64,000 nt of DNA, from assembly GCA_949289295.1 (NCBI GenBank), contig CASENM010000051.1, positions 62,001 through 126,000 on the forward strand, read 5' to 3'. This document shows positions 1-64,000 of the stretch, piece by piece (position 1 is the first letter of the stretch; each line of letters opens with the position of its first letter). The stretch is from an uncultured Bacteroides sp. Lineage in GTDB: Bacteria; Bacteroidota; Bacteroidia; Bacteroidales; Bacteroidaceae. A model generated the notes under the pieces. It searched no databases, was not told where the DNA came from, and saw only the letters and a list, made by a program, of their open reading frames with translations. The position numbers and the translations under genes were made by a program.

Positions 1-153
1 TAACTTCTCATTCCACAGTTGGTGACGTTGCCAGTTCATGAACTTGTCGTAATTTACTCCATAATCAGCACAGAACTCCCGAAGATCCTTGGTCTCGCTA
101 CATAACTGGTAGAGGTCATATACCTCCTGATAGTTTACTTTTTCTTTTGCCAT
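1..153 (-). CDS. Transposase-associated small protein, cut by window edge
   Basis: Fifty-one residues read from an ATG at 151-153 off the left edge with no stop, so only the N-terminus is visible. The sequence is helical, with an acidic and aromatic start, a DLREFCADYGVNYDKFMNW stretch and a following WN. This resembles the helix-turn-helix N-terminus of short IS66-type accessory ORFs (TnpA-like) of Bacteroidales, but it is too short to prove. A possible promoter box, TACCTTTG on the minus strand, lies just upstream near 179-186. Its neighbours are degraded genes, which fits an insertion-prone edge. A non-mobile HTH protein is an alternative. Confidence 0.4.
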   Translation of the reverse strand, partial: MAKEKVNYQEVYDLYQLCSETKDLREFCADYGVNYDKFMNWQRHQLWNEKL

Positions 154-243
154 AATCATTGTTCTTAAAGGTTACGGCACAAAGGTATGTCACGTAATAT
201 TGCGTGTCAAGGCGGAAAATAGTATGATTACTAAAAATCAGTC

Positions 244-744
244 TCAACCCGAAAGTTCAGAATCCAATAATTGTTTATATAAGTTCCATATTATGGGAGA
301 ACCTATAAGTTTTATTTTATTGTCTTTGCCAATCAGGAATGTTGTAAATGGAATATCCTTCAGATATCTATTCTTGGAATAAAACAAAGATAGGTTTTTA
401 ACTTGAAGTAAACCATAGCGATGTATTATATCATTGATATTTTTGTCTAGCTTTATAGAGTCATTAAGCACGTAGATGATATCACAATTTATATTTCGCT
501 TTTCTAAATCTAATTTGTAAATGTACCAATCGTATACTTGCATTGTGCAAGGTGTACAATTCCCTGTGTCAGGTATCAATATTAAAATTTTAGCTGTCTG
601 TAGCGTGTCTGTGATACATTCATCCAGATTTATTGTTTTATTTCTTAAGTCTTTAATTTGTTCACTTATATCTTAATTCTTACTGTTGCAAGAATATAGA
701 GACAGTAAAAATGTTAAGATAATCCATTTAATTTTATAATTCAT
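244..744 (-). pseudogene. Thioredoxin-like lipoprotein interrupted by an in-frame stop
   Basis: From the ATG at 744 the frame reads a short signal peptide ending in a lipobox (LYSC, Cys at residue 19), then meets TAA at 673-675. The same frame reopens directly and continues without a break to the stop at 244-246. The downstream part has a CTPC motif of thioredoxin/TlpA type and a beta-strand pattern of that fold (FTTFLIGKDNKIKLIGSP). The whole would be about 166 residues, a normal size for these lipoproteins. The simplest reading is a nonsense mutation in a periplasm-facing thiol lipoprotein; a sequencing error cannot be excluded. The start overlaps the end of the beta-propeller gene by 11 bases, so the two were probably co-transcribed. 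Confidence 0.7.
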
Positions 745-1746
745 ATGAATAAATCTGGTTATTGAATTCATTTATAGTGTCTATTGCATATAATTTCCCA
801 TTCTCTGAGACTGCTATACGATTGTATTTTTTGTCAAATAAGATACGTCTGATGAGATTGCCTTGCCAATCCCATTCTTGTAGCTCAGGAACAGCTCCTT
901 CAGAATAGATTACGTCATCTGTCTCTCCGGTGTAGAATAAGGTATAAATATGTGTGTCGGTAGTCTGAAGGACTCTCCAATACGGACGGTTTTCCAAATC
1001 GTCAGATTTGGAATCGGAGTTTCGTCTCTTTGGGGCATTTCTTAAACGAATCTCTTGTAATAATTGACCTTCTATGCTATATTGCCGTATTAAATTATGA
1101 TTTTCATAGAAATCCCAAATACAAGGCTTGTCACTTCGTCCAGCAGTAAATTTGAAATCGAATATGAATTTCCTTTCATCGCTGATATTTTTTGAAGGGT
1201 ATTCTCCAAAATAATTATATTCTCCTATATCCGCACCGTATAAAATATGCTCCGCATTATTTTTCCATTGGTATTACCTGCCATGACATATTTTTTGTTG
1301 TTTAATCGTACCATCTGATTGATGGCATCTGGAATTATTATAGGTTCTTTGTTTATTATTTGTATATCGTCTTCTATTGTTTGGACTTCCCACTCAATAT
1401 TTGAGTCTAAGATAAAGAAGCTTGAATCTGTAACCGCGAAGTAGTCGCTTCGTGGATTTATGAATTCATTAGGGCCATTACCAATAAATCCTGACGAAAA
1501 AACATATTGTAAATTATCGGCATTCCAAAAAGAAAAAACAGGATTATTCCTGTCTTCAATCATAACTATAAAATTCTTATAACAATACATTCCCCCTGGA
1601 TTTAATACTTTTGTGGAATCTATATAGTGTATATTGAATTTCGCATGCAAAACAGGAATATCCGAAATATCAATATCTTTTTGAATAATGTTGTTACAGC
1701 TTGTCAGGAAGAAAAAGACAATAGCCGCATAATAGATCGTTCTCAT
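734..1746 (-). pseudogene. 6-bladed beta-propeller lipoprotein, frameshifted
   Basis: The N-terminal part (1746 down to 1225) has a signal peptide with lipobox LTSC and the GNGPNEF motif typical of Bacteroidetes 6-bladed beta-propeller (BF3164-like/TolB-like) lipoproteins. The frame then goes out of register. Propeller sequence resumes in another frame from about 1270 to the stop at 734, with no start codon suitable for an independent gene. The junction is a run of five A's near 1258-1264 (minus strand GGAAAAAT); one more A would join the frames as ...NGKNNAEHILYGAD. The restored protein would be about 337 residues. It lies between the NVEALA peptide gene and the thioredoxin-like lipoprotein. 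The role of this family is not established. Confidence 0.75.
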
Positions 1747-1943
1747 AGTAAATATTGGTAGTAAAATGTATCAAAACAGGAATCAGCTATCTTTTTATCA
1801 ATCCGAGTGTTGCAAAGAAGTTCAAAAGCATAAACTGATGTATACGAGGCTGACTTCGTTGAACGTCGTTTTCTTTGCTATGCTCTGAATGACATCATTT
1901 TTTGATAGCCGGTTTCTGTTTTGACATCCACGTTTATTATATA

Positions 1944-2216
1944 TTATTTTCTACATTTACCGTGATCACTATAATCAATACATCTCACATCCATGCAATT
2001 CCCACAATCTTTGACAGTTTTTTCTCCCCTGTTTTTACCTTTGAAAGATGAATAGCAGTCTATACGCCCTTCCGAGTCGGTTTCACCTCTTGCAAGAGCT
2101 TCAATATTCTCTAAAGTTAGTAAATCAATATTCTCTTTCTGATGTTTGAGAGAAAAAGAAATAAATCCCACTCCTAACAAAATAGCAGCGTAAATAAAAA
2201 TTCTTGAATTTTTCAT
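1944..2216 (-). CDS. NVEALA-family cysteine-rich secreted peptide
   Basis: This is a 90-residue protein. Residues 5-23 form a hydrophobic signal or anchor segment, residues 37-42 read NIEALA (the motif that names the NVEALA family of Bacteroides), and the mature part has five cysteines (54, 71, 74, 79, 88), including CGNC. The family has no assigned function; the layout of leader, NxEALA motif and Cys-rich tail suggests an exported peptide. Downstream on the same strand are the broken beta-propeller and thioredoxin-like lipoproteins, so this may be the one intact member of the locus. The DNA is AT-rich compared with the rest of the window. The start is the only ATG ahead of the hydrophobic segment. 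Confidence 0.75.
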   Translation of the reverse strand: MKNSRIFIYAAILLGVGFISFSLKHQKENIDLLTLENIEALARGETDSEGRIDCYSSFKGKNRGEKTVKDCGNCMDVRCIDYSDHGKCRK

Positions 2217-2406
2217 ATGCGTTTATTTAATTTCTCAAATAAAAAAATTATTCTGTGAAATAAAAGGAATGAAAAATATTTTAGTGTTTATTTAATCTAT
2301 TTTAATCTGCAGATTATTTTTTAATGTCAAGAATCAATGAAAGCGCTAAAACTTCACCTTTTAGAATGTACTATTAAAGGCAACAACTATATTTCTGACT
2401 TATTAT

Positions 2407-3024
2407 TCATTTCTCGTTCAGCACGTAGACCGGATTCCGGATAGTGTTCTCGTTTCTGAGTGTCCCTTTCGCCTTCATCCTGTTCAGTTGGGTGAGGGCC
2501 ATGGTGCGCGTGAACCCGAACAGCGTCTCCATATCCTTCCGGGTGATGAAGCGGTGGGATTCCAGATATGCCCTTACTTTGCTGTCCACCTCTTGCGCGT
2601 CGAGCCGGGGGGAGTGTCTTTTCCATTTCTCGCGTTCCACGTAGAACTGGTTTTCTATCTCGTCCTTCAGTCTCTGTTCCGGCCTGTATTTCACCGTCTT
2701 GAACTCTACGGCAAGCGTGTGCCAAGGTTCCGGTCCGGTGATTTCACCCGCTTCCTTCCGGTATCTCAGCGTCGGACTGAAATAGCCGATGACTTCCAGA
2801 TGCAATCTTTCGCCCCTGCAGAGTTTCTCCACCAGCTTGCCGTGGAAGGCGGCCAGCAGGCCTTTCACGTCGCTTTCCGTGAACGATGACTCTTTGGAGA
2901 TTTCTTTGGCCAGCTCGTTGGTGTCTATGGTGCGCGCATGGGTGATGCGCGCGTGCCAGGTCTGTAGCCCGGACGTGTTCCCGTTCATGGGTGTCCGGTA
3001 AAAGTCGAATGTTGCTTTTGTCAT
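2407..3024 (-). CDS. HU-family (HU-HIG type) DNA-binding protein
   Basis: A 205-residue protein. Residues 1-125 resemble the Bacteroidetes HU-HIG form of the histone-like HU/IHF fold: WHARI near the start, a DVKGLLAAF helix, then GERLHLEVIGYFSPTL as the beta-arm region. The C-terminal 80 residues hold a basic helical segment and a winged-helix-like module (FITRKDMETLFGFTRTMA). It probably binds DNA without strong sequence specificity or acts as a local regulator. The frame is open further upstream, but ATG 3024 begins MTKATFDFY, as family members usually do. The GC content is higher than in the AT-rich genes next to it at 244-2216. Confidence 0.75.
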   Translation of the reverse strand: MTKATFDFYRTPMNGNTSGLQTWHARITHARTIDTNELAKEISKESSFTESDVKGLLAAFHGKLVEKLCRGERLHLEVIGYFSPTLRYRKEAGEITGPEPWHTLAVEFKTVKYRPEQRLKDEIENQFYVEREKWKRHSPRLDAQEVDSKVRAYLESHRFITRKDMETLFGFTRTMALTQLNRMKAKGTLRNENTIRNPVYVLNEK

Positions 3025-3181
3025 ACTTTTTCTGTTTGGTACGGAAATGTTTTGTGGCTTCCTTCGTCTGATGTCCGTGGGACACGTGCCGCAGATGTCG
3101 GACGGAGAAAACGTCACGTATGGCAAAGATAGGCACCGGCGCACTGCTTCCGCTTCCGTTTGTTGCCAGCGGTGATTTTTT

Positions 3182-3664
3182 TCAGGGCAGTGCGGTGACG
3201 GTCTCCGTCAGCCGTATATCCTTGCTGGAAACTCCTATCATGATCTCGAACTCGCCCGGTTCTACGGTCCATTCCATGTGGCGGTCCAGCAGCTGCAGGT
3301 CGTCGGGTGTCAGCGTGAAGGTCACCTCTTTCGTCTCTCCGGGCTGCAGGGAGACACGCTCGAACCCGCGGAGCTGGGAGTCGTAGGTGATGACGTTGCT
3401 CACCTTGTCGCGCACGTACAGCTGGACTATCTCGTCGCCGCTCCTTTTCCCAGTGTTGGTCACATTGAATGTGACGGTATAGTTTCCTTGGGTCGGTTGC
3501 CTCAGCGGAGTGACCTTGAGGCCGGAGTATTCAAAGGTGGTGTAGCTCAGGCCATAGCCGAAGGGGTACAGCTCTCCGGTCACTCTGGTGGCTCCGCTTC
3601 CGTTCGGACCGGCCTGGAAAACGGATTCCAACTCACGACAGCCCCTTTGCCATTGGCTATACAC
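3182..3664 (-). pseudogene. C-terminal remnant of a GH3 beta-glucosidase-type enzyme
   Basis: About 160 residues match the end of family 3 glycoside hydrolases: YPFGYGLSYTTFEYS, then a complete fibronectin type III-like domain (VTNTGKRSGDEIVQLYV and LQPGETKEVTFTL). Full enzymes are about 750-860 residues; the catalytic (beta/alpha)8 and alpha/beta sandwich domains are absent. The frame stays open to 3743 but the extra sequence does not look like GH3, and the first candidate start is a GTG. The gene therefore looks 5'-truncated by a rearrangement at roughly 3600-3660. It faces the AraC gene at 3809, which may once have regulated it. It is unlikely to be functional. Confidence 0.75.
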
Positions 3665-3808
3665 TTCCGCATAGCCCAGACCTTCAAAAATAGTGTTCTG
3701 TTTTTCCTCATTGTTCCGACAAAGAGGAACAGAAGGACATTTTTAAGAAAAAGACCGGAGACAATTCTGTTTTATTCGCTTATTTTGCGGCAGAAAGGAA
3801 AAATATCT

Positions 3809-4699
3809 ATGAAACAAAAACAAACGGACAATTCCATAAGTGAGAAATTCTCCAAAGAAGGAGTCACCTATTCCGATGACCGCCTTGCCATCATCGACAG
3901 CATATCCAGCCTGGGACGAAAAGAATATAGAGTGAGAGTGGAAGCATTTATCGCCCTGCTCTGCCTGAAAGGAAAAGCGTCAATCTGCATCAACGGAGAT
4001 ATACATACCATACAGGCCAACGACCTGTTTCTCTGCCATCCGAACATCATTCTTGAAAACAGCACCAACAGTATGGACATGGAGTTCAGATGCATCTGCC
4101 TTTCGCCGGAATACATCAAACAGATGACACTCATATCCAGAAGTACATGGGATGCCAGACAATATATAGAAAGGAATCCGGTCATCCATCTCGAGCCGGA
4201 AGAAGTGGCCATATTCTGCCAATATTACGACCTGCTGCGCTCCAAACTGACAGGCACGCCCTACAAACACCAGCGAGAAGTGACCGATGCACTCCTGCAG
4301 GCATTCATGTACGAATTTCATGACACGCTTGACCGGTCCGGCAACACGAACCCCCATCTGTACAGTTCGGCCGAAAATCTGTTCTTTGAATTTACGGAAC
4401 TGCTGGCATCGTCTTTCCCAAAAAGCCGGTCGGTGGCCTGGTATGCCGACAAACTTCACATCACTCCGAAATATCTGTCGGCCATCTGCAAGGAGACCAG
4501 CGGACACACAGCCTCCGAAATCATCAACCAATATGTGGTGAAAGACGTACAGATGATGCTGAAACGGACCGACAAAACCATCAAGGAAGTGGCCAACATA
4601 CTCGATTTCCCCAACCTGTCGTTTTTCGGGAAATATGTGAAACGGTATCTGGGAAGCTCTCCGCGCGAATATCGGGAAAAAATCTACAAGCAATCATAA
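3809..4699 (+). CDS. AraC-family transcriptional regulator
   Basis: A 296-residue protein with an N-terminal cupin-like sensing half (CLKGKASICINGDIHTIQAND, where AraC proteins bind an effector) and a C-terminal double helix-turn-helix domain of about 100 residues. Diagnostic features are the SVAWYADKLHITPKYLS helix pair and the IKEVANILDFPNLSFFGKY second HTH, ending RYLGSSPREYRE. The frame is open upstream, but ATG 3809 is preceded by AGAAAGGAA and gives the normal family length. No ligand can be read from the sequence. The GH3 fragment beside it hints at a lost carbohydrate-utilisation target. It ends 18 bases before the converging rlmH stop. Confidence 0.85.
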   Translation: MKQKQTDNSISEKFSKEGVTYSDDRLAIIDSISSLGRKEYRVRVEAFIALLCLKGKASICINGDIHTIQANDLFLCHPNIILENSTNSMDMEFRCICLSPEYIKQMTLISRSTWDARQYIERNPVIHLEPEEVAIFCQYYDLLRSKLTGTPYKHQREVTDALLQAFMYEFHDTLDRSGNTNPHLYSSAENLFFEFTELLASSFPKSRSVAWYADKLHITPKYLSAICKETSGHTASEIINQYVVKDVQMMLKRTDKTIKEVANILDFPNLSFFGKYVKRYLGSSPREYREKIYKQS

Positions 4700-4717
4700 A
4701 CTCCGCAACCGCACGGC

Positions 4718-5191
4718 TCATTCATGATGATACGGGCCGTTGTGAAGTATCGTCATGGCCCGGTAAAGCTGCTCGGCAAAGATGAGCCGTACCATCTGGT
4801 GGGAGAATGTCATTTTCGACAAAGATATCTTATCCTGCGCGGCCTGATACACGGCAGGAGAGAATCCGTAAGGGCCTCCCACCACAAACACGAGCCTTTT
4901 GCCGACCGTATGCGTCTTTCTCTCTATCCAGGCGGCAAATTCCACCGAACGGAACTCCTTGCCGTGCTCGTCGAGAAGCACCGCCACATCGCCGGGCTGG
5001 AGCGCCTTCAATATCAGCTCCCCCTCTTTCTCCTTTTGCTGGTCGTGACTGAGATTCCGCGTATTCTTCAGTTCGGGAATCACTTCCATCTCACAAGGCA
5101 TATAGTGTCCGGCACGTTCCAGATAGTCGCGTATCCCTTCCGTATAAAGTTTGTCGGCTGTACGCCCCACCACAAGCAGTGTTATTTTCAT
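4718..5191 (-). CDS. rlmH: 23S rRNA pseudouridine-1915 N3-methyltransferase RlmH
   Basis: 157 residues, the usual RlmH length. RlmH is a SPOUT methyltransferase that methylates pseudouridine 1915 in helix 69 of 23S rRNA on the 70S ribosome, using S-adenosylmethionine. The SPOUT knot is visible as LVFVVGGPYGF, with SLSKMTFSHQMVRLIFAEQLYRA at the C-terminus and an MKITLLVVGRT start. The frame extends upstream, but ATG 5191 fits the family start. It is divergent from nadC, with back-to-back promoter boxes between them. Confidence 0.95.
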   Translation of the reverse strand: MKITLLVVGRTADKLYTEGIRDYLERAGHYMPCEMEVIPELKNTRNLSHDQQKEKEGELILKALQPGDVAVLLDEHGKEFRSVEFAAWIERKTHTVGKRLVFVVGGPYGFSPAVYQAAQDKISLSKMTFSHQMVRLIFAEQLYRAMTILHNGPYHHE

Positions 5192-5225
5192 CTCTTTTTT
5201 ATCTGATTTAAACATGTTGTTTTTG

Positions 5226-5252
5226 CAAAGATACGAATAATCCGTACCTTTG
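5226..5252. promoter_or_regulatory. Divergent promoters of rlmH and nadC
   Basis: Two Bacteroidetes-type -7 boxes (TAnnTTTG) lie back to back: TATCTTTG on the minus strand at 5226-5233, facing rlmH, and TACCTTTG on the plus strand at 5245-5252, 26 bases before the nadC start. The assignment rests on the match to the known Bacteroides consensus and on position. Confidence 0.65.
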
Positions 5253-5278
5253 CCGCGAAATATTAATGCAGAATCAAT

Positions 5279-6133
5279 ATGGACGAAAAAATTGTAAAAG
5301 ATTTGATAGACCGCCTGATAGATCTTTCGTTTGCGGAAGACATAGGCGACGGTGACCACACCACCCTCTCGTGCATCCCGGCTGATGCGATGGGAAAGTC
5401 GAAACTGCTGATTAAGGAAGAAGGCATCCTGGCAGGTATAGAAATAGCCAAGGAAGTGTTCCGGCGCTTCGACCCCGACATGAAAGTGGAAGTGTTCATC
5501 GAAGACGGGACCCACGTAAAACCGGGCGATGTGCCGATGGTGGTGACAGGAAGAGTACAGTCGCTCCTCCAGACCGAACGCCTGATGCTGAACATCATGC
5601 AGCGTATGAGCGGAATCGCTACCATGACCCACAGATATGTGGAACGCCTGGAAGGGACAAAGACACGGGTGCTCGACACACGCAAGACGACTCCCGGCAT
5701 GCGTATCCTCGAAAAGATGGCCGTGAAAATAGGCGGAGGAGTGAACCACCGCATCGGCCTTTTCGACATGATTCTACTGAAAGACAACCATGTGGATTTT
5801 GCCGGAGGCATTGACAAGGCCATCAACCGGGCCAAAGAATATTGCAAGGAAAAAGGAAAAGACCTGAAAATAGAAATCGAAGTGCGCAACTTTGACGAAC
5901 TCCAGCAGGTGCTCGACTTGGGAGGAGTGGACCGCATCATGCTTGACAACTTCACTCCGGAAAACACACGCAAAGCCGTAGAAATGGTCGGCGGACGATA
6001 TGAAATCGAATCGTCGGGAGGCATTACTTTCGATACGCTCCGTGACTATGCGGAATGTGGAGTGGACTATATCTCCGTAGGTGCGCTCACCCACTCGGTG
6101 AAGGGACTGGACATGAGCTTCAAGGCTTGCTGA
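5279..6133 (+). CDS. nadC: Nicotinate-nucleotide pyrophosphorylase (carboxylating)
   Basis: 284 residues, the usual NadC (quinolinate phosphoribosyltransferase) length. It converts quinolinate and PRPP to nicotinate mononucleotide, CO2 and pyrophosphate in de novo NAD synthesis, in the cytosol. Family sequences seen are AEDIGDGDHTT at the start, LNIMQRMSGIAT, the DTRKTTPGMR active-site loop, GGGVNHRIGLFD, KDNHVDFAGG, IEIEVRNFDE and the closing IESSGGIT and YISVGALTHS phosphate-binding motifs. nadA and nadB are not adjacent, so it stands alone here. Confidence 0.96.
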   Translation: MDEKIVKDLIDRLIDLSFAEDIGDGDHTTLSCIPADAMGKSKLLIKEEGILAGIEIAKEVFRRFDPDMKVEVFIEDGTHVKPGDVPMVVTGRVQSLLQTERLMLNIMQRMSGIATMTHRYVERLEGTKTRVLDTRKTTPGMRILEKMAVKIGGGVNHRIGLFDMILLKDNHVDFAGGIDKAINRAKEYCKEKGKDLKIEIEVRNFDELQQVLDLGGVDRIMLDNFTPENTRKAVEMVGGRYEIESSGGITFDTLRDYAECGVDYISVGALTHSVKGLDMSFKAC

Positions 6134-6210
6134 GACACTACATGCTAACAACCGGCCTGACCTGCCGAAAAGGCACGCAGGCTCAAAATAATGACAAAAA
6201 CGAAACGCGA

Positions 6211-6825
6211 ATGAAAGGAAGCAATTTTTTGAAAACCATGCTGGTTGCAGTACTCTGCCTGGCAGGTACGGCAAACGGAATGGCACAGGACTGGAAATCG
6301 ATTCTCTCGGGAGTGGCCGGAGCAGTAATCAACAAGGCAACCGGAGAAAGCAATTCGATAGTCGGCACATGGACATACGCCGGACCCGACTGCAAATTCA
6401 CGAGCGACAACCTGCTGGCAAAGGCCGGAGGGGAAGTGGCCGCCAAGAAAGTGGAAGAGAAAATGAGCGGCGTACTCGAGAAACTGGGATTCAAGGAAGG
6501 CTCCTCATATACATTCAATGCCGACAGCACTTATACGGTTACCATCGGAAGCCGGACCATGCAGGGCACATACAGCTACAATGAAGAGTCAAAAGAACTG
6601 ACCATGAAAACCCGTCTGGGCATCAAGACGAATGTCATTGTTTCAAAAGGACTGACGGGAGACACCATGAGCCTGCTCTTCAAAGCAGACAAGCTGATGT
6701 CGCTTGCACAGAACATTACGGGTGCCATAGCCGGAAAATCTTCAAACAGTGCCGTCAGCACCGCCACTTCTCTGCTGGAAGAATACGACGGGCTGCAACT
6801 GGGCGTATCGCTGAAAAAGAAATAG
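6211..6825 (+). CDS. DUF4923-family secreted protein
   Basis: 204 residues with a cleavable signal peptide (basic start, then LVAVLCLAGTANGMAQ). The mature part matches the DUF4923/lipocalin-like pattern of Bacteroidales: SIVGTWTYAGPDCKFTS, a Lys/Glu-rich helix, FNADSTYTVTIGSRTMQGTYSY and TMKTRLG. This suggests a small beta-barrel in the periplasm or outer membrane; no function is established. ATG 6211 is chosen because the signal peptide begins there; the frame upstream overlaps the nadC end. It sits 77 bases after nadC and ends just before a strong hairpin terminator. Confidence 0.75.
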   Translation: MKGSNFLKTMLVAVLCLAGTANGMAQDWKSILSGVAGAVINKATGESNSIVGTWTYAGPDCKFTSDNLLAKAGGEVAAKKVEEKMSGVLEKLGFKEGSSYTFNADSTYTVTIGSRTMQGTYSYNEESKELTMKTRLGIKTNVIVSKGLTGDTMSLLFKADKLMSLAQNITGAIAGKSSNSAVSTATSLLEEYDGLQLGVSLKKK

Positions 6826-6841
6826 GAAATTTCTTATACAG

Positions 6842-6912
6842 AAAATACAGGCTGTCTCCTATTAGAATTGGCTGTCAGAAAGACAAGGCTAACGGGAGAC
6901 AGCCTGTATTTT
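6842..6912. terminator. Long-arm bidirectional terminator
   Basis: An 18-bp inverted repeat (arms 6842-6859 and about 6894-6911, AAAATACAGGCTGTCTCC and its complement) encloses a loop of about 35 bases. A-rich and T-rich flanks would act as U-tracts on either strand. It lies between converging genes; the stop of the minus-strand permease falls at its right edge. Confidence 0.8.
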
Positions 6913-9286
6913 ATTCCGCACGCAAGTTTTCCGTGGGGTTTGTACGGGCCGTATGCCATACCAGCCAGGCCGCGAGAAGCATCACCAGCAAGAGAACAAC
7001 CACTGCACAAGAGACAAAAAGATACCACGTCAGCGCGATTTTTACGGCAAACAGTTCCAGCAGCGACCTGCTGATCATCCATGCTGCCAGAGTGCCTGCC
7101 AGTATAGCCGGGAGGGCAATCCTCAACAAATCCACAAGGAAGATGCGCTCCACATCGGTCACCGTGGCTCCATGAATGATGCGGACGGCTATTTCCGAAC
7201 GCCGCCGCACCACCTCGTCGCGCACATAGGCCAACAGCCCGGTCAAGGCGATGACCAGCACACAAAGTCCGGCAAAGAGCACGCTGTTGCGCACGCGGAA
7301 CAGGGAGTCGTAAAGACTGCTTATCTGGGTGCCAAGGCTGGTCACAATCTTTTCCTGGCTCGTCACGGTGGCACTGACCACCCTCTGCACCTCACGGATA
7401 ACCTCGGGCGACATCTCCTGCACCCGGACATACAGATTCCACCGGGGCACCTCATGATAGAACATCACCGTGGGACGCTCGTCACGCTCCTCCGACATCT
7501 GCGAGCCGATACGGATTTCCTCATACACGCCGCATACGGTGAGCGGACCACCGTGCTCGCTCAGAAAGAACGCTTTGCCTATAGGCGAGCCTGTCCATCC
7601 GGCCAATGTCTCCATCCGCTCCACAAAGTTCCGGCTCACCATCGCCTGACGGGTCACCGTATCGCTGAGATGCGGAGTGAACACTTCGCCTTCGATGACC
7701 GGAATCTGGAAAGTCTTGTGATAATCGTCGCTCACATAATACATGTCGGCCACGTTCATATATTCTTCCCCCGTCTCCGGATTGTACACATTGTTCCCGC
7801 TGCAATGGGAGGCAAGCGACTGGTAGCCCGCTGTCACGGAAACCACTCCGGGAAGTTTCTCCAGTTCCTGTGCACAGCGCTCCCTCTCATGCTGCTTCAC
7901 CCCACCCAAGTCGGCTGTCAGTACATGTTTGTACTCGAATCCGGCGTCATAGTTGGTCAGGGCGTGATACTGCAGGGCAATCACAGCCAGAAGGGTCACA
8001 AAGAGAGCGGTGAGCGTGAACTGCACGAAAAGCAGGCCGAGCTTCCACCGCTTCTTGCTCTCCGAATAGCGGCGATAGGCATACGTGACGGGGATGCGTG
8101 CGTAAAGGTAACCAGGCACCATGCCGCACACCACGACTACAGCCAGCGTGACCAACAGACACACCGACACGGCCCGGGGAGTGAACACTGACCGCAGGCT
8201 ATGCCCCAGCTGTTCCTGAAGGAAATCCTGAAGCCCGAAGATGAACAGCACCGCCAGCCCGAGGCTCAGGATGCCCACATAAAGGAACGACTCGGAAAGA
8301 ATCATCCGGTAGATGTCTTTGTCGGCCGCGCCATAACAACGGCAGGTGGCAATGCTCTTCGCCCGGTTCACCATCGACGAAATGGAAAGCAGCACATAGT
8401 TGAGCAGGGCCGCCAGCAGCATGATTACCGCAAACGCAAGGAACACGATGTTCATCACCCGGTTGTAGTCGGACGAGACGAATATGTCGCCCACCGGCTC
8501 CAGCGAATAGTCCATCTTGCCTCCCGACTTTTCCAGAGCCTCCGAGATATGGTCGTCCATCATCCGCTCAATGTTGGGGCGGAGCCGGTCGGGATCCGTT
8601 CCCGGACGCAGGCGCACATAGCCCGTATAGCGGTCGTTGCCCAGCCAGTTGTCGCGCCCATCCCACGACACCCACTTGATGGTAGGCAAAGCCAGCATCA
8701 TGTTGAAGCGCGGCAGATGGGTATTCTCCGGAAGATTGTCGAACACCCCCGCCACCGTGACCCGCAGGTCAGGGTTAAGTTTCCACTCCAGCGTACGCCC
8801 GATGACATTCTCGCCCAACGCCTCAAGCAACTCACGCGAGATATAGGCGTTTCCTTCCTTTTCCAGTCCCGTACGGGGCTGCTCACCCATCAGCAACGGG
8901 ATGGGGAATATGTCGAAGAAAGAACTGTCGCACATCAGTACCTGGCAGGACACTTCCTTCTTGTCCTCCGACACGAAAGGGGTGCCTTCCAAAGAAAATT
9001 CCGTGAAACGGGTAGCGGCCTCCACCTCCGGACAATAGGACTTGATTCCCGGTGCCACGGCTCCCGACACGTTGGGATGCGTACGCCATTCGGTACTGCT
9101 CCCGTACAGGTAGGCTTCCTTTATGCGATACGTATCTTCCAGCCGGGGGATGAAATTGTCGTACGAACGCTGGAAGATGACTTCGGCAAGGAGTGTGAGG
9201 CCTACGGCCAGTCCCACCCCCAGACAGACAATCTTCACCACGTTGGCATCCCCCTTCCGGAACAAAGATTTCAATGCTTGAATCAT
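6911..9286 (-). CDS. MacB/FtsX-type ABC transporter permease
   Basis: 791 residues with two FtsX-like halves: an N-terminal membrane helix (VVKIVCLGVGLAVGLTLLAEV), a large periplasmic MacB-PCD-like domain, three helices near residues 280-400, a second extracytoplasmic domain and three C-terminal helices. It ends in RTNPTENLRAE, the same type of tail (NPxxxxKTE) as the three permeases at 39-46 kb. Such proteins couple ATP hydrolysis to efflux or to export of peptides, lipids or lipoproteins rather than import. The ATPase gene 73 bases upstream on the same strand is its likely partner, and both follow a sigma54-type promoter at 10089. The substrate is unknown. Confidence 0.85.
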   Translation of the reverse strand: MIQALKSLFRKGDANVVKIVCLGVGLAVGLTLLAEVIFQRSYDNFIPRLEDTYRIKEAYLYGSSTEWRTHPNVSGAVAPGIKSYCPEVEAATRFTEFSLEGTPFVSEDKKEVSCQVLMCDSSFFDIFPIPLLMGEQPRTGLEKEGNAYISRELLEALGENVIGRTLEWKLNPDLRVTVAGVFDNLPENTHLPRFNMMLALPTIKWVSWDGRDNWLGNDRYTGYVRLRPGTDPDRLRPNIERMMDDHISEALEKSGGKMDYSLEPVGDIFVSSDYNRVMNIVFLAFAVIMLLAALLNYVLLSISSMVNRAKSIATCRCYGAADKDIYRMILSESFLYVGILSLGLAVLFIFGLQDFLQEQLGHSLRSVFTPRAVSVCLLVTLAVVVVCGMVPGYLYARIPVTYAYRRYSESKKRWKLGLLFVQFTLTALFVTLLAVIALQYHALTNYDAGFEYKHVLTADLGGVKQHERERCAQELEKLPGVVSVTAGYQSLASHCSGNNVYNPETGEEYMNVADMYYVSDDYHKTFQIPVIEGEVFTPHLSDTVTRQAMVSRNFVERMETLAGWTGSPIGKAFFLSEHGGPLTVCGVYEEIRIGSQMSEERDERPTVMFYHEVPRWNLYVRVQEMSPEVIREVQRVVSATVTSQEKIVTSLGTQISSLYDSLFRVRNSVLFAGLCVLVIALTGLLAYVRDEVVRRRSEIAVRIIHGATVTDVERIFLVDLLRIALPAILAGTLAAWMISRSLLELFAVKIALTWYLFVSCAVVVLLLVMLLAAWLVWHTARTNPTENLRAE

Positions 9287-9359
9287 TTTTTAAGGAGTCT
9301 GAAAAGTTAAAGAGGTTAGAAAAATCATCCACTGAAGTATCGGTTTCAACTTCCAACGA

Positions 9360-10037
9360 TTACATTTCCGCAATCGACGACACCACCTGACCATCGAACA
9401 AGTTGATGACACGTCCGGCAAAACCAGCATCACGCTGGCTGTGAGTTACCATCACGATGGTCGTGCCCTCCTTGTTCAACTCGGTAAGCAACTGCATCAC
9501 CTCCAGACCGTTCTTTGAGTCAAGATTACCGGTCGGCTCGTCGGCCAGGATAATCTTCGGACCGGAAACCACCGCACGGGCAATGGCCACACGCTGCTGC
9601 TGACCTCCGGAGAGCTGCTGCGGATAGTGTTTCGCACGGTGGCTGATGTTCATCCGCTTCAGTATATCGGCCACACGGCGCTTGCGCTCATCCGACGGAA
9701 TATGCAGATAAGTAAGCGGAAGCTCCACATTCTCGAACACATTCAGCTCGTCAATCAGGTTAAAGCTCTGGAACACAAAACCGATGTTTCCCTTGCGCAC
9801 GTTGGTACGGTCCTTCTCCTTCAGATGACCCACCTCCTGATCCCCCAGATAATAGTTGCCCGAAGTCGGGTTGTCGAGCAGGCCGAGAATGTTCAGCAAG
9901 GTAGACTTGCCGCATCCCGACGGTCCCATGATGGCCACAAATTCTTTCTCGTTCACTTCCAGACTGACCTTGTTCAACGCAATGGTTTCCACTTCTGTCG
10001 TACGGAATGTCTTTGTCAAATTCTCAATCTTAATCAT
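9360..10037 (-). CDS. ABC transporter ATP-binding protein (LolD/MacB-type)
   Basis: 225 residues with a complete nucleotide-binding domain: Walker A GPSGCGKST (38-46), Q-loop FVFQSFNLI, signature LSGGQQQR (142-149), Walker B with DEP (about 164-168) and the switch His in VMVTHSQRDA. It is closest in pattern to the LolD/MacB ATPases that drive FtsX-type permeases. It heads the operon with the permease at 6911-9286. The 39-50 kb efflux cluster has three permeases but no ATPase and shares this operon's promoter architecture, so this protein may power those as well (inference). Confidence 0.92.
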   Translation of the reverse strand: MIKIENLTKTFRTTEVETIALNKVSLEVNEKEFVAIMGPSGCGKSTLLNILGLLDNPTSGNYYLGDQEVGHLKEKDRTNVRKGNIGFVFQSFNLIDELNVFENVELPLTYLHIPSDERKRRVADILKRMNISHRAKHYPQQLSGGQQQRVAIARAVVSGPKIILADEPTGNLDSKNGLEVMQLLTELNKEGTTIVMVTHSQRDAGFAGRVINLFDGQVVSSIAEM

Positions 10038-10088
10038 AGCTGTATGTTTTTGGTTTTTCTAATCTGTTCGTCTTGTACAGATAAGGAA

Positions 10089-10103
10089 GCAAAAGCCATG
10101 CCA
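10089..10103 (-). promoter_or_regulatory. Sigma54 (RpoN)-type -24/-12 promoter
   Basis: The minus strand reads TGGCATGGCTTTTGC, matching the sigma54 consensus TGGCAC-N5-TTGC with one difference and correct spacing. It lies 52 bases upstream of the ATPase start. An almost identical element with the same upstream sites stands before the TolC gene at 50048-50062. Confidence 0.75.
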
Positions 10104-10157
10104 AACCTATAATCAACTGATTGCCAGCAATACATAAGCACAAGCCCGAACAAGAAG

Positions 10158-10196
10158 TGTCTAAAAATTTGACAATGGGTGTATGATTTTTTGACA
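10158..10196. promoter_or_regulatory. Two tandem 17-bp dyads, likely NtrC-type activator sites
   Basis: TGTCTAAAAATTTGACA (10158-10174) and TGTATGATTTTTTGACA (10180-10196) are imperfect palindromes with TGTC/GACA-type ends, 5 bp apart (22 bp centre to centre). They begin 55 bases upstream of the end of the sigma54 element. The same pair at the same distance occurs at 50117-50155, beside the NtrC-type regulator gene. Confidence 0.75.
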
Positions 10197-10252
10197 GCCG
10201 GATTTCAAACGGCAGGAAGCGGAAACGTACCGGGCAGCAACGAGACTTTATA

Positions 10253-10314
10253 AAAACGCTTCGGCGTTCGGAGTAAAATGCTTCGGCGTTTTACCTCAAA
10301 CGCCGAAGCGTTTC
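10253..10314. repeat. 22-nt-period mini-hairpin repeat, three units
   Basis: Three 18-nt units lie at 10253, 10275 and 10297. The first two are of the AAAACGCTTCGGCGTTTT type (7-bp stem, TTCG loop) and the third is its reverse complement. Together with the sigma54 promoter and dyads they fill the 302-base gap between the ATPase and the CAT-like gene. They may act as a terminator for the CAT-like gene, whose stop lies just beyond them. Confidence 0.8.
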
Positions 10315-10339
10315 GTCCCGATGCCCCCAGACCGACGGG

Positions 10340-11005
10340 TCATACACCGTCCGGAGCCCGGAACAAATCTGCAATTTCCTGCATGTCGTTGATGAGCTTG
10401 CACGTGTGATAACCGTCGGCCACGGCATGGCTCACAAAAACGGAAACCGGTATCAGTATCCGACCCTCCGACTCAAAATATTTCCCGAACTTGATGAGAG
10501 GGAAAAGAAGACTGCTCTCCGAGTAGGTATCTTGCGCGAAGGCGGTATAGCTCAACCACGGCAGACACGAAACGGGGCAGAAGTTGGCAGGCTGTCCGGG
10601 ACGTGCCTTGATGACACCCGTCACGTCGCGATACCGCTCCATGTCGGCGACTATCGTCCGGTAAAACGTATCGAAATCATCGCTGTAGTCACTCCAGATA
10701 TCGGTGAATGTCTTGTTCTCCGGATGGAAAAGCGTATAGCTGGGCACAACCTCTTCCCAATACCCCAGTTGCCCCTCGCCGTTGAAACTCATCCGGAACT
10801 CTTTATTCCGGTTGACGGCTTTCATGATGACATAGAGCATCACCGGGAAAAAGCGGAGTCCCCTTGCCTTCTGCACGGCCACCAGACGGGTGATGTCAAG
10901 GTTGGCGTTCAGATTGTACTTGCACTTGATTTGCGAGTAATAATAATCGAAATAAATGCTCCGCTCCCAGGTGGAACGGTCGATGACATGGAAATGGCTG
11001 TTCAT
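10340..11005 (-). CDS. Chloramphenicol acetyltransferase-like (CatA fold) protein
   Basis: 221 residues, the usual length of type A chloramphenicol acetyltransferases. It begins like them (WERSIYFDYYYSQIKCKYN) and keeps the C-terminal catalytic region as SHAVADGYH, matching the CAT HHAVCDGYH with the catalytic second His and the structural Asp-Gly. Substrate-pocket residues differ, so resistance should not be assumed; such CAT-like genes are common in Bacteroides and may acetylate another acceptor with acetyl-CoA. ATG 11005 is chosen over an upstream codon because it gives the family start. It is divergent from the glutaredoxin-like gene. Confidence 0.8.
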   Translation of the reverse strand: MNSHFHVIDRSTWERSIYFDYYYSQIKCKYNLNANLDITRLVAVQKARGLRFFPVMLYVIMKAVNRNKEFRMSFNGEGQLGYWEEVVPSYTLFHPENKTFTDIWSDYSDDFDTFYRTIVADMERYRDVTGVIKARPGQPANFCPVSCLPWLSYTAFAQDTYSESSLLFPLIKFGKYFESEGRILIPVSVFVSHAVADGYHTCKLINDMQEIADLFRAPDGV

Positions 11006-11113
11006 ATTCTTCTCGTTTGTTTCCGCGAAGATAGAGGAAAAAGAGAAGACCTCATACACAGGAAATCACTATTTTTTTGTATGTTTGTAGAAGCAATAAA
11101 AAAAGAACAAGCC

Positions 11114-11413
11114 ATGATAAAGATTTATGGAATGGACACTTGCCCTGACTGTACCTATGTGGAACAGCAAATTGAAGGGAACGACAGATACGAAGTGGTC
11201 GACATCGGCCGCCACGTAAAGAATCTGAAAGAGTTCTTGCATCTGCGCGACACTTCTCCGGCATTCGAGGAGGCCAGAAACGCAGGAATGGCAGGCATCC
11301 CTTGCTTTGTGCTGGAAGACGGAACGGTGACGCTTGTTCCCGAAGATGCCGGACTGAAATCTCGTCCCCTTGCCGAGGGTGCCTCATGCAGTCTGGACGG
11401 AAGCGGATGCTAA
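11114..11413 (+). CDS. Glutaredoxin-like thiol protein
   Basis: 99 residues starting MIKIYGMDTCPDC, a thioredoxin/glutaredoxin fold with a CPDC active site at residues 10-13 and the cis-Pro region at GMAGIPCFVLEDG. The C-terminal tail adds two cysteines beyond the normal fold. It probably reduces cytosolic disulfides, since no signal peptide is seen. The start is preceded by AAGAACAAGCC, and a possible box TATGTTTG lies about 30 bases upstream. It is divergently arranged with the CAT-like gene. Confidence 0.8.
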   Translation: MIKIYGMDTCPDCTYVEQQIEGNDRYEVVDIGRHVKNLKEFLHLRDTSPAFEEARNAGMAGIPCFVLEDGTVTLVPEDAGLKSRPLAEGASCSLDGSGC

Positions 11414-11479
11414 ACCGGAAGAACAGTCGGGGAATTTAAACGACAGACTCTAGAACAAGCTAAAAAAGTCTCACGGAAT

Positions 11480-11773
11480 ATGTTTCAGAAATTCATCATC
11501 AATCAAGACGGTGTCCTGAAATTCGGACATGTCTATCTGCACAGAGACCTGCTGGGGTATGAAGAACAATGCCCTTATGGAGGAGGGCTGTGGAAAACCG
11601 ACGAGATGCGCGGGGCTATCCTGCTGTATGGCCGCTCGTTCGATTTCGGAACACCTGATTTCAACCATGTACACCGCATCGAATGGACCGGTGTGGGAGG
11701 AAAGCCTGCGACGCTTTTCTATCTGCCGAACTGGCCCGACGAAAATCCGGCCATACCCGTTTACGCAAAATGA
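11480..11773 (+). CDS. Conserved hypothetical protein, 97 residues
   Basis: I do not recognise a domain. The protein is rich in aromatic residues, Gly and His (FGHVYLHRDLLGYEEQCPYGGGLW, in part), with no signal peptide and mixed beta character. Its stop overlaps the start of the metallo-beta-lactamase-fold gene (ATGA), so the two are translationally coupled and likely work together or at least share a transcript. Confidence 0.65.
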   Translation: MFQKFIINQDGVLKFGHVYLHRDLLGYEEQCPYGGGLWKTDEMRGAILLYGRSFDFGTPDFNHVHRIEWTGVGGKPATLFYLPNWPDENPAIPVYAK

Positions 11774-12609
11774 AAGTAACTTCACTGATTGAAAATACCA
11801 GCCGGACAGGACTGCCCGCCGAACATGGTCTCAGCCTGCACATCCGGCTGGACAACGGGCGGCAAATCTTGTTCGACATGGGACAAGGCAGCCTGTTTGC
11901 CGAAAACGCCGCAAGACTGGACGTCGACCTGACCACGGTAGATGCCGCAGTCTTGTCCCACGGACATTACGACCACGGCGGAGGACTCCGGACTTTTATC
12001 GGCCTGAACGGAAAAGCGAAAATCTACGTAAACCGTCACGCTTTCGAGCCCCACTATTCACTACGCGAAAACGGACTGAAATACATCGGACTTGACCCGG
12101 AACTAAAAACATGCAGCAGACTGGTGTACTGCGGAGATGAAACACGTATCGGCAACGACCTTATACTCTTCTCCGGGGTGAAAGGCTGTTGTCTGAAACC
12201 GGCCGGCAACCGATTGCTGTTCGGCCCTACAAAAGAGATGAACGATGATTTCTGCCACGAGCAGAATCTGATTATACAAGAAAACAACCGGACCGTACTC
12301 TTTGCCGGATGTGCCCACACCGGCATCCTGAACATCATGCAGAGAGCCGAAGAGCTGGCCGGACATCCCCTCACCCATGTCTTTGCGGGAATGCATCTGA
12401 CAAAAAGCGGACTGGTGGAAGAACAGGAAAAGGCATTCATCCGTTCGCTGGCCGGGAAACTGCTTGAGCACGGCGGCTGCAGATACTTCACCATGCACTG
12501 CACCGGACTGCCGCAATATGGCATCCTGAAAGAAATCATGGGAGATACCGTCAGCTACATGAGCTGCGGAGAGAAGGTGGAAACCAGTTCTTTTCTTGCG
12601 ACAGTGTGA
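11770..12609 (+). CDS. MBL-fold metal-dependent hydrolase
   Basis: 279 residues with the metallo-beta-lactamase fold. The metal-binding motif HGHYDH is at residues 64-69, further ligands are in FAGCAHTGILN and near the C-terminal MHCTG, and an early Asp lies in LFDMGQG. The order and spacing resemble the subgroup annotated as dihydropterin ribofuranosylaminobenzene phosphate synthase-like, for which bacterial substrates are mostly unknown. It is cytosolic and coupled by ATGA to the 97-residue gene upstream. Confidence 0.85.
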   Translation: MKVTSLIENTSRTGLPAEHGLSLHIRLDNGRQILFDMGQGSLFAENAARLDVDLTTVDAAVLSHGHYDHGGGLRTFIGLNGKAKIYVNRHAFEPHYSLRENGLKYIGLDPELKTCSRLVYCGDETRIGNDLILFSGVKGCCLKPAGNRLLFGPTKEMNDDFCHEQNLIIQENNRTVLFAGCAHTGILNIMQRAEELAGHPLTHVFAGMHLTKSGLVEEQEKAFIRSLAGKLLEHGGCRYFTMHCTGLPQYGILKEIMGDTVSYMSCGEKVETSSFLATV

Positions 12610-12626
12610 TATTTTTACTATCTTTG
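12596..12626 (+). promoter_or_regulatory. Bacteroidetes-type promoter of the glycine-zipper lipoprotein gene
   Basis: TTG at 12596-12598 is followed after 20 bases by TATCTTTG at 12619-12626, the spacing expected of Bacteroides -33/-7 elements. It sits across the end of the MBL gene, 26 bases before the next start. Confidence 0.65.
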
Positions 12627-12652
12627 CTTGAAACCATTCAAAAACTTTCCAT

Positions 12653-13330
12653 ATGTACAAAGGGTTAAAGTATATCGTCATTCTTCTGTCAGCCGCAATT
12701 CCCCTTCTGAGCGGATGCGGCACCACCCGATCAAGTGCCATCCTGGGCGGAGCGGCTATCGGAAGCAACTTGGGCGGAACCATAGGCGGCCTTATCGGCG
12801 ACAGCCGCCACGGCTGGAGAGGCGGTTACCGCGGGTCTGCCATCGGAAGCATCGTCGGCACCGTGGCGGGAGCTGCCATCGGCAATGCCGTTACAGCACC
12901 GCACCGTTCCAAAACAGATGATGAAATGTATCTGGAGACGCCGCCCCGGAAGGCTGGATCTCCCGCATTCCCCCAGCCTTCTTTCGAACATCTGCAAATA
13001 CGGCGGATTCGTTTCATTGACGACAACCGCGACCATATAATCAGTCCGAACGAAAGCAGTAAAATCATTTTTGAAATCATCAACGAAGGAAACGAACCGG
13101 CCTATAATGTAGTTCCCTGCATAAGGGAAACTTCCGGAAACAAGCATATCCATATCTCGCCGTCTGTCATGGTCGAACAGCTTCTTCCGCACGACGGCAT
13201 AAAATATACAGCTACAGTCAGTGCCGGCAAACGCCTGAAAAGCGGAACCGTCACCTTCCGCCTGTCGGTAACCGACACATACGGACAAGAATACGCTTAT
13301 CAAGAGTTTACATTAGATACACAACGGTAG
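12653..13330 (+). CDS. Glycine-zipper lipoprotein
   Basis: 225 residues. The signal peptide ends at lipobox LLSGC (Cys22). Residues 29-82 form a glycine-zipper membrane segment (GGAAIGSNLGGTIGGLIGD and GSAIGSIVGTVAGAAIGNA), as in 17-kDa surface antigen/YMGG proteins. The C-terminal half (about 115-225) looks like an immunoglobulin-like beta domain (SSKIIFEIINEGNEPAYNV). It probably sits in the outer membrane or periplasm; its function is unknown. It has its own promoter. Confidence 0.75.
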   Translation: MYKGLKYIVILLSAAIPLLSGCGTTRSSAILGGAAIGSNLGGTIGGLIGDSRHGWRGGYRGSAIGSIVGTVAGAAIGNAVTAPHRSKTDDEMYLETPPRKAGSPAFPQPSFEHLQIRRIRFIDDNRDHIISPNESSKIIFEIINEGNEPAYNVVPCIRETSGNKHIHISPSVMVEQLLPHDGIKYTATVSAGKRLKSGTVTFRLSVTDTYGQEYAYQEFTLDTQR

Positions 13331-13372
13331 GAGAAATCATATTCGACCGACCCACTACAAAAAAAGACAAAC

Positions 13373-13750
13373 ATGAGAATCATCGGAAACTTATTATGGT
13401 GGCTCTTCGGAGGGCTGGAAGCCGCCATCGGATACTTTACCGGCAGTCTGGCCATAGCCTGCACCATCATCGGCATTCCCGTCGCCCTGCAGACACTAAA
13501 AATCGGTCTGCTGTGCCTGTGGCCTTTCGGGGCAGAAATCAGAAGCACGGACTCGCCCACGGGGTGCATCCGCATCCCGCTCAACCTGCTGTGGATTATC
13601 TTCGGCGGCTTGTGGGCATGGCTCATGCACATCTTCTTCGGTGTGCTGCTTTTCATCACCATCATCGGCATACCTTTTGCCAAGCAACATTTCAAGATGG
13701 CGACACTTTCGCTGGCACCGTTCGGTAAGGACGTGTCATTGAATTTATAG
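13373..13750 (+). CDS. YccF domain membrane protein
   Basis: 125 residues made of two copies of the YccF repeat: IGNLLWWLFGGLEAA...CTIIGIPVALQ and PLNLLWIIFGGLWAW...ITIIGIPFAKQ, each with the I-I-G-I-P turn and followed by L-x-P-F-G. It is an inner-membrane protein with about four hydrophobic segments and no known biochemical role. It sits between the glycine-zipper lipoprotein and the FKBP gene, all on one strand and closely spaced. Confidence 0.85.
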   Translation: MRIIGNLLWWLFGGLEAAIGYFTGSLAIACTIIGIPVALQTLKIGLLCLWPFGAEIRSTDSPTGCIRIPLNLLWIIFGGLWAWLMHIFFGVLLFITIIGIPFAKQHFKMATLSLAPFGKDVSLNL

Positions 13751-13753
13751 ACA

Positions 13754-14179
13754 ATGAAACCAGTAATTCAGAATAGTTATATGAACAAAAAAGAATACGC
13801 ACAGACCAACAAGAACTGGCTTTTGCAGAAATCGCAGGAAGAAGGAGTGAAGACACTTCCCAAAGGTATCTGCTACAAAGTGCTGGCCGAGGGAAAAGCC
13901 GACGGAAAGCATCCGACTCCACGCAGCATCGTGACCGCCCATTATACCGGACGGACAATCGACGGGAAACAGTTCGACAGCAGTCTCGGCGGCGCGCCGC
14001 TGGCCATCCGCCTCTGCGACCTCATCGAAGGATGGGTCATCGCCATGCAGCAGATGTGTGTGGGCGACAAGTGGGAAGTTTACATTCCGGCAGAAATGGG
14101 TTACGGCAAGTTCTCGCAACCGGGCATACCGGGCGGTTCCACACTGATTTTTGAAATCGAGCTTCTAGGCATAGCATAA
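13754..14179 (+). CDS. FKBP-type peptidyl-prolyl cis-trans isomerase
   Basis: 141 residues with one FKBP domain in the C-terminal 90: VTAHYTGRTIDGKQFDSS, LIEGWVIAMQQMCVGDKW, YIPAEMGYG and a closing LIFEIELLGI. It should catalyse proline isomerisation in protein folding. There is no signal peptide, so it is probably cytosolic. An alternative start at 13781 (MNKKEYAQ) would remove nine residues and gives the N-terminus often seen in Bacteroides. It begins 3 bases after the YccF stop. Confidence 0.88.
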   Translation: MKPVIQNSYMNKKEYAQTNKNWLLQKSQEEGVKTLPKGICYKVLAEGKADGKHPTPRSIVTAHYTGRTIDGKQFDSSLGGAPLAIRLCDLIEGWVIAMQQMCVGDKWEVYIPAEMGYGKFSQPGIPGGSTLIFEIELLGIA

Positions 14180-14218
14180 CAAAAAAGAGGGGGATTCGCG
14201 CCACCGTATTCATCACAA

Positions 14219-14268
14219 AAAAATCACAGCAAAGAGAGCCTTTCACCAGCTCACTTACTGTGATTTTT
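14219..14268. terminator. Hairpin terminator between FKBP and proS
   Basis: Inverted arms AAAAATCACAG (14219-14229) and CTGTGATTTTT (14258-14268) with A- and T-rich flanks lie between the converging FKBP and proS genes. They can serve both directions. Confidence 0.7.
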
Positions 14269-14347
14269 CGGTTAGAAGTGTCGCAGGAGTTTCAGGGTAT
14301 CCTCACTGTATCTGACACTTCTCCCTATATATATACATGAACAAAAG

Positions 14348-15838
14348 TCAATAGGCACGGGCAAACAGCACACGGCGGGCAGACGGTTTGCCGCTCACCA
14401 TATCTACACCCGGAGTAAGGCTCTCTTCGTCCGCTTCAAACGGAAGACAACGGATAGTCGCCTTCGTTTCGTCCTTGATACGCTCTTCCGTTTCAGTCGT
14501 ACCGTCCCAGTGAGCCAGGATAAACCCACCTTTTTCAATCTGTTCCTTGAACTCGTCATACGTATCAACTTTCACGATATGCTCATTGCGATATTTCAAT
14601 GCTTTCTGATAGATATTGTTCTGGATGTCTTCAAGCAGATTCTTTACATACTCCTCTATGCCGTCAAACGAACGAGTTTCTTTCTCCAGCGTATCACGAC
14701 GCATGATTTCAATGGTATTGTTTTCCAGGTCACGGCCTCCCACAACCAGACGGACAGGCACACCCTTCAATTCATAATCCGCGAACTTGAATCCCGGACG
14801 TTTGTTGTCGGCATTGTCATATTTCACGGAAATGCCCATTTCACGCAACTTGTTGACCACGCCTTCCACTTTTGCGTCAATCAGCTTCAGTTGCTCATCA
14901 TTCTTGTAAACCGGAACAATCACCACCTGAATAGGGGCCAGATGAGGCGGAAGTACCAGACCGTTGTCATCCGAATGGGTCATTATCAATGCACCCATCA
15001 ACCGGGTAGACACGCCCCACGAAGTAGCCCATACATAATCAAGCTTGTTGTTCTTGTCGACGAACTGCACGTTGAACGCCTTCGCGAAGTTCTGTCCCAG
15101 GAAATGCGAAGTTCCGCACTGCAAAGCCTTTCCGTCCTGCATCAGCCCTTCAATGGTATAAGTGTCCAGTGCACCCGCAAAACGTTCGTTAGCCGACTTC
15201 ACACCCTTGATGACCGGAACGGCCATATATTTTTCGGCAAAATCACCGTACACATGTAACATCTTCTGCGCTTCTGCTTCTGCCTCCTCACGGGTGGCAT
15301 GAGCCGTATGTCCCTCCTGCCAAAGGAACTCAGCCGTACGGAGGAACAGACGGGTACGCATCTCCCAGCGCACTACGTTCGCCCATTGGTTGCAAAGAAT
15401 AGGAAGGTCGCGATATGAGTTAATCCAGTTCTTGTAGGTACTCCAGATAATCGTTTCCGAAGTAGGACGGATAATCAGCTCCTCTTCCAGCTTGGCGGCC
15501 GGGTCGACAATGACTCCCGAACCGTCTTCCGCATTCTTCAACCGATAGTGGGTAACCACCGCACATTCTTTGGCAAAGCCTTCCACGTGTTCAGCTTCAC
15601 GGCTCAAATACGATTTCGGAATCAAAAGAGGAAAATAAGCGTTGACATGTCCCGTTTCTTTGAACATTTTGTCCAGCTGTTGCTGCATCTTTTCCCAAAT
15701 AGCATACCCATAGGGCTTGATGACCATACAGCCGCGCACAGCAGACTGTTCTGCCAAATCAGCTTTTACTACCAGGTCGTTATACCATTGTGAATAGTTG
15801 TCACTTCTTTTGGTCAGGTCTTTTAATTCTTTTGCCAT
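14348..15838 (-). CDS. proS: Prolyl-tRNA synthetase
   Basis: 496 residues, the short class II ProS form that resembles archaeal/eukaryotic enzymes and lacks the bacterial editing insertion. It charges tRNA-Pro. Motif 2 and motif 3 regions are visible ([51 protein letters not shown]), followed by the anticodon-binding domain ([11 protein letters not shown]) and the extra C-terminal domain ending VLFARAY. The start at 15838 ([12 protein letters not shown]) fits the family. A TAATTTTG promoter box lies upstream at 15882. Confidence 0.96.
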
Positions 15839-15881
15839 AACTGTCTATATTGTTATTTTTACCTTTTATTTTTATTGACCG

Positions 15882-15889
15882 CAAAATTA
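15882..15889 (-). promoter_or_regulatory. Promoter -7 box of proS
   Basis: The minus strand reads TAATTTTG followed by CGG, 44 bases upstream of the proS ATG. It matches TAnnTTTG. Confidence 0.5.
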
Positions 15890-15928
15890 ATAAAAAGATT
15901 TGTTTCCGCGTCTGATTTCTAAGGCGAT

Positions 15929-17173
15929 TTATTCAAAACGGATTGATTTTGCCGGATGAACCCTGCTCACAAGATACGACGGTCCTACCAACATCAGTAC
16001 GGAAACCAGCCATGTGCATAGATTCAGCAGAACAATCCAGCCCAAATGAAGTTCCACCGGCACTGCATTGACGTAATAAGTGGAGGGATCCAGCTTGAAG
16101 GGCTCAAAAAAATACTGTACCAAACAAAAGCCCAATCCGATCACATTCCCCCACAACATCCCTTTCCCGATCAAAAATACGGAAAAAGTAAGGAAAATCT
16201 GGCGGACCGATGCATTGTCTGCCCCCAGAGCCTTGAGCAACCCGATCATGTTCGTACGCTCCAGAATAATAATTAGCAACCCGGAAATCATCGTAAATCC
16301 CGCCACTCCGGTCATCAGAATCAGAATCACCCACACATTCGTGTCCAGCAAGTCAAGCCAGGCAAATATCTGCGGATAAAGTTCTTCGGCGGTACGCGAA
16401 CAATAGTATTCCCCATAACGATCTGTATGTTCACCCAAGGAAGTTCTGATTTCACCGTTCGCCGCCTCAAGCCGGCTATAATCGGAAACGGCTATTTCCA
16501 CTCCGCCTACCTGACCCGGCCGCCAGTTGTTGAGGCGATTGACTGTATAAAGGTCCGTAATCAGAAAATAATCGTCGAAAGCCGAAAAGTTCGTCTGGTA
16601 GATACCGCTTACTTCCAGCCGGCGGGCACGGATATTGTCTTCTACATAATACGTGAACAGACGGTCGCCTACCTTCAGTGAAAGCTTGTCGGCTACCGAA
16701 CGCGACACAAGCACCTTATTGCTTGCCGCGGAATCGGCAAATGCCGGAATCACACCTTCCTGCAGATGCGCCTTCAGATATGTCCAGTCATACTCCTGCC
16801 CCACACCTTTCACCACCATCCCCTGGAAATTGTCGGAAGTCATAATCATGCCGGGCTTGGTAGAGTATCTCTGCACATGCGACACTTCCGGCAAAGACCG
16901 GAACACATCAAGCAGACTGTCTTCCGCCACAATCGGACTCATCCGGTACAAATCAGTACCGTCGATACTGGACACCACGATGTCTGCACCTATACCGATA
17001 ACCTTGTCGCGCACCTGATGTTTGAATCCGATGACCACGGCCAACGAGACAATCATTACCGCCAGTCCGATGGCTATGCCCACCATGGCAATCCGCACCG
17101 CCGGTTCCGACACTCCCTTCTTCTTTCCGCCGCTCAGATAAATCCGCCGGGCTATAAAAAGCTTCCAGTCCAT
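15929..17173 (-). CDS. LolC/LolE-like lipoprotein-releasing permease
   Basis: 414 residues with the FtsX/LolCDE permease layout: an N-terminal membrane helix (VRIAMVGIAIGLAVMIVSLAV) after the cytosolic FIARRIYLS start, a periplasmic domain of about 220 residues, then three helices (VWVILILMTGVAGFTMISGLL, LIGKGMLWGNVIGLGF and LGWIVLLNLCTWLVSVLMLV, in part) and the tail PAKSIRFE. It probably helps extract lipoproteins from the inner membrane for sorting, with an ATPase encoded elsewhere. It follows the aminotransferase gene by 2 bases on the same strand. Confidence 0.85.
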   Translation of the reverse strand: MDWKLFIARRIYLSGGKKKGVSEPAVRIAMVGIAIGLAVMIVSLAVVIGFKHQVRDKVIGIGADIVVSSIDGTDLYRMSPIVAEDSLLDVFRSLPEVSHVQRYSTKPGMIMTSDNFQGMVVKGVGQEYDWTYLKAHLQEGVIPAFADSAASNKVLVSRSVADKLSLKVGDRLFTYYVEDNIRARRLEVSGIYQTNFSAFDDYFLITDLYTVNRLNNWRPGQVGGVEIAVSDYSRLEAANGEIRTSLGEHTDRYGEYYCSRTAEELYPQIFAWLDLLDTNVWVILILMTGVAGFTMISGLLIIILERTNMIGLLKALGADNASVRQIFLTFSVFLIGKGMLWGNVIGLGFCLVQYFFEPFKLDPSTYYVNAVPVELHLGWIVLLNLCTWLVSVLMLVGPSYLVSRVHPAKSIRFE

Positions 17174-17175
17174 AA

Positions 17176-18378
17176 TCAGTCGTCCACTCTACCTGGATAC
17201 GCCTCAAGCGCCTTGCGGAGAATGAACAGCGCGCGCACCAGATCCTCTTTCTTGAGCACGTATGCCACGCGCACCTCGTTCTTTCCGCCTCCCGGAGTAG
17301 TGTAAAAACCGCTTGCCGGAGCCAGCATCACCGTCTCCCCCTCATAATTGAACTCAGAGAGACACCATGCGCAGAATTTCTCGCAGTCATCCACCGGCAG
17401 CTTGGCCACCGTATAGAATGCCCCCATCGGGATGGGCGAATAGACACCGGGAATCCGGTTCAACCCGTCAATCAGGCATTTGCGGCGCTCCACGTATTCA
17501 TCGTACGTTTCACGCATGTATTCTTCCGGCTCGTCGAGCGAGGCTTCCGCCGCAATCTGTCCGATGAGCGGAGGACTCAGGCGCGCCTGGCAGAATTTCA
17601 TCACCGCCTTGCGCACCTCCTCATTCTTCGTGATCAGCGCGCCGATACGGATTCCGCATTCCGAATAACGTTTCGACACGGAATCAATCAGCACCACATT
17701 CTGTTCGATGCCCTGCAGATGGCAGGCGGATATATAAGGAGAACCGGTATAGATAAACTCACGGTACACCTCATCGGAGAACAGGAAGAGGTCGTATTTC
17801 TTCACCAGGTCACGGATCTGGTTCATCTCACGCCGGGTATACAGATAACCGGTAGGATTGTTCGGGTTGCAGATGAGAATCCCCTTGGTACGCTCGTTAA
17901 TGAGCTCCTCGAACTTCTCCACCTTCGGGAGCGAGAATCCCTCCTCGATGGTGGTCGTCACCGTGCGGATCACGGCACCTGCGGAAATGGCGAACGCCAT
18001 GTAGTTGGCATACGCCGGCTCGGGCACGATAATCTCGTCGCCCGGGTTCAGGCAGCTCATGAAGGCGAAGAGCACGGCTTCCGAACCTCCGGTAGTGATG
18101 ATGATGTCATCCGGGTCCAGATGGATGTCATATTTCCCATAATACCCCACCAGCTTTTCCCGATAACTGCGATATCCCTGGCTGGGACTGTATTCAAGCA
18201 CCGTACGCTTGATATTCCGGATCGCATCGAGGGCCGCTCGGGGAGTAGGAAGGTCAGGCTGACCGATGTTCAGATGATAGACTTTGATTCCTTTCCTTTT
18301 TGCAGCTTCGGCCAGAGGCGCCAGCTTGCGTATAGGCGACTCGGGCATCTCTGTTCCCCGAATGGATATATGTGGCAT
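17176..18378 (-). CDS. Class I/II PLP-dependent aminotransferase
   Basis: 400 residues of the fold type I aspartate aminotransferase family. Seen are HLNIGQPDLPTP, YSPSQGYRSYREKL, GGSEAVLFAF, the CNPNNPTGYLYTR substrate/PLP region, FSDEVYREF and the PLP lysine in DSVSKRYSECGIRIG. The amino acid substrate cannot be fixed. ATG 18378 is chosen because upstream codons lie within the promoter region and MPHISIRG starts the conserved N-terminus. It is co-transcribed with the LolC/E-like permease. Confidence 0.9.
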   Translation of the reverse strand: MPHISIRGTEMPESPIRKLAPLAEAAKRKGIKVYHLNIGQPDLPTPRAALDAIRNIKRTVLEYSPSQGYRSYREKLVGYYGKYDIHLDPDDIIITTGGSEAVLFAFMSCLNPGDEIIVPEPAYANYMAFAISAGAVIRTVTTTIEEGFSLPKVEKFEELINERTKGILICNPNNPTGYLYTRREMNQIRDLVKKYDLFLFSDEVYREFIYTGSPYISACHLQGIEQNVVLIDSVSKRYSECGIRIGALITKNEEVRKAVMKFCQARLSPPLIGQIAAEASLDEPEEYMRETYDEYVERRKCLIDGLNRIPGVYSPIPMGAFYTVAKLPVDDCEKFCAWCLSEFNYEGETVMLAPASGFYTTPGGGKNEVRVAYVLKKEDLVRALFILRKALEAYPGRVDD

Positions 18379-18407
18379 ATTTTTATAGATTAATAGTTCG
18401 TGAGGTG

Positions 18408-18415
18408 CAAAGATA
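18408..18415 (-). promoter_or_regulatory. Promoter -7 box of the aminotransferase operon
   Basis: The minus strand reads TATCTTTG followed by CACC, 30 bases upstream of the aminotransferase ATG. It is a full match to TAnnTTTG. Confidence 0.6.
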
Positions 18416-18559
18416 AGCGGATTGCCGTAATCTAGCAAAAATATGTTTGAAAAATTAGGAAACGATTCCGGGCCGCAGCCTCCGGGCAGAGCCGACCGGC
18501 GACTGCAACCTACATTCATTTCGACTTATGCTCTTCAAAAGCTTCTTCCAAAGAAAATG

Positions 18560-19167
18560 TCAAATCCAGCTGACGGACATATCTATATATTTCATTGTCC
18601 TTTCCCTATTTTCCATCACCTCCTTGATGCAATTCCCCAATGCCATATCAGCCTCTCCGATAAACCGTTTGTAACCTTTAAAGAAAGCCGCATCTTCCGA
18701 AAAAATATCCATTACCGGTTTCTGGTTTCCTTTCAATGAATAATATCCGAACCTACGGTCCAACATATCGGCCAGTGTCATATAGTCAAGAATGTCACCC
18801 GCATATCTTACCACATCTCCTTTTGAACGCGACTTATCTTTCGAAGAATACAGCCGGGTGTCAGCCACATTGTAATATCTGACCTTATTCCTTCTGTTTT
18901 CCAATATTTTGTCCCGGCTATTTTCTCCGGGCTCATCTTGCCACTTGTGACACGCAGGTCGTTGAATATGCAATAAGTGGCTTCCTCTGCCGATATGGAC
19001 ATGGATTTGGCACTTCCGTTACGGTACAACAGTTCAGTTCCAGCCAAAAGAACCTTCACAATCATAGAGGCGGGGTTAAATCTTATTCCATGCTGAATGA
19101 CATCCTTCAAGTCATTAGGCTTTCCTCCTCCATGCAAAGGAAAATATTCATTCTGCAAAATTACTTT
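18560..19167 (-). pseudogene. Frameshifted, 5'-truncated hypothetical gene
   Basis: Two overlapping minus-strand frames complement each other. The first runs from 19167 (stop at 19168-19170 just upstream, no ATG start) through GKPNDLKDVIQHGIRFNP to about 18895. The second carries on as ILENRRNKVRYYNVADTRLY to the stop at 18560. They would join if the A-run in ACAAAATATTGG (minus strand, near 18895-18905) had one more A. The rebuilt product is about 200 residues. I do not recognise the family; it resembles neither neighbour. It lies alone between the aminotransferase promoter and a fucose-isomerase-like gene and looks like a decayed accessory gene. Confidence 0.6.
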
Positions 19168-19340
19168 TTAATCCGAACTCGTTTTAATATCCTGCAAAAA
19201 AATGCTCCGCCCACCCCACCACTTCCTGAAACCCGCAACTTTGCGCACGTTCAGTTACTTTAACTCCTTTTTCAGACGTCCTGCACACTGTTTTCAGGAA
19301 AAAACAGTAAGTTTGCCAGCAAATAGAAAAGTCAATAGGT

Positions 19341-20582
19341 ATGAATCTTTATCTCATTATATTCAACGCGGAAACTTACCGGAAAGAGCAGGTGTATGAA
19401 ACCCACAAGTCTCTCTTCGTGGAACTCGAGAAATATTTCAGCCTCCACCTTGTCAATTATACGGAAGCCGAAAACATCCCCCCGAACGCCTACAAGATGG
19501 CCTTCATCGCCAGCGGAGGAATGGAAAGTGCGGTTGTGCGCAACTTCAGCCTGCTCCCCTATCCCATCACCCTGCTCACCGACGGCACGCACAACTCGTT
19601 GGCCGCATCCCTCGAAATAGCCTCCTGGATACGCACACGCGACATGAAGGTAAAAATCATCCACGGGTACCCCGACGAAATGGCACAGGCCGTACTGATT
19701 CATCACAAAGCTTTTGCCGCCAAACGGAGCCTGAAGGGGAAGAATATCGGCGTGGTGGGAACTCCGGCTTCATGGCTCGTCTCCAGCCATGTCGACTATC
19801 TGCTGGCCAGACAACGCTGGGGAGTGAACTATATTGACATCCCCATCGAAGAGGTGGAGAAGAACTTCCATGAAGTCACCGAAGACGAGATAGGGCCGGA
19901 AGCCTCCAGGCTGGTCGCACGCGCCAAAGCCATCCGGGAAGCCACACCCGACGACCTGCTGCGCGCCATGCGGCTTCATCAGGCCACCCGAACAATATGC
20001 GAGAAATATAAGCTCGATGCGGTGACAATCACCTGCTTCTCGCTCATACAGACACTGAAGACCACCGGATGCCTGGCCTTGTCGCTGCTGAACGACGAAG
20101 GGATTCCGGCCGGATGCGAAGGAGACCTGCAGTCTATCATGACACTGCTGATGATAAAGGAACTTACCGGACAGCCGGGCTTCATCGCCAATCCGTCGTT
20201 CGTCGACATGAAACGGAACGAAGTGTTGCTGGCGCATTGCGCCATCCCGATTTCCATGACCGACGAATTCATCATCCGCAACCATTTCGAGTCGGAAAGC
20301 GGAATCGGCATACAGGGCATCATGCACGAAGGAGAGGTGACTCTCTTCAAGTGCGGAGGAGAATGTCTGGACGAATATTTCCTTTCTTCCGGCTATCTCA
20401 CCGAAAACACCAACCTCGTCACCTGCTGCCGCACACAAGTGAAAGTGAAACTGGACAGGCCGGTGAGCTATTTCCTGCAGAATCCGCTCGGGAACCACCA
20501 TATACTCATCAAAGGAAACCACGAGAAAGCTATTCTGGAATTCATGCAGCAGAACCGCTGCAAACTGCGCTCCTGCGAATGA
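19341..20582 (+). CDS. L-fucose/L-arabinose isomerase-family protein
   Basis: 413 residues. An N-terminal alpha/beta region (FIASGGMESAVVRNFSLLPYP, in part) precedes a centre with the pattern of sugar isomerases of the fucose/arabinose type: CFSLIQTLKTTGCLALSLLND, then CEGDLQSIMTLLM and PGFIANPSFVD, where metal- and sugar-binding residues lie in the family. The C-terminus has the HHILIKGNH segment. It may isomerise a sugar or sugar acid, but no sugar-use genes flank it, so the substrate is unknown. The ATG at 19341 follows a clean intergenic region. Confidence 0.7.
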   Translation: MNLYLIIFNAETYRKEQVYETHKSLFVELEKYFSLHLVNYTEAENIPPNAYKMAFIASGGMESAVVRNFSLLPYPITLLTDGTHNSLAASLEIASWIRTRDMKVKIIHGYPDEMAQAVLIHHKAFAAKRSLKGKNIGVVGTPASWLVSSHVDYLLARQRWGVNYIDIPIEEVEKNFHEVTEDEIGPEASRLVARAKAIREATPDDLLRAMRLHQATRTICEKYKLDAVTITCFSLIQTLKTTGCLALSLLNDEGIPAGCEGDLQSIMTLLMIKELTGQPGFIANPSFVDMKRNEVLLAHCAIPISMTDEFIIRNHFESESGIGIQGIMHEGEVTLFKCGGECLDEYFLSSGYLTENTNLVTCCRTQVKVKLDRPVSYFLQNPLGNHHILIKGNHEKAILEFMQQNRCKLRSCE

Positions 20583-20760
20583 GAACTTTTTTCGGCGGAA
20601 TCCGCACACCCGGACTGTCTGACGAATGAAATCGGAAAAATAAAACAGACACTTGTTTCTCCGTTCAATTATATGTCGTATCTTTGTCAGACCGGATGCG
20701 TCATCTGCTTTCATACCGTTTTTGTAAAGTCCCCCCGGGGCATCCACGTGCATTTCCGGA

Positions 20761-20822
20761 AAAACGCTTCGGCGTTTGAACCAAAACGCTTCGGCGCTCA
20801 GGTCAAAACGCCTCGGCATTTT
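20761..20822. repeat. 22-nt-period mini-hairpin repeat, three units
   Basis: Three 18-nt units start at 20761, 20783 and 20805, each close to AAAACGCTTCGGCGTTTT and each followed by a 4-nt spacer. They lie in the 320-base gap between the isomerase-like and DUF4494 genes. The same gap has a TATCTTTG promoter box at 20679-20686, so the repeats probably fall in the DUF4494 transcript's 5' leader. Confidence 0.8.
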
Positions 20823-20902
20823 CTTCTGAAGAACTGCCAGAAAGCAGGACAACATCCGGCCTTTATCAACGAAACAGACATTTTTTATTACACAAGACAA
20901 CT

Positions 20903-21382
20903 ATGATGCATAATTGGTTTGAATGCAAAATCCGTTACGAAAAGGTAGCCGAAAACGGGATGAACAAGAAAGTGACGGAACCCTATCTGGTGGACGCGCT
21001 CAGCTTTACGGAAGCCGAATCGCGCATTATCGAAGAAATCACTCCATTCATCAGCGGCGAATTTACCGTGGCCGACATCAAGCGTGCCAACTACAGCGAA
21101 CTTTTCCCCTCTGAAGAGGAAGCAGCCGACCGCTGGTTCAAGTGCAAGCTTTATTTCATTACCCTCGACGAAAAAAGCGGGACCGAAAAGAAGACGGCCA
21201 CCAACGTGCTCGTACAGGCCGCCGACCTCCGCGACGCGGTGAAAAAGCTTGACGAAGGCATGAAAGGCACCATGGCCGACTATGTAATCGCTTCGGTGGC
21301 GGAAACGGCTATCATGGATGTATATCCCTATTCGGCCGAGCCCGACGTGAAACCGGAATTTCCGGATGCAGACAAACGATAA
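20903..21382 (+). CDS. DUF4494-family protein
   Basis: 159 residues that match the Bacteroidetes DUF4494 pattern: NWFECKIRYEKV at the start, KKVTEPYLVDALSFTEAE, a second related block (WFKCKLYFITLDEKSG) and YVIASVAETAIMDVYPY at the end. The two blocks look like an internal duplication. It is cytosolic with no signal peptide; the function is unknown. A second ATG at 20906 is equally possible. It is followed 23 bases later by the YggS gene. Confidence 0.8.
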   Translation: MMHNWFECKIRYEKVAENGMNKKVTEPYLVDALSFTEAESRIIEEITPFISGEFTVADIKRANYSELFPSEEEAADRWFKCKLYFITLDEKSGTEKKTATNVLVQAADLRDAVKKLDEGMKGTMADYVIASVAETAIMDVYPYSAEPDVKPEFPDADKR

Positions 21383-21405
21383 ACATCAAAAAAATACAGA
21401 TTACC

Positions 21406-22071
21406 ATGGACATTCAGAAAAATCTGGAAGAAGTGCTCTCGCAACTCCCCCCTCATGTCCGCCTGGTAGCTGTCTCCAAATTCCATCCCAACGAGGCGAT
21501 TGAAGCGGCATACGCGGCAGGACAACGGATTTTCGGCGAAAGCAGGGAACAGGAACTGAACCTGAAACAGGCTACCCTCCCGAAAGACATCGAATGGCAT
21601 TTCATCGGCCACCTGCAGACCAACAAGGTGAAATACATCGCCCCCTATATCGCCATGATTGATGCGGTAGATTCCTATAAGCTGCTGGTGGAAATCAACA
21701 GACAGGCAGCCAGATGCGGACGGGTCATCCCCTGTCTGCTTGAGCTGCACATCGCGGAAGAGGACACAAAATACGGCTTCACCTTCGAATCGTGCCGGCA
21801 GATGCTGGAAGAAGGGAAATGGAGGGAGCTGGAAAACGTGACCATCCACGGAGTGATGGGAATGGCCACGAACACAGACGACGAAACGGAAATACGCCGG
21901 GAATTCGGAAGTCTGCGCTCATACTTCAACGAACTGAAGCAAACGGTGATGAACGGCTATGAACCGTTCCGTGAGATATCAATGGGAATGTCGCACGACT
22001 ATCTGCTAGCCATCGGCGAAGGAAGCACAATGGTGCGTGTGGGAAGCAAAATTTTCGGTGAAAGGGAGTAA
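21406..22071 (+). CDS. YggS-family PLP-binding protein
   Basis: 221 residues, the YggS/PROSC/PLPBP length. The PLP lysine is in VAVSKFHPNEAI, followed by FGESREQEL, WHFIGHLQTNKVKYI, LLELHIAEEDTKYGF, MGMATNTDD and the closing SMGMSHDYLLAIGEGSTMVRVGS (in part), the PLP phosphate-binding end. The family binds PLP without known catalysis and keeps vitamin B6 and amino acid pools balanced. The pyridoxamine kinase gene directly downstream supports a B6 role. Confidence 0.93.
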   Translation: MDIQKNLEEVLSQLPPHVRLVAVSKFHPNEAIEAAYAAGQRIFGESREQELNLKQATLPKDIEWHFIGHLQTNKVKYIAPYIAMIDAVDSYKLLVEINRQAARCGRVIPCLLELHIAEEDTKYGFTFESCRQMLEEGKWRELENVTIHGVMGMATNTDDETEIRREFGSLRSYFNELKQTVMNGYEPFREISMGMSHDYLLAIGEGSTMVRVGSKIFGERE

Positions 22072-22142
22072 GCTGCCGGACGTTCCAAATGTGGCACATC
22101 ACAACAAGACAACGAATAAAAAAGATTCATATCCACAGAATC

Positions 22143-23150
22143 ATGGCAGACAATTATATCGAGAAGCAATACGAAGCATACGAGGCACGGAAAGCGGCCT
22201 GGGAGAAGGAAAACAAATACAAGCGGAAGAAGACGGCCGGACAGACGGGACCGGCCAACCGTCCGTGTGAACGCCTGTTCCACGACCACGGAAAAAAGAT
22301 TGTGGCCATCCACGACCTTTCCGGCGTGGGGCGCGTATCGCTTATGGCGGTCATCCCCATCCTCACGTCGATGGGCCTGCAGGTGTGTCCGCTCCCTACG
22401 GCCATCCTCTCCAACCACACGCAATATCCGGTCTATTCCTTCCTCGACCTGACTGAGGAGATGAAACGCATCATCTCCAAATGGGAGGAGCTGGACTTCC
22501 GTTTCGACGCCTTCTATTCGGGCTATCTGGGTTCGCCCCAGCAGGCGCAGATTGTAGAAGGCTTCATCCGGAAATTCCGACGCCCCACCGACCTGGTAGT
22601 GGTGGACCCCGTCATGGGCGACAACGGGAGTCTCTACAAGGGCATGACCGAAGACATGGTGACGGAAATGAAGAGACTGATCTGCCTGGCTGACATCATC
22701 ACCCCGAACATGACGGAGCTTTTCCGCCTGCTCGACATGCCTTTCCAGGAAAGCCTGACCGACACGGAACTGAAAGCCGCGCTCAAGGCATTGTCCGACA
22801 AGGGGCCGAGCATCGTCATCGTGACCAGCGTACCGGTAAAGGATGACCCTCATTCCACATCAGTATATGCCTACAACCGCTTCGGCAACCGCTACTGGAA
22901 AGTGACCTGCCCTTATCTGCCGGCCCACTATCCGGGTACGGGCGACACGTTCACGAGTGTCATCACCGGCTCGCTCATGCAGGGCGACAGCCTGCCTATC
23001 GCGCTCGACCGGGCCACGCAGTTCATCCTGCAAGGCATACGCGCCACTTTCGGCTACGAGTACGACAACATGGAGGGAATCATGCTCGAGAAAGTGCTCC
23101 ACAACCTCGACATGCCCATCCAGGTAAGCAGCTACGAACTGGTGGAATAG
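22143..23150 (+). CDS. Pyridoxamine/pyridoxal kinase (PdxK/PdxY family)
   Basis: 335 residues. From about residue 49 it is a ribokinase-superfamily B6 kinase: VAIHDLSGVGRVSLMAVIPI, LPTAILSNHTQYP, FYSGYLGSPQQ, VVDPVMGDNGSLY, IITPNMTELF and the catalytic anion-hole HYPGTGDTF. It would phosphorylate pyridoxal or pyridoxamine with ATP. The first roughly 45 residues are an extra, highly charged helix (EKQYEAYEARKAAWEKENK) not part of the standard kinase of about 285 residues. A role as a ThiD-like kinase is possible but not supported over B6. It follows YggS. Confidence 0.88.
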   Translation: MADNYIEKQYEAYEARKAAWEKENKYKRKKTAGQTGPANRPCERLFHDHGKKIVAIHDLSGVGRVSLMAVIPILTSMGLQVCPLPTAILSNHTQYPVYSFLDLTEEMKRIISKWEELDFRFDAFYSGYLGSPQQAQIVEGFIRKFRRPTDLVVVDPVMGDNGSLYKGMTEDMVTEMKRLICLADIITPNMTELFRLLDMPFQESLTDTELKAALKALSDKGPSIVIVTSVPVKDDPHSTSVYAYNRFGNRYWKVTCPYLPAHYPGTGDTFTSVITGSLMQGDSLPIALDRATQFILQGIRATFGYEYDNMEGIMLEKVLHNLDMPIQVSSYELVE

Positions 23151-23252
23151 TTGAAAACCCTGCTTTCAGAACATTTTTCATTCTATTCAGACAAACGGAA
23201 TCCGGTTTTTTCTTGCCATCTTTGCAGAAGAAAGAAAACAAACCGGACTTAT

Positions 23253-24071
23253 ATGAGCATGAACCACATCCCACATATACCGACCTTTCTCTTCGCCGGA
23301 ATGCTGATACTGACGGGATGCGACATGATTGAATATCATCCCTATGACACGGACATCTACGGAGAGACGGACATCAACGCCACGAACATCCGCCGCATCG
23401 AGTCCGCACTTGAAGGACGGAAGGAGATTGCCTTCGCCGTGATAAGCGACACGCAGCGGTGGTATGACGAAACGGAGGATGCAGTGGAAGCAATCAACGC
23501 GCGCAAAGACATCGACTTCGTGGTGCATACGGGCGACCTGTCGGACTTCGGGCTGAAGCTGGAGTTCGAAAAGCAGCGTGACATACTGAACCGTCTGGAC
23601 GTGCCCTATGTGTGCCTGCTGGGGAACCATGACTGTCTGGCCACGGGCGAGGAAGTGTTCCATCGCATTTTCGGTGAGGAGAACTTTGCGTTCACGGCCG
23701 GCAACGTACGATTTGTCTGCCTCAACACCAACGCATTGGAATACAACTACACCACGGCCGTACCCGACTTCAGCTATCTGAAAACGGAACTCGAGACAAT
23801 CCCTTCACAGGCAGAAAAAACAGTGGTGGCCATGCACGCCGGCCCGTTCTCCGAGCAGTTCAACAACAACGTGGCTTATTTCTTCGAAGAAACCATCAAG
23901 CGTTTCCCCGACCTGCAGTTCTGCATCTACGGCCACGGGCACAGCGTAGCGGTCAACGAATTCTTCGATGACGGCATCCTTTATTACGAGTGCGCCTCGG
24001 CCAAGAAACGTTCCTATCTCCATTTCACCCTCAATGACAACGGATATACTTATGAAGCGGTTGATTATTAG
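23253..24071 (+). CDS. Calcineurin-like metallophosphoesterase lipoprotein
   Basis: 272 residues. The signal peptide ends at lipobox LTGC (Cys23), and the catalytic metallophosphatase domain then follows with its signature metal motifs in order: DTQ in FAVISDTQRWYD, GDLSD in VVHTGDLSDFG, GNHDC, and GHGH near the C-terminus. It is therefore a periplasm- or surface-facing phosphoesterase with a di-metal centre; the substrate is unknown. The start at 23253 (MSMNH) begins the signal peptide. It overlaps the next gene by 20 bases, which implies coupled translation. Confidence 0.87.
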   Translation: MSMNHIPHIPTFLFAGMLILTGCDMIEYHPYDTDIYGETDINATNIRRIESALEGRKEIAFAVISDTQRWYDETEDAVEAINARKDIDFVVHTGDLSDFGLKLEFEKQRDILNRLDVPYVCLLGNHDCLATGEEVFHRIFGEENFAFTAGNVRFVCLNTNALEYNYTTAVPDFSYLKTELETIPSQAEKTVVAMHAGPFSEQFNNNVAYFFEETIKRFPDLQFCIYGHGHSVAVNEFFDDGILYYECASAKKRSYLHFTLNDNGYTYEAVDY

Positions 24072-24732
24072 AACATTCCTTCTGCTTGGCATTCTGCTGG
24101 CCTTGCCCGGATCCGCGTCTGCCCTCCCCTCCGACTCGACCGGCACGGAGACTTCCGTGTGCCGGACAAGACGCTGGGACAAGCGCGTGCATCTGAAATA
24201 CAAGCGTTGGGAACGCCTGAAGCCTACGCACGTCAAATTGCAGTACGCCGGTGGGATGGGCATGTTTTCCGTAGGCGCCGGATGGGACTATGGCAAGCGG
24301 TGCCAGTGGGAGACCGACTTCCTGTGGGGATTCCTCCCGAAGCGGTACGGCGCGGGACGCACACGCTCCACATTCACCGTGAAGCAGAACTACATCCCGT
24401 GGAGCGTCAGCATCGACAACCGCTGGGCCGTGGAACCGTTCTATTGTGGCCTGTATCTAACTACCATCACGGGCGACGAGTTCTGGAAAAAGGAACCGGG
24501 ACGCTATCCGAACAAATACTATAACTTCAGCACGAAAATCCGTCCGTACCTCTTCATCGGCCAGCGGTTCGGGTTCAGCCCGGGCCACAACCTTGTCCGC
24601 AACGTCTCCGTCTTTTACGAAGTGAGCACCTGCGAGCTGTATCTCATCAGCAAGTTCACCAACCGCAGCCTCAGCATGAAAGACATCCTGCGCTTCTCTT
24701 TCGGAGTGAAAGTGCAGATGTTCAGGGACTGA
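24052..24732 (+). CDS. Secreted, probably outer-membrane-associated protein of unknown function
   Basis: 226 residues starting with a clear signal peptide (KRLIIRTFLLLGILLALPGSASA). The mature part has alternating aromatic/polar strands (LQYAGGMGMFSVGAGWDYG, TFTVKQNYIPWSVSID, IRPYLFIGQRFGF), as in small beta-barrel outer-membrane proteins of Bacteroidetes. I do not recognise a named family. The ATG at 24052 lies inside the end of the phosphoesterase gene, so the two are probably translated together. Confidence 0.6.
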   Translation: MKRLIIRTFLLLGILLALPGSASALPSDSTGTETSVCRTRRWDKRVHLKYKRWERLKPTHVKLQYAGGMGMFSVGAGWDYGKRCQWETDFLWGFLPKRYGAGRTRSTFTVKQNYIPWSVSIDNRWAVEPFYCGLYLTTITGDEFWKKEPGRYPNKYYNFSTKIRPYLFIGQRFGFSPGHNLVRNVSVFYEVSTCELYLISKFTNRSLSMKDILRFSFGVKVQMFRD

Positions 24733-24862
24733 AAAAACGTCCAGACACTACGTTACAATCATATCCGGACATGAGAGACAGGAACATTCGTCCGCCTGGA
24801 TTTTTCATTTTTGCCCTGAAAAGATTATTTTTGCAGACAGAACGACAAAAACGACTGAAAAC

Positions 24863-26275
24863 ATGAATACAAAGACTTTCATTCTATCGGGCCTGATGCT
24901 GGCTACCCTGTCTCTGCCGGCCGCCGCCCGGAACAATGACGGAGGCATATCACGGGATATGCTCGAACAAATCAGACAGAACCAGCCCCACACGCCTGCC
25001 GACCGGGCCTTGTTGAACGCCATCGCGGCCAACAGTATTGACGCGCTGGCCGTGAACCATGCCAACAAGGGACCCGTCGACACCTACTTCAGCGTAGAGA
25101 CTCCCTCACAGAACATCACCGACCAACAGCAGAGCGGACGCTGCTGGATGTTCAGCGGATTCAATGTGCTGCGCTCCGATTTCGCACGCCGCACGGACTC
25201 GCTCACCGTAAACCTGTCGCATGCTTATCTGTTCTTCTGGGACCAGCTGGAAAAAGCCAACCTGTTCCTGCAGGGCGTAACCGACTGTGCCGACAAGCCG
25301 ATGGATGACGAGCGCGTGCGTTTCTTTTTCATGAATCCCGTAGGCGACGGAGGAACCTATTGCGGAGTGGCCGACCTGGTGTTGAAATACGGCCTCGTAC
25401 CGGCCGAGGCGATGCCGGAAACTTTCTCCAGCGACAACACCTCAAGAATCACTGGTCTGATGAAATCAAAACTCCGTGAGTACGGCCTGCAGCTACGTGC
25501 AATGGTGGCCGACGGAAAAACGGAAGCCGACATCAAGGCCGAAAAGACAAAGATGCTAGCTACAATCTACCGCATGCTGACTCTTGCCATAGGTGAACCG
25601 CCGACAGAATTCACCTACGCGTTCAAGAACGCCCAAGGACACGCCGTCACCGAAACAAGAACCTACAATCCGATGACCTTCGCGGGCGAGATTCTCGGCG
25701 ACAAGCCGGTGAAAGGCTCATTCATCATGGTGATGAACGACCCGCGCCGCGAATACTACAAGACATACGAAGTGGAGTATGACCGCCACACCTACGACGG
25801 CACGAACTGGAAATACCTCAATCTGCCGATGGAAGACATCGCGCAGCTGGCCATCGCCTCGCTGAAAGACGGACACAAGATGTACAGCTCATACGATGTG
25901 GGCAAGTTCCTCGACCGCAAACGGGGCTACTGCGACATGCGCAACTACGACTACGGCTCACTCTTCGGCACCACATTCGGCATGGACAAGGCCCAGCGCA
26001 TCATGACCTACGACAGCGGCTCCACACACGCCATGACGCTCACGGCAGTCAATCTGGACAAGGACGGCAAACCGCTGATGTGGAAGGTGGAAAACAGCTG
26101 GGGAGCGGAATTCGGCCAGCAAGGTTGCCTGATCATGACCAACGAATGGTTCAACGAATACATGTTCCGCCTTGTGGTGGACAAGAAATACGTCCCTGCA
26201 AAAATGCTGAAGCAGTATGAACAGAAGCCGGTGACAGTGATGCCGGAAGACCCTCTGTTCTTGCCCGACGAATAA
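24863..26275 (+). CDS. C1-family cysteine peptidase (PepC/bleomycin hydrolase type), exported
   Basis: 470 residues, the PepC length plus a signal peptide (LSGLMLATLSLPAAAR). The papain-like triad is visible: Cys94 in QQQSGRCWMFSG, His389 in STHAMTLTAV and Asn411 in VENSWG. PepC enzymes are hexameric aminopeptidases, usually cytosolic; the signal peptide points to a periplasmic peptide-trimming role, as seen for many Bacteroidetes homologues. It has its own promoter (TATTTTTG at 24826-24833) and ends just before the TPP riboswitch. Confidence 0.92.
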   Translation: MNTKTFILSGLMLATLSLPAAARNNDGGISRDMLEQIRQNQPHTPADRALLNAIAANSIDALAVNHANKGPVDTYFSVETPSQNITDQQQSGRCWMFSGFNVLRSDFARRTDSLTVNLSHAYLFFWDQLEKANLFLQGVTDCADKPMDDERVRFFFMNPVGDGGTYCGVADLVLKYGLVPAEAMPETFSSDNTSRITGLMKSKLREYGLQLRAMVADGKTEADIKAEKTKMLATIYRMLTLAIGEPPTEFTYAFKNAQGHAVTETRTYNPMTFAGEILGDKPVKGSFIMVMNDPRREYYKTYEVEYDRHTYDGTNWKYLNLPMEDIAQLAIASLKDGHKMYSSYDVGKFLDRKRGYCDMRNYDYGSLFGTTFGMDKAQRIMTYDSGSTHAMTLTAVNLDKDGKPLMWKVENSWGAEFGQQGCLIMTNEWFNEYMFRLVVDKKYVPAKMLKQYEQKPVTVMPEDPLFLPDE

Positions 26276-26310
26276 CCGCGCGGATTTTTCCGTATTTCGT
26301 TTTTTATTCC

Positions 26311-26318
26311 TATCTTTG
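26311..26318 (+). promoter_or_regulatory. Promoter -7 box of the thi operon
   Basis: TATCTTTG lies directly in front of the TPP riboswitch and is a full match to the Bacteroidetes TAnnTTTG box. Confidence 0.65.
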
Positions 26319-26320
26319 CC

Positions 26321-26412
26321 GGAACAAAGACAAAGGGGTGCCCTACCGGACGGGCTGAGATCATACCCTACGAACCTGATGCGGTTAATACCGACGAAGG
26401 GATTGTTCGTTC
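26321..26412 (+). promoter_or_regulatory. TPP riboswitch (THI element)
   Basis: The conserved THI-box core is present: GGGGTGC at 26336-26342, GGGCTGAGAT at 26352-26361, then ACCCTACGAACCTGAT, the GGTTAATACC segment and GAAGGGA. The outer stem pairs GAACAA (26322-26327) with TTGTTC (26404-26409). It sits between a promoter box and thiS and should lower thi expression when thiamine pyrophosphate is high, here probably by hiding the ribosome-binding site or by termination (mechanism not readable). Confidence 0.95.
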
Positions 26413-26485
26413 CGACATGCTTTTTCTCATTCTCCCGTCCCTCTATGTGTCCCCTTTGCGGTATTCACCTCAAAACAGACTGATT

Positions 26486-26686
26486 ATGAAAATATTGGTA
26501 AACAACAAAGAGACGGAACTGACAGAAGGGAACACCATCGCCGATCTGGCACGCCAACTGGAACTCCCGGCCCAGGGAGTGGCCGTCGCGCTCCACAACC
26601 GCATGGTTCCGCGTACGCAATGGGAAGAACAGACACTGAAAGAAGGCGACAGCCTGGTCATCATCAAAGCGGCATGTGGAGGATAA
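26486..26686 (+). CDS. thiS: Sulfur carrier protein ThiS
   Basis: 66 residues with the ubiquitin-like fold and the C-terminal Gly-Gly that becomes the thiocarboxylate (ends ACGG). ThiS carries sulfur for thiazole ring formation with ThiG. ATG 26486 (MKILVNNKE) is chosen over an earlier in-frame codon because it gives the normal length. It is first in the riboswitch-controlled operon and ends 4 bases before thiE. ThiF, which adenylates ThiS, is not found in this operon. Confidence 0.93.
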   Translation: MKILVNNKETELTEGNTIADLARQLELPAQGVAVALHNRMVPRTQWEEQTLKEGDSLVIIKAACGG

Positions 26687-26690
26687 GGCC

Positions 26691-27335
26691 ATGGGACTTC
26701 AGTTCATCACACATTTCACAGACAAGTATTCATACTTCGACTCGGCACGCATGGCCCTTGAGGGAGGCTGCCGGTGGATCCAACTGCGCATGAAAGACAT
26801 GCCGGCCGACGAAATCGAGCGGACAGCCCTTCTTATCCAACCATTGTGCAAGGAATACGGTGCCACGTTCATCCTCGACGATCAGGTGGAACTGGCCCAA
26901 AAGATTCATGCCGACGGCGTACATCTGGGAAAGAACGACATGCCCATCGCCGAGGCCCGGAAACTGCTGGGGAAGGATTTCATCATCGGAGGAACGGCCA
27001 ACACGTTCGAGGATGTGAAAGCCCATTCCGAAGCGGGAGCCGACTACATCGGATGCGGCCCGTTCCGGTTCACCACCACCAAGAAGAACCTCAGCCCGAT
27101 ACTGGGTCTGGAAGGTTACCGTCACATCATCACCTGTATGAAAGAAGAGGGAATCCGTTTGCCCGTGGTGGCCATCGGAGGAATCACCTGCGATGATATC
27201 CCGGCCATCCTGCAGACGGGCGTGTCGGGCATCGCGCTGAGCGGCTCTATCCTCCGTGCGGAGAATCCGGTGGAAGAAACGCGGCGTATCGTGGCACTCA
27301 CCGGCCGGACAAACCAAAAACCCGCTTGCAAATGA
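26691..27335 (+). CDS. thiE: Thiamine-phosphate synthase
   Basis: 214 residues. ThiE joins the pyrimidine (HMP-PP) and thiazole phosphate to make thiamine monophosphate. Family motifs are GGCRWIQLRMKDM, FILDDQVELAQKIHADGVHLGKND (in part), IIGGTANTFED, YIGCGPFRFTTTKKN and VVAIGGITCDD with GVSGIALSGSI. ATG 26691 gives the usual start; a GTG at 26676 overlapping thiS is the alternative. An inverted repeat follows the stop. Confidence 0.94.
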   Translation: MGLQFITHFTDKYSYFDSARMALEGGCRWIQLRMKDMPADEIERTALLIQPLCKEYGATFILDDQVELAQKIHADGVHLGKNDMPIAEARKLLGKDFIIGGTANTFEDVKAHSEAGADYIGCGPFRFTTTKKNLSPILGLEGYRHIITCMKEEGIRLPVVAIGGITCDDIPAILQTGVSGIALSGSILRAENPVEETRRIVALTGRTNQKPACK

Positions 27336-27340
27336 ACCCA

Positions 27341-27406
27341 CCACAGATTACACAGATTGATGACTCCATTATTGGCATGATACACATAAATCTGCGTACC
27401 CTGTGG
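27341..27406. repeat. Inverted repeat of the CCACAGATTACACAGATT type between thiE and thiG
   Basis: Left arm CCACAGATTACACAGATT (27341-27358) and right arm AATCTGCGTACCCTGTGG (27389-27406) pair at 14 of 18 positions across a 30-base loop. It would form a hairpin inside the thi mRNA. The left-arm word is one I associate with dispersed intergenic repeats of Bacteroides. Confidence 0.6.
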
Positions 27407-27450
27407 CAAGAATCATACAAACTGATCATACATCCTAAAAACATACACAA

Positions 27451-29961
<2,511 letters not shown>

Positions 29962-30031
29962 ACGAGAGGACGCTATCCTTTTTTATCCGTTTGATAAAAA
30001 ACATTTTTCTATCAATAATCAATAGTGGAAG

Positions 30032-30412
30032 ATGCGGACAGAAAGTATTATCAACCAAAAGTCAGTGACATTTGCATTGCGTATCATCAAAGCCTTTCAG
30101 TTTCTGAAAGGACAAAAAGGAGAATATGTCATGTCCAAACAGTTGCTCCGGAGCGGTACGGCAATAGGAGCATCCATCCGTGAAGCGGAATTTGCGGAAA
30201 GCCGAAAGGATTTTATCCACAAACTGCATGTTTCGCTCAAAGAAGCCAACGAAACAGCCTACTGGCTGACATTGCTCCATGAATCTGACTATATCAACGA
30301 AGCGACTTTCCAATCCATTCAGACGGACTGCACCGAATTGATAAAGTTATTGACCAGTATCATCAAGTCAAGCAAACATAACCCGGAAACATCCTCCATT
30401 ATTAATTATTAA
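30032..30412 (+). CDS. Four-helix bundle protein (S23/bAvd-like family)
   Basis: 126 residues with the pattern of the family first seen in 23S rRNA intervening sequences: FALRIIKAFQFLKGQKGEYVMS, LLRSGTAIGASIREAEFAES and KLHVSLKEANETAYWLTLL (the hallmark E-S/N-E-T-x-Y-W segment). Members pack as four-helix pentamers and some bind nucleic acid; one branch is the Avd accessory protein of diversity-generating retroelements, but no reverse transcriptase is present here. It lies between thiC and thiH, bordered by AT-rich repeats on both sides, and its last residues (SIINY) come from the downstream repeat. It looks like a later insertion in the thi operon. Confidence 0.85.
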   Translation: MRTESIINQKSVTFALRIIKAFQFLKGQKGEYVMSKQLLRSGTAIGASIREAEFAESRKDFIHKLHVSLKEANETAYWLTLLHESDYINEATFQSIQTDCTELIKLLTSIIKSSKHNPETSSIINY

Positions 30413-30430
30413 CTTTTAATTATTCATTAA
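30398..30430. repeat. AT-rich TTAATTATTAAC-type repeat before thiH
   Basis: This sequence of ATTAATTATT words overlaps the end and stop of the four-helix bundle gene and ends just before the thiH start. It is close to the reverse complement of the repeat at 29933, so the two flank the inserted gene in opposite orientation. Confidence 0.6.
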
Positions 30431-30435
30431 ACCAC

Positions 30436-31575
30436 ATGTTTAGCGACGAATTAGAAAAAATAAACTGGGAGGAGACGACCGAAGCCATCTACTCCAAGAC
30501 CGAGGCGGATGTGCTCCGCGCGCTCGGGAAATCCCATTGCGACGTGGATGATTTCATGGCTCTCATCTCGCCTGCGGCCGAAAAGTATCTGGAGCCGATG
30601 GCACGGCTCAGCCGGAAATATACGGAGGAACGGTTCGGGAAAACCATATCGATGTTCATTCCGCTTTATCTGACCAACTCGTGCACCAACTCGTGCGTGT
30701 ATTGCGGATTCCATATCAGCAACCCCATGGCACGCACCATCCTGACACCCGAAGAGATTGAAAACGAATACAAGGCCATCAAGAAACTGGGCCCGTTCGA
30801 GAATCTGCTCATCGTGACGGGTGAGAACCCGGCCAAGGCGGGTGTGCCTTATCTGGCAAAAGCATTGGACTTGGCGAAACCCTACTTCTCGAACCTGAAA
30901 ATCGAAGTAATGCCACTCAAGACGGAAGAGTATGCCGAACTGGTGAAACACGGCATGAACGGAGTGATCTGTTTCCAGGAGACCTATCACAAGGACCGTT
31001 ACAAGATTTATCACCCGCGCGGCATGAAATCGAAGTTCGAGTGGCGTGTCAACGGCTTCGACCGCATGGGACAGGCCGGAGTGCACTCCATCGGCATGGG
31101 CGTGCTCATCGGTCTGGAAGAATGGCGCACGGACATCACCATGATGGCCTATCACCTGCGCTACCTCCAGAAGCATTACTGGAAGACAAAATACAGCGTC
31201 AACTTCCCCCGCATGCGCCCGGCCGAGAACGAAGGATTCCAGCCGAACGTCATCATGAGCGACAAGGAACTAGCGCAGGTCACCTTCGCCATGCGTATCT
31301 TCGACCACGACGTGGACATCTCCTACTCTACCCGTGAACCGGCCTACATCCGTGACCACATGGCCTCGCTGGGTGTCACCACCATGAGTGCGGAGAGCAA
31401 AACGGAGCCGGGCGGCTACTACACCTATCCACAGGCGCTCGAGCAGTTCCACATCAGCGATGACCGTACGGCCGTAGAGGTGGAGAAAGCCCTCAAGGCC
31501 ATGGGACGCGAACCGGTATGGAAGGACTGGGATGCCTCGTTCGACCATGTGGCACACACGCAATTAATGCAATAA
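30436..31575 (+). CDS. thiH: 2-iminoacetate (dehydroglycine) synthase ThiH
   Basis: 379 residues. ThiH is a radical SAM tyrosine lyase that supplies dehydroglycine for the thiazole ring. The cluster motif CxxxCxxC is seen as CTNSCVYCGF, with MFIPLYLTNSC before it and MARTILTPEEIENEYKAI after it. The C-terminal radical SAM/BATS region includes EPGGYYTYPQALEQFHISDDR (in part). It is the last thi gene here; a thiF and a second thiE, often next in Bacteroides, are not present. Confidence 0.95.
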   Translation: MFSDELEKINWEETTEAIYSKTEADVLRALGKSHCDVDDFMALISPAAEKYLEPMARLSRKYTEERFGKTISMFIPLYLTNSCTNSCVYCGFHISNPMARTILTPEEIENEYKAIKKLGPFENLLIVTGENPAKAGVPYLAKALDLAKPYFSNLKIEVMPLKTEEYAELVKHGMNGVICFQETYHKDRYKIYHPRGMKSKFEWRVNGFDRMGQAGVHSIGMGVLIGLEEWRTDITMMAYHLRYLQKHYWKTKYSVNFPRMRPAENEGFQPNVIMSDKELAQVTFAMRIFDHDVDISYSTREPAYIRDHMASLGVTTMSAESKTEPGGYYTYPQALEQFHISDDRTAVEVEKALKAMGREPVWKDWDASFDHVAHTQLMQ

Positions 31576-31585
31576 GTGAAAAGCC

Positions 31586-31683
31586 TGTCATTCTGAGCAC
31601 AGTGAAGAATCCAGGGGATACAAGCTGGCACACAAAACCGACTTCACCGGAACCTCATTTCTTCGCTTTGCCCAGAATGGCAT
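31586..31683. repeat. Imperfect inverted repeat of the CATTCTGAGC...GAAGAATCC type
   Basis: Arm 1 (31586-31612) reads GTCATTCTGAGCACAGTGAAGAATCC in its core; arm 2 (about 31658-31683) is close to its reverse complement, TTTCTTCGCTTTGCCCAGAATG in part. The loop is about 45 bases. This word is familiar from dispersed repeats in Bacteroidetes genomes. It lies between thiH and the DUF4080 gene and may act as a terminator-like hairpin. Confidence 0.6.
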
Positions 31684-31755
31684 TGCCTTTTTTGACTGCC
31701 GGTTCCCTATTTGAGGCAGTCCCGTTCAAATCTATCCCCAAACAGAAAACAGAAA

Positions 31756-33432
31756 ATGAAGATTCTTTGGCTCGATCTCAACAGCTCTTACGCCCACGCA
31801 TCGCTTGCCCTGCCGGCACTCCACGCACAGGTCATGGACAACACCTCTTACGAATGGGACAGCATATCGGCTACGGTCAATGAAAATCCGGGACAGACGG
31901 CCGGTCTGATTGACGCACGAAAACCCGACATCGTGGCGGCCACCTGCTGGCTCTTCAACCATGAAATGCTGATGCACATACTTTGCCGCACAAAAGCTCT
32001 CCTCCCCGATTGTACTGTCGTACTGGGAGGCCCTGAGTTTTTAGGTGAGAATGAAAGTTTCCTCCGCCGAAACCCGTTTGTCAACGCTGTATTCCGCGGA
32101 GAAGGAGAAGAGTCGTTTCCACAATGGCTGGAGATATGGGACCGTCAGGAAGAATGGGGAGAAGTGAAAGGCCTCTGCTATCTGGACACGGAGGACAATT
32201 ATCACGACAACGGACTGGCACGCGTAAAGGCATTCGACCGCCTGGTACCGCCCGAAAAAAGCATGTTTTTCAACTGGAGCAAACCGTTTGTCCAGCTTGA
32301 AACCACACGGGGATGTTTCAACACATGCACATTCTGCGTGAGCGGTGCGGAAAAGCCCGTACGCACGCTTCCCGTCGAAGCGATACGAACCCGGATCGAG
32401 ACCATCCACGCGCACGGCATACGCGACATACGCGTTCTGGACCGCACGTTCAACTACAACAACCGGCGCGCCAAGGACCTGCTCGGCCTGTTCAGAGAAT
32501 TTCCAGACATGCGCTTTCATCTTGAAATCCATCCGGCATTGCTTTCGGATGAACTGAAAGCCGGACTTTCCGACATGCCCAAGGGGATGCTGCATCTGGA
32601 AGCAGGCATCCAGAGTCTGCACGCGGATGTGCTTGCCGCAAGCCGGAGGGCAGGCAAGCTGGATGATGCACTCGAAGGACTGCGTTACCTCTGCCATCTG
32701 AACAATCTCGAGACACACGCCGACCTCATCGCGGGACTTCCGCTTTACCGTCTCTCCCAGATTGTGGAGGATATCCGCACGCTGGCCTCCTACCGGGCTG
32801 CCGAAATACAGCTGGAATCGCTGAAAGTGCTTCCGGGCACTGAAATGCGCCGACGTGCGGAAGAACTGGGCATCCGATATGCCTCACTACCGCCTTATGA
32901 AGTGTTGCGGACCCGTGAAATCACTCCTGACGAACTGCAGACCGCACGTCTGCTTTCACGCCTTGTGGACGGATTCTATAACGCCAGAGCATGGCAATCC
33001 GTCACGCGGAACCTGATTACGGAGCAGGATGATTTCCTGCCCCGCTTCCTGAACCATCTCATCCGGACAGGTGTCGCAGACCAGCCGCTGGGACTGGAAC
33101 GCCGTGGACTCATCCTCTATGATTTCTGCAAGCTCCATTACCCGGCGTATCTCACGCAGGTCAGCCTGGCATGGATCGAGGCGGGCATGTCGCTCAAAAA
33201 AACGCCGGCCGAAAAAGTACGCACCAAACACGTACTTCCACCCGAGCGGTGGAAAATCTGTTTCGGCAGCTATCACGAAAAATTGCGGCTCTGCCGCCTG
33301 GCCGATTCCGGCTCGGACCTCTGCTATTGGTACGGCTTCGAGACTGAGATTTCACACCCCGCTCCGGTTTTCAAGGCTCTTTCCCGGACAACCGACGAAC
33401 CCCTGACGCCAATTTCGCCATCCAAAGATTAG
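31756..33432 (+). CDS. B12-binding-domain radical SAM protein with DUF4080
   Basis: 558 residues. The N-terminal 150 form a cobalamin-binding-like Rossmann region (MKILWLDLNSSYAHASLALP, in part, and CTVVLGGPEFLGENESFL). A radical SAM core follows with the cluster motif CFNTCTFCVSG, then IRVLDRTFNYNNRRAK and LHLEAGIQSLHADVL. The C-terminal 200 residues match DUF4080. Such proteins may methylate or rearrange an unknown substrate. ATG 31756 follows a repeat-bearing gap, so it probably has its own transcript rather than belonging to the thi operon. It ends 50 bases before the condensin-like genes. Confidence 0.88.
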   Translation: MKILWLDLNSSYAHASLALPALHAQVMDNTSYEWDSISATVNENPGQTAGLIDARKPDIVAATCWLFNHEMLMHILCRTKALLPDCTVVLGGPEFLGENESFLRRNPFVNAVFRGEGEESFPQWLEIWDRQEEWGEVKGLCYLDTEDNYHDNGLARVKAFDRLVPPEKSMFFNWSKPFVQLETTRGCFNTCTFCVSGAEKPVRTLPVEAIRTRIETIHAHGIRDIRVLDRTFNYNNRRAKDLLGLFREFPDMRFHLEIHPALLSDELKAGLSDMPKGMLHLEAGIQSLHADVLAASRRAGKLDDALEGLRYLCHLNNLETHADLIAGLPLYRLSQIVEDIRTLASYRAAEIQLESLKVLPGTEMRRRAEELGIRYASLPPYEVLRTREITPDELQTARLLSRLVDGFYNARAWQSVTRNLITEQDDFLPRFLNHLIRTGVADQPLGLERRGLILYDFCKLHYPAYLTQVSLAWIEAGMSLKKTPAEKVRTKHVLPPERWKICFGSYHEKLRLCRLADSGSDLCYWYGFETEISHPAPVFKALSRTTDEPLTPISPSKD

Positions 33433-33452
33433 GATTATAAGGCCACAAGTTA

Positions 33453-33460
33453 TAACTTTG
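33453..33460 (+). promoter_or_regulatory. Promoter -7 box of the SMC/condensin-like operon
   Basis: TAACTTTG matches TAnnTTTG and lies 22 bases upstream of the first gene of the three-gene cluster. No clear -33 element was seen. Confidence 0.5.
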
Positions 33461-33481
33461 CCCGGATTTTCAAACTAAACT

Positions 33482-34711
33482 ATGTACGTATTCCGATCCA
33501 TACACGAAATAACAAGCACCATTGCGGCGGCCAAAGGACTGCTCACAGAAATGTTCGAGAAAAGAAAATCGCTCAGCTTCCGCTATTCTGACGCACTCGC
33601 CCTGCTGAAAGATGACGAAAACCGCCTGAAACTGCTTATGGAAAAAGAAGTGATCCGGCAAAACGGGAACTTCGTGGAGCTGGACGCACGCTTTCTGGAT
33701 TTTTTTGAACTGCTGCTCGAAGCCAACGAAGACATCAACACGGCTGCCATAGACGAGAACATCGATTTCCTGCATGAACTGATGGACTATTACGACAAAG
33801 AGCAGATTGCCTCACGCAAGGAAAGCTACGTGAGAAACATCAAGATGACTTTCCAGAAAATAGCCCGTACCACCATCCGCAATGTCATCAACCTCCAAAG
33901 CAGCATCGACCATGCTTTCAAGCACGAGCCGACCTATCAGATTAAGATTGCCAAGCTGGAGAATCTGGACAAGAAACGCATCAACATCCAACGGCTCATT
34001 GACACCACCGAGAATCTGATTCTGCACGAGGAAAGGCAATTCTTCCAGCAGGCCACCGACGAGGAGCTGCAGCGCATCCTGCTCGAACTGAGGAGCGAGC
34101 TACAGCTTTCGGCACACAGCCTGATACGTGCACAGCAAGACATCATCAATTACCTGAACCAAATCAAGAGCCAGGTGATTCTGGTGGAAAAAATCCGGAA
34201 AGTGAAATACCTGCACGACACGTTCGAGCTACGCTCAAGAAGCAATCTTGCCGAAGTGGTGTCACACGAACACTCGGTGCTGATGGAAGGCAATCCTCCG
34301 TCATCATTCAAGCTCTCCGTCGGCTACCTGAACAGCGATGAGGCACGCCCCGTGATACTGAAGGTGCTGAAAAACCTGCAGATGCGCGATGCCGTACGCA
34401 AGAATGAAGCGGGCGCATTCAGCGAGGAAGACATGGAGATACCCTCCCTCTACGAGGAGGTCATCGACCTCGACGAAACGGCCGGCAACTATCTGCAGGC
34501 ACAGGCTCAGGCGAAATGGAACAACGAAAAAGCGGAACCGGAAGACTTGTTTTCCTACCTCATGCGCTATTCTTTCAAGCGTGAAGTGAGCGAGCTGGAA
34601 CGCACCACCCTCTTCTGCCAGATGGTGTCGCTTTACGAAAACCAGTTCCGCATCAGCGAACAATCCGGCATCTACAAAGAATACGAATATGCCAAAGTTT
34701 ATCCGGCCTGA
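33482..34711 (+). CDS. MksF/JetA-like kleisin subunit of an SMC complex
   Basis: 409 residues, almost wholly helical. The N-terminal 80 residues look like a winged-helix (ITSTIAAAKGLLTEMFEKRK then LMEKEVIRQNGNFVEL), followed by long helices (about 90-240: IDENIDFLHELMDYYDKEQIA, in part, and RNVINLQSSIDHAFKHEP) and a C-terminal wing-like part (EDLFSYLMRYSFKREVSEL). Size, fold pattern and position before an MksE/JetB-like and an MksB/JetC-like gene identify it as the MukF/MksF/JetA-type kleisin. It would bridge the ATPase heads. Identification rests mainly on context; sequence motifs in this family are weak. Confidence 0.65.
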   Translation: MYVFRSIHEITSTIAAAKGLLTEMFEKRKSLSFRYSDALALLKDDENRLKLLMEKEVIRQNGNFVELDARFLDFFELLLEANEDINTAAIDENIDFLHELMDYYDKEQIASRKESYVRNIKMTFQKIARTTIRNVINLQSSIDHAFKHEPTYQIKIAKLENLDKKRINIQRLIDTTENLILHEERQFFQQATDEELQRILLELRSELQLSAHSLIRAQQDIINYLNQIKSQVILVEKIRKVKYLHDTFELRSRSNLAEVVSHEHSVLMEGNPPSSFKLSVGYLNSDEARPVILKVLKNLQMRDAVRKNEAGAFSEEDMEIPSLYEEVIDLDETAGNYLQAQAQAKWNNEKAEPEDLFSYLMRYSFKREVSELERTTLFCQMVSLYENQFRISEQSGIYKEYEYAKVYPA

Positions 34712-34713
34712 GA

Positions 34714-34753
34714 AAAACGCTTCGGTGTTTCAGCCAAAACGCCGAAGCGTTTT
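34714..34753. repeat. 22-nt-period mini-hairpin repeat, two units
   Basis: Units of 18 nt start at 34714 (AAAACGCTTCGGTGTTTC) and 34736 (AAAACGCCGAAGCGTTTT, the inverted form). They lie immediately after the stop of the kleisin-like gene, inside the predicted operon, and could adjust expression of the downstream genes. Confidence 0.8.
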
Positions 34754-34806
34754 CATGCAGACCCGGCAGAACGCCTATTTCAGAAACCCTATTATCCCAA
34801 CCATTC

Positions 34807-35394
34807 ATGGAACTGAACATACAAATACCTGACCATACATCCGACATCTTCGACTATCTGCAGAAAGGGCTGTTCATCTGCTCAAACAGCTGCAACGAGT
34901 CGGTGAAAGACATGTATGAAACGATTGACGACAATTTCGAGGCCCTCTCGCTCTATTTTGCACAAATAGGCTATACCTTGGAACGCGGGAACGAATATTT
35001 CTATTTCTCGCGGACAGAACCCCGGACCACCCTTGAACAGAAAATCCTGCGTGCCTATTACTGGATTGACGTGCTCGACCTGTTCAAGACCTACGACGAA
35101 ACCTTCGGCGCGGGCTGCCGCTTCCAGCCGGAACAGATACTGGTGGAAGCCAACCTCAACGTGGTGCTCCAGAACAAGCTGGACGGAATGAGGAAACATT
35201 TTTCCGACCGGGACGTGCGCAAGGATGTACTCGACAACATCATCCGGCAGCTCACCAAAGAATCGTTCATCGAGCTGGAGAACGAAAACACCAACACCTA
35301 TAAGGCGACAAGTGCATGGCACTATCTGGAAAGACTGATTGAAAGCATCCGAATTTACGACGAAACAGAAGAAGAAAATGAGAAACCTGAATAG
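34807..35394 (+). CDS. MksE/JetB-like subunit of an SMC complex (DUF4194-type)
   Basis: 195 residues. The winged-helix-like protein shows YLQKGLFICSNSCNESVKDMY, LSLYFAQIGYTLERGNEYFYFS, YWIDVLDLFKTYDETF and a C-terminal WHYLERLIESIRIYDE, close in size and layout to the MukE/MksE/JetB (DUF4194) subunits that clamp the kleisin. It ends 17 bases inside the next gene, the SMC ATPase, which is the arrangement typical of these operons. It follows the kleisin-like gene after a 95-base gap with the mini-hairpin repeat. Confidence 0.75.
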   Translation: MELNIQIPDHTSDIFDYLQKGLFICSNSCNESVKDMYETIDDNFEALSLYFAQIGYTLERGNEYFYFSRTEPRTTLEQKILRAYYWIDVLDLFKTYDETFGAGCRFQPEQILVEANLNVVLQNKLDGMRKHFSDRDVRKDVLDNIIRQLTKESFIELENENTNTYKATSAWHYLERLIESIRIYDETEEENEKPE

Positions 35395-38300
35395 AATCAT
35401 ATTTATCAACAGCGCAAACATTTCATACGCCGACGACATTTACCTGGACGGGAACGTGCATTTCATCGGCACCCAAGGAGTGGGGAAAAGTACGGTACTG
35501 CGCGCCATTCTTTTTTTCTACAACGCCGACACCCAGAAACTGGGCATTCCGGTAGAAAAACAGAGCTATACGGAATATTATTTCCCCTATTCCAACTCAT
35601 ACATCATCTATGAAGTGGCTACCGGCCGGGGAGCTTTCTGCATCCTGAGCTTCAAGTCGATGGGGCGCGTGTGCTACCGCTTCATTGATTCTCCCTACCG
35701 CAAGGAGTTCTTCATCGACGAGACCCGTACAGCCTACAGCGGCACCGACCGTATCCGCGCGGCACTCGACCAGTACGACGTAGATTATTCACGCATCATC
35801 TATACCTACGATGAATACCGCAACATCCTCTATGGCAACGGCACGGACCCCGACATGAGCCGCTATTCGCTCATGGAGAGCAAACAGTACCAGAATATTC
35901 CGCGCACAATCCAAAATGTGCTCCTGAACTCGAAACTCGACGCCGAGTTTATCAAGAAGACCATCATCTCGTCCATCAACGAAGACGAGACAGGAATCGA
36001 CCTCAACACCTACAAGGAGCATCTCAAGAATTTTGAAACCCGTCTGCACGACATCGAAGAATTCCAGAAACGGGAGACACAGAAGCAGGCGAAAGAGATT
36101 GTCATGCTTTCGCAACAGGTTTCACGCCAGCAGGCGGCTCTCCTGCAGGGATGCCGCGAACTGGCCGCCGCCTACCGCAAGTCGGTCAGCCTGCTTCCGC
36201 AATGGAACGAAAAGAAGCAGCAGGCGGAAACCGAACGGGGCCGGTTCATTGCCCGCAGACAGGAACTGCAAGAACAGTCACGCCGGAGGAGCGACAAGAT
36301 GCAGGAAGAACTGGCCGTATTGAACAACGAACTCCAGAAAGCGCTGAAGAAGCAGGAAGAATATGAACTGCTGCAAATCGAACCGGCCATCGAACGCGCG
36401 GCACGCGAAGACGAATGGAAGAACCGCCGGCAAGGCTTACTGGAAGAGCAGCGTATCCTCACTTCGCACTATACGGAAATATCCACCAAATACAAATCGC
36501 TCATCCAAAGTCTCGAACGGCAATGGAACAAAATCCACGAAGCGAAAATACGCCAGCTGGAGGACTTGAACAATACGTGCAATTCACGCATCGGGCAGGC
36601 ACGGCAGCAATATGAAGATGCCACCGAGGCCGTCTACCGGAAATACGAGGAACTTTCGCTCCGGCTCCACCCTGAAAAGAGTGACAGGCAGAATGAACTT
36701 ACCGCCATTGACTATCAGATGAAGCTCTGCCGGAAAGAACGGTACTTCGAGGAAGAACAGGAGGAACTGAAACACCGTATACAGTCATATACCGGACTAC
36801 ATGCCAACAAGCAGAACCGCATGGACAATTCGCAGCTGGCCATCAAGGAGCTGACTCTGCAATGGGAAGAAGAGCTGCAAAGGGGAAACAAGCAGAAGGA
36901 AGATGCCCTGTCACAGTTGCAGTCCGAACTGCTCCGGCTCCGCCCACGTATGGAAGAGCTGGATACATTCCTGAAAAACAGCAGACGTACGCTGCAGGGA
37001 TGGCTGAAAGAACACAAAAGAGGTTGGGAGGACAATATCGGAAAGTTGTGCGACGAATCGATTCTCTGGCAGACCGATCTCGAACCGCAGCTCGCCGATG
37101 AGGGGGGGAACTCATTCTATGGAATCACTCTCTCGCTGGATGCCGTTGAACACCATATCAAATCCATCAACGACTATCAGGCGGAAAAGGATGCCGGAGA
37201 AGCGCGCCTGAAAAAAATCGCTTCGGCCATACAACAGCTGCAAAAAGAGAAGGAAGCTCTTGCCGAACAGCTCAAGGCCAAATACCAGCCTAAAATCAAG
37301 GAGCAGAAAGACATCATCAGTCTGCAGGAATATGAGCAGGAAAAGCTGGAGCAGCAATATCAGCAGGACATGCTTGACCTGGAGGAATGGAAAAAGAGGG
37401 CGGAAGAGGAATGCCGCCGCAAACTGGACGAGCTGGAACAGAAGAAAGGCAGACTGCAGACTGAGCTGCGGCTGACGGAAGAAAAGTTGAACAACCTGAA
37501 CCGGGAAAAAAGCGATGAACTCAACCGGCTGAAACAGGAATGGAACGAACTGCAGCAACGGGTGGTACAGGAAAAAGACCGCATGGCCGAAACTGTCCGG
37601 AAAGAAGACAAAGATGAAGAGGAACGTATCCGGAAAGAGAAATCAGAATACGAACAGCAAATGAAGCAGGAACTACATTCGCAAGGAGCGGATACGGAAC
37701 GTCTGCAACAAATCGCAGGACAGCTGGAGGAGATTGACCGGGAACTGCTGTTCATCAAAGACCATGCGGCACTGATTATCGAATACCGAAAGGACAAGCG
37801 TGACCTGATTGACCATATCCCGGAATGGAAAAGGAAGCAGACGGAACTGAAACAGAATCTCCACCGGGAAAAAGAAGAACTGAAGAAAGAAACTGCCGTC
37901 CTGCAGGAACAAATCGAACGGTTGGACAGGGAAGTGGCGCAGGCCGGACAAGAGGCTTCACGGCTGGAGGCCGACCAAGAGGCTTACAAGAAGATTGCGG
38001 CCTACAACTGGTACAAGGCGCATCAGGATGTCTTCAGCGACGAATATTCCCTGCATGACACGACCGTGCAAAAATCGTGCGTGGAACTGATTGCCGAATT
38101 GAGCCGGGCAGACAACCAGTATCTCACACTCCAGAACCGTCTGCGAAAGGAGGTGAATCTCTTCACCGGACATTTTGACGAGGACAACACATTCAAGTTC
38201 CAGACTCACTTCGCCGACGACTGGGAGTACATACGTTTTGCAGATGAACTGTCGGACTTTGTGGAAGAAAACAAGATCAGCGAGTTTGTACGCCGTATCA

Positions 38301-39034
38301 ACAATGAACATTCCGACATCTTCAAGCGCATCAGTATGGATGCTTCGATGCTGACCGCTTCTGAAGACGACATCCAGCATCTCATCGGTATGGTGAACAA
38401 AGGATTCGAGACATGTAATTTCGTGGGAGTCATCCAATGCATCGAAATGAAAGTGGAAGAAAGCGGCAACCGGGTAGTGAACTGTCTGCGTGCCATCCAC
38501 AAATATTACACGGAACATGCGTATGACCTTACCCCGGACACCAACCTGTTTTCTTCTGAGAACGAACAGCTGGTGAAACAGGAGGCGATTGCTCTGCTGC
38601 GCAATTTCATCAAGGAAATCCATGCCTACCGCTACGAAAGTATCCGCTTGTATGATTCGTTCGAGCTCCGTTTCCGTATCATTGAGAACGACAATGATAC
38701 GGGGTTTGTAGAAAAGCTCTCGAACGTAGGTTCTGAGGGTACGGACATTCTGGTGAAAGCCATGATCAACATCATGCTGCTGAATGTATTCAAGGAAGGG
38801 GCTTCGCGGAAATTCAAGGATTTCAAGCTTCATTGCATGATGGACGAAATCGGGAAACTGCATCCGAACAACGTGAACGGTATTCTGAAGTTCGCCAATG
38901 ACCGGAATATCATCCTGATTAACGGTTCGCCCACCGAACTGAACCGCGACGCGTACAAACATGTATATCTACTCACGAAAAGTGCACAGAGTAAAACCCG
39001 CATCGTACGTCTGATTTCTGACCAGAAACTGTAG
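35378..39034 (+). CDS. MksB/JetC-like SMC-family ATPase
   Basis: 1218 residues. Walker A is GTQGVGKST (31-39), with the following YNADTQKLG and a basic head region. Long Gln/Glu/Lys-rich coiled coil runs from about 210 to 530 and 610 to 880, split by a compact hinge-like part near 545-605 (GWEDNIGKLCDES and SFYGITLSLDAVEHH). The C-terminal head has the signature-like SNVGSEGTDILVK (from 1115) and Walker B CMMDEIGKL (D1156, E1157), then an INGSPTEL switch region. This is the MukB/MksB/JetC layout: two head halves joined by an antiparallel coil. It should compact or extrude DNA using ATP. ATG 35378 overlaps the MksE/JetB-like gene; upstream in-frame codons lie inside that gene. Confidence 0.88.
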   Translation: MRNLNRIIFINSANISYADDIYLDGNVHFIGTQGVGKSTVLRAILFFYNADTQKLGIPVEKQSYTEYYFPYSNSYIIYEVATGRGAFCILSFKSMGRVCYRFIDSPYRKEFFIDETRTAYSGTDRIRAALDQYDVDYSRIIYTYDEYRNILYGNGTDPDMSRYSLMESKQYQNIPRTIQNVLLNSKLDAEFIKKTIISSINEDETGIDLNTYKEHLKNFETRLHDIEEFQKRETQKQAKEIVMLSQQVSRQQAALLQGCRELAAAYRKSVSLLPQWNEKKQQAETERGRFIARRQELQEQSRRRSDKMQEELAVLNNELQKALKKQEEYELLQIEPAIERAAREDEWKNRRQGLLEEQRILTSHYTEISTKYKSLIQSLERQWNKIHEAKIRQLEDLNNTCNSRIGQARQQYEDATEAVYRKYEELSLRLHPEKSDRQNELTAIDYQMKLCRKERYFEEEQEELKHRIQSYTGLHANKQNRMDNSQLAIKELTLQWEEELQRGNKQKEDALSQLQSELLRLRPRMEELDTFLKNSRRTLQGWLKEHKRGWEDNIGKLCDESILWQTDLEPQLADEGGNSFYGITLSLDAVEHHIKSINDYQAEKDAGEARLKKIASAIQQLQKEKEALAEQLKAKYQPKIKEQKDIISLQEYEQEKLEQQYQQDMLDLEEWKKRAEEECRRKLDELEQKKGRLQTELRLTEEKLNNLNREKSDELNRLKQEWNELQQRVVQEKDRMAETVRKEDKDEEERIRKEKSEYEQQMKQELHSQGADTERLQQIAGQLEEIDRELLFIKDHAALIIEYRKDKRDLIDHIPEWKRKQTELKQNLHREKEELKKETAVLQEQIERLDREVAQAGQEASRLEADQEAYKKIAAYNWYKAHQDVFSDEYSLHDTTVQKSCVELIAELSRADNQYLTLQNRLRKEVNLFTGHFDEDNTFKFQTHFADDWEYIRFADELSDFVEENKISEFVRRINNEHSDIFKRISMDASMLTASEDDIQHLIGMVNKGFETCNFVGVIQCIEMKVEESGNRVVNCLRAIHKYYTEHAYDLTPDTNLFSSENEQLVKQEAIALLRNFIKEIHAYRYESIRLYDSFELRFRIIENDNDTGFVEKLSNVGSEGTDILVKAMINIMLLNVFKEGASRKFKDFKLHCMMDEIGKLHPNNVNGILKFANDRNIILINGSPTELNRDAYKHVYLLTKSAQSKTRIVRLISDQKL

Positions 39035-39158
39035 GAAGTTAACAGTAACGACGAACAGCCATATCTTGCAGGAGTGGGAATTGCCCGCCCGAATGCATCC
39101 GCACAGATGTTTCCGGGCAGGCGGCCCTTGCTCTACAGGAAAAATTATTCATTTAAAT

Positions 39159-41555
39159 TCATTCCGTTTTTATCGAGTCGGCCGGGTTCGCGCGGGCGGT
39201 CCGGAAGTTCTGTATGGTAACGGTTGTCTGCGTGATGAGCGCCACCACCACAAGAGCCAGCGCAAACACCCACCACGACATACTGACGCGCACACTGAAA
39301 CTTTTCAGCCACTCATTTACCGCATAATAAGCTGCCGGCACAGACAAGATAAAGCATATCACCACAATACGCAGATAGATACGGTTGAACATCCAGAGAA
39401 TCTCACCCGTGGAAGCTCCGAACACCTTCCTGATACCGATTTCCTTCCTACGGTATTCCGCCTCGAATATGACCAGTCCGAACACGCCCACCAACGAAAT
39501 CAGGATAGCCAGCACACTGAACAGCGTCACGATATGCTGCTGGTCGGCCTCTTTCTGGTAGAGCGAGGCGTAGACCCTGTCGAAGAATTCCACGTCGATG
39601 GAATAGCCCTCGAAATTCCGCTCCAACGCCTCACGCACATGCGCCAGCGCGGCGTCCATATCGCTCCCCGCCTTCACGCGGATATAGGCGTACTGCAGCT
39701 TCAGCGAGTCGAACACCGGATTGGTGACGAACACGAAAGGCACGTCGTCCGCCTTGTGCAGGGAGGTAAGCTGCAGGTTGTTCACATAGCCCACCACCGA
39801 AGCCTGCTTCCCCCACGGATTGAAGTCGAACGTCTCGCCCACGGGGATGCCCATCATCTCCTTCGCGTTGCGTGTAGCAACGAAGTTCAGCCGTCCGGTC
39901 CGGATGGAGTCGTTCGGAAGGAAGCCGCGCCCCTCCTCCACCTTGATGCCCATCGTGGAAAGGAAGTTGGGTGTCACGTTGATCAGGAACGCCCCCGCCT
40001 CCTTGTCCTTGTATTCCAGCGGATAGGTGCTGTACACGTTCATGCCTCCCAGTTTCACATTCGCATAAGCCACATCAGCTATCTCGGCACATCCTTTCAG
40101 CTGGTGGTCGAATCCCTGATACATGGAGCTTGTGACAGGAAGTCCCGGCAGGGCGGCTATCAGAAGCTGGTCGCGGTCCACGCCCAGCTCATACCGCCGC
40201 ATGTAGTTGTTCTGCATCCAGATGAACGCGGTGACGATGATCAGCACGAGCGAGATGACATACTGGAATCCGATGAGGCACGTACGCAGACGCTTCCCCT
40301 TCCCCGAAAGCGCGAAGTTGCCCTTCAGCATCATGGCGGGAGGGAAGGAAGTCATGTAGAACGCGGGATAGAGTCCGGCCAACGCGCCCACCGCCAACGA
40401 AATCACGCCGCTCAGCGCCACGGGCTTCCAATAAAGCACGAGCGAGGGCGTGAAATGAAGGAAGTCGAGACCGCCCGTGCGGCCCAGACAGGCCACCAGC
40501 GCCAGCGAGAGCAGCCATGCGAGGAACGCGATGCTCACCGACTCGCACACCAGACCGAGACGCAGCGTGCCGACAGGGCTTCCGAGCACCTTTTGCGTGT
40601 TGATGCTCCGGATGCGCATCGGGGTGAGCGCCGTGCTGAAATTGATCAGGTTGACCGCCGCCACCAGAATGATCAGCAGGGCGATGCTGACCAGCAGATA
40701 CAGGTCCTGGCGGCTTCCGGTCCTCAGAAAGTCGTTGCCTTTATACTCATAGTAGACATCGGGCAGCGGAAGGACGTACGCCTCGAAAACGGACTCCGAG
40801 TCGTCCTTCAGACGTTCGTTCACCCCCGCCTTGTCCATCTGGATCCGGATGTCCTCGGGAGTCACGCCCGGCTTCAGGCGGAGGAATCCGCAGAAGTTGT
40901 AACTCAGCCAGTGGTCCTTCTGGATGTCGTTCATGCGGATGAAAAGCGGATTGTCGGCAAACTGGGAGTTCTCCGGGAAGTCCTTGTAGACTCCGCACAC
41001 GCGGTATCGGATGACATCCTCGTCAGACACCCAGCAGTCGCCGTTCCGGTACACATACGACCCCACGGCGTTCCCTTCGGGGAAGAACCTGCGCGCCATG
41101 CTTTCCGACATCAGCATCCCGTCGGGAGCGTCCATCCCCTCGGCGTTGCCTTCCACAAACTCCATCCCCACCGTCTGCGCGAAGCTTTTGTAGACGGCGT
41201 ATGGCTCCTCCATGAAATAGGAGGGGTTGTCGGGATCGGTGCAGAAAGCCACCTTCCCCCACGACTTGGCGAAAATGCTTCCGCACTCCACTCCGGGGAC
41301 GCGCTCGATCACATAGTCGATCATCCCTCGGGGAAGGATGGCCCCGAAGTACGAAGGGCCGCCGTCGATGTGCGTGTCGAGCATCACCACCCTCCCGGCG
41401 TCGGGATAACAGGTGTCGAAGCTGCGCTCATAGCCCACTTTCATCATGATGACCACGAAGGCGGCGAAAGCCCCCGACATCCCCAGCAGATTGAGCGACG
41501 AAGCGAGCCGGAAACGCCCCAATGTATAAAACAGGTTTCTGACAATCGTATTCAT
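39159..41555 (-). CDS. MacB-like ABC permease 3 of the efflux cluster
   Basis: 798 residues with the MacB/FtsX two-half layout: N-terminal helix LASSLNLLGMSGAFAAFVVI, periplasmic domain, three middle helices, a second extracytoplasmic domain, and three C-terminal helices (LFSVLAILISLVGVFGLVIFE, then EYRRKEIGIRKVFGAS, the cytosolic coupling segment). It ends NPADSIKTE. It is the last gene of a minus-strand row with two related permeases, GIN lipoprotein, adaptor and TolC. No nucleotide-binding domain is fused or encoded nearby. The substrate is unknown. Confidence 0.88.
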   Translation of the reverse strand: MNTIVRNLFYTLGRFRLASSLNLLGMSGAFAAFVVIMMKVGYERSFDTCYPDAGRVVMLDTHIDGGPSYFGAILPRGMIDYVIERVPGVECGSIFAKSWGKVAFCTDPDNPSYFMEEPYAVYKSFAQTVGMEFVEGNAEGMDAPDGMLMSESMARRFFPEGNAVGSYVYRNGDCWVSDEDVIRYRVCGVYKDFPENSQFADNPLFIRMNDIQKDHWLSYNFCGFLRLKPGVTPEDIRIQMDKAGVNERLKDDSESVFEAYVLPLPDVYYEYKGNDFLRTGSRQDLYLLVSIALLIILVAAVNLINFSTALTPMRIRSINTQKVLGSPVGTLRLGLVCESVSIAFLAWLLSLALVACLGRTGGLDFLHFTPSLVLYWKPVALSGVISLAVGALAGLYPAFYMTSFPPAMMLKGNFALSGKGKRLRTCLIGFQYVISLVLIIVTAFIWMQNNYMRRYELGVDRDQLLIAALPGLPVTSSMYQGFDHQLKGCAEIADVAYANVKLGGMNVYSTYPLEYKDKEAGAFLINVTPNFLSTMGIKVEEGRGFLPNDSIRTGRLNFVATRNAKEMMGIPVGETFDFNPWGKQASVVGYVNNLQLTSLHKADDVPFVFVTNPVFDSLKLQYAYIRVKAGSDMDAALAHVREALERNFEGYSIDVEFFDRVYASLYQKEADQQHIVTLFSVLAILISLVGVFGLVIFEAEYRRKEIGIRKVFGASTGEILWMFNRIYLRIVVICFILSVPAAYYAVNEWLKSFSVRVSMSWWVFALALVVVALITQTTVTIQNFRTARANPADSIKTE

Positions 41556-41561
41556 ACTTTA

Positions 41562-41672
41562 AACAATTAATAATTAACAGTTAATAATGAAGAATGAGGA
41601 ATGAAGAACGGATGGCGGCACCCACTCTTAATTATTCATTATTAATTCATTCTTCACTCCTCATTCTTCATT
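41562..41672. repeat. AT-rich repeat with GAAGAATGAGGAATGAAGAA inverted arms
   Basis: The gap between two permease genes is almost entirely repeat. A TTAATAATTAACAG word leads to AATGAAGAATGAGGAATG, and a near-perfect reverse complement follows after about 18 bases (to 41672). It forms a long hairpin between co-directional genes; the right end touches the stop of the upstream permease. Confidence 0.65.
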
Positions 41673-41676
41673 TAAT

Positions 41677-44046
41677 TCATTCCGTCTTTATCGAGCTGGC
41701 CGGGTTCTCGCTGGCCGTGCGCCAGCTCTGCACCGTCACCGTAAGCAGCGTGACACAGGTCACCACAAGGAACGAGGCGAGGAAGATCCACGCGCGTATG
41801 GGGGTCTTCTCGGCAAACCCTTCCAGCCAATGATGGCCGATCCACCAGCCGAAGGGAGCCGCCGCCACGAAGCACCCCAGCAATATATACAGGTAACGCC
41901 GGTTGAACATGCGGAGTATCTCGCCCGTGGTGCTCCCGAATATCTTGCGGATGCCGATCTCCTTCCGCCGGTACTCGCTCTCGAACATCGTCAGGCCGAA
42001 CACCCCGATCATGCTGATCACGATGGCGAGAAGGGAGAAAAGCAGAATCTGGCGGGTGAAGCGAAGCTCGTTGCGGTAGGCGTCGTCCAGCACGCGGTCC
42101 ATGAAGCGGAAGTTGAAGTCGTGGCCCGGAGTGAACTTCTCCATCGCCTTCTGGAGCGAGCGCACCACCTCCACCTTGTCCGTGCCGGCGGAGACGCGGA
42201 CGTTGACGGTCATCGGCCACCACATACTCTTGAGTTCCTTCCCGTACAGGATGAAAGCCATCGGACGCTCCTCGTTGTCGCTGCGGAACGTGGTGTATCT
42301 CACATTCTCGCAGAAGCCCACCAACTCGCACGGCAGCGTGCCGTCGCCGAAGTCCAGATCAGCCGGAGGCTCGCCAAGCGTGAGCCACGGATATTTCCTG
42401 TGCGCGGTCTCGTTGAAGATGAACGCGTTGGAGTCGGTCGGCTTGAACCCCCTCCCCTCGGTGATGCGGATGCCCATCACATCGAAATAACGATAGTCCA
42501 CCGGAAGAATGTCAGCGTTCACCATCTTGTCTCCTTCTCCCCATCCCCACGACATGTAGTCGTCGCCGGAACTGAGCACGAACTGCGACAAGGCCACGCC
42601 CTCCACTCCCGACACACGGGAAAGCTCGTCGACGACGGCATCCTGCCGCATGATGGCGTCCTGCGTCATCTCGCCCACCACAATGGCGTCGCGGGCATAA
42701 CCATAGTCGGACACACGGATGTACCGGCTCTGCGCATACATGATGCCGATGGCGATAACCAGCACAAACGACACGAAGAACTGCACGCAAACCAACGCCG
42801 TACGCAAACGCCGCCCCTTGGGCGACAGGCCGAACGAACCTTTCAGCACCAGCGCCGGAGGAAAAGACGTGACATAACGCGAAGGATACACGCCGGCCGC
42901 CACTCCCATGAACACGCTCAGCGCAGCCGTGGCCGACAGAAGGCCGGGATGTTTCCCCAGCGTCAGGTCGGCGGTCACCAGATCCTGCACTCCCGAATCG
43001 TGCAAAGCCAGAAGAAGCAGCAACGAGAGCAGGAAAGCGGAAACACTGACAAGCACCGACTCCCCCACAAGGCTCGCCCGGAGCGAACGGACAGACGCTC
43101 CCAGCACCTTCTGCGTGTTGATACTCTTGACGCGCGTGGGAGTCTCCGCAAGCGTAAAATTAAGGAAATTGATTACGGCGACCACGACAATCAGGAACGA
43201 CACGCACAGAAGAAGATACACCGTGGTGCGGCTCGTGCCGCCCGTCCCGGTGGAGAAATGCACCTCAGACAAGGGCACAAGACGGAAGAAATCCGTCCTC
43301 CCCTTCACCACGACCGTAGGTCCGAAAGGATCCATCTCAGCCGTTTTTTCCATGACCTTCCGCTGAATCTCGTCCGCCTGCGACGGATCGCTCAGACGCA
43401 CGTAACAGCGATAATTCCACGCATTCCAGTAATCCTTGTTGTCCCGGTCATGGCACGGCATGAATACGGGATTCCCCAGCTGGGTGTTCTCCGGAAAGTC
43501 CTTGTAGACACCTCCCACCACCAGCGGCTGGTTGTCCGCTTTTTTCCCGAAGAACACGGTTTTCCCCACCGCGTCCGCCGTGCCGAAAAAACGCAACGCC
43601 ATCGACTGCGAAATCAATATGTGGTCCTCCACATCGAGCGCGTCCGCGTTTCCGCACACCATTTCGGGACTGAACACGTCCACAAAATTCCCGAACCCTT
43701 TCTGCACCATCCCATGGAACAAGTGTCCGTCCACCTCGAAATCCGCTCCCATGTCCCAGTCCAGCAACGACATGGACTCGATATACGGAGAACTGCTTCT
43801 GACAAGCTGTTCGCAGAAAGGACGTGGCAAATTTGACTGCCATCCGTTGTCGTCTCCCTGATCGAACTCCAGCCGGTAAATCCTGTCGTAATCCTTGTAT
43901 CCCTTGTTGAAATTCAGATCGTAATCCACCTGCGTCATGATGACGAAGAACGAGGCGAAGGCGACGGCCAGACCCACGATGTTCAGCACACTAGCAGTAA
44001 AGAACCGCCGGAAGGTGTGCGTAAAGTTGCGTATCAGAGTTTTCAT
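41677..44046 (-). CDS. MacB-like ABC permease 2 of the efflux cluster
   Basis: 789 residues of the same family and layout as its neighbours. The first helix region is FTASVLNIVGLAVAFASFFVI, the coupling segment EYRRKEIGIRKIFGSTTGE and the end NPASSIKTE. The large periplasmic part contains the MacB-type beta/alpha repeats. ATG 44046 (MKTLIRNFTHTF) is used; an earlier TTG at 44058 is less likely. It probably forms a heterodimer or homodimer with an ATPase supplied from elsewhere. Confidence 0.88.
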   Translation of the reverse strand: MKTLIRNFTHTFRRFFTASVLNIVGLAVAFASFFVIMTQVDYDLNFNKGYKDYDRIYRLEFDQGDDNGWQSNLPRPFCEQLVRSSSPYIESMSLLDWDMGADFEVDGHLFHGMVQKGFGNFVDVFSPEMVCGNADALDVEDHILISQSMALRFFGTADAVGKTVFFGKKADNQPLVVGGVYKDFPENTQLGNPVFMPCHDRDNKDYWNAWNYRCYVRLSDPSQADEIQRKVMEKTAEMDPFGPTVVVKGRTDFFRLVPLSEVHFSTGTGGTSRTTVYLLLCVSFLIVVVAVINFLNFTLAETPTRVKSINTQKVLGASVRSLRASLVGESVLVSVSAFLLSLLLLLALHDSGVQDLVTADLTLGKHPGLLSATAALSVFMGVAAGVYPSRYVTSFPPALVLKGSFGLSPKGRRLRTALVCVQFFVSFVLVIAIGIMYAQSRYIRVSDYGYARDAIVVGEMTQDAIMRQDAVVDELSRVSGVEGVALSQFVLSSGDDYMSWGWGEGDKMVNADILPVDYRYFDVMGIRITEGRGFKPTDSNAFIFNETAHRKYPWLTLGEPPADLDFGDGTLPCELVGFCENVRYTTFRSDNEERPMAFILYGKELKSMWWPMTVNVRVSAGTDKVEVVRSLQKAMEKFTPGHDFNFRFMDRVLDDAYRNELRFTRQILLFSLLAIVISMIGVFGLTMFESEYRRKEIGIRKIFGSTTGEILRMFNRRYLYILLGCFVAAAPFGWWIGHHWLEGFAEKTPIRAWIFLASFLVVTCVTLLTVTVQSWRTASENPASSIKTE

Positions 44047-44054
44047 GTTGGCAA

Positions 44055-44145
44055 TCAATAGTTAATTAATAATTAATAGTTAAGAATAAATAACGGCATT
44101 CTTCATTTCCAGAAGTTCTTCATTCTTCATTCTTCATTTAAAATG
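44055..44145. repeat. AT-rich and TTCTTCATTC repeats between permeases 2 and 1
   Basis: TAATTAATAATTAATAGTTAAG-type words are followed by a string of TTCATTCTTCATTC words up to 44140. This is the same combination as at 41562-41672, but without the clear matching inverted arm. Confidence 0.55.
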
Positions 44146-44146
44146 T

Positions 44147-46492
44147 TTATTCCGTCTTCAGGTTCTCCACCGGATTCTCGCGGGTGGCCTTCAGGCTGAT
44201 GAGCCATACCGAGCCGAGGGAAATCAGGGTCACGGCGATGAAAGCCGCCAACGGAACCCACCACGGAAACGCACTCTCATAGGTCACGATACGGTCAATC
44301 TGGACGACTCCGAACACAGCCAAAGGCACGGCAAGCAACAGGCTCACCAGAATAGAGACCAGAGAGAAACGCATCAGACGCATGCGCTCGCCCGTCGAGC
44401 TGGAGCCGAACACCTTGCGGATAGCCATGTCACGCTTGCGCTGGGCGATGAAATAGATGCTCATCGCCGTCAGACCCAACAGGGAGATGAGCAGGGCGGC
44501 CCCGGTGAAGATGCCCATCAGACGGTTCATGCGGTAGAAGTCGGAATACAGATCCCTTAACTGCACGTCGTACCATTGTGAGTCGAAAGAGAAATCCTTG
44601 GCGGCTATCCTGAACAGGTCGTCCAGCTCCTTCTTGTAGGCTTTCAGGTCACCGCCCTGCACCTCCACTGACACGTCCCACGGGTAGATGCTGTCGGGGT
44701 GCTGGATCTGTATCTGGAGCGGATGGACGTCGTTGTCTATCAGGTCGCGCCGGATCCGGAAGTCCTTGAATACGCCCGCTATCTGTATCTGCCCGTAATT
44801 GTCGCTCGTGAAATGATCCGTGGCCCCGATGGTGGCCAGCGTCTTCATCGCGCCTTCGCTCATGAAGAGATTGTTGCCTCCCATCGGTGTGTGGCGGTCG
44901 TCGACAATCCGAATGTGATAGATGTCGAGGAAAGCCGAATCGACGATAAAGGTCTGGAAACTCATCTCCAGCGTGCTGTCGGCCGAAGGGATGTAGGTCG
45001 TGTTGTTGTTTCCTCCGTTCAGCGGCAGTCCGCACGAAAACGACACGTTCTTCACGAAAGGCAGTTTCATGGCCTCCTCGCGGAAAACCTGCAGGTCCTT
45101 CTGCTCGCCTATCGACGGATAGGTCAGCACATTGCCGAACTCATAGCCCAACGGCGCGTGCGCGATACGGTAGATCTGCACGGAGAGATAGGCCGAACAG
45201 GTGAGCAGAGCGATGGTCAGTCCGCTCTGCACGATGTGGAGCGTGCGGAGGTAGACGGCCTTCGTCTTGCGCCGGAACGTTCCCTTCACCACGTCCATGG
45301 GATTATAGTTTGAAAGCACCGTGGCGGGGACGAAACCCGAAAGAAAGGCCAGCAGCAGGATGAACACGATATACACGGCGGCGGTCACCGCATCAAGGTC
45401 GCCCACCAAGTCGATCTTGGCATTGAGCAGCTCAATGGCGGTAGGCTCGGCAGCCTTGGCCAGAATGAATCCGATGACGAACGAAACGAACGTGAGCAGC
45501 AGTGACTCCACGATCAGCCGCCAGAAAATGCTCCGGCGCGACGAACCGAGCAGGCGGCGTGTGGCCATCTCCTTGGCCCGATAGCTGGTCTGCGCCACGC
45601 TCATGCTGATGTAGTTCAGCACGGCCATCAGGAGAATGAGCACGCCCACGGTGATGAAGATCACCACCAGCTTGAAGTCATACTGGTTCAAGGACATCGT
45701 AGCTGGTATATCGGAGAAATAGAAGTCGTGCCAGGGGATAAACTGCAGCTGCTTGTACGAGTCACTGTTCTTGTATATCCAGAAGAACTCCCTCAGGTAG
45801 TCCATCACATCGTCCGCCTTCCGGTTCAGGTCGGTGCCCGGAGCGGAACGGAAGAAAAGCACGGAGCCTGCGGCGTTGTTCATATGTGTACACTCGATCG
45901 AGCAGCCCCAGTTGATGTACTTCATGTTCTCGAAGGGGATGAACGCCTCGATGTCGGAAGGGATGACGGAGTTGTCGATGTCCTCGATGATTCCGGTCAC
46001 GGTAAACGTCCCCTTGTCGCAGGGAATCACCGTGAGCGTTTTCCCCAAGGCGTGCTCCGTGCCGAACAGACGGACGGCAGCCGAACGGGTGAGCACGATG
46101 CTGTTGTTGTCGGTCAGCAGATTCCTGCGGTCGCCCTCCAGCAGAGGGAAGCGGAAAAACTCGAAAAAGTTTTTCTTCACCGAGGCCCCCAGCAGCTGCA
46201 CGGGCTTGTCGCCGGTCTGCACATAAGGGTTCGAGATGCTCAGGGCGCACCAGTCCTCTATCTCGGGATAGCGGCTCTGCAGGCGGTCGCCCAGATTATA
46301 ATGTCCTCCCGCCCAATATTCGTTGGCCATCACCGAGATACGGTCGGCATCGGGCAGGTCCTTGTCCACGGTGAGCTGTCGCGTCACCATATTCGCGATA
46401 AGGAGCACGAACATCAGCGAGATGCTCAGGCCGGCCACGTTGACCAGCGTAAAGAGCTTGTTGCGCTCCAGAAAGGTAAAATAAGTTTTCAT
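44147..46492 (-). CDS. MacB-like ABC permease 1 of the efflux cluster
   Basis: 781 residues. N-terminal helix KLFTLVNVAGLSISLMFVLLI, middle helices near 280-400 with SVAQTSYRAKEMATRRLLGSS, and C-terminal ALLISLLGLTAMSIYFIAQRKRD (in part) followed by MAIRKVFGSSS. It ends NPVENLKTE. It differs more from the other two permeases than they do from each other. ATG 46492 (MKTYFTFLERN) is chosen over an earlier alternative codon at 46504. It is first of the three permeases, 39 bases after the GIN-domain lipoprotein gene. Confidence 0.88.
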   Translation of the reverse strand: MKTYFTFLERNKLFTLVNVAGLSISLMFVLLIANMVTRQLTVDKDLPDADRISVMANEYWAGGHYNLGDRLQSRYPEIEDWCALSISNPYVQTGDKPVQLLGASVKKNFFEFFRFPLLEGDRRNLLTDNNSIVLTRSAAVRLFGTEHALGKTLTVIPCDKGTFTVTGIIEDIDNSVIPSDIEAFIPFENMKYINWGCSIECTHMNNAAGSVLFFRSAPGTDLNRKADDVMDYLREFFWIYKNSDSYKQLQFIPWHDFYFSDIPATMSLNQYDFKLVVIFITVGVLILLMAVLNYISMSVAQTSYRAKEMATRRLLGSSRRSIFWRLIVESLLLTFVSFVIGFILAKAAEPTAIELLNAKIDLVGDLDAVTAAVYIVFILLLAFLSGFVPATVLSNYNPMDVVKGTFRRKTKAVYLRTLHIVQSGLTIALLTCSAYLSVQIYRIAHAPLGYEFGNVLTYPSIGEQKDLQVFREEAMKLPFVKNVSFSCGLPLNGGNNNTTYIPSADSTLEMSFQTFIVDSAFLDIYHIRIVDDRHTPMGGNNLFMSEGAMKTLATIGATDHFTSDNYGQIQIAGVFKDFRIRRDLIDNDVHPLQIQIQHPDSIYPWDVSVEVQGGDLKAYKKELDDLFRIAAKDFSFDSQWYDVQLRDLYSDFYRMNRLMGIFTGAALLISLLGLTAMSIYFIAQRKRDMAIRKVFGSSSTGERMRLMRFSLVSILVSLLLAVPLAVFGVVQIDRIVTYESAFPWWVPLAAFIAVTLISLGSVWLISLKATRENPVENLKTE

Positions 46493-46531
46493 GTTGACAG
46501 TCAATAATTGATAATGAATAACGGACAGTGA

Positions 46532-47131
46532 CTATTCCCCCACTTTCAGGTTACGCACGTTGCAGCTTCCTACGCCGCTCCTGCTGATCTTGCTGTTTCC
46601 GGCCCGGCCGCTCAGCGTCACACTGCCCACTCCGTCCACCTCAGCCTCCAGCATGTCACAATCCACGTGCAGGGACGCGTCTCCCACTCCGTCAAAATCC
46701 AGCGTCAGGTTGCGGCAATGCAGGTCGTCCACACTGAGAGTCCCTACGGCATCCACATCAAAGCGGATGTCGTCCGCATCCAGACGGTCCTTGCAACGGA
46801 ACGAGCCTACTCCGTTGAACGAGACCGCTTCCAGTTCGGGAGCCGAAATGTAGATGGTCAGTCCCTTGTTCGATTTCCTGACCTTACGCTGGCTGACCAC
46901 AAGCGTGCCGTCCTCCACCTCGGCCGAAGTGGCCTTCACCAGATTCTCGTCGCCTTCCATCCGGAACGCATACGCATCAGCCTGCGTGAAACATACCGAC
47001 GCCACCCCGTTGATATCGATCGAGCGGAACCCTTCCACCCGGCGCTCTTCTGTCACTCTGTTTCCGGCCAGGCACGACACCAGGCTTCCCATTCCCAAAA
47101 GCACTATTGACATTAAAATGAATCTTCTCAT
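46532..47131 (-). CDS. GIN-domain (DUF2807) lipoprotein
   Basis: 199 residues. The signal peptide ends in lipobox LVSC, then a right-handed beta-helix-like GIN domain follows: GFRSIDINGVASVCFTQ, the repeated GVG turns (FNGVGSF, FDGVGDASL, VDGVGSV, RSGVGSC) and many short strands. It is a cell-envelope protein, sometimes called a head domain of adhesin type, with no established activity. Its place between the adaptor and the permease genes suggests an accessory role at the cell envelope. The frame is open upstream; ATG 47131 begins the signal peptide. Confidence 0.85.
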   Translation of the reverse strand: MRRFILMSIVLLGMGSLVSCLAGNRVTEERRVEGFRSIDINGVASVCFTQADAYAFRMEGDENLVKATSAEVEDGTLVVSQRKVRKSNKGLTIYISAPELEAVSFNGVGSFRCKDRLDADDIRFDVDAVGTLSVDDLHCRNLTLDFDGVGDASLHVDCDMLEAEVDGVGSVTLSGRAGNSKISRSGVGSCNVRNLKVGE

Positions 47132-47190
47132 AACCGTATTGAATTTATATGTTTTTATATCCTTATTTTTTCTCTCCGGAAGGCTCCGGA

Positions 47191-47252
47191 AAAACGTCAA
47201 GGCGTTTTGATCAAAACGTAAGGACGTTTTCGGTAAAACGTCAAGGCGTTTT
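47191..47252. repeat. 22-nt-period mini-hairpin repeat, variant form, three units
   Basis: Three 18-nt units at 47191, 47213 and 47235 read AAAACGTCAAGGCGTTTT, AAAACGTAAGGACGTTTT and again the first. The stem ends AAAACG/CGTTTT match the other three sites, but the loop differs. Spacers are 4 nt. They lie between the adaptor gene's stop and the GIN lipoprotein gene in the same operon. Confidence 0.8.
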
Positions 47253-47286
47253 TTCATTCCGGATCCCGTCTCTGGAAACCAACAAC

Positions 47287-48537
47287 TTATCTCAGTATCA
47301 AGACCTCATTGTCCTTATAGCTCTCGTAGCCCGACACGATGACGCGCTCGCCTTTCTCCAGCCCCTCAACCACTTCATAATACTGGGGGTTCTGGCGACC
47401 GATGCGTATTTTACGGCGATAGGCCTTCTTCCCGTCCTTGTCGACCACGAAGATCCAGTTTCCGCCCGTCACCTGGAAGAAAGTGCCCTTCGGGATGAGC
47501 ACGCTCTGGGTAGGCTCGCCCAACTGGAGGTCGATATAATACGTCTGTCCGCTGCGGATGTTCTCGGGGCGTGTACCCTGGAAGATGAAGTCGGTGCGGA
47601 AACGTCCGTCGCGCACTTCAGGATAGACCTTGCGCACTTTCAGGTTGAACTGCGACCCCTGACGCTCGAAAGTGGCGGGAAGTCCGTTGGTCACCCGGTC
47701 GATATAGTGCTCGTCAATCATCGCCTCGATCTTGAAATCCGAGAGATCATTGATCTGGCCCACCATCTGGCCCGCGGTGATGTTCTGTCCCAGCTCTGCG
47801 TCGAGCAGACCCAGTTCCCCGTCAATCGGGGCGCGCACTTCCAGTTTGTCCTTCCGCTCGCGGATCAGCAGCACGTTCTGGCGCATGTTCTGAAGATTCT
47901 CCTCCATCTGGTCCATCTGGATGGTACGGTAGATGGAGTCCTGCACCAGCCGCTCCGTAACCAGTCCGTGCTTTTTCAGCGATACCTCATAATCCTCCTT
48001 GGCCTGGAGATACTCCTCGCGGCTGATGAGACGTTCCTTGTAAAGACGCTCATACTGGCGGTAAGTGCGCTGCTTGCGCCGGGTGTCGATGTCGAGCTGC
48101 ACCTTCTCGGTCTCGTTGTTCAGCTTGTCCTGCTGCATGGTGACCTGCGTGTTGCGGAGCAGGTTCTGCTTCTCGGCCAGTTCCGACTCGGCGTTCAGAA
48201 TCTGCAGGTCGAGGTTCGAGTTGCTCAGGCGGAGAATCACGTCGCCCTTCTTCACGTGCGCGCCTTCCTCCACCACTTTCTCCTGCACGATACCGCCCTC
48301 TTCGGGACTGAGCTGCACGACAGAGATGGGCTGCACCTGCCCGTTTACCCGGATATAGTCGTTGAACTCTCCGTACGTCACATCGGCAATGTTCAGTGAG
48401 CGTCCGTCCACCTTGAGCGTAGACGCGTGGTTGCCGAACACAATCCAAAGCAGCAGTGCCAGTACGATGCCTCCTCCCACGATATAGGGGATGTGCTGCT
48501 TCTTGATTCCTTTTTTCTTTTCCAGTTGAATATCCAT
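47287..48537 (-). CDS. HlyD/MacA-type periplasmic adaptor (membrane fusion protein)
   Basis: 416 residues: one N-terminal membrane helix (IPYIVGGGIVLALLLWIVFG), a lipoyl-like half (VVQLSPEEGGIVQEKVVEEGAHVKKGD, in part), a long coiled-coil hairpin (about 100-230), the second lipoyl half (LEVRAPIDGELGLLD), then a beta-barrel domain and the membrane-proximal domain ending in VSGYESYKDNEVLILR. It would link the inner-membrane permeases to TolC. It lies between the TolC-type and GIN lipoprotein genes on one strand. Confidence 0.92.
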   Translation of the reverse strand: MDIQLEKKKGIKKQHIPYIVGGGIVLALLLWIVFGNHASTLKVDGRSLNIADVTYGEFNDYIRVNGQVQPISVVQLSPEEGGIVQEKVVEEGAHVKKGDVILRLSNSNLDLQILNAESELAEKQNLLRNTQVTMQQDKLNNETEKVQLDIDTRRKQRTYRQYERLYKERLISREEYLQAKEDYEVSLKKHGLVTERLVQDSIYRTIQMDQMEENLQNMRQNVLLIRERKDKLEVRAPIDGELGLLDAELGQNITAGQMVGQINDLSDFKIEAMIDEHYIDRVTNGLPATFERQGSQFNLKVRKVYPEVRDGRFRTDFIFQGTRPENIRSGQTYYIDLQLGEPTQSVLIPKGTFFQVTGGNWIFVVDKDGKKAYRRKIRIGRQNPQYYEVVEGLEKGERVIVSGYESYKDNEVLILR

Positions 48538-48544
48538 GATGTCA

Positions 48545-48665
48545 GTTGATAGTTAACGGTTAATAATTAATAGTCGATAGTTAACAATTAATAGTTGATG
48601 ATTAATGCTTGTGGCAACAACGGCACAAAAACAGAATTATTAATTATTAACTATTAATTGTTCAT
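48545..48665. repeat. AT-rich TTAATAATTAATAG-type repeats between TolC and adaptor
   Basis: The 102-base gap and the last 26 bases of the TolC-type gene consist largely of TTAATTATTAAC words and reverse forms. The repeat extends into the coding region, which ends NNEQLIVNN, a tail that reads straight from the repeat. Confidence 0.6.
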
Positions 48666-50025
48666 TATTTATCACCGGTTTTCCCTTGTAGTAGTCCACA
48701 AGCCTGCATTTCAGCAGATAGGTGAGTTTGCTCTGCAGAAGAAGGGTCTCGCTTTCCAACAGTGTGGAAGCGTTGTGCTGCACATCGAGCGAGGACATCA
48801 GTCCCTCCTCGAACTTGCGGCGGGTCACGCGGTAGGCCACCGAATCGGACGCCACCTTTTTCTCCATCTGCAGGGTCTCTTTCAGATAGCCCTCCCGGTC
48901 GTGCACCGCCTGGAGCACCAGTTTCTGGAGTTCCGTTTTCTGCTCCTCATACTGCTCGCCCGCAATGCGGTAGTTGTTGCGCGCCTGGCGCATGCTCACC
49001 ACGCCTGAAAAGCGGTTGAAGAGCGGAATGCTCATGCTCAGGCCGAAATACTGTCCCAAGTTGTTGTCGAACTGCCGCCCGAAACGGTCGTATCCGCTTT
49101 TATGAAGTTCCTTATAATAGGACGAGGAGACTCCCGCGAAGAAAGAAATCTGGGGCAGGATGTTGGCCCACGACCCCTTGCGCTGCATGAGGGCGATACG
49201 CTTGTTCATCTCCGCCTGCCGCAGCGTGGGATTGACACTCAACGCAATGCTCACCACCTCCTCCGGACACTCCGCCGAAAGTTCCGCCAGTGAGATTGCC
49301 TCCGCATCGAGCAGACAGGTGTCGAGCGTCAGGGAATCCGCAGCCGGAAAGTTCATCTTCTGTTTCAGCACCAGCATGGCCGTAGTGAAAAGGTTGCGCT
49401 GGTGGGTCAGGTTATAGGCGTCGGTAGCCTGCTGGGCCTCCATCTGAGCCACATCGGCCATCCCCTTCAGTCCCAGCTCCTCCTGCCGGCGAGTCTTGTA
49501 GAGCAGTGAATCGCTCTCGGCCAGCTTTTTCCGCGCCAGACGCTCGGTACCGTAATAATAGAGCGCGTCGATATAGGCCTGGAAGGTCTCGAGAGCCGTG
49601 TTGTCCCGCGCCTCCTGAAGTGCGGCCTTTCCCAAAAGCACGGCGGCTTTCGCACGCCTCAGCTCGTTGACCAGACTCCCTCCGCGGAAAAGGGTGACCG
49701 AAGCCTCCAACGCATACGAGTTGTTGAATGTAGACACATTGTTGTAGGTGTTCGTCTCAGGATCGACCGAACGTCCGTAGTTATACTGCAGCCCTGTACT
49801 TCCGCTTATTCCCGGCAGAAAATTCCCGATGGCCTGCAGGCGGTCGAGTTCATAATTCTTCTTCTCCAGCTGACGTTGTCTCACCGTATGGTTATGGTCG
49901 ACGGCATACGCCATACACCGGTCGATGCTCCACACTTCCTGAGCGGGAGCGTGGAGCGCGATGCAACCGGCTATCGCCATGCAAAAGACTTTCATGTGGT
50001 TTGTTGCGTTCATCATCAAATTCAT
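48640..50025 (-). CDS. TolC-family outer-membrane efflux protein
   Basis: 461 residues with signal peptide (MKVFCMAIAGCIALHAPAQ, from residue 11) and two OEP repeats: SIDRCMAYAVDHNHTVRQ and LEKKNYELDRLQAIGNFLPGI, then NPTLRQAEMNKRIALMQRKG and LPQISFFAGVSSSYY. Such proteins form the trimeric outer-membrane channel of tripartite pumps. The start is 50025 or one of three later ATGs; 49995 fits the signal peptide best. A sigma54-type promoter ends 23 bases upstream of 50025. The C-terminal tail is repeat-derived. Confidence 0.9.
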   Translation of the reverse strand: MNLMMNATNHMKVFCMAIAGCIALHAPAQEVWSIDRCMAYAVDHNHTVRQRQLEKKNYELDRLQAIGNFLPGISGSTGLQYNYGRSVDPETNTYNNVSTFNNSYALEASVTLFRGGSLVNELRRAKAAVLLGKAALQEARDNTALETFQAYIDALYYYGTERLARKKLAESDSLLYKTRRQEELGLKGMADVAQMEAQQATDAYNLTHQRNLFTTAMLVLKQKMNFPAADSLTLDTCLLDAEAISLAELSAECPEEVVSIALSVNPTLRQAEMNKRIALMQRKGSWANILPQISFFAGVSSSYYKELHKSGYDRFGRQFDNNLGQYFGLSMSIPLFNRFSGVVSMRQARNNYRIAGEQYEEQKTELQKLVLQAVHDREGYLKETLQMEKKVASDSVAYRVTRRKFEEGLMSSLDVQHNASTLLESETLLLQSKLTYLLKCRLVDYYKGKPVINNEQLIVNN

Positions 50026-50047
50026 TTTTGTTCTTGCCTACCGACAA

Positions 50048-50062
50048 TCAAAATCCATGCCA
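50048..50062 (-). promoter_or_regulatory. Sigma54 (RpoN)-type -24/-12 promoter
   Basis: The minus strand reads TGGCATGGATTTTGA, with the -24 GG and spacing of the sigma54 consensus and a weaker -12 part. It drives the TolC operon. It is 13 of 15 identical to the element at 10089-10103. Confidence 0.7.
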
Positions 50063-50116
50063 AACGCCTAACTTGTTTATTTTCAGAAGCAATCAAGAAA
50101 CGTCACGCCCGGAAAG

Positions 50117-50155
50117 TGTCAAAAATTTATACACCCGGTGTCAAATTATTTGTCA
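50117..50155. promoter_or_regulatory. Two tandem 17-bp dyads, likely NtrC-type activator sites
   Basis: TGTCAAAAATTTATACA (50117-50133) and TGTCAAATTATTTGTCA (50139-50155) are separated by 5 bp; the second is an almost perfect palindrome. They start 55 bases from the end of the sigma54 element, just as at 10158-10196. They also lie 71-109 bases upstream of the NtrC-type gene at 50226, so autoregulation is possible. Confidence 0.75.
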
Positions 50156-50225
50156 CCCTTTCCGTTTGAGAGGGTCTCTTTTTTCCATAAATTTGCAACG
50201 GCAAAACAAAAAAACGACACACAGA

Positions 50226-51596
50226 ATGGCAAAACAAGGAACCCTGCTGGTTGTGGATGACAACCAGAATATACTGACCTCTCTTCATTATCTGTTGGGC
50301 GAACACTTCAACCGGGTACTGACACTCCACTCGCCGGTCACCCTCCCCACCCTGCTCCAGAAAGAACCGATCGACCTCATCCTGCTCGACATGAACTTTT
50401 CGTCGGGCATCAACAGCGGCAATGAGGGGCTTTACTGGCTGCGTGAGATCAAGCGCATGCGTCCGCAGATGCCGGTCGTGCTGTTCACGGCATACGCTGA
50501 CATCAATCTGGCCGTAACGGGACTGAAAGACGGGGCGACAGACTTTGTGGTGAAGCCTTGGGACAACACGAGACTGGTGCAGACCCTGCTGGAAGCTTAT
50601 CAGAAAGGAAAGGGAAAGGAAAAGAAGAAAACGGCCGCGACTCCCGTCCGGGAACAGGGACCCATGTATTGGGGAAATTCCGAAGCCATCCGCCCGCTCA
50701 AGATTCTGGTGAAAAAGGTCAGCACCACCGATGCCAACATCCTCATCACCGGCGAGAACGGTACGGGCAAGGACATGCTGGCCCGCGAAATACACCGCCT
50801 CTCCAACCGGAGCGGAGGTCCGATGGTGACGGTGGACATGGGAGCCATCACGGAATCGCTCTTCGAGAGCGAGCTGTTCGGCCATGTGAAAGGGTCGTTC
50901 ACCGATGCGCACACCGACCGGGAGGGACGTTTTGAAGCCGCCAACGGAGGCACCCTGTTTCTCGATGAAATAGCCAACCTGCCCTACCACCTGCAGGCCA
51001 AGCTGCTCACCGCCATCCAGAAACGGAGCTTCGTGAGAGTGGGAAGCAACCAGCCCCAACCCACCGACATCCGCCTGATCTGTGCCACCAACCGCAACCT
51101 CGACGAAATGGTGCGCCGGGGAGAGTTCCGTGAAGACCTGCTCTACCGCATCAACACCATCCACCTCCATATTCCCTCCCTGCGGGAACGTCGTGAGGAC
51201 ATCCTGCCCCTGGCCCGCCTGTTTCTGGAACAATACAACACGCAATACGGACGCAACCTGCAGCGCTTCAGCCCCGATGCCGAGAAACGCCTTCTTGCCT
51301 GTCCCTGGTACGGTAATATCCGCGAACTGCAGCACACCGTGGAAAAGGCGGTGATCCTTTCCGACGGAGAGGAACTGACAGCCGACACCCTGCAAATTTC
51401 AGACTCCCCACATCCCTCCGGAGAAAACGCTCCCCACCCACAGGAAGAAGAGGAAATGAAGACAATCGATGAAATGGAACGTACGCTCATCACGAAAGCC
51501 ATCGCCAAATGCAACGGCAACCTCTCACAAGCCGCCACATTGCTTGGCGTGACCCGGCAGACCCTGTACAACAAAATGAAACGCTATGGCATTTAG
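50226..51596 (+). CDS. NtrC-type sigma54-dependent response regulator
   Basis: 456 residues. The receiver domain (1-120) has phospho-acceptor Asp55 in LILLDMNFS, Asp11/Asp12, Thr88 and Lys110. The AAA+ domain has Walker A GENGTGKD (176-183), Walker B TLFLDE (about 243-248) and arginine-finger region FREDLLYRIN. The sigma54-contact loop reads GSFTDA (223-228) where GAFTGA is the norm; GAFTDA-like variants are common in Bacteroidetes. A Fis-type helix-turn-helix (NGNLSQAATLLGVTRQTLYNK, in part) closes it. It overlaps the histidine kinase gene by 11 bases and is divergent from the efflux operon, its most likely target. Confidence 0.95.
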   Translation: MAKQGTLLVVDDNQNILTSLHYLLGEHFNRVLTLHSPVTLPTLLQKEPIDLILLDMNFSSGINSGNEGLYWLREIKRMRPQMPVVLFTAYADINLAVTGLKDGATDFVVKPWDNTRLVQTLLEAYQKGKGKEKKKTAATPVREQGPMYWGNSEAIRPLKILVKKVSTTDANILITGENGTGKDMLAREIHRLSNRSGGPMVTVDMGAITESLFESELFGHVKGSFTDAHTDREGRFEAANGGTLFLDEIANLPYHLQAKLLTAIQKRSFVRVGSNQPQPTDIRLICATNRNLDEMVRRGEFREDLLYRINTIHLHIPSLRERREDILPLARLFLEQYNTQYGRNLQRFSPDAEKRLLACPWYGNIRELQHTVEKAVILSDGEELTADTLQISDSPHPSGENAPHPQEEEEMKTIDEMERTLITKAIAKCNGNLSQAATLLGVTRQTLYNKMKRYGI

Positions 51597-52890
51597 ATAC
51601 ATCTGCACTTCGCTCACGCGCACCGTCCTGCTGATAGGTGGCATTGCCGTTCTCACTCTGGGACTCCATACGATGACCGTACAATACATCATCACCGGAG
51701 CCATATTGTGCGGACTGGCAGCCTGTATCTTCTGGATCATGCAACGGCAGCTGAAGGAAAGAAGCTGGCTCATGCTTGAAGCCATCCGCAACCGCGACTA
51801 CTCCTTCCGTCTGCCCATGCGCGGACTGGCCGGCGGCGAGCGGGTGCTTCAGGACACGCTCAACCGGTTCGGGGCCATGATGGCCGAACAAAAACAGCTG
51901 ATGGAACAAAGGGAACATTTCTACGGACAGATACTCGCGGGGGTGAGCACAGGCATCATCGTGCTGAAGGAAGATTTCTCGATCATGCAGACCAACCCTG
52001 CCGCGGCCAAGCTGCTGGGACTTCCGGCACTGGGCACACTCGACCAGCTGGAACGTTACGGGAAAGAAGTGCCCCAGCGTCTGCGCGACCTGCATTCCGG
52101 CGAGCGGTGCAACCTCCACCTGTCCACACAAAAAGGAGAAATCCAGCTCGCCGTACGGGCCTCGGTCATGCAGCTGGGCAACCATCAGGTACGCATCCTG
52201 ACACTGAACGACATCCGAAGTGAGATGGACAGCAAGGAACTTGACTCATGGATCAAGCTGACCCGCGTGCTGACCCACGAAATCATGAACTCCATCGCCC
52301 CCATCTCGTCACTGAGCGAGACCTTCATGCACCGCGACGACGTAAGACAGTCATCGCTTTACGAAGGCATCCGTGCCATCCACGACACCTCGGCGGGACT
52401 GATCTCGTTTGTAGACAGCTACCGGAAATTCTCATCGCTCCAGAAACCCTCGCCCGAGCCTTTCTACGTCAAGGAACTGACGGCACAGATAGAAAATCTG
52501 CACCTTATTCCACCACACATCGCCTTCACCCAGCTCATCGAGCCTTCGGACCTGATGCTTTATGCCGACCCGAACCTGATACGCCAGGTACTGATCAACC
52601 TGATAAAAAACGCGGTGCAGGCCATCGGTCCGGAAAGCGGACGCATCCACATCCGCGCCTATTCGTCGGCCGACGAGCATGTGTTCATTTACGTGAGCAA
52701 CAACGGCCCCTCCATACCCGAGACCGAGGCCGAAGAAATATTCGTGCCCTTCTTCACTACCAAGAAAGACGGCAGCGGCATCGGCCTGTCCCTGTCGCGT
52801 CAGATCATGAAACTCTCCGGAGGAACCATCACGCTGCTCAGAGCCGGCACAAACGGCTGGAACACCACTTTCGTGCTGGAGTTTGAATGA
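51586..52890 (+). CDS. Sensor histidine kinase partnered with the NtrC-type regulator
   Basis: 434 residues. Two membrane helices (about 13-30 and 34-51) leave almost no periplasmic loop. A HAMP-like linker, a PAS-like domain (about 105-205), the phospho-acceptor H-box with His231 in VLTHEIMNSIAPI, and an HATPase domain with NLIKNAVQAIG, GSGIGLSLSRQIMK follow. The lack of an external sensor domain suggests that it senses the membrane or a cytosolic signal. It overlaps the response regulator and would phosphorylate it. Confidence 0.93.
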   Translation: MAFRYICTSLTRTVLLIGGIAVLTLGLHTMTVQYIITGAILCGLAACIFWIMQRQLKERSWLMLEAIRNRDYSFRLPMRGLAGGERVLQDTLNRFGAMMAEQKQLMEQREHFYGQILAGVSTGIIVLKEDFSIMQTNPAAAKLLGLPALGTLDQLERYGKEVPQRLRDLHSGERCNLHLSTQKGEIQLAVRASVMQLGNHQVRILTLNDIRSEMDSKELDSWIKLTRVLTHEIMNSIAPISSLSETFMHRDDVRQSSLYEGIRAIHDTSAGLISFVDSYRKFSSLQKPSPEPFYVKELTAQIENLHLIPPHIAFTQLIEPSDLMLYADPNLIRQVLINLIKNAVQAIGPESGRIHIRAYSSADEHVFIYVSNNGPSIPETEAEEIFVPFFTTKKDGSGIGLSLSRQIMKLSGGTITLLRAGTNGWNTTFVLEFE

Positions 52891-53030
52891 TGGTGGAAAA
52901 ATACCCCTGTGATTTCACAATTCCCTAGAAATAAGGAGACTTTGAGACACGCAAAACAAAAACCCCTTCAAGTCTTGTGCGACATTCCAGAAAAATCATT
53001 ACTTTTGGGAAACCTAAAAAACATATCATC

Positions 53031-53855
53031 ATGATTACATTTCCCAATGCAAAAATAAATCTCGGACTGAACGTGGTGGAGAGACGTCCGGACGGATACC
53101 ATAACCTGGAGACCGTTTTCTATCCCATCAACCTGCAGGACGCGCTTGAAGTGAACCGTCTGGAAAATGCCGGTACACCTTATAGACTTCGCGTAAGCGG
53201 CACCACCCTCGACGGATCGCCCGAAGACAATCTCGTAGTGAAGGCTTACAACCTGCTGAACGATACTTTCCATCTCCCTCCCGTCGACATACATCTGTTC
53301 AAACACATCCCTACGGGAGCGGGACTGGGAGGAGGATCGGCCGACTGTGCGTTCATGATCAAGGTGCTGAACGAAAAGTTCCGGCTGGGACTGAGCATCG
53401 AGGAAATGGAGAAATACGCCGCACGGCTGGGAGCCGACTGTGCCTTCTTTATCCAGAACCAGCCCGTATTCGCCACGGGTACGGGAAACATATTCGAGCG
53501 CGTCCGCCTTTCATTGGCGGACTACCGTCTTGTGCTGGTGAAGCCAGACATCAGTGTCTCCACCCGTGAAGCCTACGCCAGAATCCGTCCCCACCATCCG
53601 GAAATATCACTGAAAGAAATCATCAGACGGCCGGTGGAAGAATGGAAAGACCTGATGAAAAACGACTTCGAGGAAAGCGTGTTCCAGTCACATCCGGAGA
53701 TTGCCGCCATCAAAGACAGGCTGTATGACATTGGAGCGGTCTACGCCTCCATGACGGGATCGGGCTCCGCCGTATTCGGACTTTTCAAGACGCGGGTGGA
53801 GAACGTGGACGAACTGTTTGCCGGATGTTTCTGCCGCCAGCGTGAACTGATCTGA
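53031..53855 (+). CDS. ispE: 4-diphosphocytidyl-2-C-methylerythritol kinase
   Basis: 274 residues, a GHMP kinase that phosphorylates CDP-ME in the MEP isoprenoid pathway. Motifs are [24 protein letters not shown], the ATP-binding [24 protein letters not shown] and the closing [15 protein letters not shown] 53031 is the usual start (MITFPNAKI). A TACTTTTG promoter box lies at 53000-53007. The gene ends 9 bases before the RluA-type gene. Confidence 0.96.
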
Positions 53856-53864
53856 CTCATTTCC

Positions 53865-55496
53865 ATGGCCACAGACTGCATTCATCCGCTTGACCATCTG
53901 GCCGACGGCATCCCTTTGCCGCCGGCTTTTACGTATCCGTTCCACTACACGCCCCACCCGCTGGTGAGACTGGCGGCCAAAGAAGTGCAGGCATATCTCT
54001 CCACCCGTAGCGACTGGGCGGAAGAACTGGAAAAGGGAAAAATGTTCGGGGTGCTCATCGTAGAGACCCAGGAAGGGAAAACCGGTTTTCTGGCCGCATT
54101 CTCCGGCAATCTGGCCGGAAGCAACCGGCATGGATATTTTGTGCCCCCGGTTTACGACCTTCTGCAGCCCGACGGTTTCTTCCGTATAGAGGAAGCGCAA
54201 ATCACCGCCATCAACCGCCGGATCGGAGAGCTGTCACAAAATCCCGAATATCTGCGTCTGCGCAAAGAATATGAAGAACGGAAAGCGGAGACAATCCGGG
54301 AACTGGCGAACGCACGCCGACAACTGAAAGAGGAAAAAGTGCGGAGAGACCGTCTGAGGACACAGGAACTTGACGATGCGGAAATGCAATCACTCATCCG
54401 GGAAAGCCAGTTCCAAAAAGCGGAATACAAGCGGCTGGAACGGAGGCTGAGAGCAAAGGAAGAAAGTCTTAAGACAGCACTCGACACGTATGAGGCTGAG
54501 ATTGCCCGGCTGAAACAGGAACGCAAGTCGCGCTCGGCAATCCTTCAGCTCAAACTTTTCGGCCAATTCCGCATGATAAACGCACGGGGGGAAATAAAAG
54601 ACCTTTGCGAGATATTCAAAGATACCCCCCAGGGAACTCCCCCGGCAGGAGCTGGCGAATGCGCACTGCCCAAACTCCTGCAGTTCGCCTATCTGAACCA
54701 TCTGCGCCCACTGGCCATGGGAGAATTCTGGTGGGGGAACTCACCCAAAGAGGAAATCCGCCGCCACGGAGAGTTTTATCCCTCATGCAAGGGAAAGTGT
54801 GAGCCGATATTGCGCCACATGCTTGTGGGGCTGGACGTAGAAAAGAATCCGCTGCAGGAAAACATCCATAAAGACACTCCCCTCGACATAGTATATGAGG
54901 ATGAATGGATTGCCATAGTCTGCAAGCCGGCGGGCATGTTGTCCGTACCGGGCAAGGATGGGCTCGACTCCGTACTCGAACGCCTCCGCACACGCTATCC
55001 CGATGCAACCGGACCGCTGGTCGTGCACCGGCTGGACATGGCTACCTCGGGACTGATTCTGGCCGCCAAAGACAAGGAGACACACCGGAAACTCCAGGCA
55101 TTGTTCGAGACAAGAAACATCCGGAAAAGATATACGGCCATCCTGGAAGGTATCGTGGAAGCGGACGAGGGCCGCATCGAGCTTCCGCTCTGTCCGGACC
55201 CCACGGACCGTCCCCGCCAGATAGTGAGCAAAGTACATGGAAAACCGGCGGTCACGGTCTATAAGGTACGGAAAAGAGAGAACGGGAATACGTGGGTGGA
55301 CTTTTATCCGCTGACCGGACGCACCCACCAGCTGCGTGTGCATGCCGCCCATTCGCTCGGACTGGACCACCCCATCGCAGGTGACGGGCTTTACGGACAC
55401 CAAGCCGACCGGATGTACCTCCATGCCGCATCACTCACATTCATCCACCCCGTGACCGGAAAGGAGATCCATGTGACAAGGGAAGCAGACTTCTGA
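53865..55496 (+). CDS. RluA-family pseudouridine synthase with long N-terminal extension
   Basis: 543 residues. The C-terminal 220 are the RluA-type catalytic domain: VVHRLDMATSGLILAAK with the catalytic Asp, then RKRYTAILEG, a PLTGRTHQLRVHAA motif and YLHAASLTFIHP. The first roughly 320 residues are unusual: an FGVLIVETQEGKTGFLAAFSG segment, then a strongly charged coiled coil (about 105-225) and a KLFGQFRMINARG segment. Such long versions occur in Bacteroidetes. It should isomerise uridine in rRNA or tRNA; the target is unclear. Confidence 0.87.
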   Translation: MATDCIHPLDHLADGIPLPPAFTYPFHYTPHPLVRLAAKEVQAYLSTRSDWAEELEKGKMFGVLIVETQEGKTGFLAAFSGNLAGSNRHGYFVPPVYDLLQPDGFFRIEEAQITAINRRIGELSQNPEYLRLRKEYEERKAETIRELANARRQLKEEKVRRDRLRTQELDDAEMQSLIRESQFQKAEYKRLERRLRAKEESLKTALDTYEAEIARLKQERKSRSAILQLKLFGQFRMINARGEIKDLCEIFKDTPQGTPPAGAGECALPKLLQFAYLNHLRPLAMGEFWWGNSPKEEIRRHGEFYPSCKGKCEPILRHMLVGLDVEKNPLQENIHKDTPLDIVYEDEWIAIVCKPAGMLSVPGKDGLDSVLERLRTRYPDATGPLVVHRLDMATSGLILAAKDKETHRKLQALFETRNIRKRYTAILEGIVEADEGRIELPLCPDPTDRPRQIVSKVHGKPAVTVYKVRKRENGNTWVDFYPLTGRTHQLRVHAAHSLGLDHPIAGDGLYGHQADRMYLHAASLTFIHPVTGKEIHVTREADF

Positions 55497-55520
55497 GTTA
55501 CTTTCCCTTTCCATCCGACA

Positions 55521-56804
<1,284 letters not shown>

Positions 56805-56891
56805 TCACGAAAAGACAATGTAAAAAATTGGGAAACATGCAATTTTATTCGGAAAAACAGGCTCCGAATAGCTTTTCTGAATATTTCTCAG

Positions 56892-56899
56892 TATCTTTG
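56892..56899 (+). promoter_or_regulatory. Promoter -7 box of guaA
   Basis: TATCTTTG followed by C lies 34 bases upstream of the guaA ATG and is a full match to the Bacteroidetes consensus. Confidence 0.6.
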
Positions 56900-56932
56900 C
56901 ACACGTTACGAACATTTTTTACATCACACAAT

Positions 56933-58486
56933 ATGCAGGAAAAAATAATTATCCTAGACTTCGGTTCACAGACCACACAGCTCATCGGACGCCGTGTGCG
57001 CGAACTGAACATGTATTGCGAAATTGTTCCCTACAACAAGTTTCCTCACGATGACCCGTCGGTAATCGGTGTCATCCTTTCCGGAAGCCCTTTCTCAGTG
57101 TACGATGAAAAGGCCTTCAAGGTTGACCTTACCGATATCCGCGGCAAGTACCCTATTCTGGGCATCTGCTACGGCGCCCAGTTCATGGCGTACACCAACG
57201 GCGGAAAAGTGGAACCGGCCGGCACCCGTGAATACGGACGCGCGCATCTGGCAAAATTCGACCACCAGAACCCGCTGCTGAAAGGCATCCGTGAGAACTC
57301 TCAGGTATGGATGAGCCATGGCGACACCATTACGGCTATCCCAGACAATTTCGAGATTATCGCCTCGACCGACAAAGTGGCCGTCGCCGCTTATCAGGCC
57401 AAGGACGAGAAGCTTTGGGGAGTACAGTTCCACCCGGAAGTGTTCCACACGGAAGACGGCACACAGATGCTGAAGAATTTCGTGGTGGACATCTGCGGAG
57501 GAAAGCAGGACTGGAGCGCGGCTTCGTTCATCGAAACCACGGTAGCCGCATTGAAGGAACAGCTGGGCGATGACAAGGTCGTGCTCGGACTGAGCGGAGG
57601 CGTGGACTCGTCGGTAGCTGCCGTGTTGCTGAACAAGGCCATCGGAAAGAACCTGACCTGTATCTTCGTCGACCACGGCATGCTCCGCAAGAACGAGTTC
57701 AAGAACGTGCTCCACGATTATGAATGCCTGGGCCTGAACGTGATCGGAGTGGATGCCAGCGAGAAATTCTTCACCGAGCTGGCGGGAATGACCGAACCGG
57801 AACGCAAGCGCAAGATTATCGGAAAGGGATTCATCGACGTGTTCGATGAGGAAGCCCACAAGATTCATGATGTGAAATGGCTGGCTCAGGGCACCATCTA
57901 CCCCGACTGCATCGAGTCGCTCTCCATCACGGGAACCGTCATCAAGAGCCACCACAATGTGGGCGGTCTGCCGGAAAAGATGAACCTGAGACTTTGTGAA
58001 CCACTCCGTCTGCTGTTCAAGGATGAGGTACGCCGTGTGGGCCGCGAACTGGGAATGCCGGAACACCTGATCACCCGTCATCCTTTCCCGGGACCGGGTC
58101 TGGCCGTGCGTATTCTGGGGGACATCACTCGCGAGAAAGTACGGATTCTGCAGGATGCCGATGACATCTTCATCCAGGGACTCCGTGACTGGAAGACAAA
58201 AGACGCTGACGGCAATGAGAAAGCACTCTACGACCAGGTATGGCAGGCAGGAGTCATCCTGCTTCCGGTGCAAAGCGTGGGAGTGATGGGCGATGAACGC
58301 ACCTACGAACGTGCCGTGGCCTTGCGTGCCGTGACAAGTACTGATGCCATGACCGCCGACTGGGCACATCTGCCTTACGAGTTCATGGCCAAAGTGTCAA
58401 ACGACATCATCAACAAGGTGAAAGGCGTGAACCGCGTCTGCTACGACATCTCGTCAAAACCGCCTGCCACAATCGAGTGGGAGTAA
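56933..58486 (+). CDS. guaA: GMP synthase (glutamine-hydrolysing)
   Basis: 517 residues. The N-terminal glutamine amidotransferase domain (1-195) has the catalytic Cys in GICYGAQ and His/Glu in FHPEVFHT. The ATP pyrophosphatase domain has the P-loop [10 protein letters not shown]. The C-terminal dimerisation domain ends [11 protein letters not shown]. It converts XMP to GMP. ATG 56933 ([13 protein letters not shown]) is the family start; the frame is open upstream to 56828. It has its own promoter and a strong terminator. Confidence 0.97.
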
Positions 58487-58512
58487 AAATCCTTCGATTG
58501 TAACTTATACAG

Positions 58513-58562
58513 CTGAAGCTTCCTGTCTCTTCCAGAATACGATAAGAGACGGGAGGCTTCAG
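58513..58562. terminator. Bidirectional terminator between guaA and the beta-lactamase
   Basis: 19-base arms (58513-58531 and 58544-58562) pair with only two G-T positions around a 12-base loop, between converging genes. TCATTTTA follows on the plus strand. Confidence 0.8.
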
Positions 58563-59459
58563 TCATTTTATATCTCCGCCTATGGTGCGGAACACAACCT
58601 CAGACAAAGTTGCCATCACTTTTTCCGTCTCTTCAAAGCCCAGCCGTGAATGCATGACAAAAACGGCAAGTGTGTATCTCCGCCCGTCAGGTAGCAGGAA
58701 AAATCCGACATCGTTTATGGCAATCCACTCTCCATCCGCATTCCGGTCGGATGTGCCTGTCTTGTGACCGACCCGGACACCTATGTCACGCACAGGAAAA
58801 AGAAGTCTTGACATACCCGTCCGGCATTCGAGCAAGGTGTTCCGGATGAAACGGGTATAGACTGTATCCATAGGAAAATCATCGTTTACGAGCCGGTCCA
58901 TCAAACGGGCAGCCTCCAAAGGAGTGCTCCAGTTATTATAGCAAGCCGCCGGATCCGCATGCATATCGTTTTCGGTCTCACTCAATGAGAAATCTGAACA
59001 CCCGATTGAGCGAAGAAAACCGTCCACCGCGGATACCCCACCGATATAATCGAACAGAATGTCGCAAGCATTGTTGTCACTGAGCTGGAGAGTGTATGCA
59101 AGCAGTTCAGCCACGGTAAGACAGACATCCCCTTCCGGATATTTCTCACGCAAAGGGCTGTAGGTGTCAGGACGCAAATCCTCCTTCCCGACATGAACCG
59201 GAGCAGAGAGCGGAAGGCCACGCTTGTCCAGATAATAAGCCACCGCCAAGGCCTGATGATATTTCATTACACTCATCAGCGGATAACGCACAGGATTATT
59301 CACGGTCAGCGTATCTTTGCCGTCTAGTACAACCGCCACTCCTACTTGGGCCGGAACATTCTCTATCACCCGTCCGATCCGTTCCCTCAATCCGCCGGCC
59401 GCCTTCATCGGACATCCGACAATACCTAATAAAAAAAGAAGAAGATATTTTCTCATCAT
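58563..59459 (-). CDS. Class A (CfxA/CepA-like) beta-lactamase
   Basis: 298 residues with signal peptide. The serine beta-lactamase motifs are SVMK (Ser63-Lys66), SDN (127-129), a glutamate-bearing segment SETENDMHA (about 160-168) and KTG (233-235) in VGHKTGTSD. This matches Bacteroides subclass A2 enzymes. It should hydrolyse penicillins and perhaps cephalosporins in the periplasm. It is flanked by core genes with no mobile element, so it looks resident rather than freshly acquired. Starts at 59459 or 59456 are equivalent. Confidence 0.92.
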   Translation of the reverse strand: MMRKYLLLFLLGIVGCPMKAAGGLRERIGRVIENVPAQVGVAVVLDGKDTLTVNNPVRYPLMSVMKYHQALAVAYYLDKRGLPLSAPVHVGKEDLRPDTYSPLREKYPEGDVCLTVAELLAYTLQLSDNNACDILFDYIGGVSAVDGFLRSIGCSDFSLSETENDMHADPAACYNNWSTPLEAARLMDRLVNDDFPMDTVYTRFIRNTLLECRTGMSRLLFPVRDIGVRVGHKTGTSDRNADGEWIAINDVGFFLLPDGRRYTLAVFVMHSRLGFEETEKVMATLSEVVFRTIGGDIK

Positions 59460-59635
59460 TACAACTTACTCTTTATCGACGACAAAACACATCAGCATTC
59501 AAAATTGATTATCCACGCTTCTGTGCCTCTGCGTTCAGCCCCAAAACCGTTTGCGAAGGTAACAATAATCTCTCAACGAGTTCAAAACTTCATAACAATT
59601 ATCCGTTGCTTCTTCGGTTTTTCCCGATTTGTTCG

Positions 59636-59643
59636 TATATTTG
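59636..59643 (+). promoter_or_regulatory. Promoter -7 box of the GH20 gene
   Basis: TATATTTG lies 52 bases upstream of the hexosaminidase start and matches TAnnTTTG. The remaining gap back to 59460 holds nothing else I can support. Confidence 0.5.
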
Positions 59644-59695
59644 GCAATTAAATTTTTTTTCATTAAACCTAATCATTTACTAAAAACATTTATTT

Positions 59696-62020
59696 ATGAA
59701 CAAACTGACAAAGTACGCCTGCATGTTGGCGGCCATAGCTGGAATGACAGCTTGCTCGGGCGGCCAGAAAGTGCAAGGAGATTATGGAGTGATTCCGCTC
59801 CCAAACGAAGTGAACGTACAGAACAGTGCACCGTTTGTACTGAAATCATCCACACCTATCCTGTTTGATGAGGGAAATGCCGATCTGGAACGTGTGGCAC
59901 ATTTCCTGGCAGGATACATCAAAGACGCTACGGGAAAAGAGCTAAAAGTAAAAGCCGGGAATGAAGGCAAAGGCATCCGTCTGAGCATCGTTTCCGACAT
60001 TGAAGCACCGGAAGGCTATCGCCTGACTGTAACCGGAGAAGGTATCGAAATTGCCGGAGGAACTCCTGCAGGTGTATTTTATGGCGTACAGACGTTAAGA
60101 AAATCCATTCCTGCCAATGCACAAGGCATGCAAGTTGAATTGCCGGCCGTAACAATCAACGACGCTCCGCGTTTTGCTTACCGCGGACTGCATTTCGACG
60201 TTTCGCGCCATTTCTTCACCACCGACTCGGTGAAACGCTTCATCGACATGCTGGCCCTGCATAACATGAACATCCTCCATTGGCACCTTACTGATGACCA
60301 GGGATGGCGTATTGAAATCAAGAAATATCCGGAACTGACAAAAATAGGCTCACAACGTAAAGAAACCGTCATCGGACGCAACTCGGGAAAATACGACGGT
60401 ATCCCTTACGGCGGCTTCTATACACAAGATGAAATCCGCGATGTAATCAACTACGCTAAGGAACGCTTCGTGACAATCATTCCGGAAATCGACCTTCCGG
60501 GACACCAGCAGGCGGCTCTGGCTGCTTATCCGGAACTGGGATGTACAGGCGGCCCGTATGAAGTGTGGACCCAATGGGGTATCTCCGACGACGTAATCTG
60601 TGCCGGAAACGACAAGGCTATGGGATTTCTCGAAGATGTACTGGCAGAGGTCATCGAACTGTTCCCGTCAGAATATATCCATATCGGCGGTGACGAATGT
60701 CCGAAAGTACGCTGGAAAACTTGTCCGAAATGCCAGGCACGCATCAAGGCAGAAGGCATCCGCGGCGACAAGAACCACACAGCCGAAGAATATCTGCAAA
60801 GCTATGTAATCTCACGGATGGAGAAATTCGTGGAGAGCAAAGGACGCCATATCATCGGATGGGATGAGATTCTGGAAGGCGGACTTGCACCGAACGCTAC
60901 TGTCATGAGCTGGCGAGGCGTTGACGGAGGTATCAAAGCGGCACAGATGAAACACAATGTGATTATGACTCCCAACACTTACCTCTACTTCGACTACTAT
61001 CAGTCGACCGACACCGAGCATGAACCGCTTGCCATCGGAGGTTATCTCCCGTTGGAAAAAGTCTACTCATTCGAACCTACCGACGGAATACCGGAAGATT
61101 ACCACAAATACATCATCGGTGTACAGGCTAATCTGTGGACTGAATACATCCCGACATACAGTCAGGCGGAATACATGGAAATGCCGCGCATCAGTGCACT
61201 GGCAGAAATCCAATGGCGCCCGAAGGGTGAGAAAGACTATGAAGAGTTCATTCCGAGACTGGTCCGCTTCACCAAGCTGTATGACCAGATGGGCTACAAC
61301 TACGCAAAACACATTTTTGACATCAGAGCGACTTTCGAGACTGACAGTGAGAATGGAGAAATCGTAGTGACCCTGAGCACCAAAGGTGACGGTGAAATCC
61401 ACTATACACTGGACGGCACAGAACCTAGTGCGGAAAGCTCGAAATACGAGGCTCCTGTCCGGATTAAAGAGAATGCGGAAATCAAGGCAGCCGTAATCCG
61501 CCCGAACGGTGAAAAGAGCCGTATCTTCTCCGAAAAGATATCATTCAACAAAGCTACGGCAAAGGCTGTCACATTGCGTGAGGCCCCCAGCAAAGGATAT
61601 GATTTCAACGGAGGACCGGAACTGACCGACGGATTGAGCGGAAATGACAATTACAAGACAGGACGTTGGTTGGGCTTCCAGGGAAAAGATATAGACGCGA
61701 CAATTGACCTGAAAGAGCCGACGGAATTCAGCAAAATCTCCTTCAACACGAACGTGGTGAAAGGTGACTGGATTATGGGAGCGGAAGGAGTGACCGTAAA
61801 AGTCTCTGATGACGGGAAAAACTTCAAGCAAGTCTATTCAAAAAGAATCCCGACCCTATCCAAGAATGACAAAGACGGAATCTATCCGCATGAGGTGACC
61901 TTTACTCCTGTAAAGGCACGCTATGTGGAAGTAATCATCAAAAGCGGCAAGTTGCCTTCATGGCATGGAGGTGCCGGAAATCCGGCCTACGTTTTTGTAG
62001 ATGAAATCAAGATAGACTAA
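59696..62020 (+). CDS. GH20 beta-N-acetylhexosaminidase, lipoprotein
   Basis: 774 residues. The signal peptide has a lipobox (MTACSGG). GH20 N-terminal domain 2 spans about 30-150. The catalytic TIM barrel (about 155-500) has LHWHLTDDQGWRIEIKKYPE (in part) and the catalytic Asp-Glu in HIGGDECPK (near 333-334). After it come a chitobiase/hexosaminidase C-terminal beta domain (IHYTLDGTEPS) and a galactose-binding F5/8 type C-like domain to the end. It removes terminal GlcNAc or GalNAc from host glycans or chito-oligosaccharides at the cell surface. Confidence 0.95.
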   Translation: MNKLTKYACMLAAIAGMTACSGGQKVQGDYGVIPLPNEVNVQNSAPFVLKSSTPILFDEGNADLERVAHFLAGYIKDATGKELKVKAGNEGKGIRLSIVSDIEAPEGYRLTVTGEGIEIAGGTPAGVFYGVQTLRKSIPANAQGMQVELPAVTINDAPRFAYRGLHFDVSRHFFTTDSVKRFIDMLALHNMNILHWHLTDDQGWRIEIKKYPELTKIGSQRKETVIGRNSGKYDGIPYGGFYTQDEIRDVINYAKERFVTIIPEIDLPGHQQAALAAYPELGCTGGPYEVWTQWGISDDVICAGNDKAMGFLEDVLAEVIELFPSEYIHIGGDECPKVRWKTCPKCQARIKAEGIRGDKNHTAEEYLQSYVISRMEKFVESKGRHIIGWDEILEGGLAPNATVMSWRGVDGGIKAAQMKHNVIMTPNTYLYFDYYQSTDTEHEPLAIGGYLPLEKVYSFEPTDGIPEDYHKYIIGVQANLWTEYIPTYSQAEYMEMPRISALAEIQWRPKGEKDYEEFIPRLVRFTKLYDQMGYNYAKHIFDIRATFETDSENGEIVVTLSTKGDGEIHYTLDGTEPSAESSKYEAPVRIKENAEIKAAVIRPNGEKSRIFSEKISFNKATAKAVTLREAPSKGYDFNGGPELTDGLSGNDNYKTGRWLGFQGKDIDATIDLKEPTEFSKISFNTNVVKGDWIMGAEGVTVKVSDDGKNFKQVYSKRIPTLSKNDKDGIYPHEVTFTPVKARYVEVIIKSGKLPSWHGGAGNPAYVFVDEIKID

Positions 62021-62033
62021 CCAATGGAAAAAG

Positions 62034-62082
62034 AAAAGTGGGACGTGCCTTCCCTGCACCGGGATGCACGCCCCACTTTTTT
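62034..62082. terminator. Hairpin terminator between GH20 and the PepSY-like gene
   Basis: Arms AAAAGTGGGACGTGC (62034-62048) and GCACGCCCCACTTTTTT (62066-62082) pair with small mismatches and end in T-rich sequence on the plus strand and A-rich on the minus. It lies between converging genes. Confidence 0.8.
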
Positions 62083-62101
62083 GTATCCGCTTCTCCAGAC
62101 A

Positions 62102-62539
62102 TCAGTCATCAATGTCAATTACACGCATCTGGTTATCGAAAGTGATTTCCCACCGGTTGGAAAGTTTCACCTCATACTCGTGACGGTCACGCTCAATCTT
62201 CAGCACTTTCGCATCCGGATAGTTGGTTTCCACATACGTCTTGATAGCCTGTGGAATAATGGCGGCAGGCACACCGTTGATCTTGCAGCTCACTTCGGTC
62301 CAGTCGCCCGACTTGTCGAATTCCAGCTTTTCACCGTTCGTAAAAATCACATCATAACTCTTGTCGAACAATTCGGTCTCCTGCTTTGCCAGAGCTATCT
62401 TGGCATTCTTGAAATACGTGGAGATGAACGTCTGCGCCTTTGTAGGCAACTGCCCGATCTGAATCGGCTTGTCATTGTCGGCCATAACCACTGTAGACAT
62501 TGCAAACACGCTTACCAATAAAACAACTAACTTTTTCAT
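62102..62539 (-). CDS. PepSY-like (DUF2874-type) periplasmic protein
   Basis: 145 residues with signal peptide (KKLVVLLVSVFAMSTVVMA). The mature part consists of two PepSY-like repeats: LPTKAQTFISTYFKNAKIALAK (in part) with VIFTNGEKLEFDKSGDW, and IPQAIKTYVETNYPDAKVLKIE with VKLSNRWEITFD. Such small periplasmic proteins, often near two-component systems, may bind an inhibitor or sense a signal. ATG 62539 begins the signal peptide; an earlier TTG at 62548 is an alternative. It is next to, and on the same strand as, the histidine kinase gene. Confidence 0.85.
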   Translation of the reverse strand: MKKLVVLLVSVFAMSTVVMADNDKPIQIGQLPTKAQTFISTYFKNAKIALAKQETELFDKSYDVIFTNGEKLEFDKSGDWTEVSCKINGVPAAIIPQAIKTYVETNYPDAKVLKIERDRHEYEVKLSNRWEITFDNQMRVIDIDD

Positions 62540-62644
62540 ACGGCTCAATTTTTAAGGGGTTATACATTTGTTTCTTTTTTCTATCACAAAAATGCGCACT
62601 GAATCTGAAAAGATTCTGAAGAAACGCACTTTTTCCAGAAAAAA

Positions 62645-63916
62645 TTATTCAGAAACCGAAAAAATATGCTCTCCCTCCTGAAACCTGTATGACACTTGGA
62701 GACGATAAGCCTTGCAGATGGAGTCAACCAGCGCCAACCCCAGCCCGGTAGAACCTTCCTTCGACGACGCCCCCTTATAAAAACGGTCGAACACACGCGT
62801 ACCGTCAAGCGGCTTGTCACCCGTATTGCGCATCTCAAACACATGTGAAGTGACATAAACATTCAACTTCCCATGTTCCTGCCCGTGGACAAACGCGTTT
62901 TTCAGAAGATTGGTCACCAATACAGAGGCCAACGACTCGCTCATTTCAACCTTGAAACTTTCTTCTATGTCCACACGGACATCCATGTTCCGATAGGCAT
63001 ACACTTCCTCATAATCTTTCAGATAAGCCAGTAACAGCTCATCCAGACAAATCTGTTTGATGTCACCAAACTGACGGTTGTCAATTTTACACAACAAGAG
63101 CAAGGACTTGTTCAGACGGGTCAGGTTTTCAAGCGTCTGATGCGTCTTCATGAGTTCAGAAAGCTGCTTTTCGCCCAACGACTCATCTTCCATCATCATC
63201 TCCAACCGGTTACGGCAGATGGCCAACGGTGTCTGCATCTCATGCGACGCATTTCCGATGAACAGCTTCTGCTGCTCAAACAGTTCATGGCTCCTATCCG
63301 AGGCCGAATTGATGGCCCGGTTCAGCTTGCGGAACTCCACAATCGGCACTTTCTCATCCAGTCTCACGCTTGTATCGCCCAGATGATAATCCTCCAGCCA
63401 CTTCAGCAGATGATACAAAGGTTTCATGTTACGGTGAAACACCCACGCATTCACAGCCAGAATCATCAGGAAAAGCAACACATACAGAAACACGATCCAT
63501 CCCAATATAGCCCGCTGAAGATCGTATTTCTCAATAGTGGGCGTATAGACCACAAGCTCCATATAGCTCCCGTCTCCACGCTGGAAAATGGTCATCAGCA
63601 CACGCGCCGGCTCTTTCTCCGACTTTTCCGTAATATATACCATCTCATCACGGTAAGAAATGCGCGGATACGTGTTGGCATAAGTCTCGCTCACCTCATA
63701 CAAATAATACTGATTGTTCGAACCGTTGCTCGAATCAGGCATTTCCTCTCCCGAAAGCGAACGGATAATCAACGACTCCGCATACGCTCCCAAAGAGTCG
63801 TCCACCTCGTCATTCACTTCTTCCATGACAGCCAGATAAAACAGGACAGCCCAGCAGGTCAGGATTACGATCAATGCGGCCGACATGCGCCACATCACCA
63901 GATGAAACAGCTTCAT
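62645..63916 (-). CDS. Sensor histidine kinase
   Basis: 423 residues: two membrane helices (about 12-30 and 137-160) around a periplasmic sensor of about 105 residues, a HAMP-like linker, H-box His225 in GNASHEMQTPL, and a HATPase with NLLKNAFVHG, DRFYKGASSKEG and GLGLALVDSICKA. It overlaps the response regulator stop by four bases (ATGA). The PepSY-like gene lies 105 bases downstream and may be a target or partner. Confidence 0.94.
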   Translation of the reverse strand: MKLFHLVMWRMSAALIVILTCWAVLFYLAVMEEVNDEVDDSLGAYAESLIIRSLSGEEMPDSSNGSNNQYYLYEVSETYANTYPRISYRDEMVYITEKSEKEPARVLMTIFQRGDGSYMELVVYTPTIEKYDLQRAILGWIVFLYVLLFLMILAVNAWVFHRNMKPLYHLLKWLEDYHLGDTSVRLDEKVPIVEFRKLNRAINSASDRSHELFEQQKLFIGNASHEMQTPLAICRNRLEMMMEDESLGEKQLSELMKTHQTLENLTRLNKSLLLLCKIDNRQFGDIKQICLDELLLAYLKDYEEVYAYRNMDVRVDIEESFKVEMSESLASVLVTNLLKNAFVHGQEHGKLNVYVTSHVFEMRNTGDKPLDGTRVFDRFYKGASSKEGSTGLGLALVDSICKAYRLQVSYRFQEGEHIFSVSE

Positions 63917-64000
63917 TCCACTACCAGTTTATATCCTATACCATACACGGCTTTCAGCTCGGGGGTAGCCCCGTTTTCCTTCAAATGTCTGCGGAGATTC
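63913..64000 (-). CDS. OmpR-family response regulator, C-terminus only
   Basis: The window edge leaves 28 residues and the stop, ending in the winged-helix wing (NLRRHLKENGATPELKAVYG then IGYKLVVE), the typical end of OmpR/PhoB-type DNA-binding domains. It forms the pair with the histidine kinase through an ATGA overlap. Confidence 0.9.
   Translation of the reverse strand, partial: NLRRHLKENGATPELKAVYGIGYKLVVE

Follow-up and report, generated by a model that had tools for sequence, protein, structure and literature searches.

Two predicted operons of an uncultured Bacteroides species, whose starts lie 40 kb apart, likely encode a single ABC export pump, and an NtrC-type response regulator encoded at 50226 is the predicted switch for both of them, a reading to which we assign a probability of about 0.8. 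Within the window, by which we mean the whole stretch of 64,000 nucleotides that was analysed, the two operons share a promoter layout of paired dyads at a fixed distance from a sigma54-type element, and the only ATPase gene of the two lies in the operon at 10 kb, apart from the genes for the outer membrane channel and the periplasmic adaptor.

Promoters of the two operons

At the 10-kb promoter (site A), the upper dyad TGTCAAAAAATCATACA (10180..10196, minus strand) and the lower dyad TGTCAAATTTTTAGACA (10158..10174, minus strand) start at -93 and -71 relative to the first T of TGGCA in the -24/-12 element TGGCATGGCTTTTGC (10089..10103, minus strand). The 50-kb promoter (site B) repeats these positions on the same strand, with an upper dyad TGACAAATAATTTGACA (50139..50155) at -93, a lower dyad TGTATAAATTTTTGACA (50117..50133) at -71 and the element TGGCATGGATTTTGA (50048..50062). 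At both sites the starts of the two 17-bp dyads are offset by 22 bp, close to two turns of the helix, and 54 bp separate the lower dyad from the -24/-12 element. A previous sequence-only reading had placed these sites at 10089-10196 and 50048-50155 on the minus strand, and both were recovered when the layout was read again. Its distance of 55 bases counts up to the closest base of the dyad, the gap itself being 54 bp; the promoters that it called identical are so in spacing, with only 13 of 15 positions of the element matching and the -12 part of site B ending in GA, not GC; and its TGTC...GACA description fits the lower dyad of site A, the other three dyads deviating from it.

The twin pattern is rare. 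With up to 3 mismatches allowed, a scan of the window gave four matches, two places being matched on both strands, and 100 shuffles gave none; with up to 2 mismatches sites A and B are the pattern's only occurrences in the 2.85-Mb genome. A looser form of the pattern, with up to 3 mismatches, added two genome matches with 3 mismatches each, and the control also yielded 2; a version with a 4-bp spacer was not found in the window's own genome. As stand-alone evidence the -24/-12 element was rejected, with 3 matches in the window against 3.0 expected and 34 in the genome against 35 in the control, and the claim therefore rests on the combination of the parts and their conservation. Single dyads with up to 3 mismatches gave 22 strand matches in the genome against 9 in the control, five of the 22 belonging to sites A and B. 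The 17 outside these sites, still to be set against the control count of 9, include C27:142201, C27:139481, C1:4906, C15:46237 and C16:18368 (2-3 mismatches), and this surplus means that weaker targets may exist. Some of these dyads, which are weak matches, have another sigma54 activator within 4-8 kb (on contigs C1 and C27). An RNA element at site A was considered and rejected, as no Rfam model matched 9800-10500 at its gathering score.

Each spacer also carries an IHF-like element, AATCAGTTGATTA at site A (10110..10122, minus strand; no mismatch to WATCARNNNNTTR) and, in the same position at site B, AATAAACAAGTTA (50069..50081, minus strand; one mismatch). We take WATCARNNNNTTR to be the IHF consensus, and the protein that binds here may be a different one. 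Among 51 distinct spacers from 26 genomes, counting only one of the identical TolC spacers of G068 and G082, WATCARNNNNTTR occurs within one mismatch in 34 (mean 4.5 and largest value 13 in 1000 shuffles), and 31 of the matches start 18-26 bp above the -24 element (mean 0.9, largest value 5), with the qualification that the shuffles overstate the significance because the spacers share descent and the distance range was chosen after they had been viewed. A conserved YTG also stands some 22-24 bp above the -24 element, immediately ahead of the IHF-like WATCAR, and in several promoters this gives rise to TGAT-N-ATCA-like palindromes; across the 51 promoters the conservation of YTG goes beyond what the IHF consensus explains.

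Genes of the two operons

All genes of both operons lie on the minus strand. Site A precedes an ABC ATPase of 225 aa (9360..10037; PF00005, E 4.7e-36; DarD-like by NCBIfam, below the cut-off) and a MacB/FtsX-type permease of 791 aa (6911..9286; PF12704 and PF02687). Site B precedes a TolC-type outer membrane channel (48640..50025; PF02321, E 9.1e-46), whose true start may, as we infer, be the ATG at 49995, followed by a membrane fusion protein or periplasmic adaptor (47287..48537; PF13437, TIGR01730), a DUF2807 protein that is not an ATPase (46532..47257; PF10988, E 5.7e-27) and, by domain matches, three MacB/FtsX-type permeases at 44147..46504, 41677..44058 and 39159..41555, the third being the last gene of the run. 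The domain search detected no ATPase domain in the six genes of the TolC run, nor in any of the four permeases, so that the two operons have a single ATPase gene, at 9360-10037. As the TolC operon is without an ATPase, the two operons probably encode one machine.

The component set of MacAB-TolC, namely TolC, adaptor and MacB_PCD/FtsX permease, is complete here, and the fusion of ATPase to permease that is typical of MacB is absent, the 225-aa ATPase being a separate chain. The exporter may thus work like MacAB, yet it is not MacAB, as its ATPase is separate. The NCBIfam equivalog cut-offs for the darobactin exporter (DarBCD) were missed by DarD (283.5 of 375 bits), DarC (187.2 of 450) and DarB (61.4 of 700).

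Several neighbouring genes were noted. Directly upstream of site A lies a chloramphenicol acetyltransferase-like gene (10340-11059, minus strand; PF00302; 233 of 270 bits with the CatA model), whose best match in the relative G007 is on a different contig. A shorter MacB_PCD/FtsX permease of 414 aa (15929-17173, minus strand), between the genes for prolyl-tRNA synthetase and an aminotransferase, is outside both operons, and a DUF3584 protein of 1231 aa (35339-39034, plus strand) ends near, and facing, the end of the TolC gene run. The DUF2807 gene stands inside the exporter operon in many relatives too, with an identity below that of its neighbours. That all of the DNA between the operons is a mobile element was rejected, since housekeeping genes (prolyl-tRNA synthetase, thiamine synthesis, aminotransferase) are represented among the 20 proteins scanned in and near it. 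A search of the window for tRNA genes found none.

Conservation of the twin-dyad promoter

In a set of 61 Phocaeicola genomes, twin dyads with a 5-bp spacer and at most 2 mismatches occur at 48 places in 25 genomes, and the reversed pattern that served as control occurs in none of the 61. Dyads with a 4-bp spacer are present in 21 genomes (control 0), which brings the union of the two forms to 42 of 61. The DNA was inspected at all 48 of the 5-bp places, and in part for a promoter at those with the 4-bp spacer. Every one of the 48 has a -24/-12-like element, which was not part of the search, matching at 9-12 of 12 positions and placed 69-73 bp from the start of the lower dyad (70-71 bp in 45 of them). 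Read in the opposite direction at the same distance, the best score was 8 of 12 at the 47 places where the reversed orientation fits the pattern, and over a wider range one locus (L243) reached 9, at 101 bp. Paired sites at a fixed distance from a -24/-12 promoter are thus found at each of these places, and the window's own genome carries rpoN (contig C7).

Judged by its best tblastn match, the gene next downstream is TolC at 24 of these places, a MacB-type permease at 16 and the ATPase at seven, and at one it matches no exporter protein. It had been proposed that finding the dyad pair beside many unrelated genes would count against a shared regulon; across the 61 genomes, 47 of the 48 places precede exporter-type genes. 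The exception (L253, in G016) precedes a CarboxypepD_reg protein and then a pectate lyase (L253:6001-10803). One of the permease cases, on contig C31 of G007, is only 29% identical. There (L233:2828-2866) a variant twin dyad, TGTCTATTTATCATACA / TGTATGAAATTCATACA, and a weak -24/-12 element at 71 bp stand before this distant permease homolog, and the variant is possibly another dyad code.

Seen from the regulator, 31 of 80 loci have a twin-dyad promoter at the threshold used. Below about 66% identity most regulator loci are without one (some of these loci have short flanks), whereas within the genus twin dyads do accompany regulators at 60-63% identity, spaced by 4 bp in many cases.

A recent duplication of sites A and B finds no support in their spacers, which agree at 26 of 54 positions; between-genome pairs have a mean identity of 41% (sd 6, largest value 57%). 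Two within-genome pairs exceed this maximum, one in G066 (31 of 52) and one in G016 between the TolC promoter and that of the CarboxypepD_reg and pectate lyase genes (39 of 53). The latter tops the largest between-genome value, which makes it likely that a promoter was copied recently in G016.

Location of the ATPase gene

An ortholog of the ATPase (at least 86% identity) is present as one copy in each of 26 of the 61 genomes, and its location is linked to the presence of a second twin-dyad promoter. In 21 of the 26, the ATPase operon, in many cases with a permease gene first, is headed by a twin-dyad promoter of its own, with a 4-bp spacer in G012, G013 and G084 and in degenerate form in G064 (4 mismatches). 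In the other five (G024, G026, G032, G078 and G083) the ATPase gene is on the same strand as TolC and the adaptor, downstream of both, and the fetched DNA showed no second twin-dyad promoter. The TolC-ATPase run of G083 has no recognisable twin-dyad promoter at all; at L171, the locus matching G083, the regulator lies downstream of the permease. One further weak match with a 4-bp spacer was seen in G024, on contig C5. The ATPase adjoins TolC in all 12 outgroup loci used (rumen Bacteroidaceae, Muribaculaceae and others), where the absence of the second promoter refers to the fetched DNA only.

Where both promoters lie on a single contig, the distance from the TolC to the ATPase promoter ranges from 8.5 kb (G023) through 23 kb (G029), 40 kb (the window) and 69 kb (G061) to 275 kb (G006), 409 kb (G016) and 2.4 Mb (G066). 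A tree of regulator and adaptor with 37 rows gives at least three changes in the state of the second promoter, which may represent one gain and two losses; G083 and G034, where no regulator or adaptor was read in the stretch used, were left out of it, as was L171, which is probably the same as G083. In G007 and G064 the ATPase promoter, at the start of a contig, directly follows the end of a permease-2-like gene, and it may for this reason belong to one long cluster as an internal promoter. Homology between the window and G007 forms a block that runs from 6915 to 10200, the latter lying four bases above the upper dyad; the window DNA above the block matches other G007 contigs, and the G007 DNA past its permease has its counterparts on other contigs of the genome that contains the window. 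On these boundaries and flanks, promoter, ATPase and permease appear to travel as one block.

These placements bear on the alternative that survives best, one regulon with two machines, in which the 10-kb ATPase would serve its neighbouring permease only and the permeases of the TolC operon would use another ATPase, such as that of a paralogous system. Such a system does exist on contig C20 of the same genome (L276), a paralogous exporter with an ATPase 74% identical to that at 9360-10037, which could in principle serve the TolC-operon permeases, and the permeases are themselves divergent paralogs. We nevertheless consider this improbable, since the orthologous ATPase is located inside the TolC run in the five genus genomes and the 12 outgroup loci, and since the C20 ATPase sits with its own adaptor, permeases, NtrC-type regulator and kinase behind a promoter with different dyads.

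The regulator and its likely recognition code

The regulator gene (50226..51596, plus strand) is divergent from the TolC operon. Its product has the domain set of an NtrC-type sigma54 enhancer-binding response regulator, comprising a receiver (PF00072, 3.4e-19), a sigma54-interaction AAA+ domain (PF00158, 1.1e-66) with a GSFTDA loop, and a Fis-type HTH (PF02954, 7e-15) with the helix VTRQTLYNKMK. The reading frame of a histidine kinase gene (51586..52890, plus strand; PF02518) overlaps its end, and this kinase is the likely partner of the regulator.

Of 27 regulators tried from the genus, 26 could be read, and all 26 have the helix TRQTLYNKMK. The promoter of the C20 system has a TGGCATGGATTTTGA element (around L276:9170, minus strand) and twin dyads of the GTGCGGTTCCGCAC (GTGCG) type at -91 and -70. 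This arrangement, with the upper dyad within 1-2 bases, recurs in 12 of the 13 C20-type loci examined, some of which are near-copies of one another, the exception being L292. The IHF-like element is weaker there, being found in the same position within 2 mismatches in six of 12 promoters, and the regulators carry a helix of the form TR[FY].LYRK in nine of nine read (12 tried, 3 unread). The two systems share promoter geometry and differ in dyad sequence; helix and dyad type go together in orthologs and differ together in the paralogous system.

This correspondence also speaks to the possibility that a different regulator, or two of them, acts at the two promoters and that their resemblance is convergent. 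The genome would offer candidates, with five strong sigma54-activator genes among nine matches above the cut-off. We regard it as very unlikely all the same: the regulator at 50226 adjoins this type of dyad both here and in relatives, the C20 regulator has another dyad type and another helix, and the genome search found no such twin dyad beyond sites A and B, the surroundings of the activators on contigs C18, C27 and C1 included.

The regulator at 50226 has GSFTDA at the position of the GAFTGA motif. Among 39 orthologs the loop reads GSFTDA in 29, GAFTDA in three, GSFTNA in three, GSFTSA in one and GAFTGA in two, with one unread, and the exact GAFTGA is found in two of the 79 loci read in a wider set of 80 (L147-L226) that overlaps the 39. 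GSFTDA or GAFTDA is seen in nearly all of these Bacteroidota regulators. The least probable of the alternatives is that the sites, though real, serve repression or work without sigma54, for instance as repressor operators over a housekeeping promoter, for although the loop deviates from GAFTGA and the text available of PMC10714721 calls the loss of sigma54 contact unknown for VfmH, whose loop is GAFTDA, the -24/-12-like element stands at nearly one distance in 48 of 48 places and GAFTDA is among the variants that the available text of PMC4641369, where DVU2106 is named with target operons, lists as staying active (GSFTDA is absent from this list). The portion seen of PMC12316311 calls GAFTGA invariant and filters activators on it, and such a filter would likely drop the regulator at 50226.

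A proposed regulon for a probably divided exporter

Control of both operons by the regulator at 50226 as one regulon, which the sequence-only reading had proposed, is supported by these results, the control itself being a prediction. That reading had missed the ATPase-less TolC operon, the two placements of the ATPase in relatives, the IHF-like element and the altered GAFTGA loop. According to the model that we propose, the kinase at 51586-52890 would phosphorylate the regulator, whose dimers would occupy both dyads, two helical turns apart on one face of the DNA; an IHF/HU-like protein would bend the spacer, and the AAA+ ring of the regulator would open sigma54-RNA polymerase at both promoters. 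The TolC operon would provide channel, adaptor and three permeases, and the 10-kb operon the ATPase and the fourth permease, for assembly into a single pump and export of its presumed substrate. As the parts are split over two operons, a working pump would need both to be activated simultaneously.

NtrC, ZraR and AtoC are NtrC-family two-component regulators with tandem upstream activating sites. The system described here resembles them in its receiver, AAA+ and Fis-type HTH domains, in its -24/-12 promoter, in having a divergent target operon and in paired palindromes whose centres lie some 90-110 bp ahead of the predicted start. It differs in the GSFTDA loop, in a likely target that is one ABC export pump in separate operons, and in having a paralog that shares the promoter spacing but uses other dyads. 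With MacAB-TolC and darobactin DarABCD-type exporters it has in common a TolC channel, an adaptor, MacB-type permeases and a MacB/DarD-like ATPase; unlike in those, the ATPase is a chain of its own, encoded in a separate operon, with four permeases and one ATPase over two operons, and all the scores seen here for the Dar and MacB models are below their cut-offs.

An enrichment of predicted sigma54 promoters for FtsX-like permeases (COG0577, of the ABC antimicrobial-peptide type) in Bacteroidia has been reported (PMC12316311, 2025), and the part of that paper available to us describes this as the first evidence for such a link. That part assigns these permeases no regulator, enhancer or cross-operon wiring. 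The regulon, its regulator and its dyads were not found in the literature searched, which took in few subscription papers.

Implications

More broadly, and tentatively, with odds that we place slightly short of even, a cassette of about 100 bp (twin dyads, bending site and -24/-12 element) may hold a dispersed machine together. In Phocaeicola the single ATPase gene of a multi-permease exporter could then leave the main operon, perhaps several times in evolution, and stay in service because it is always behind the same cassette, and the cassette could spread to new targets; paralogous Bacteroidota systems would share its geometry and be insulated by dyad and helix, and activators with GAFTDA or GSFTDA would be missed by a GAFTGA filter. 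The loop variants suggest that surveys requiring the exact GAFTGA undercount sigma54 activators in Bacteroidota.

The literature searched holds little on sigma54 regulation in gut Bacteroidota, for which a named regulator, a likely enhancer code and likely targets are offered here. The matched paralog with a different code makes specificity testable with reporters, and the 21 genomes with a second twin-dyad promoter, set against the five without, provide a natural experiment on co-expression after an operon has been broken.
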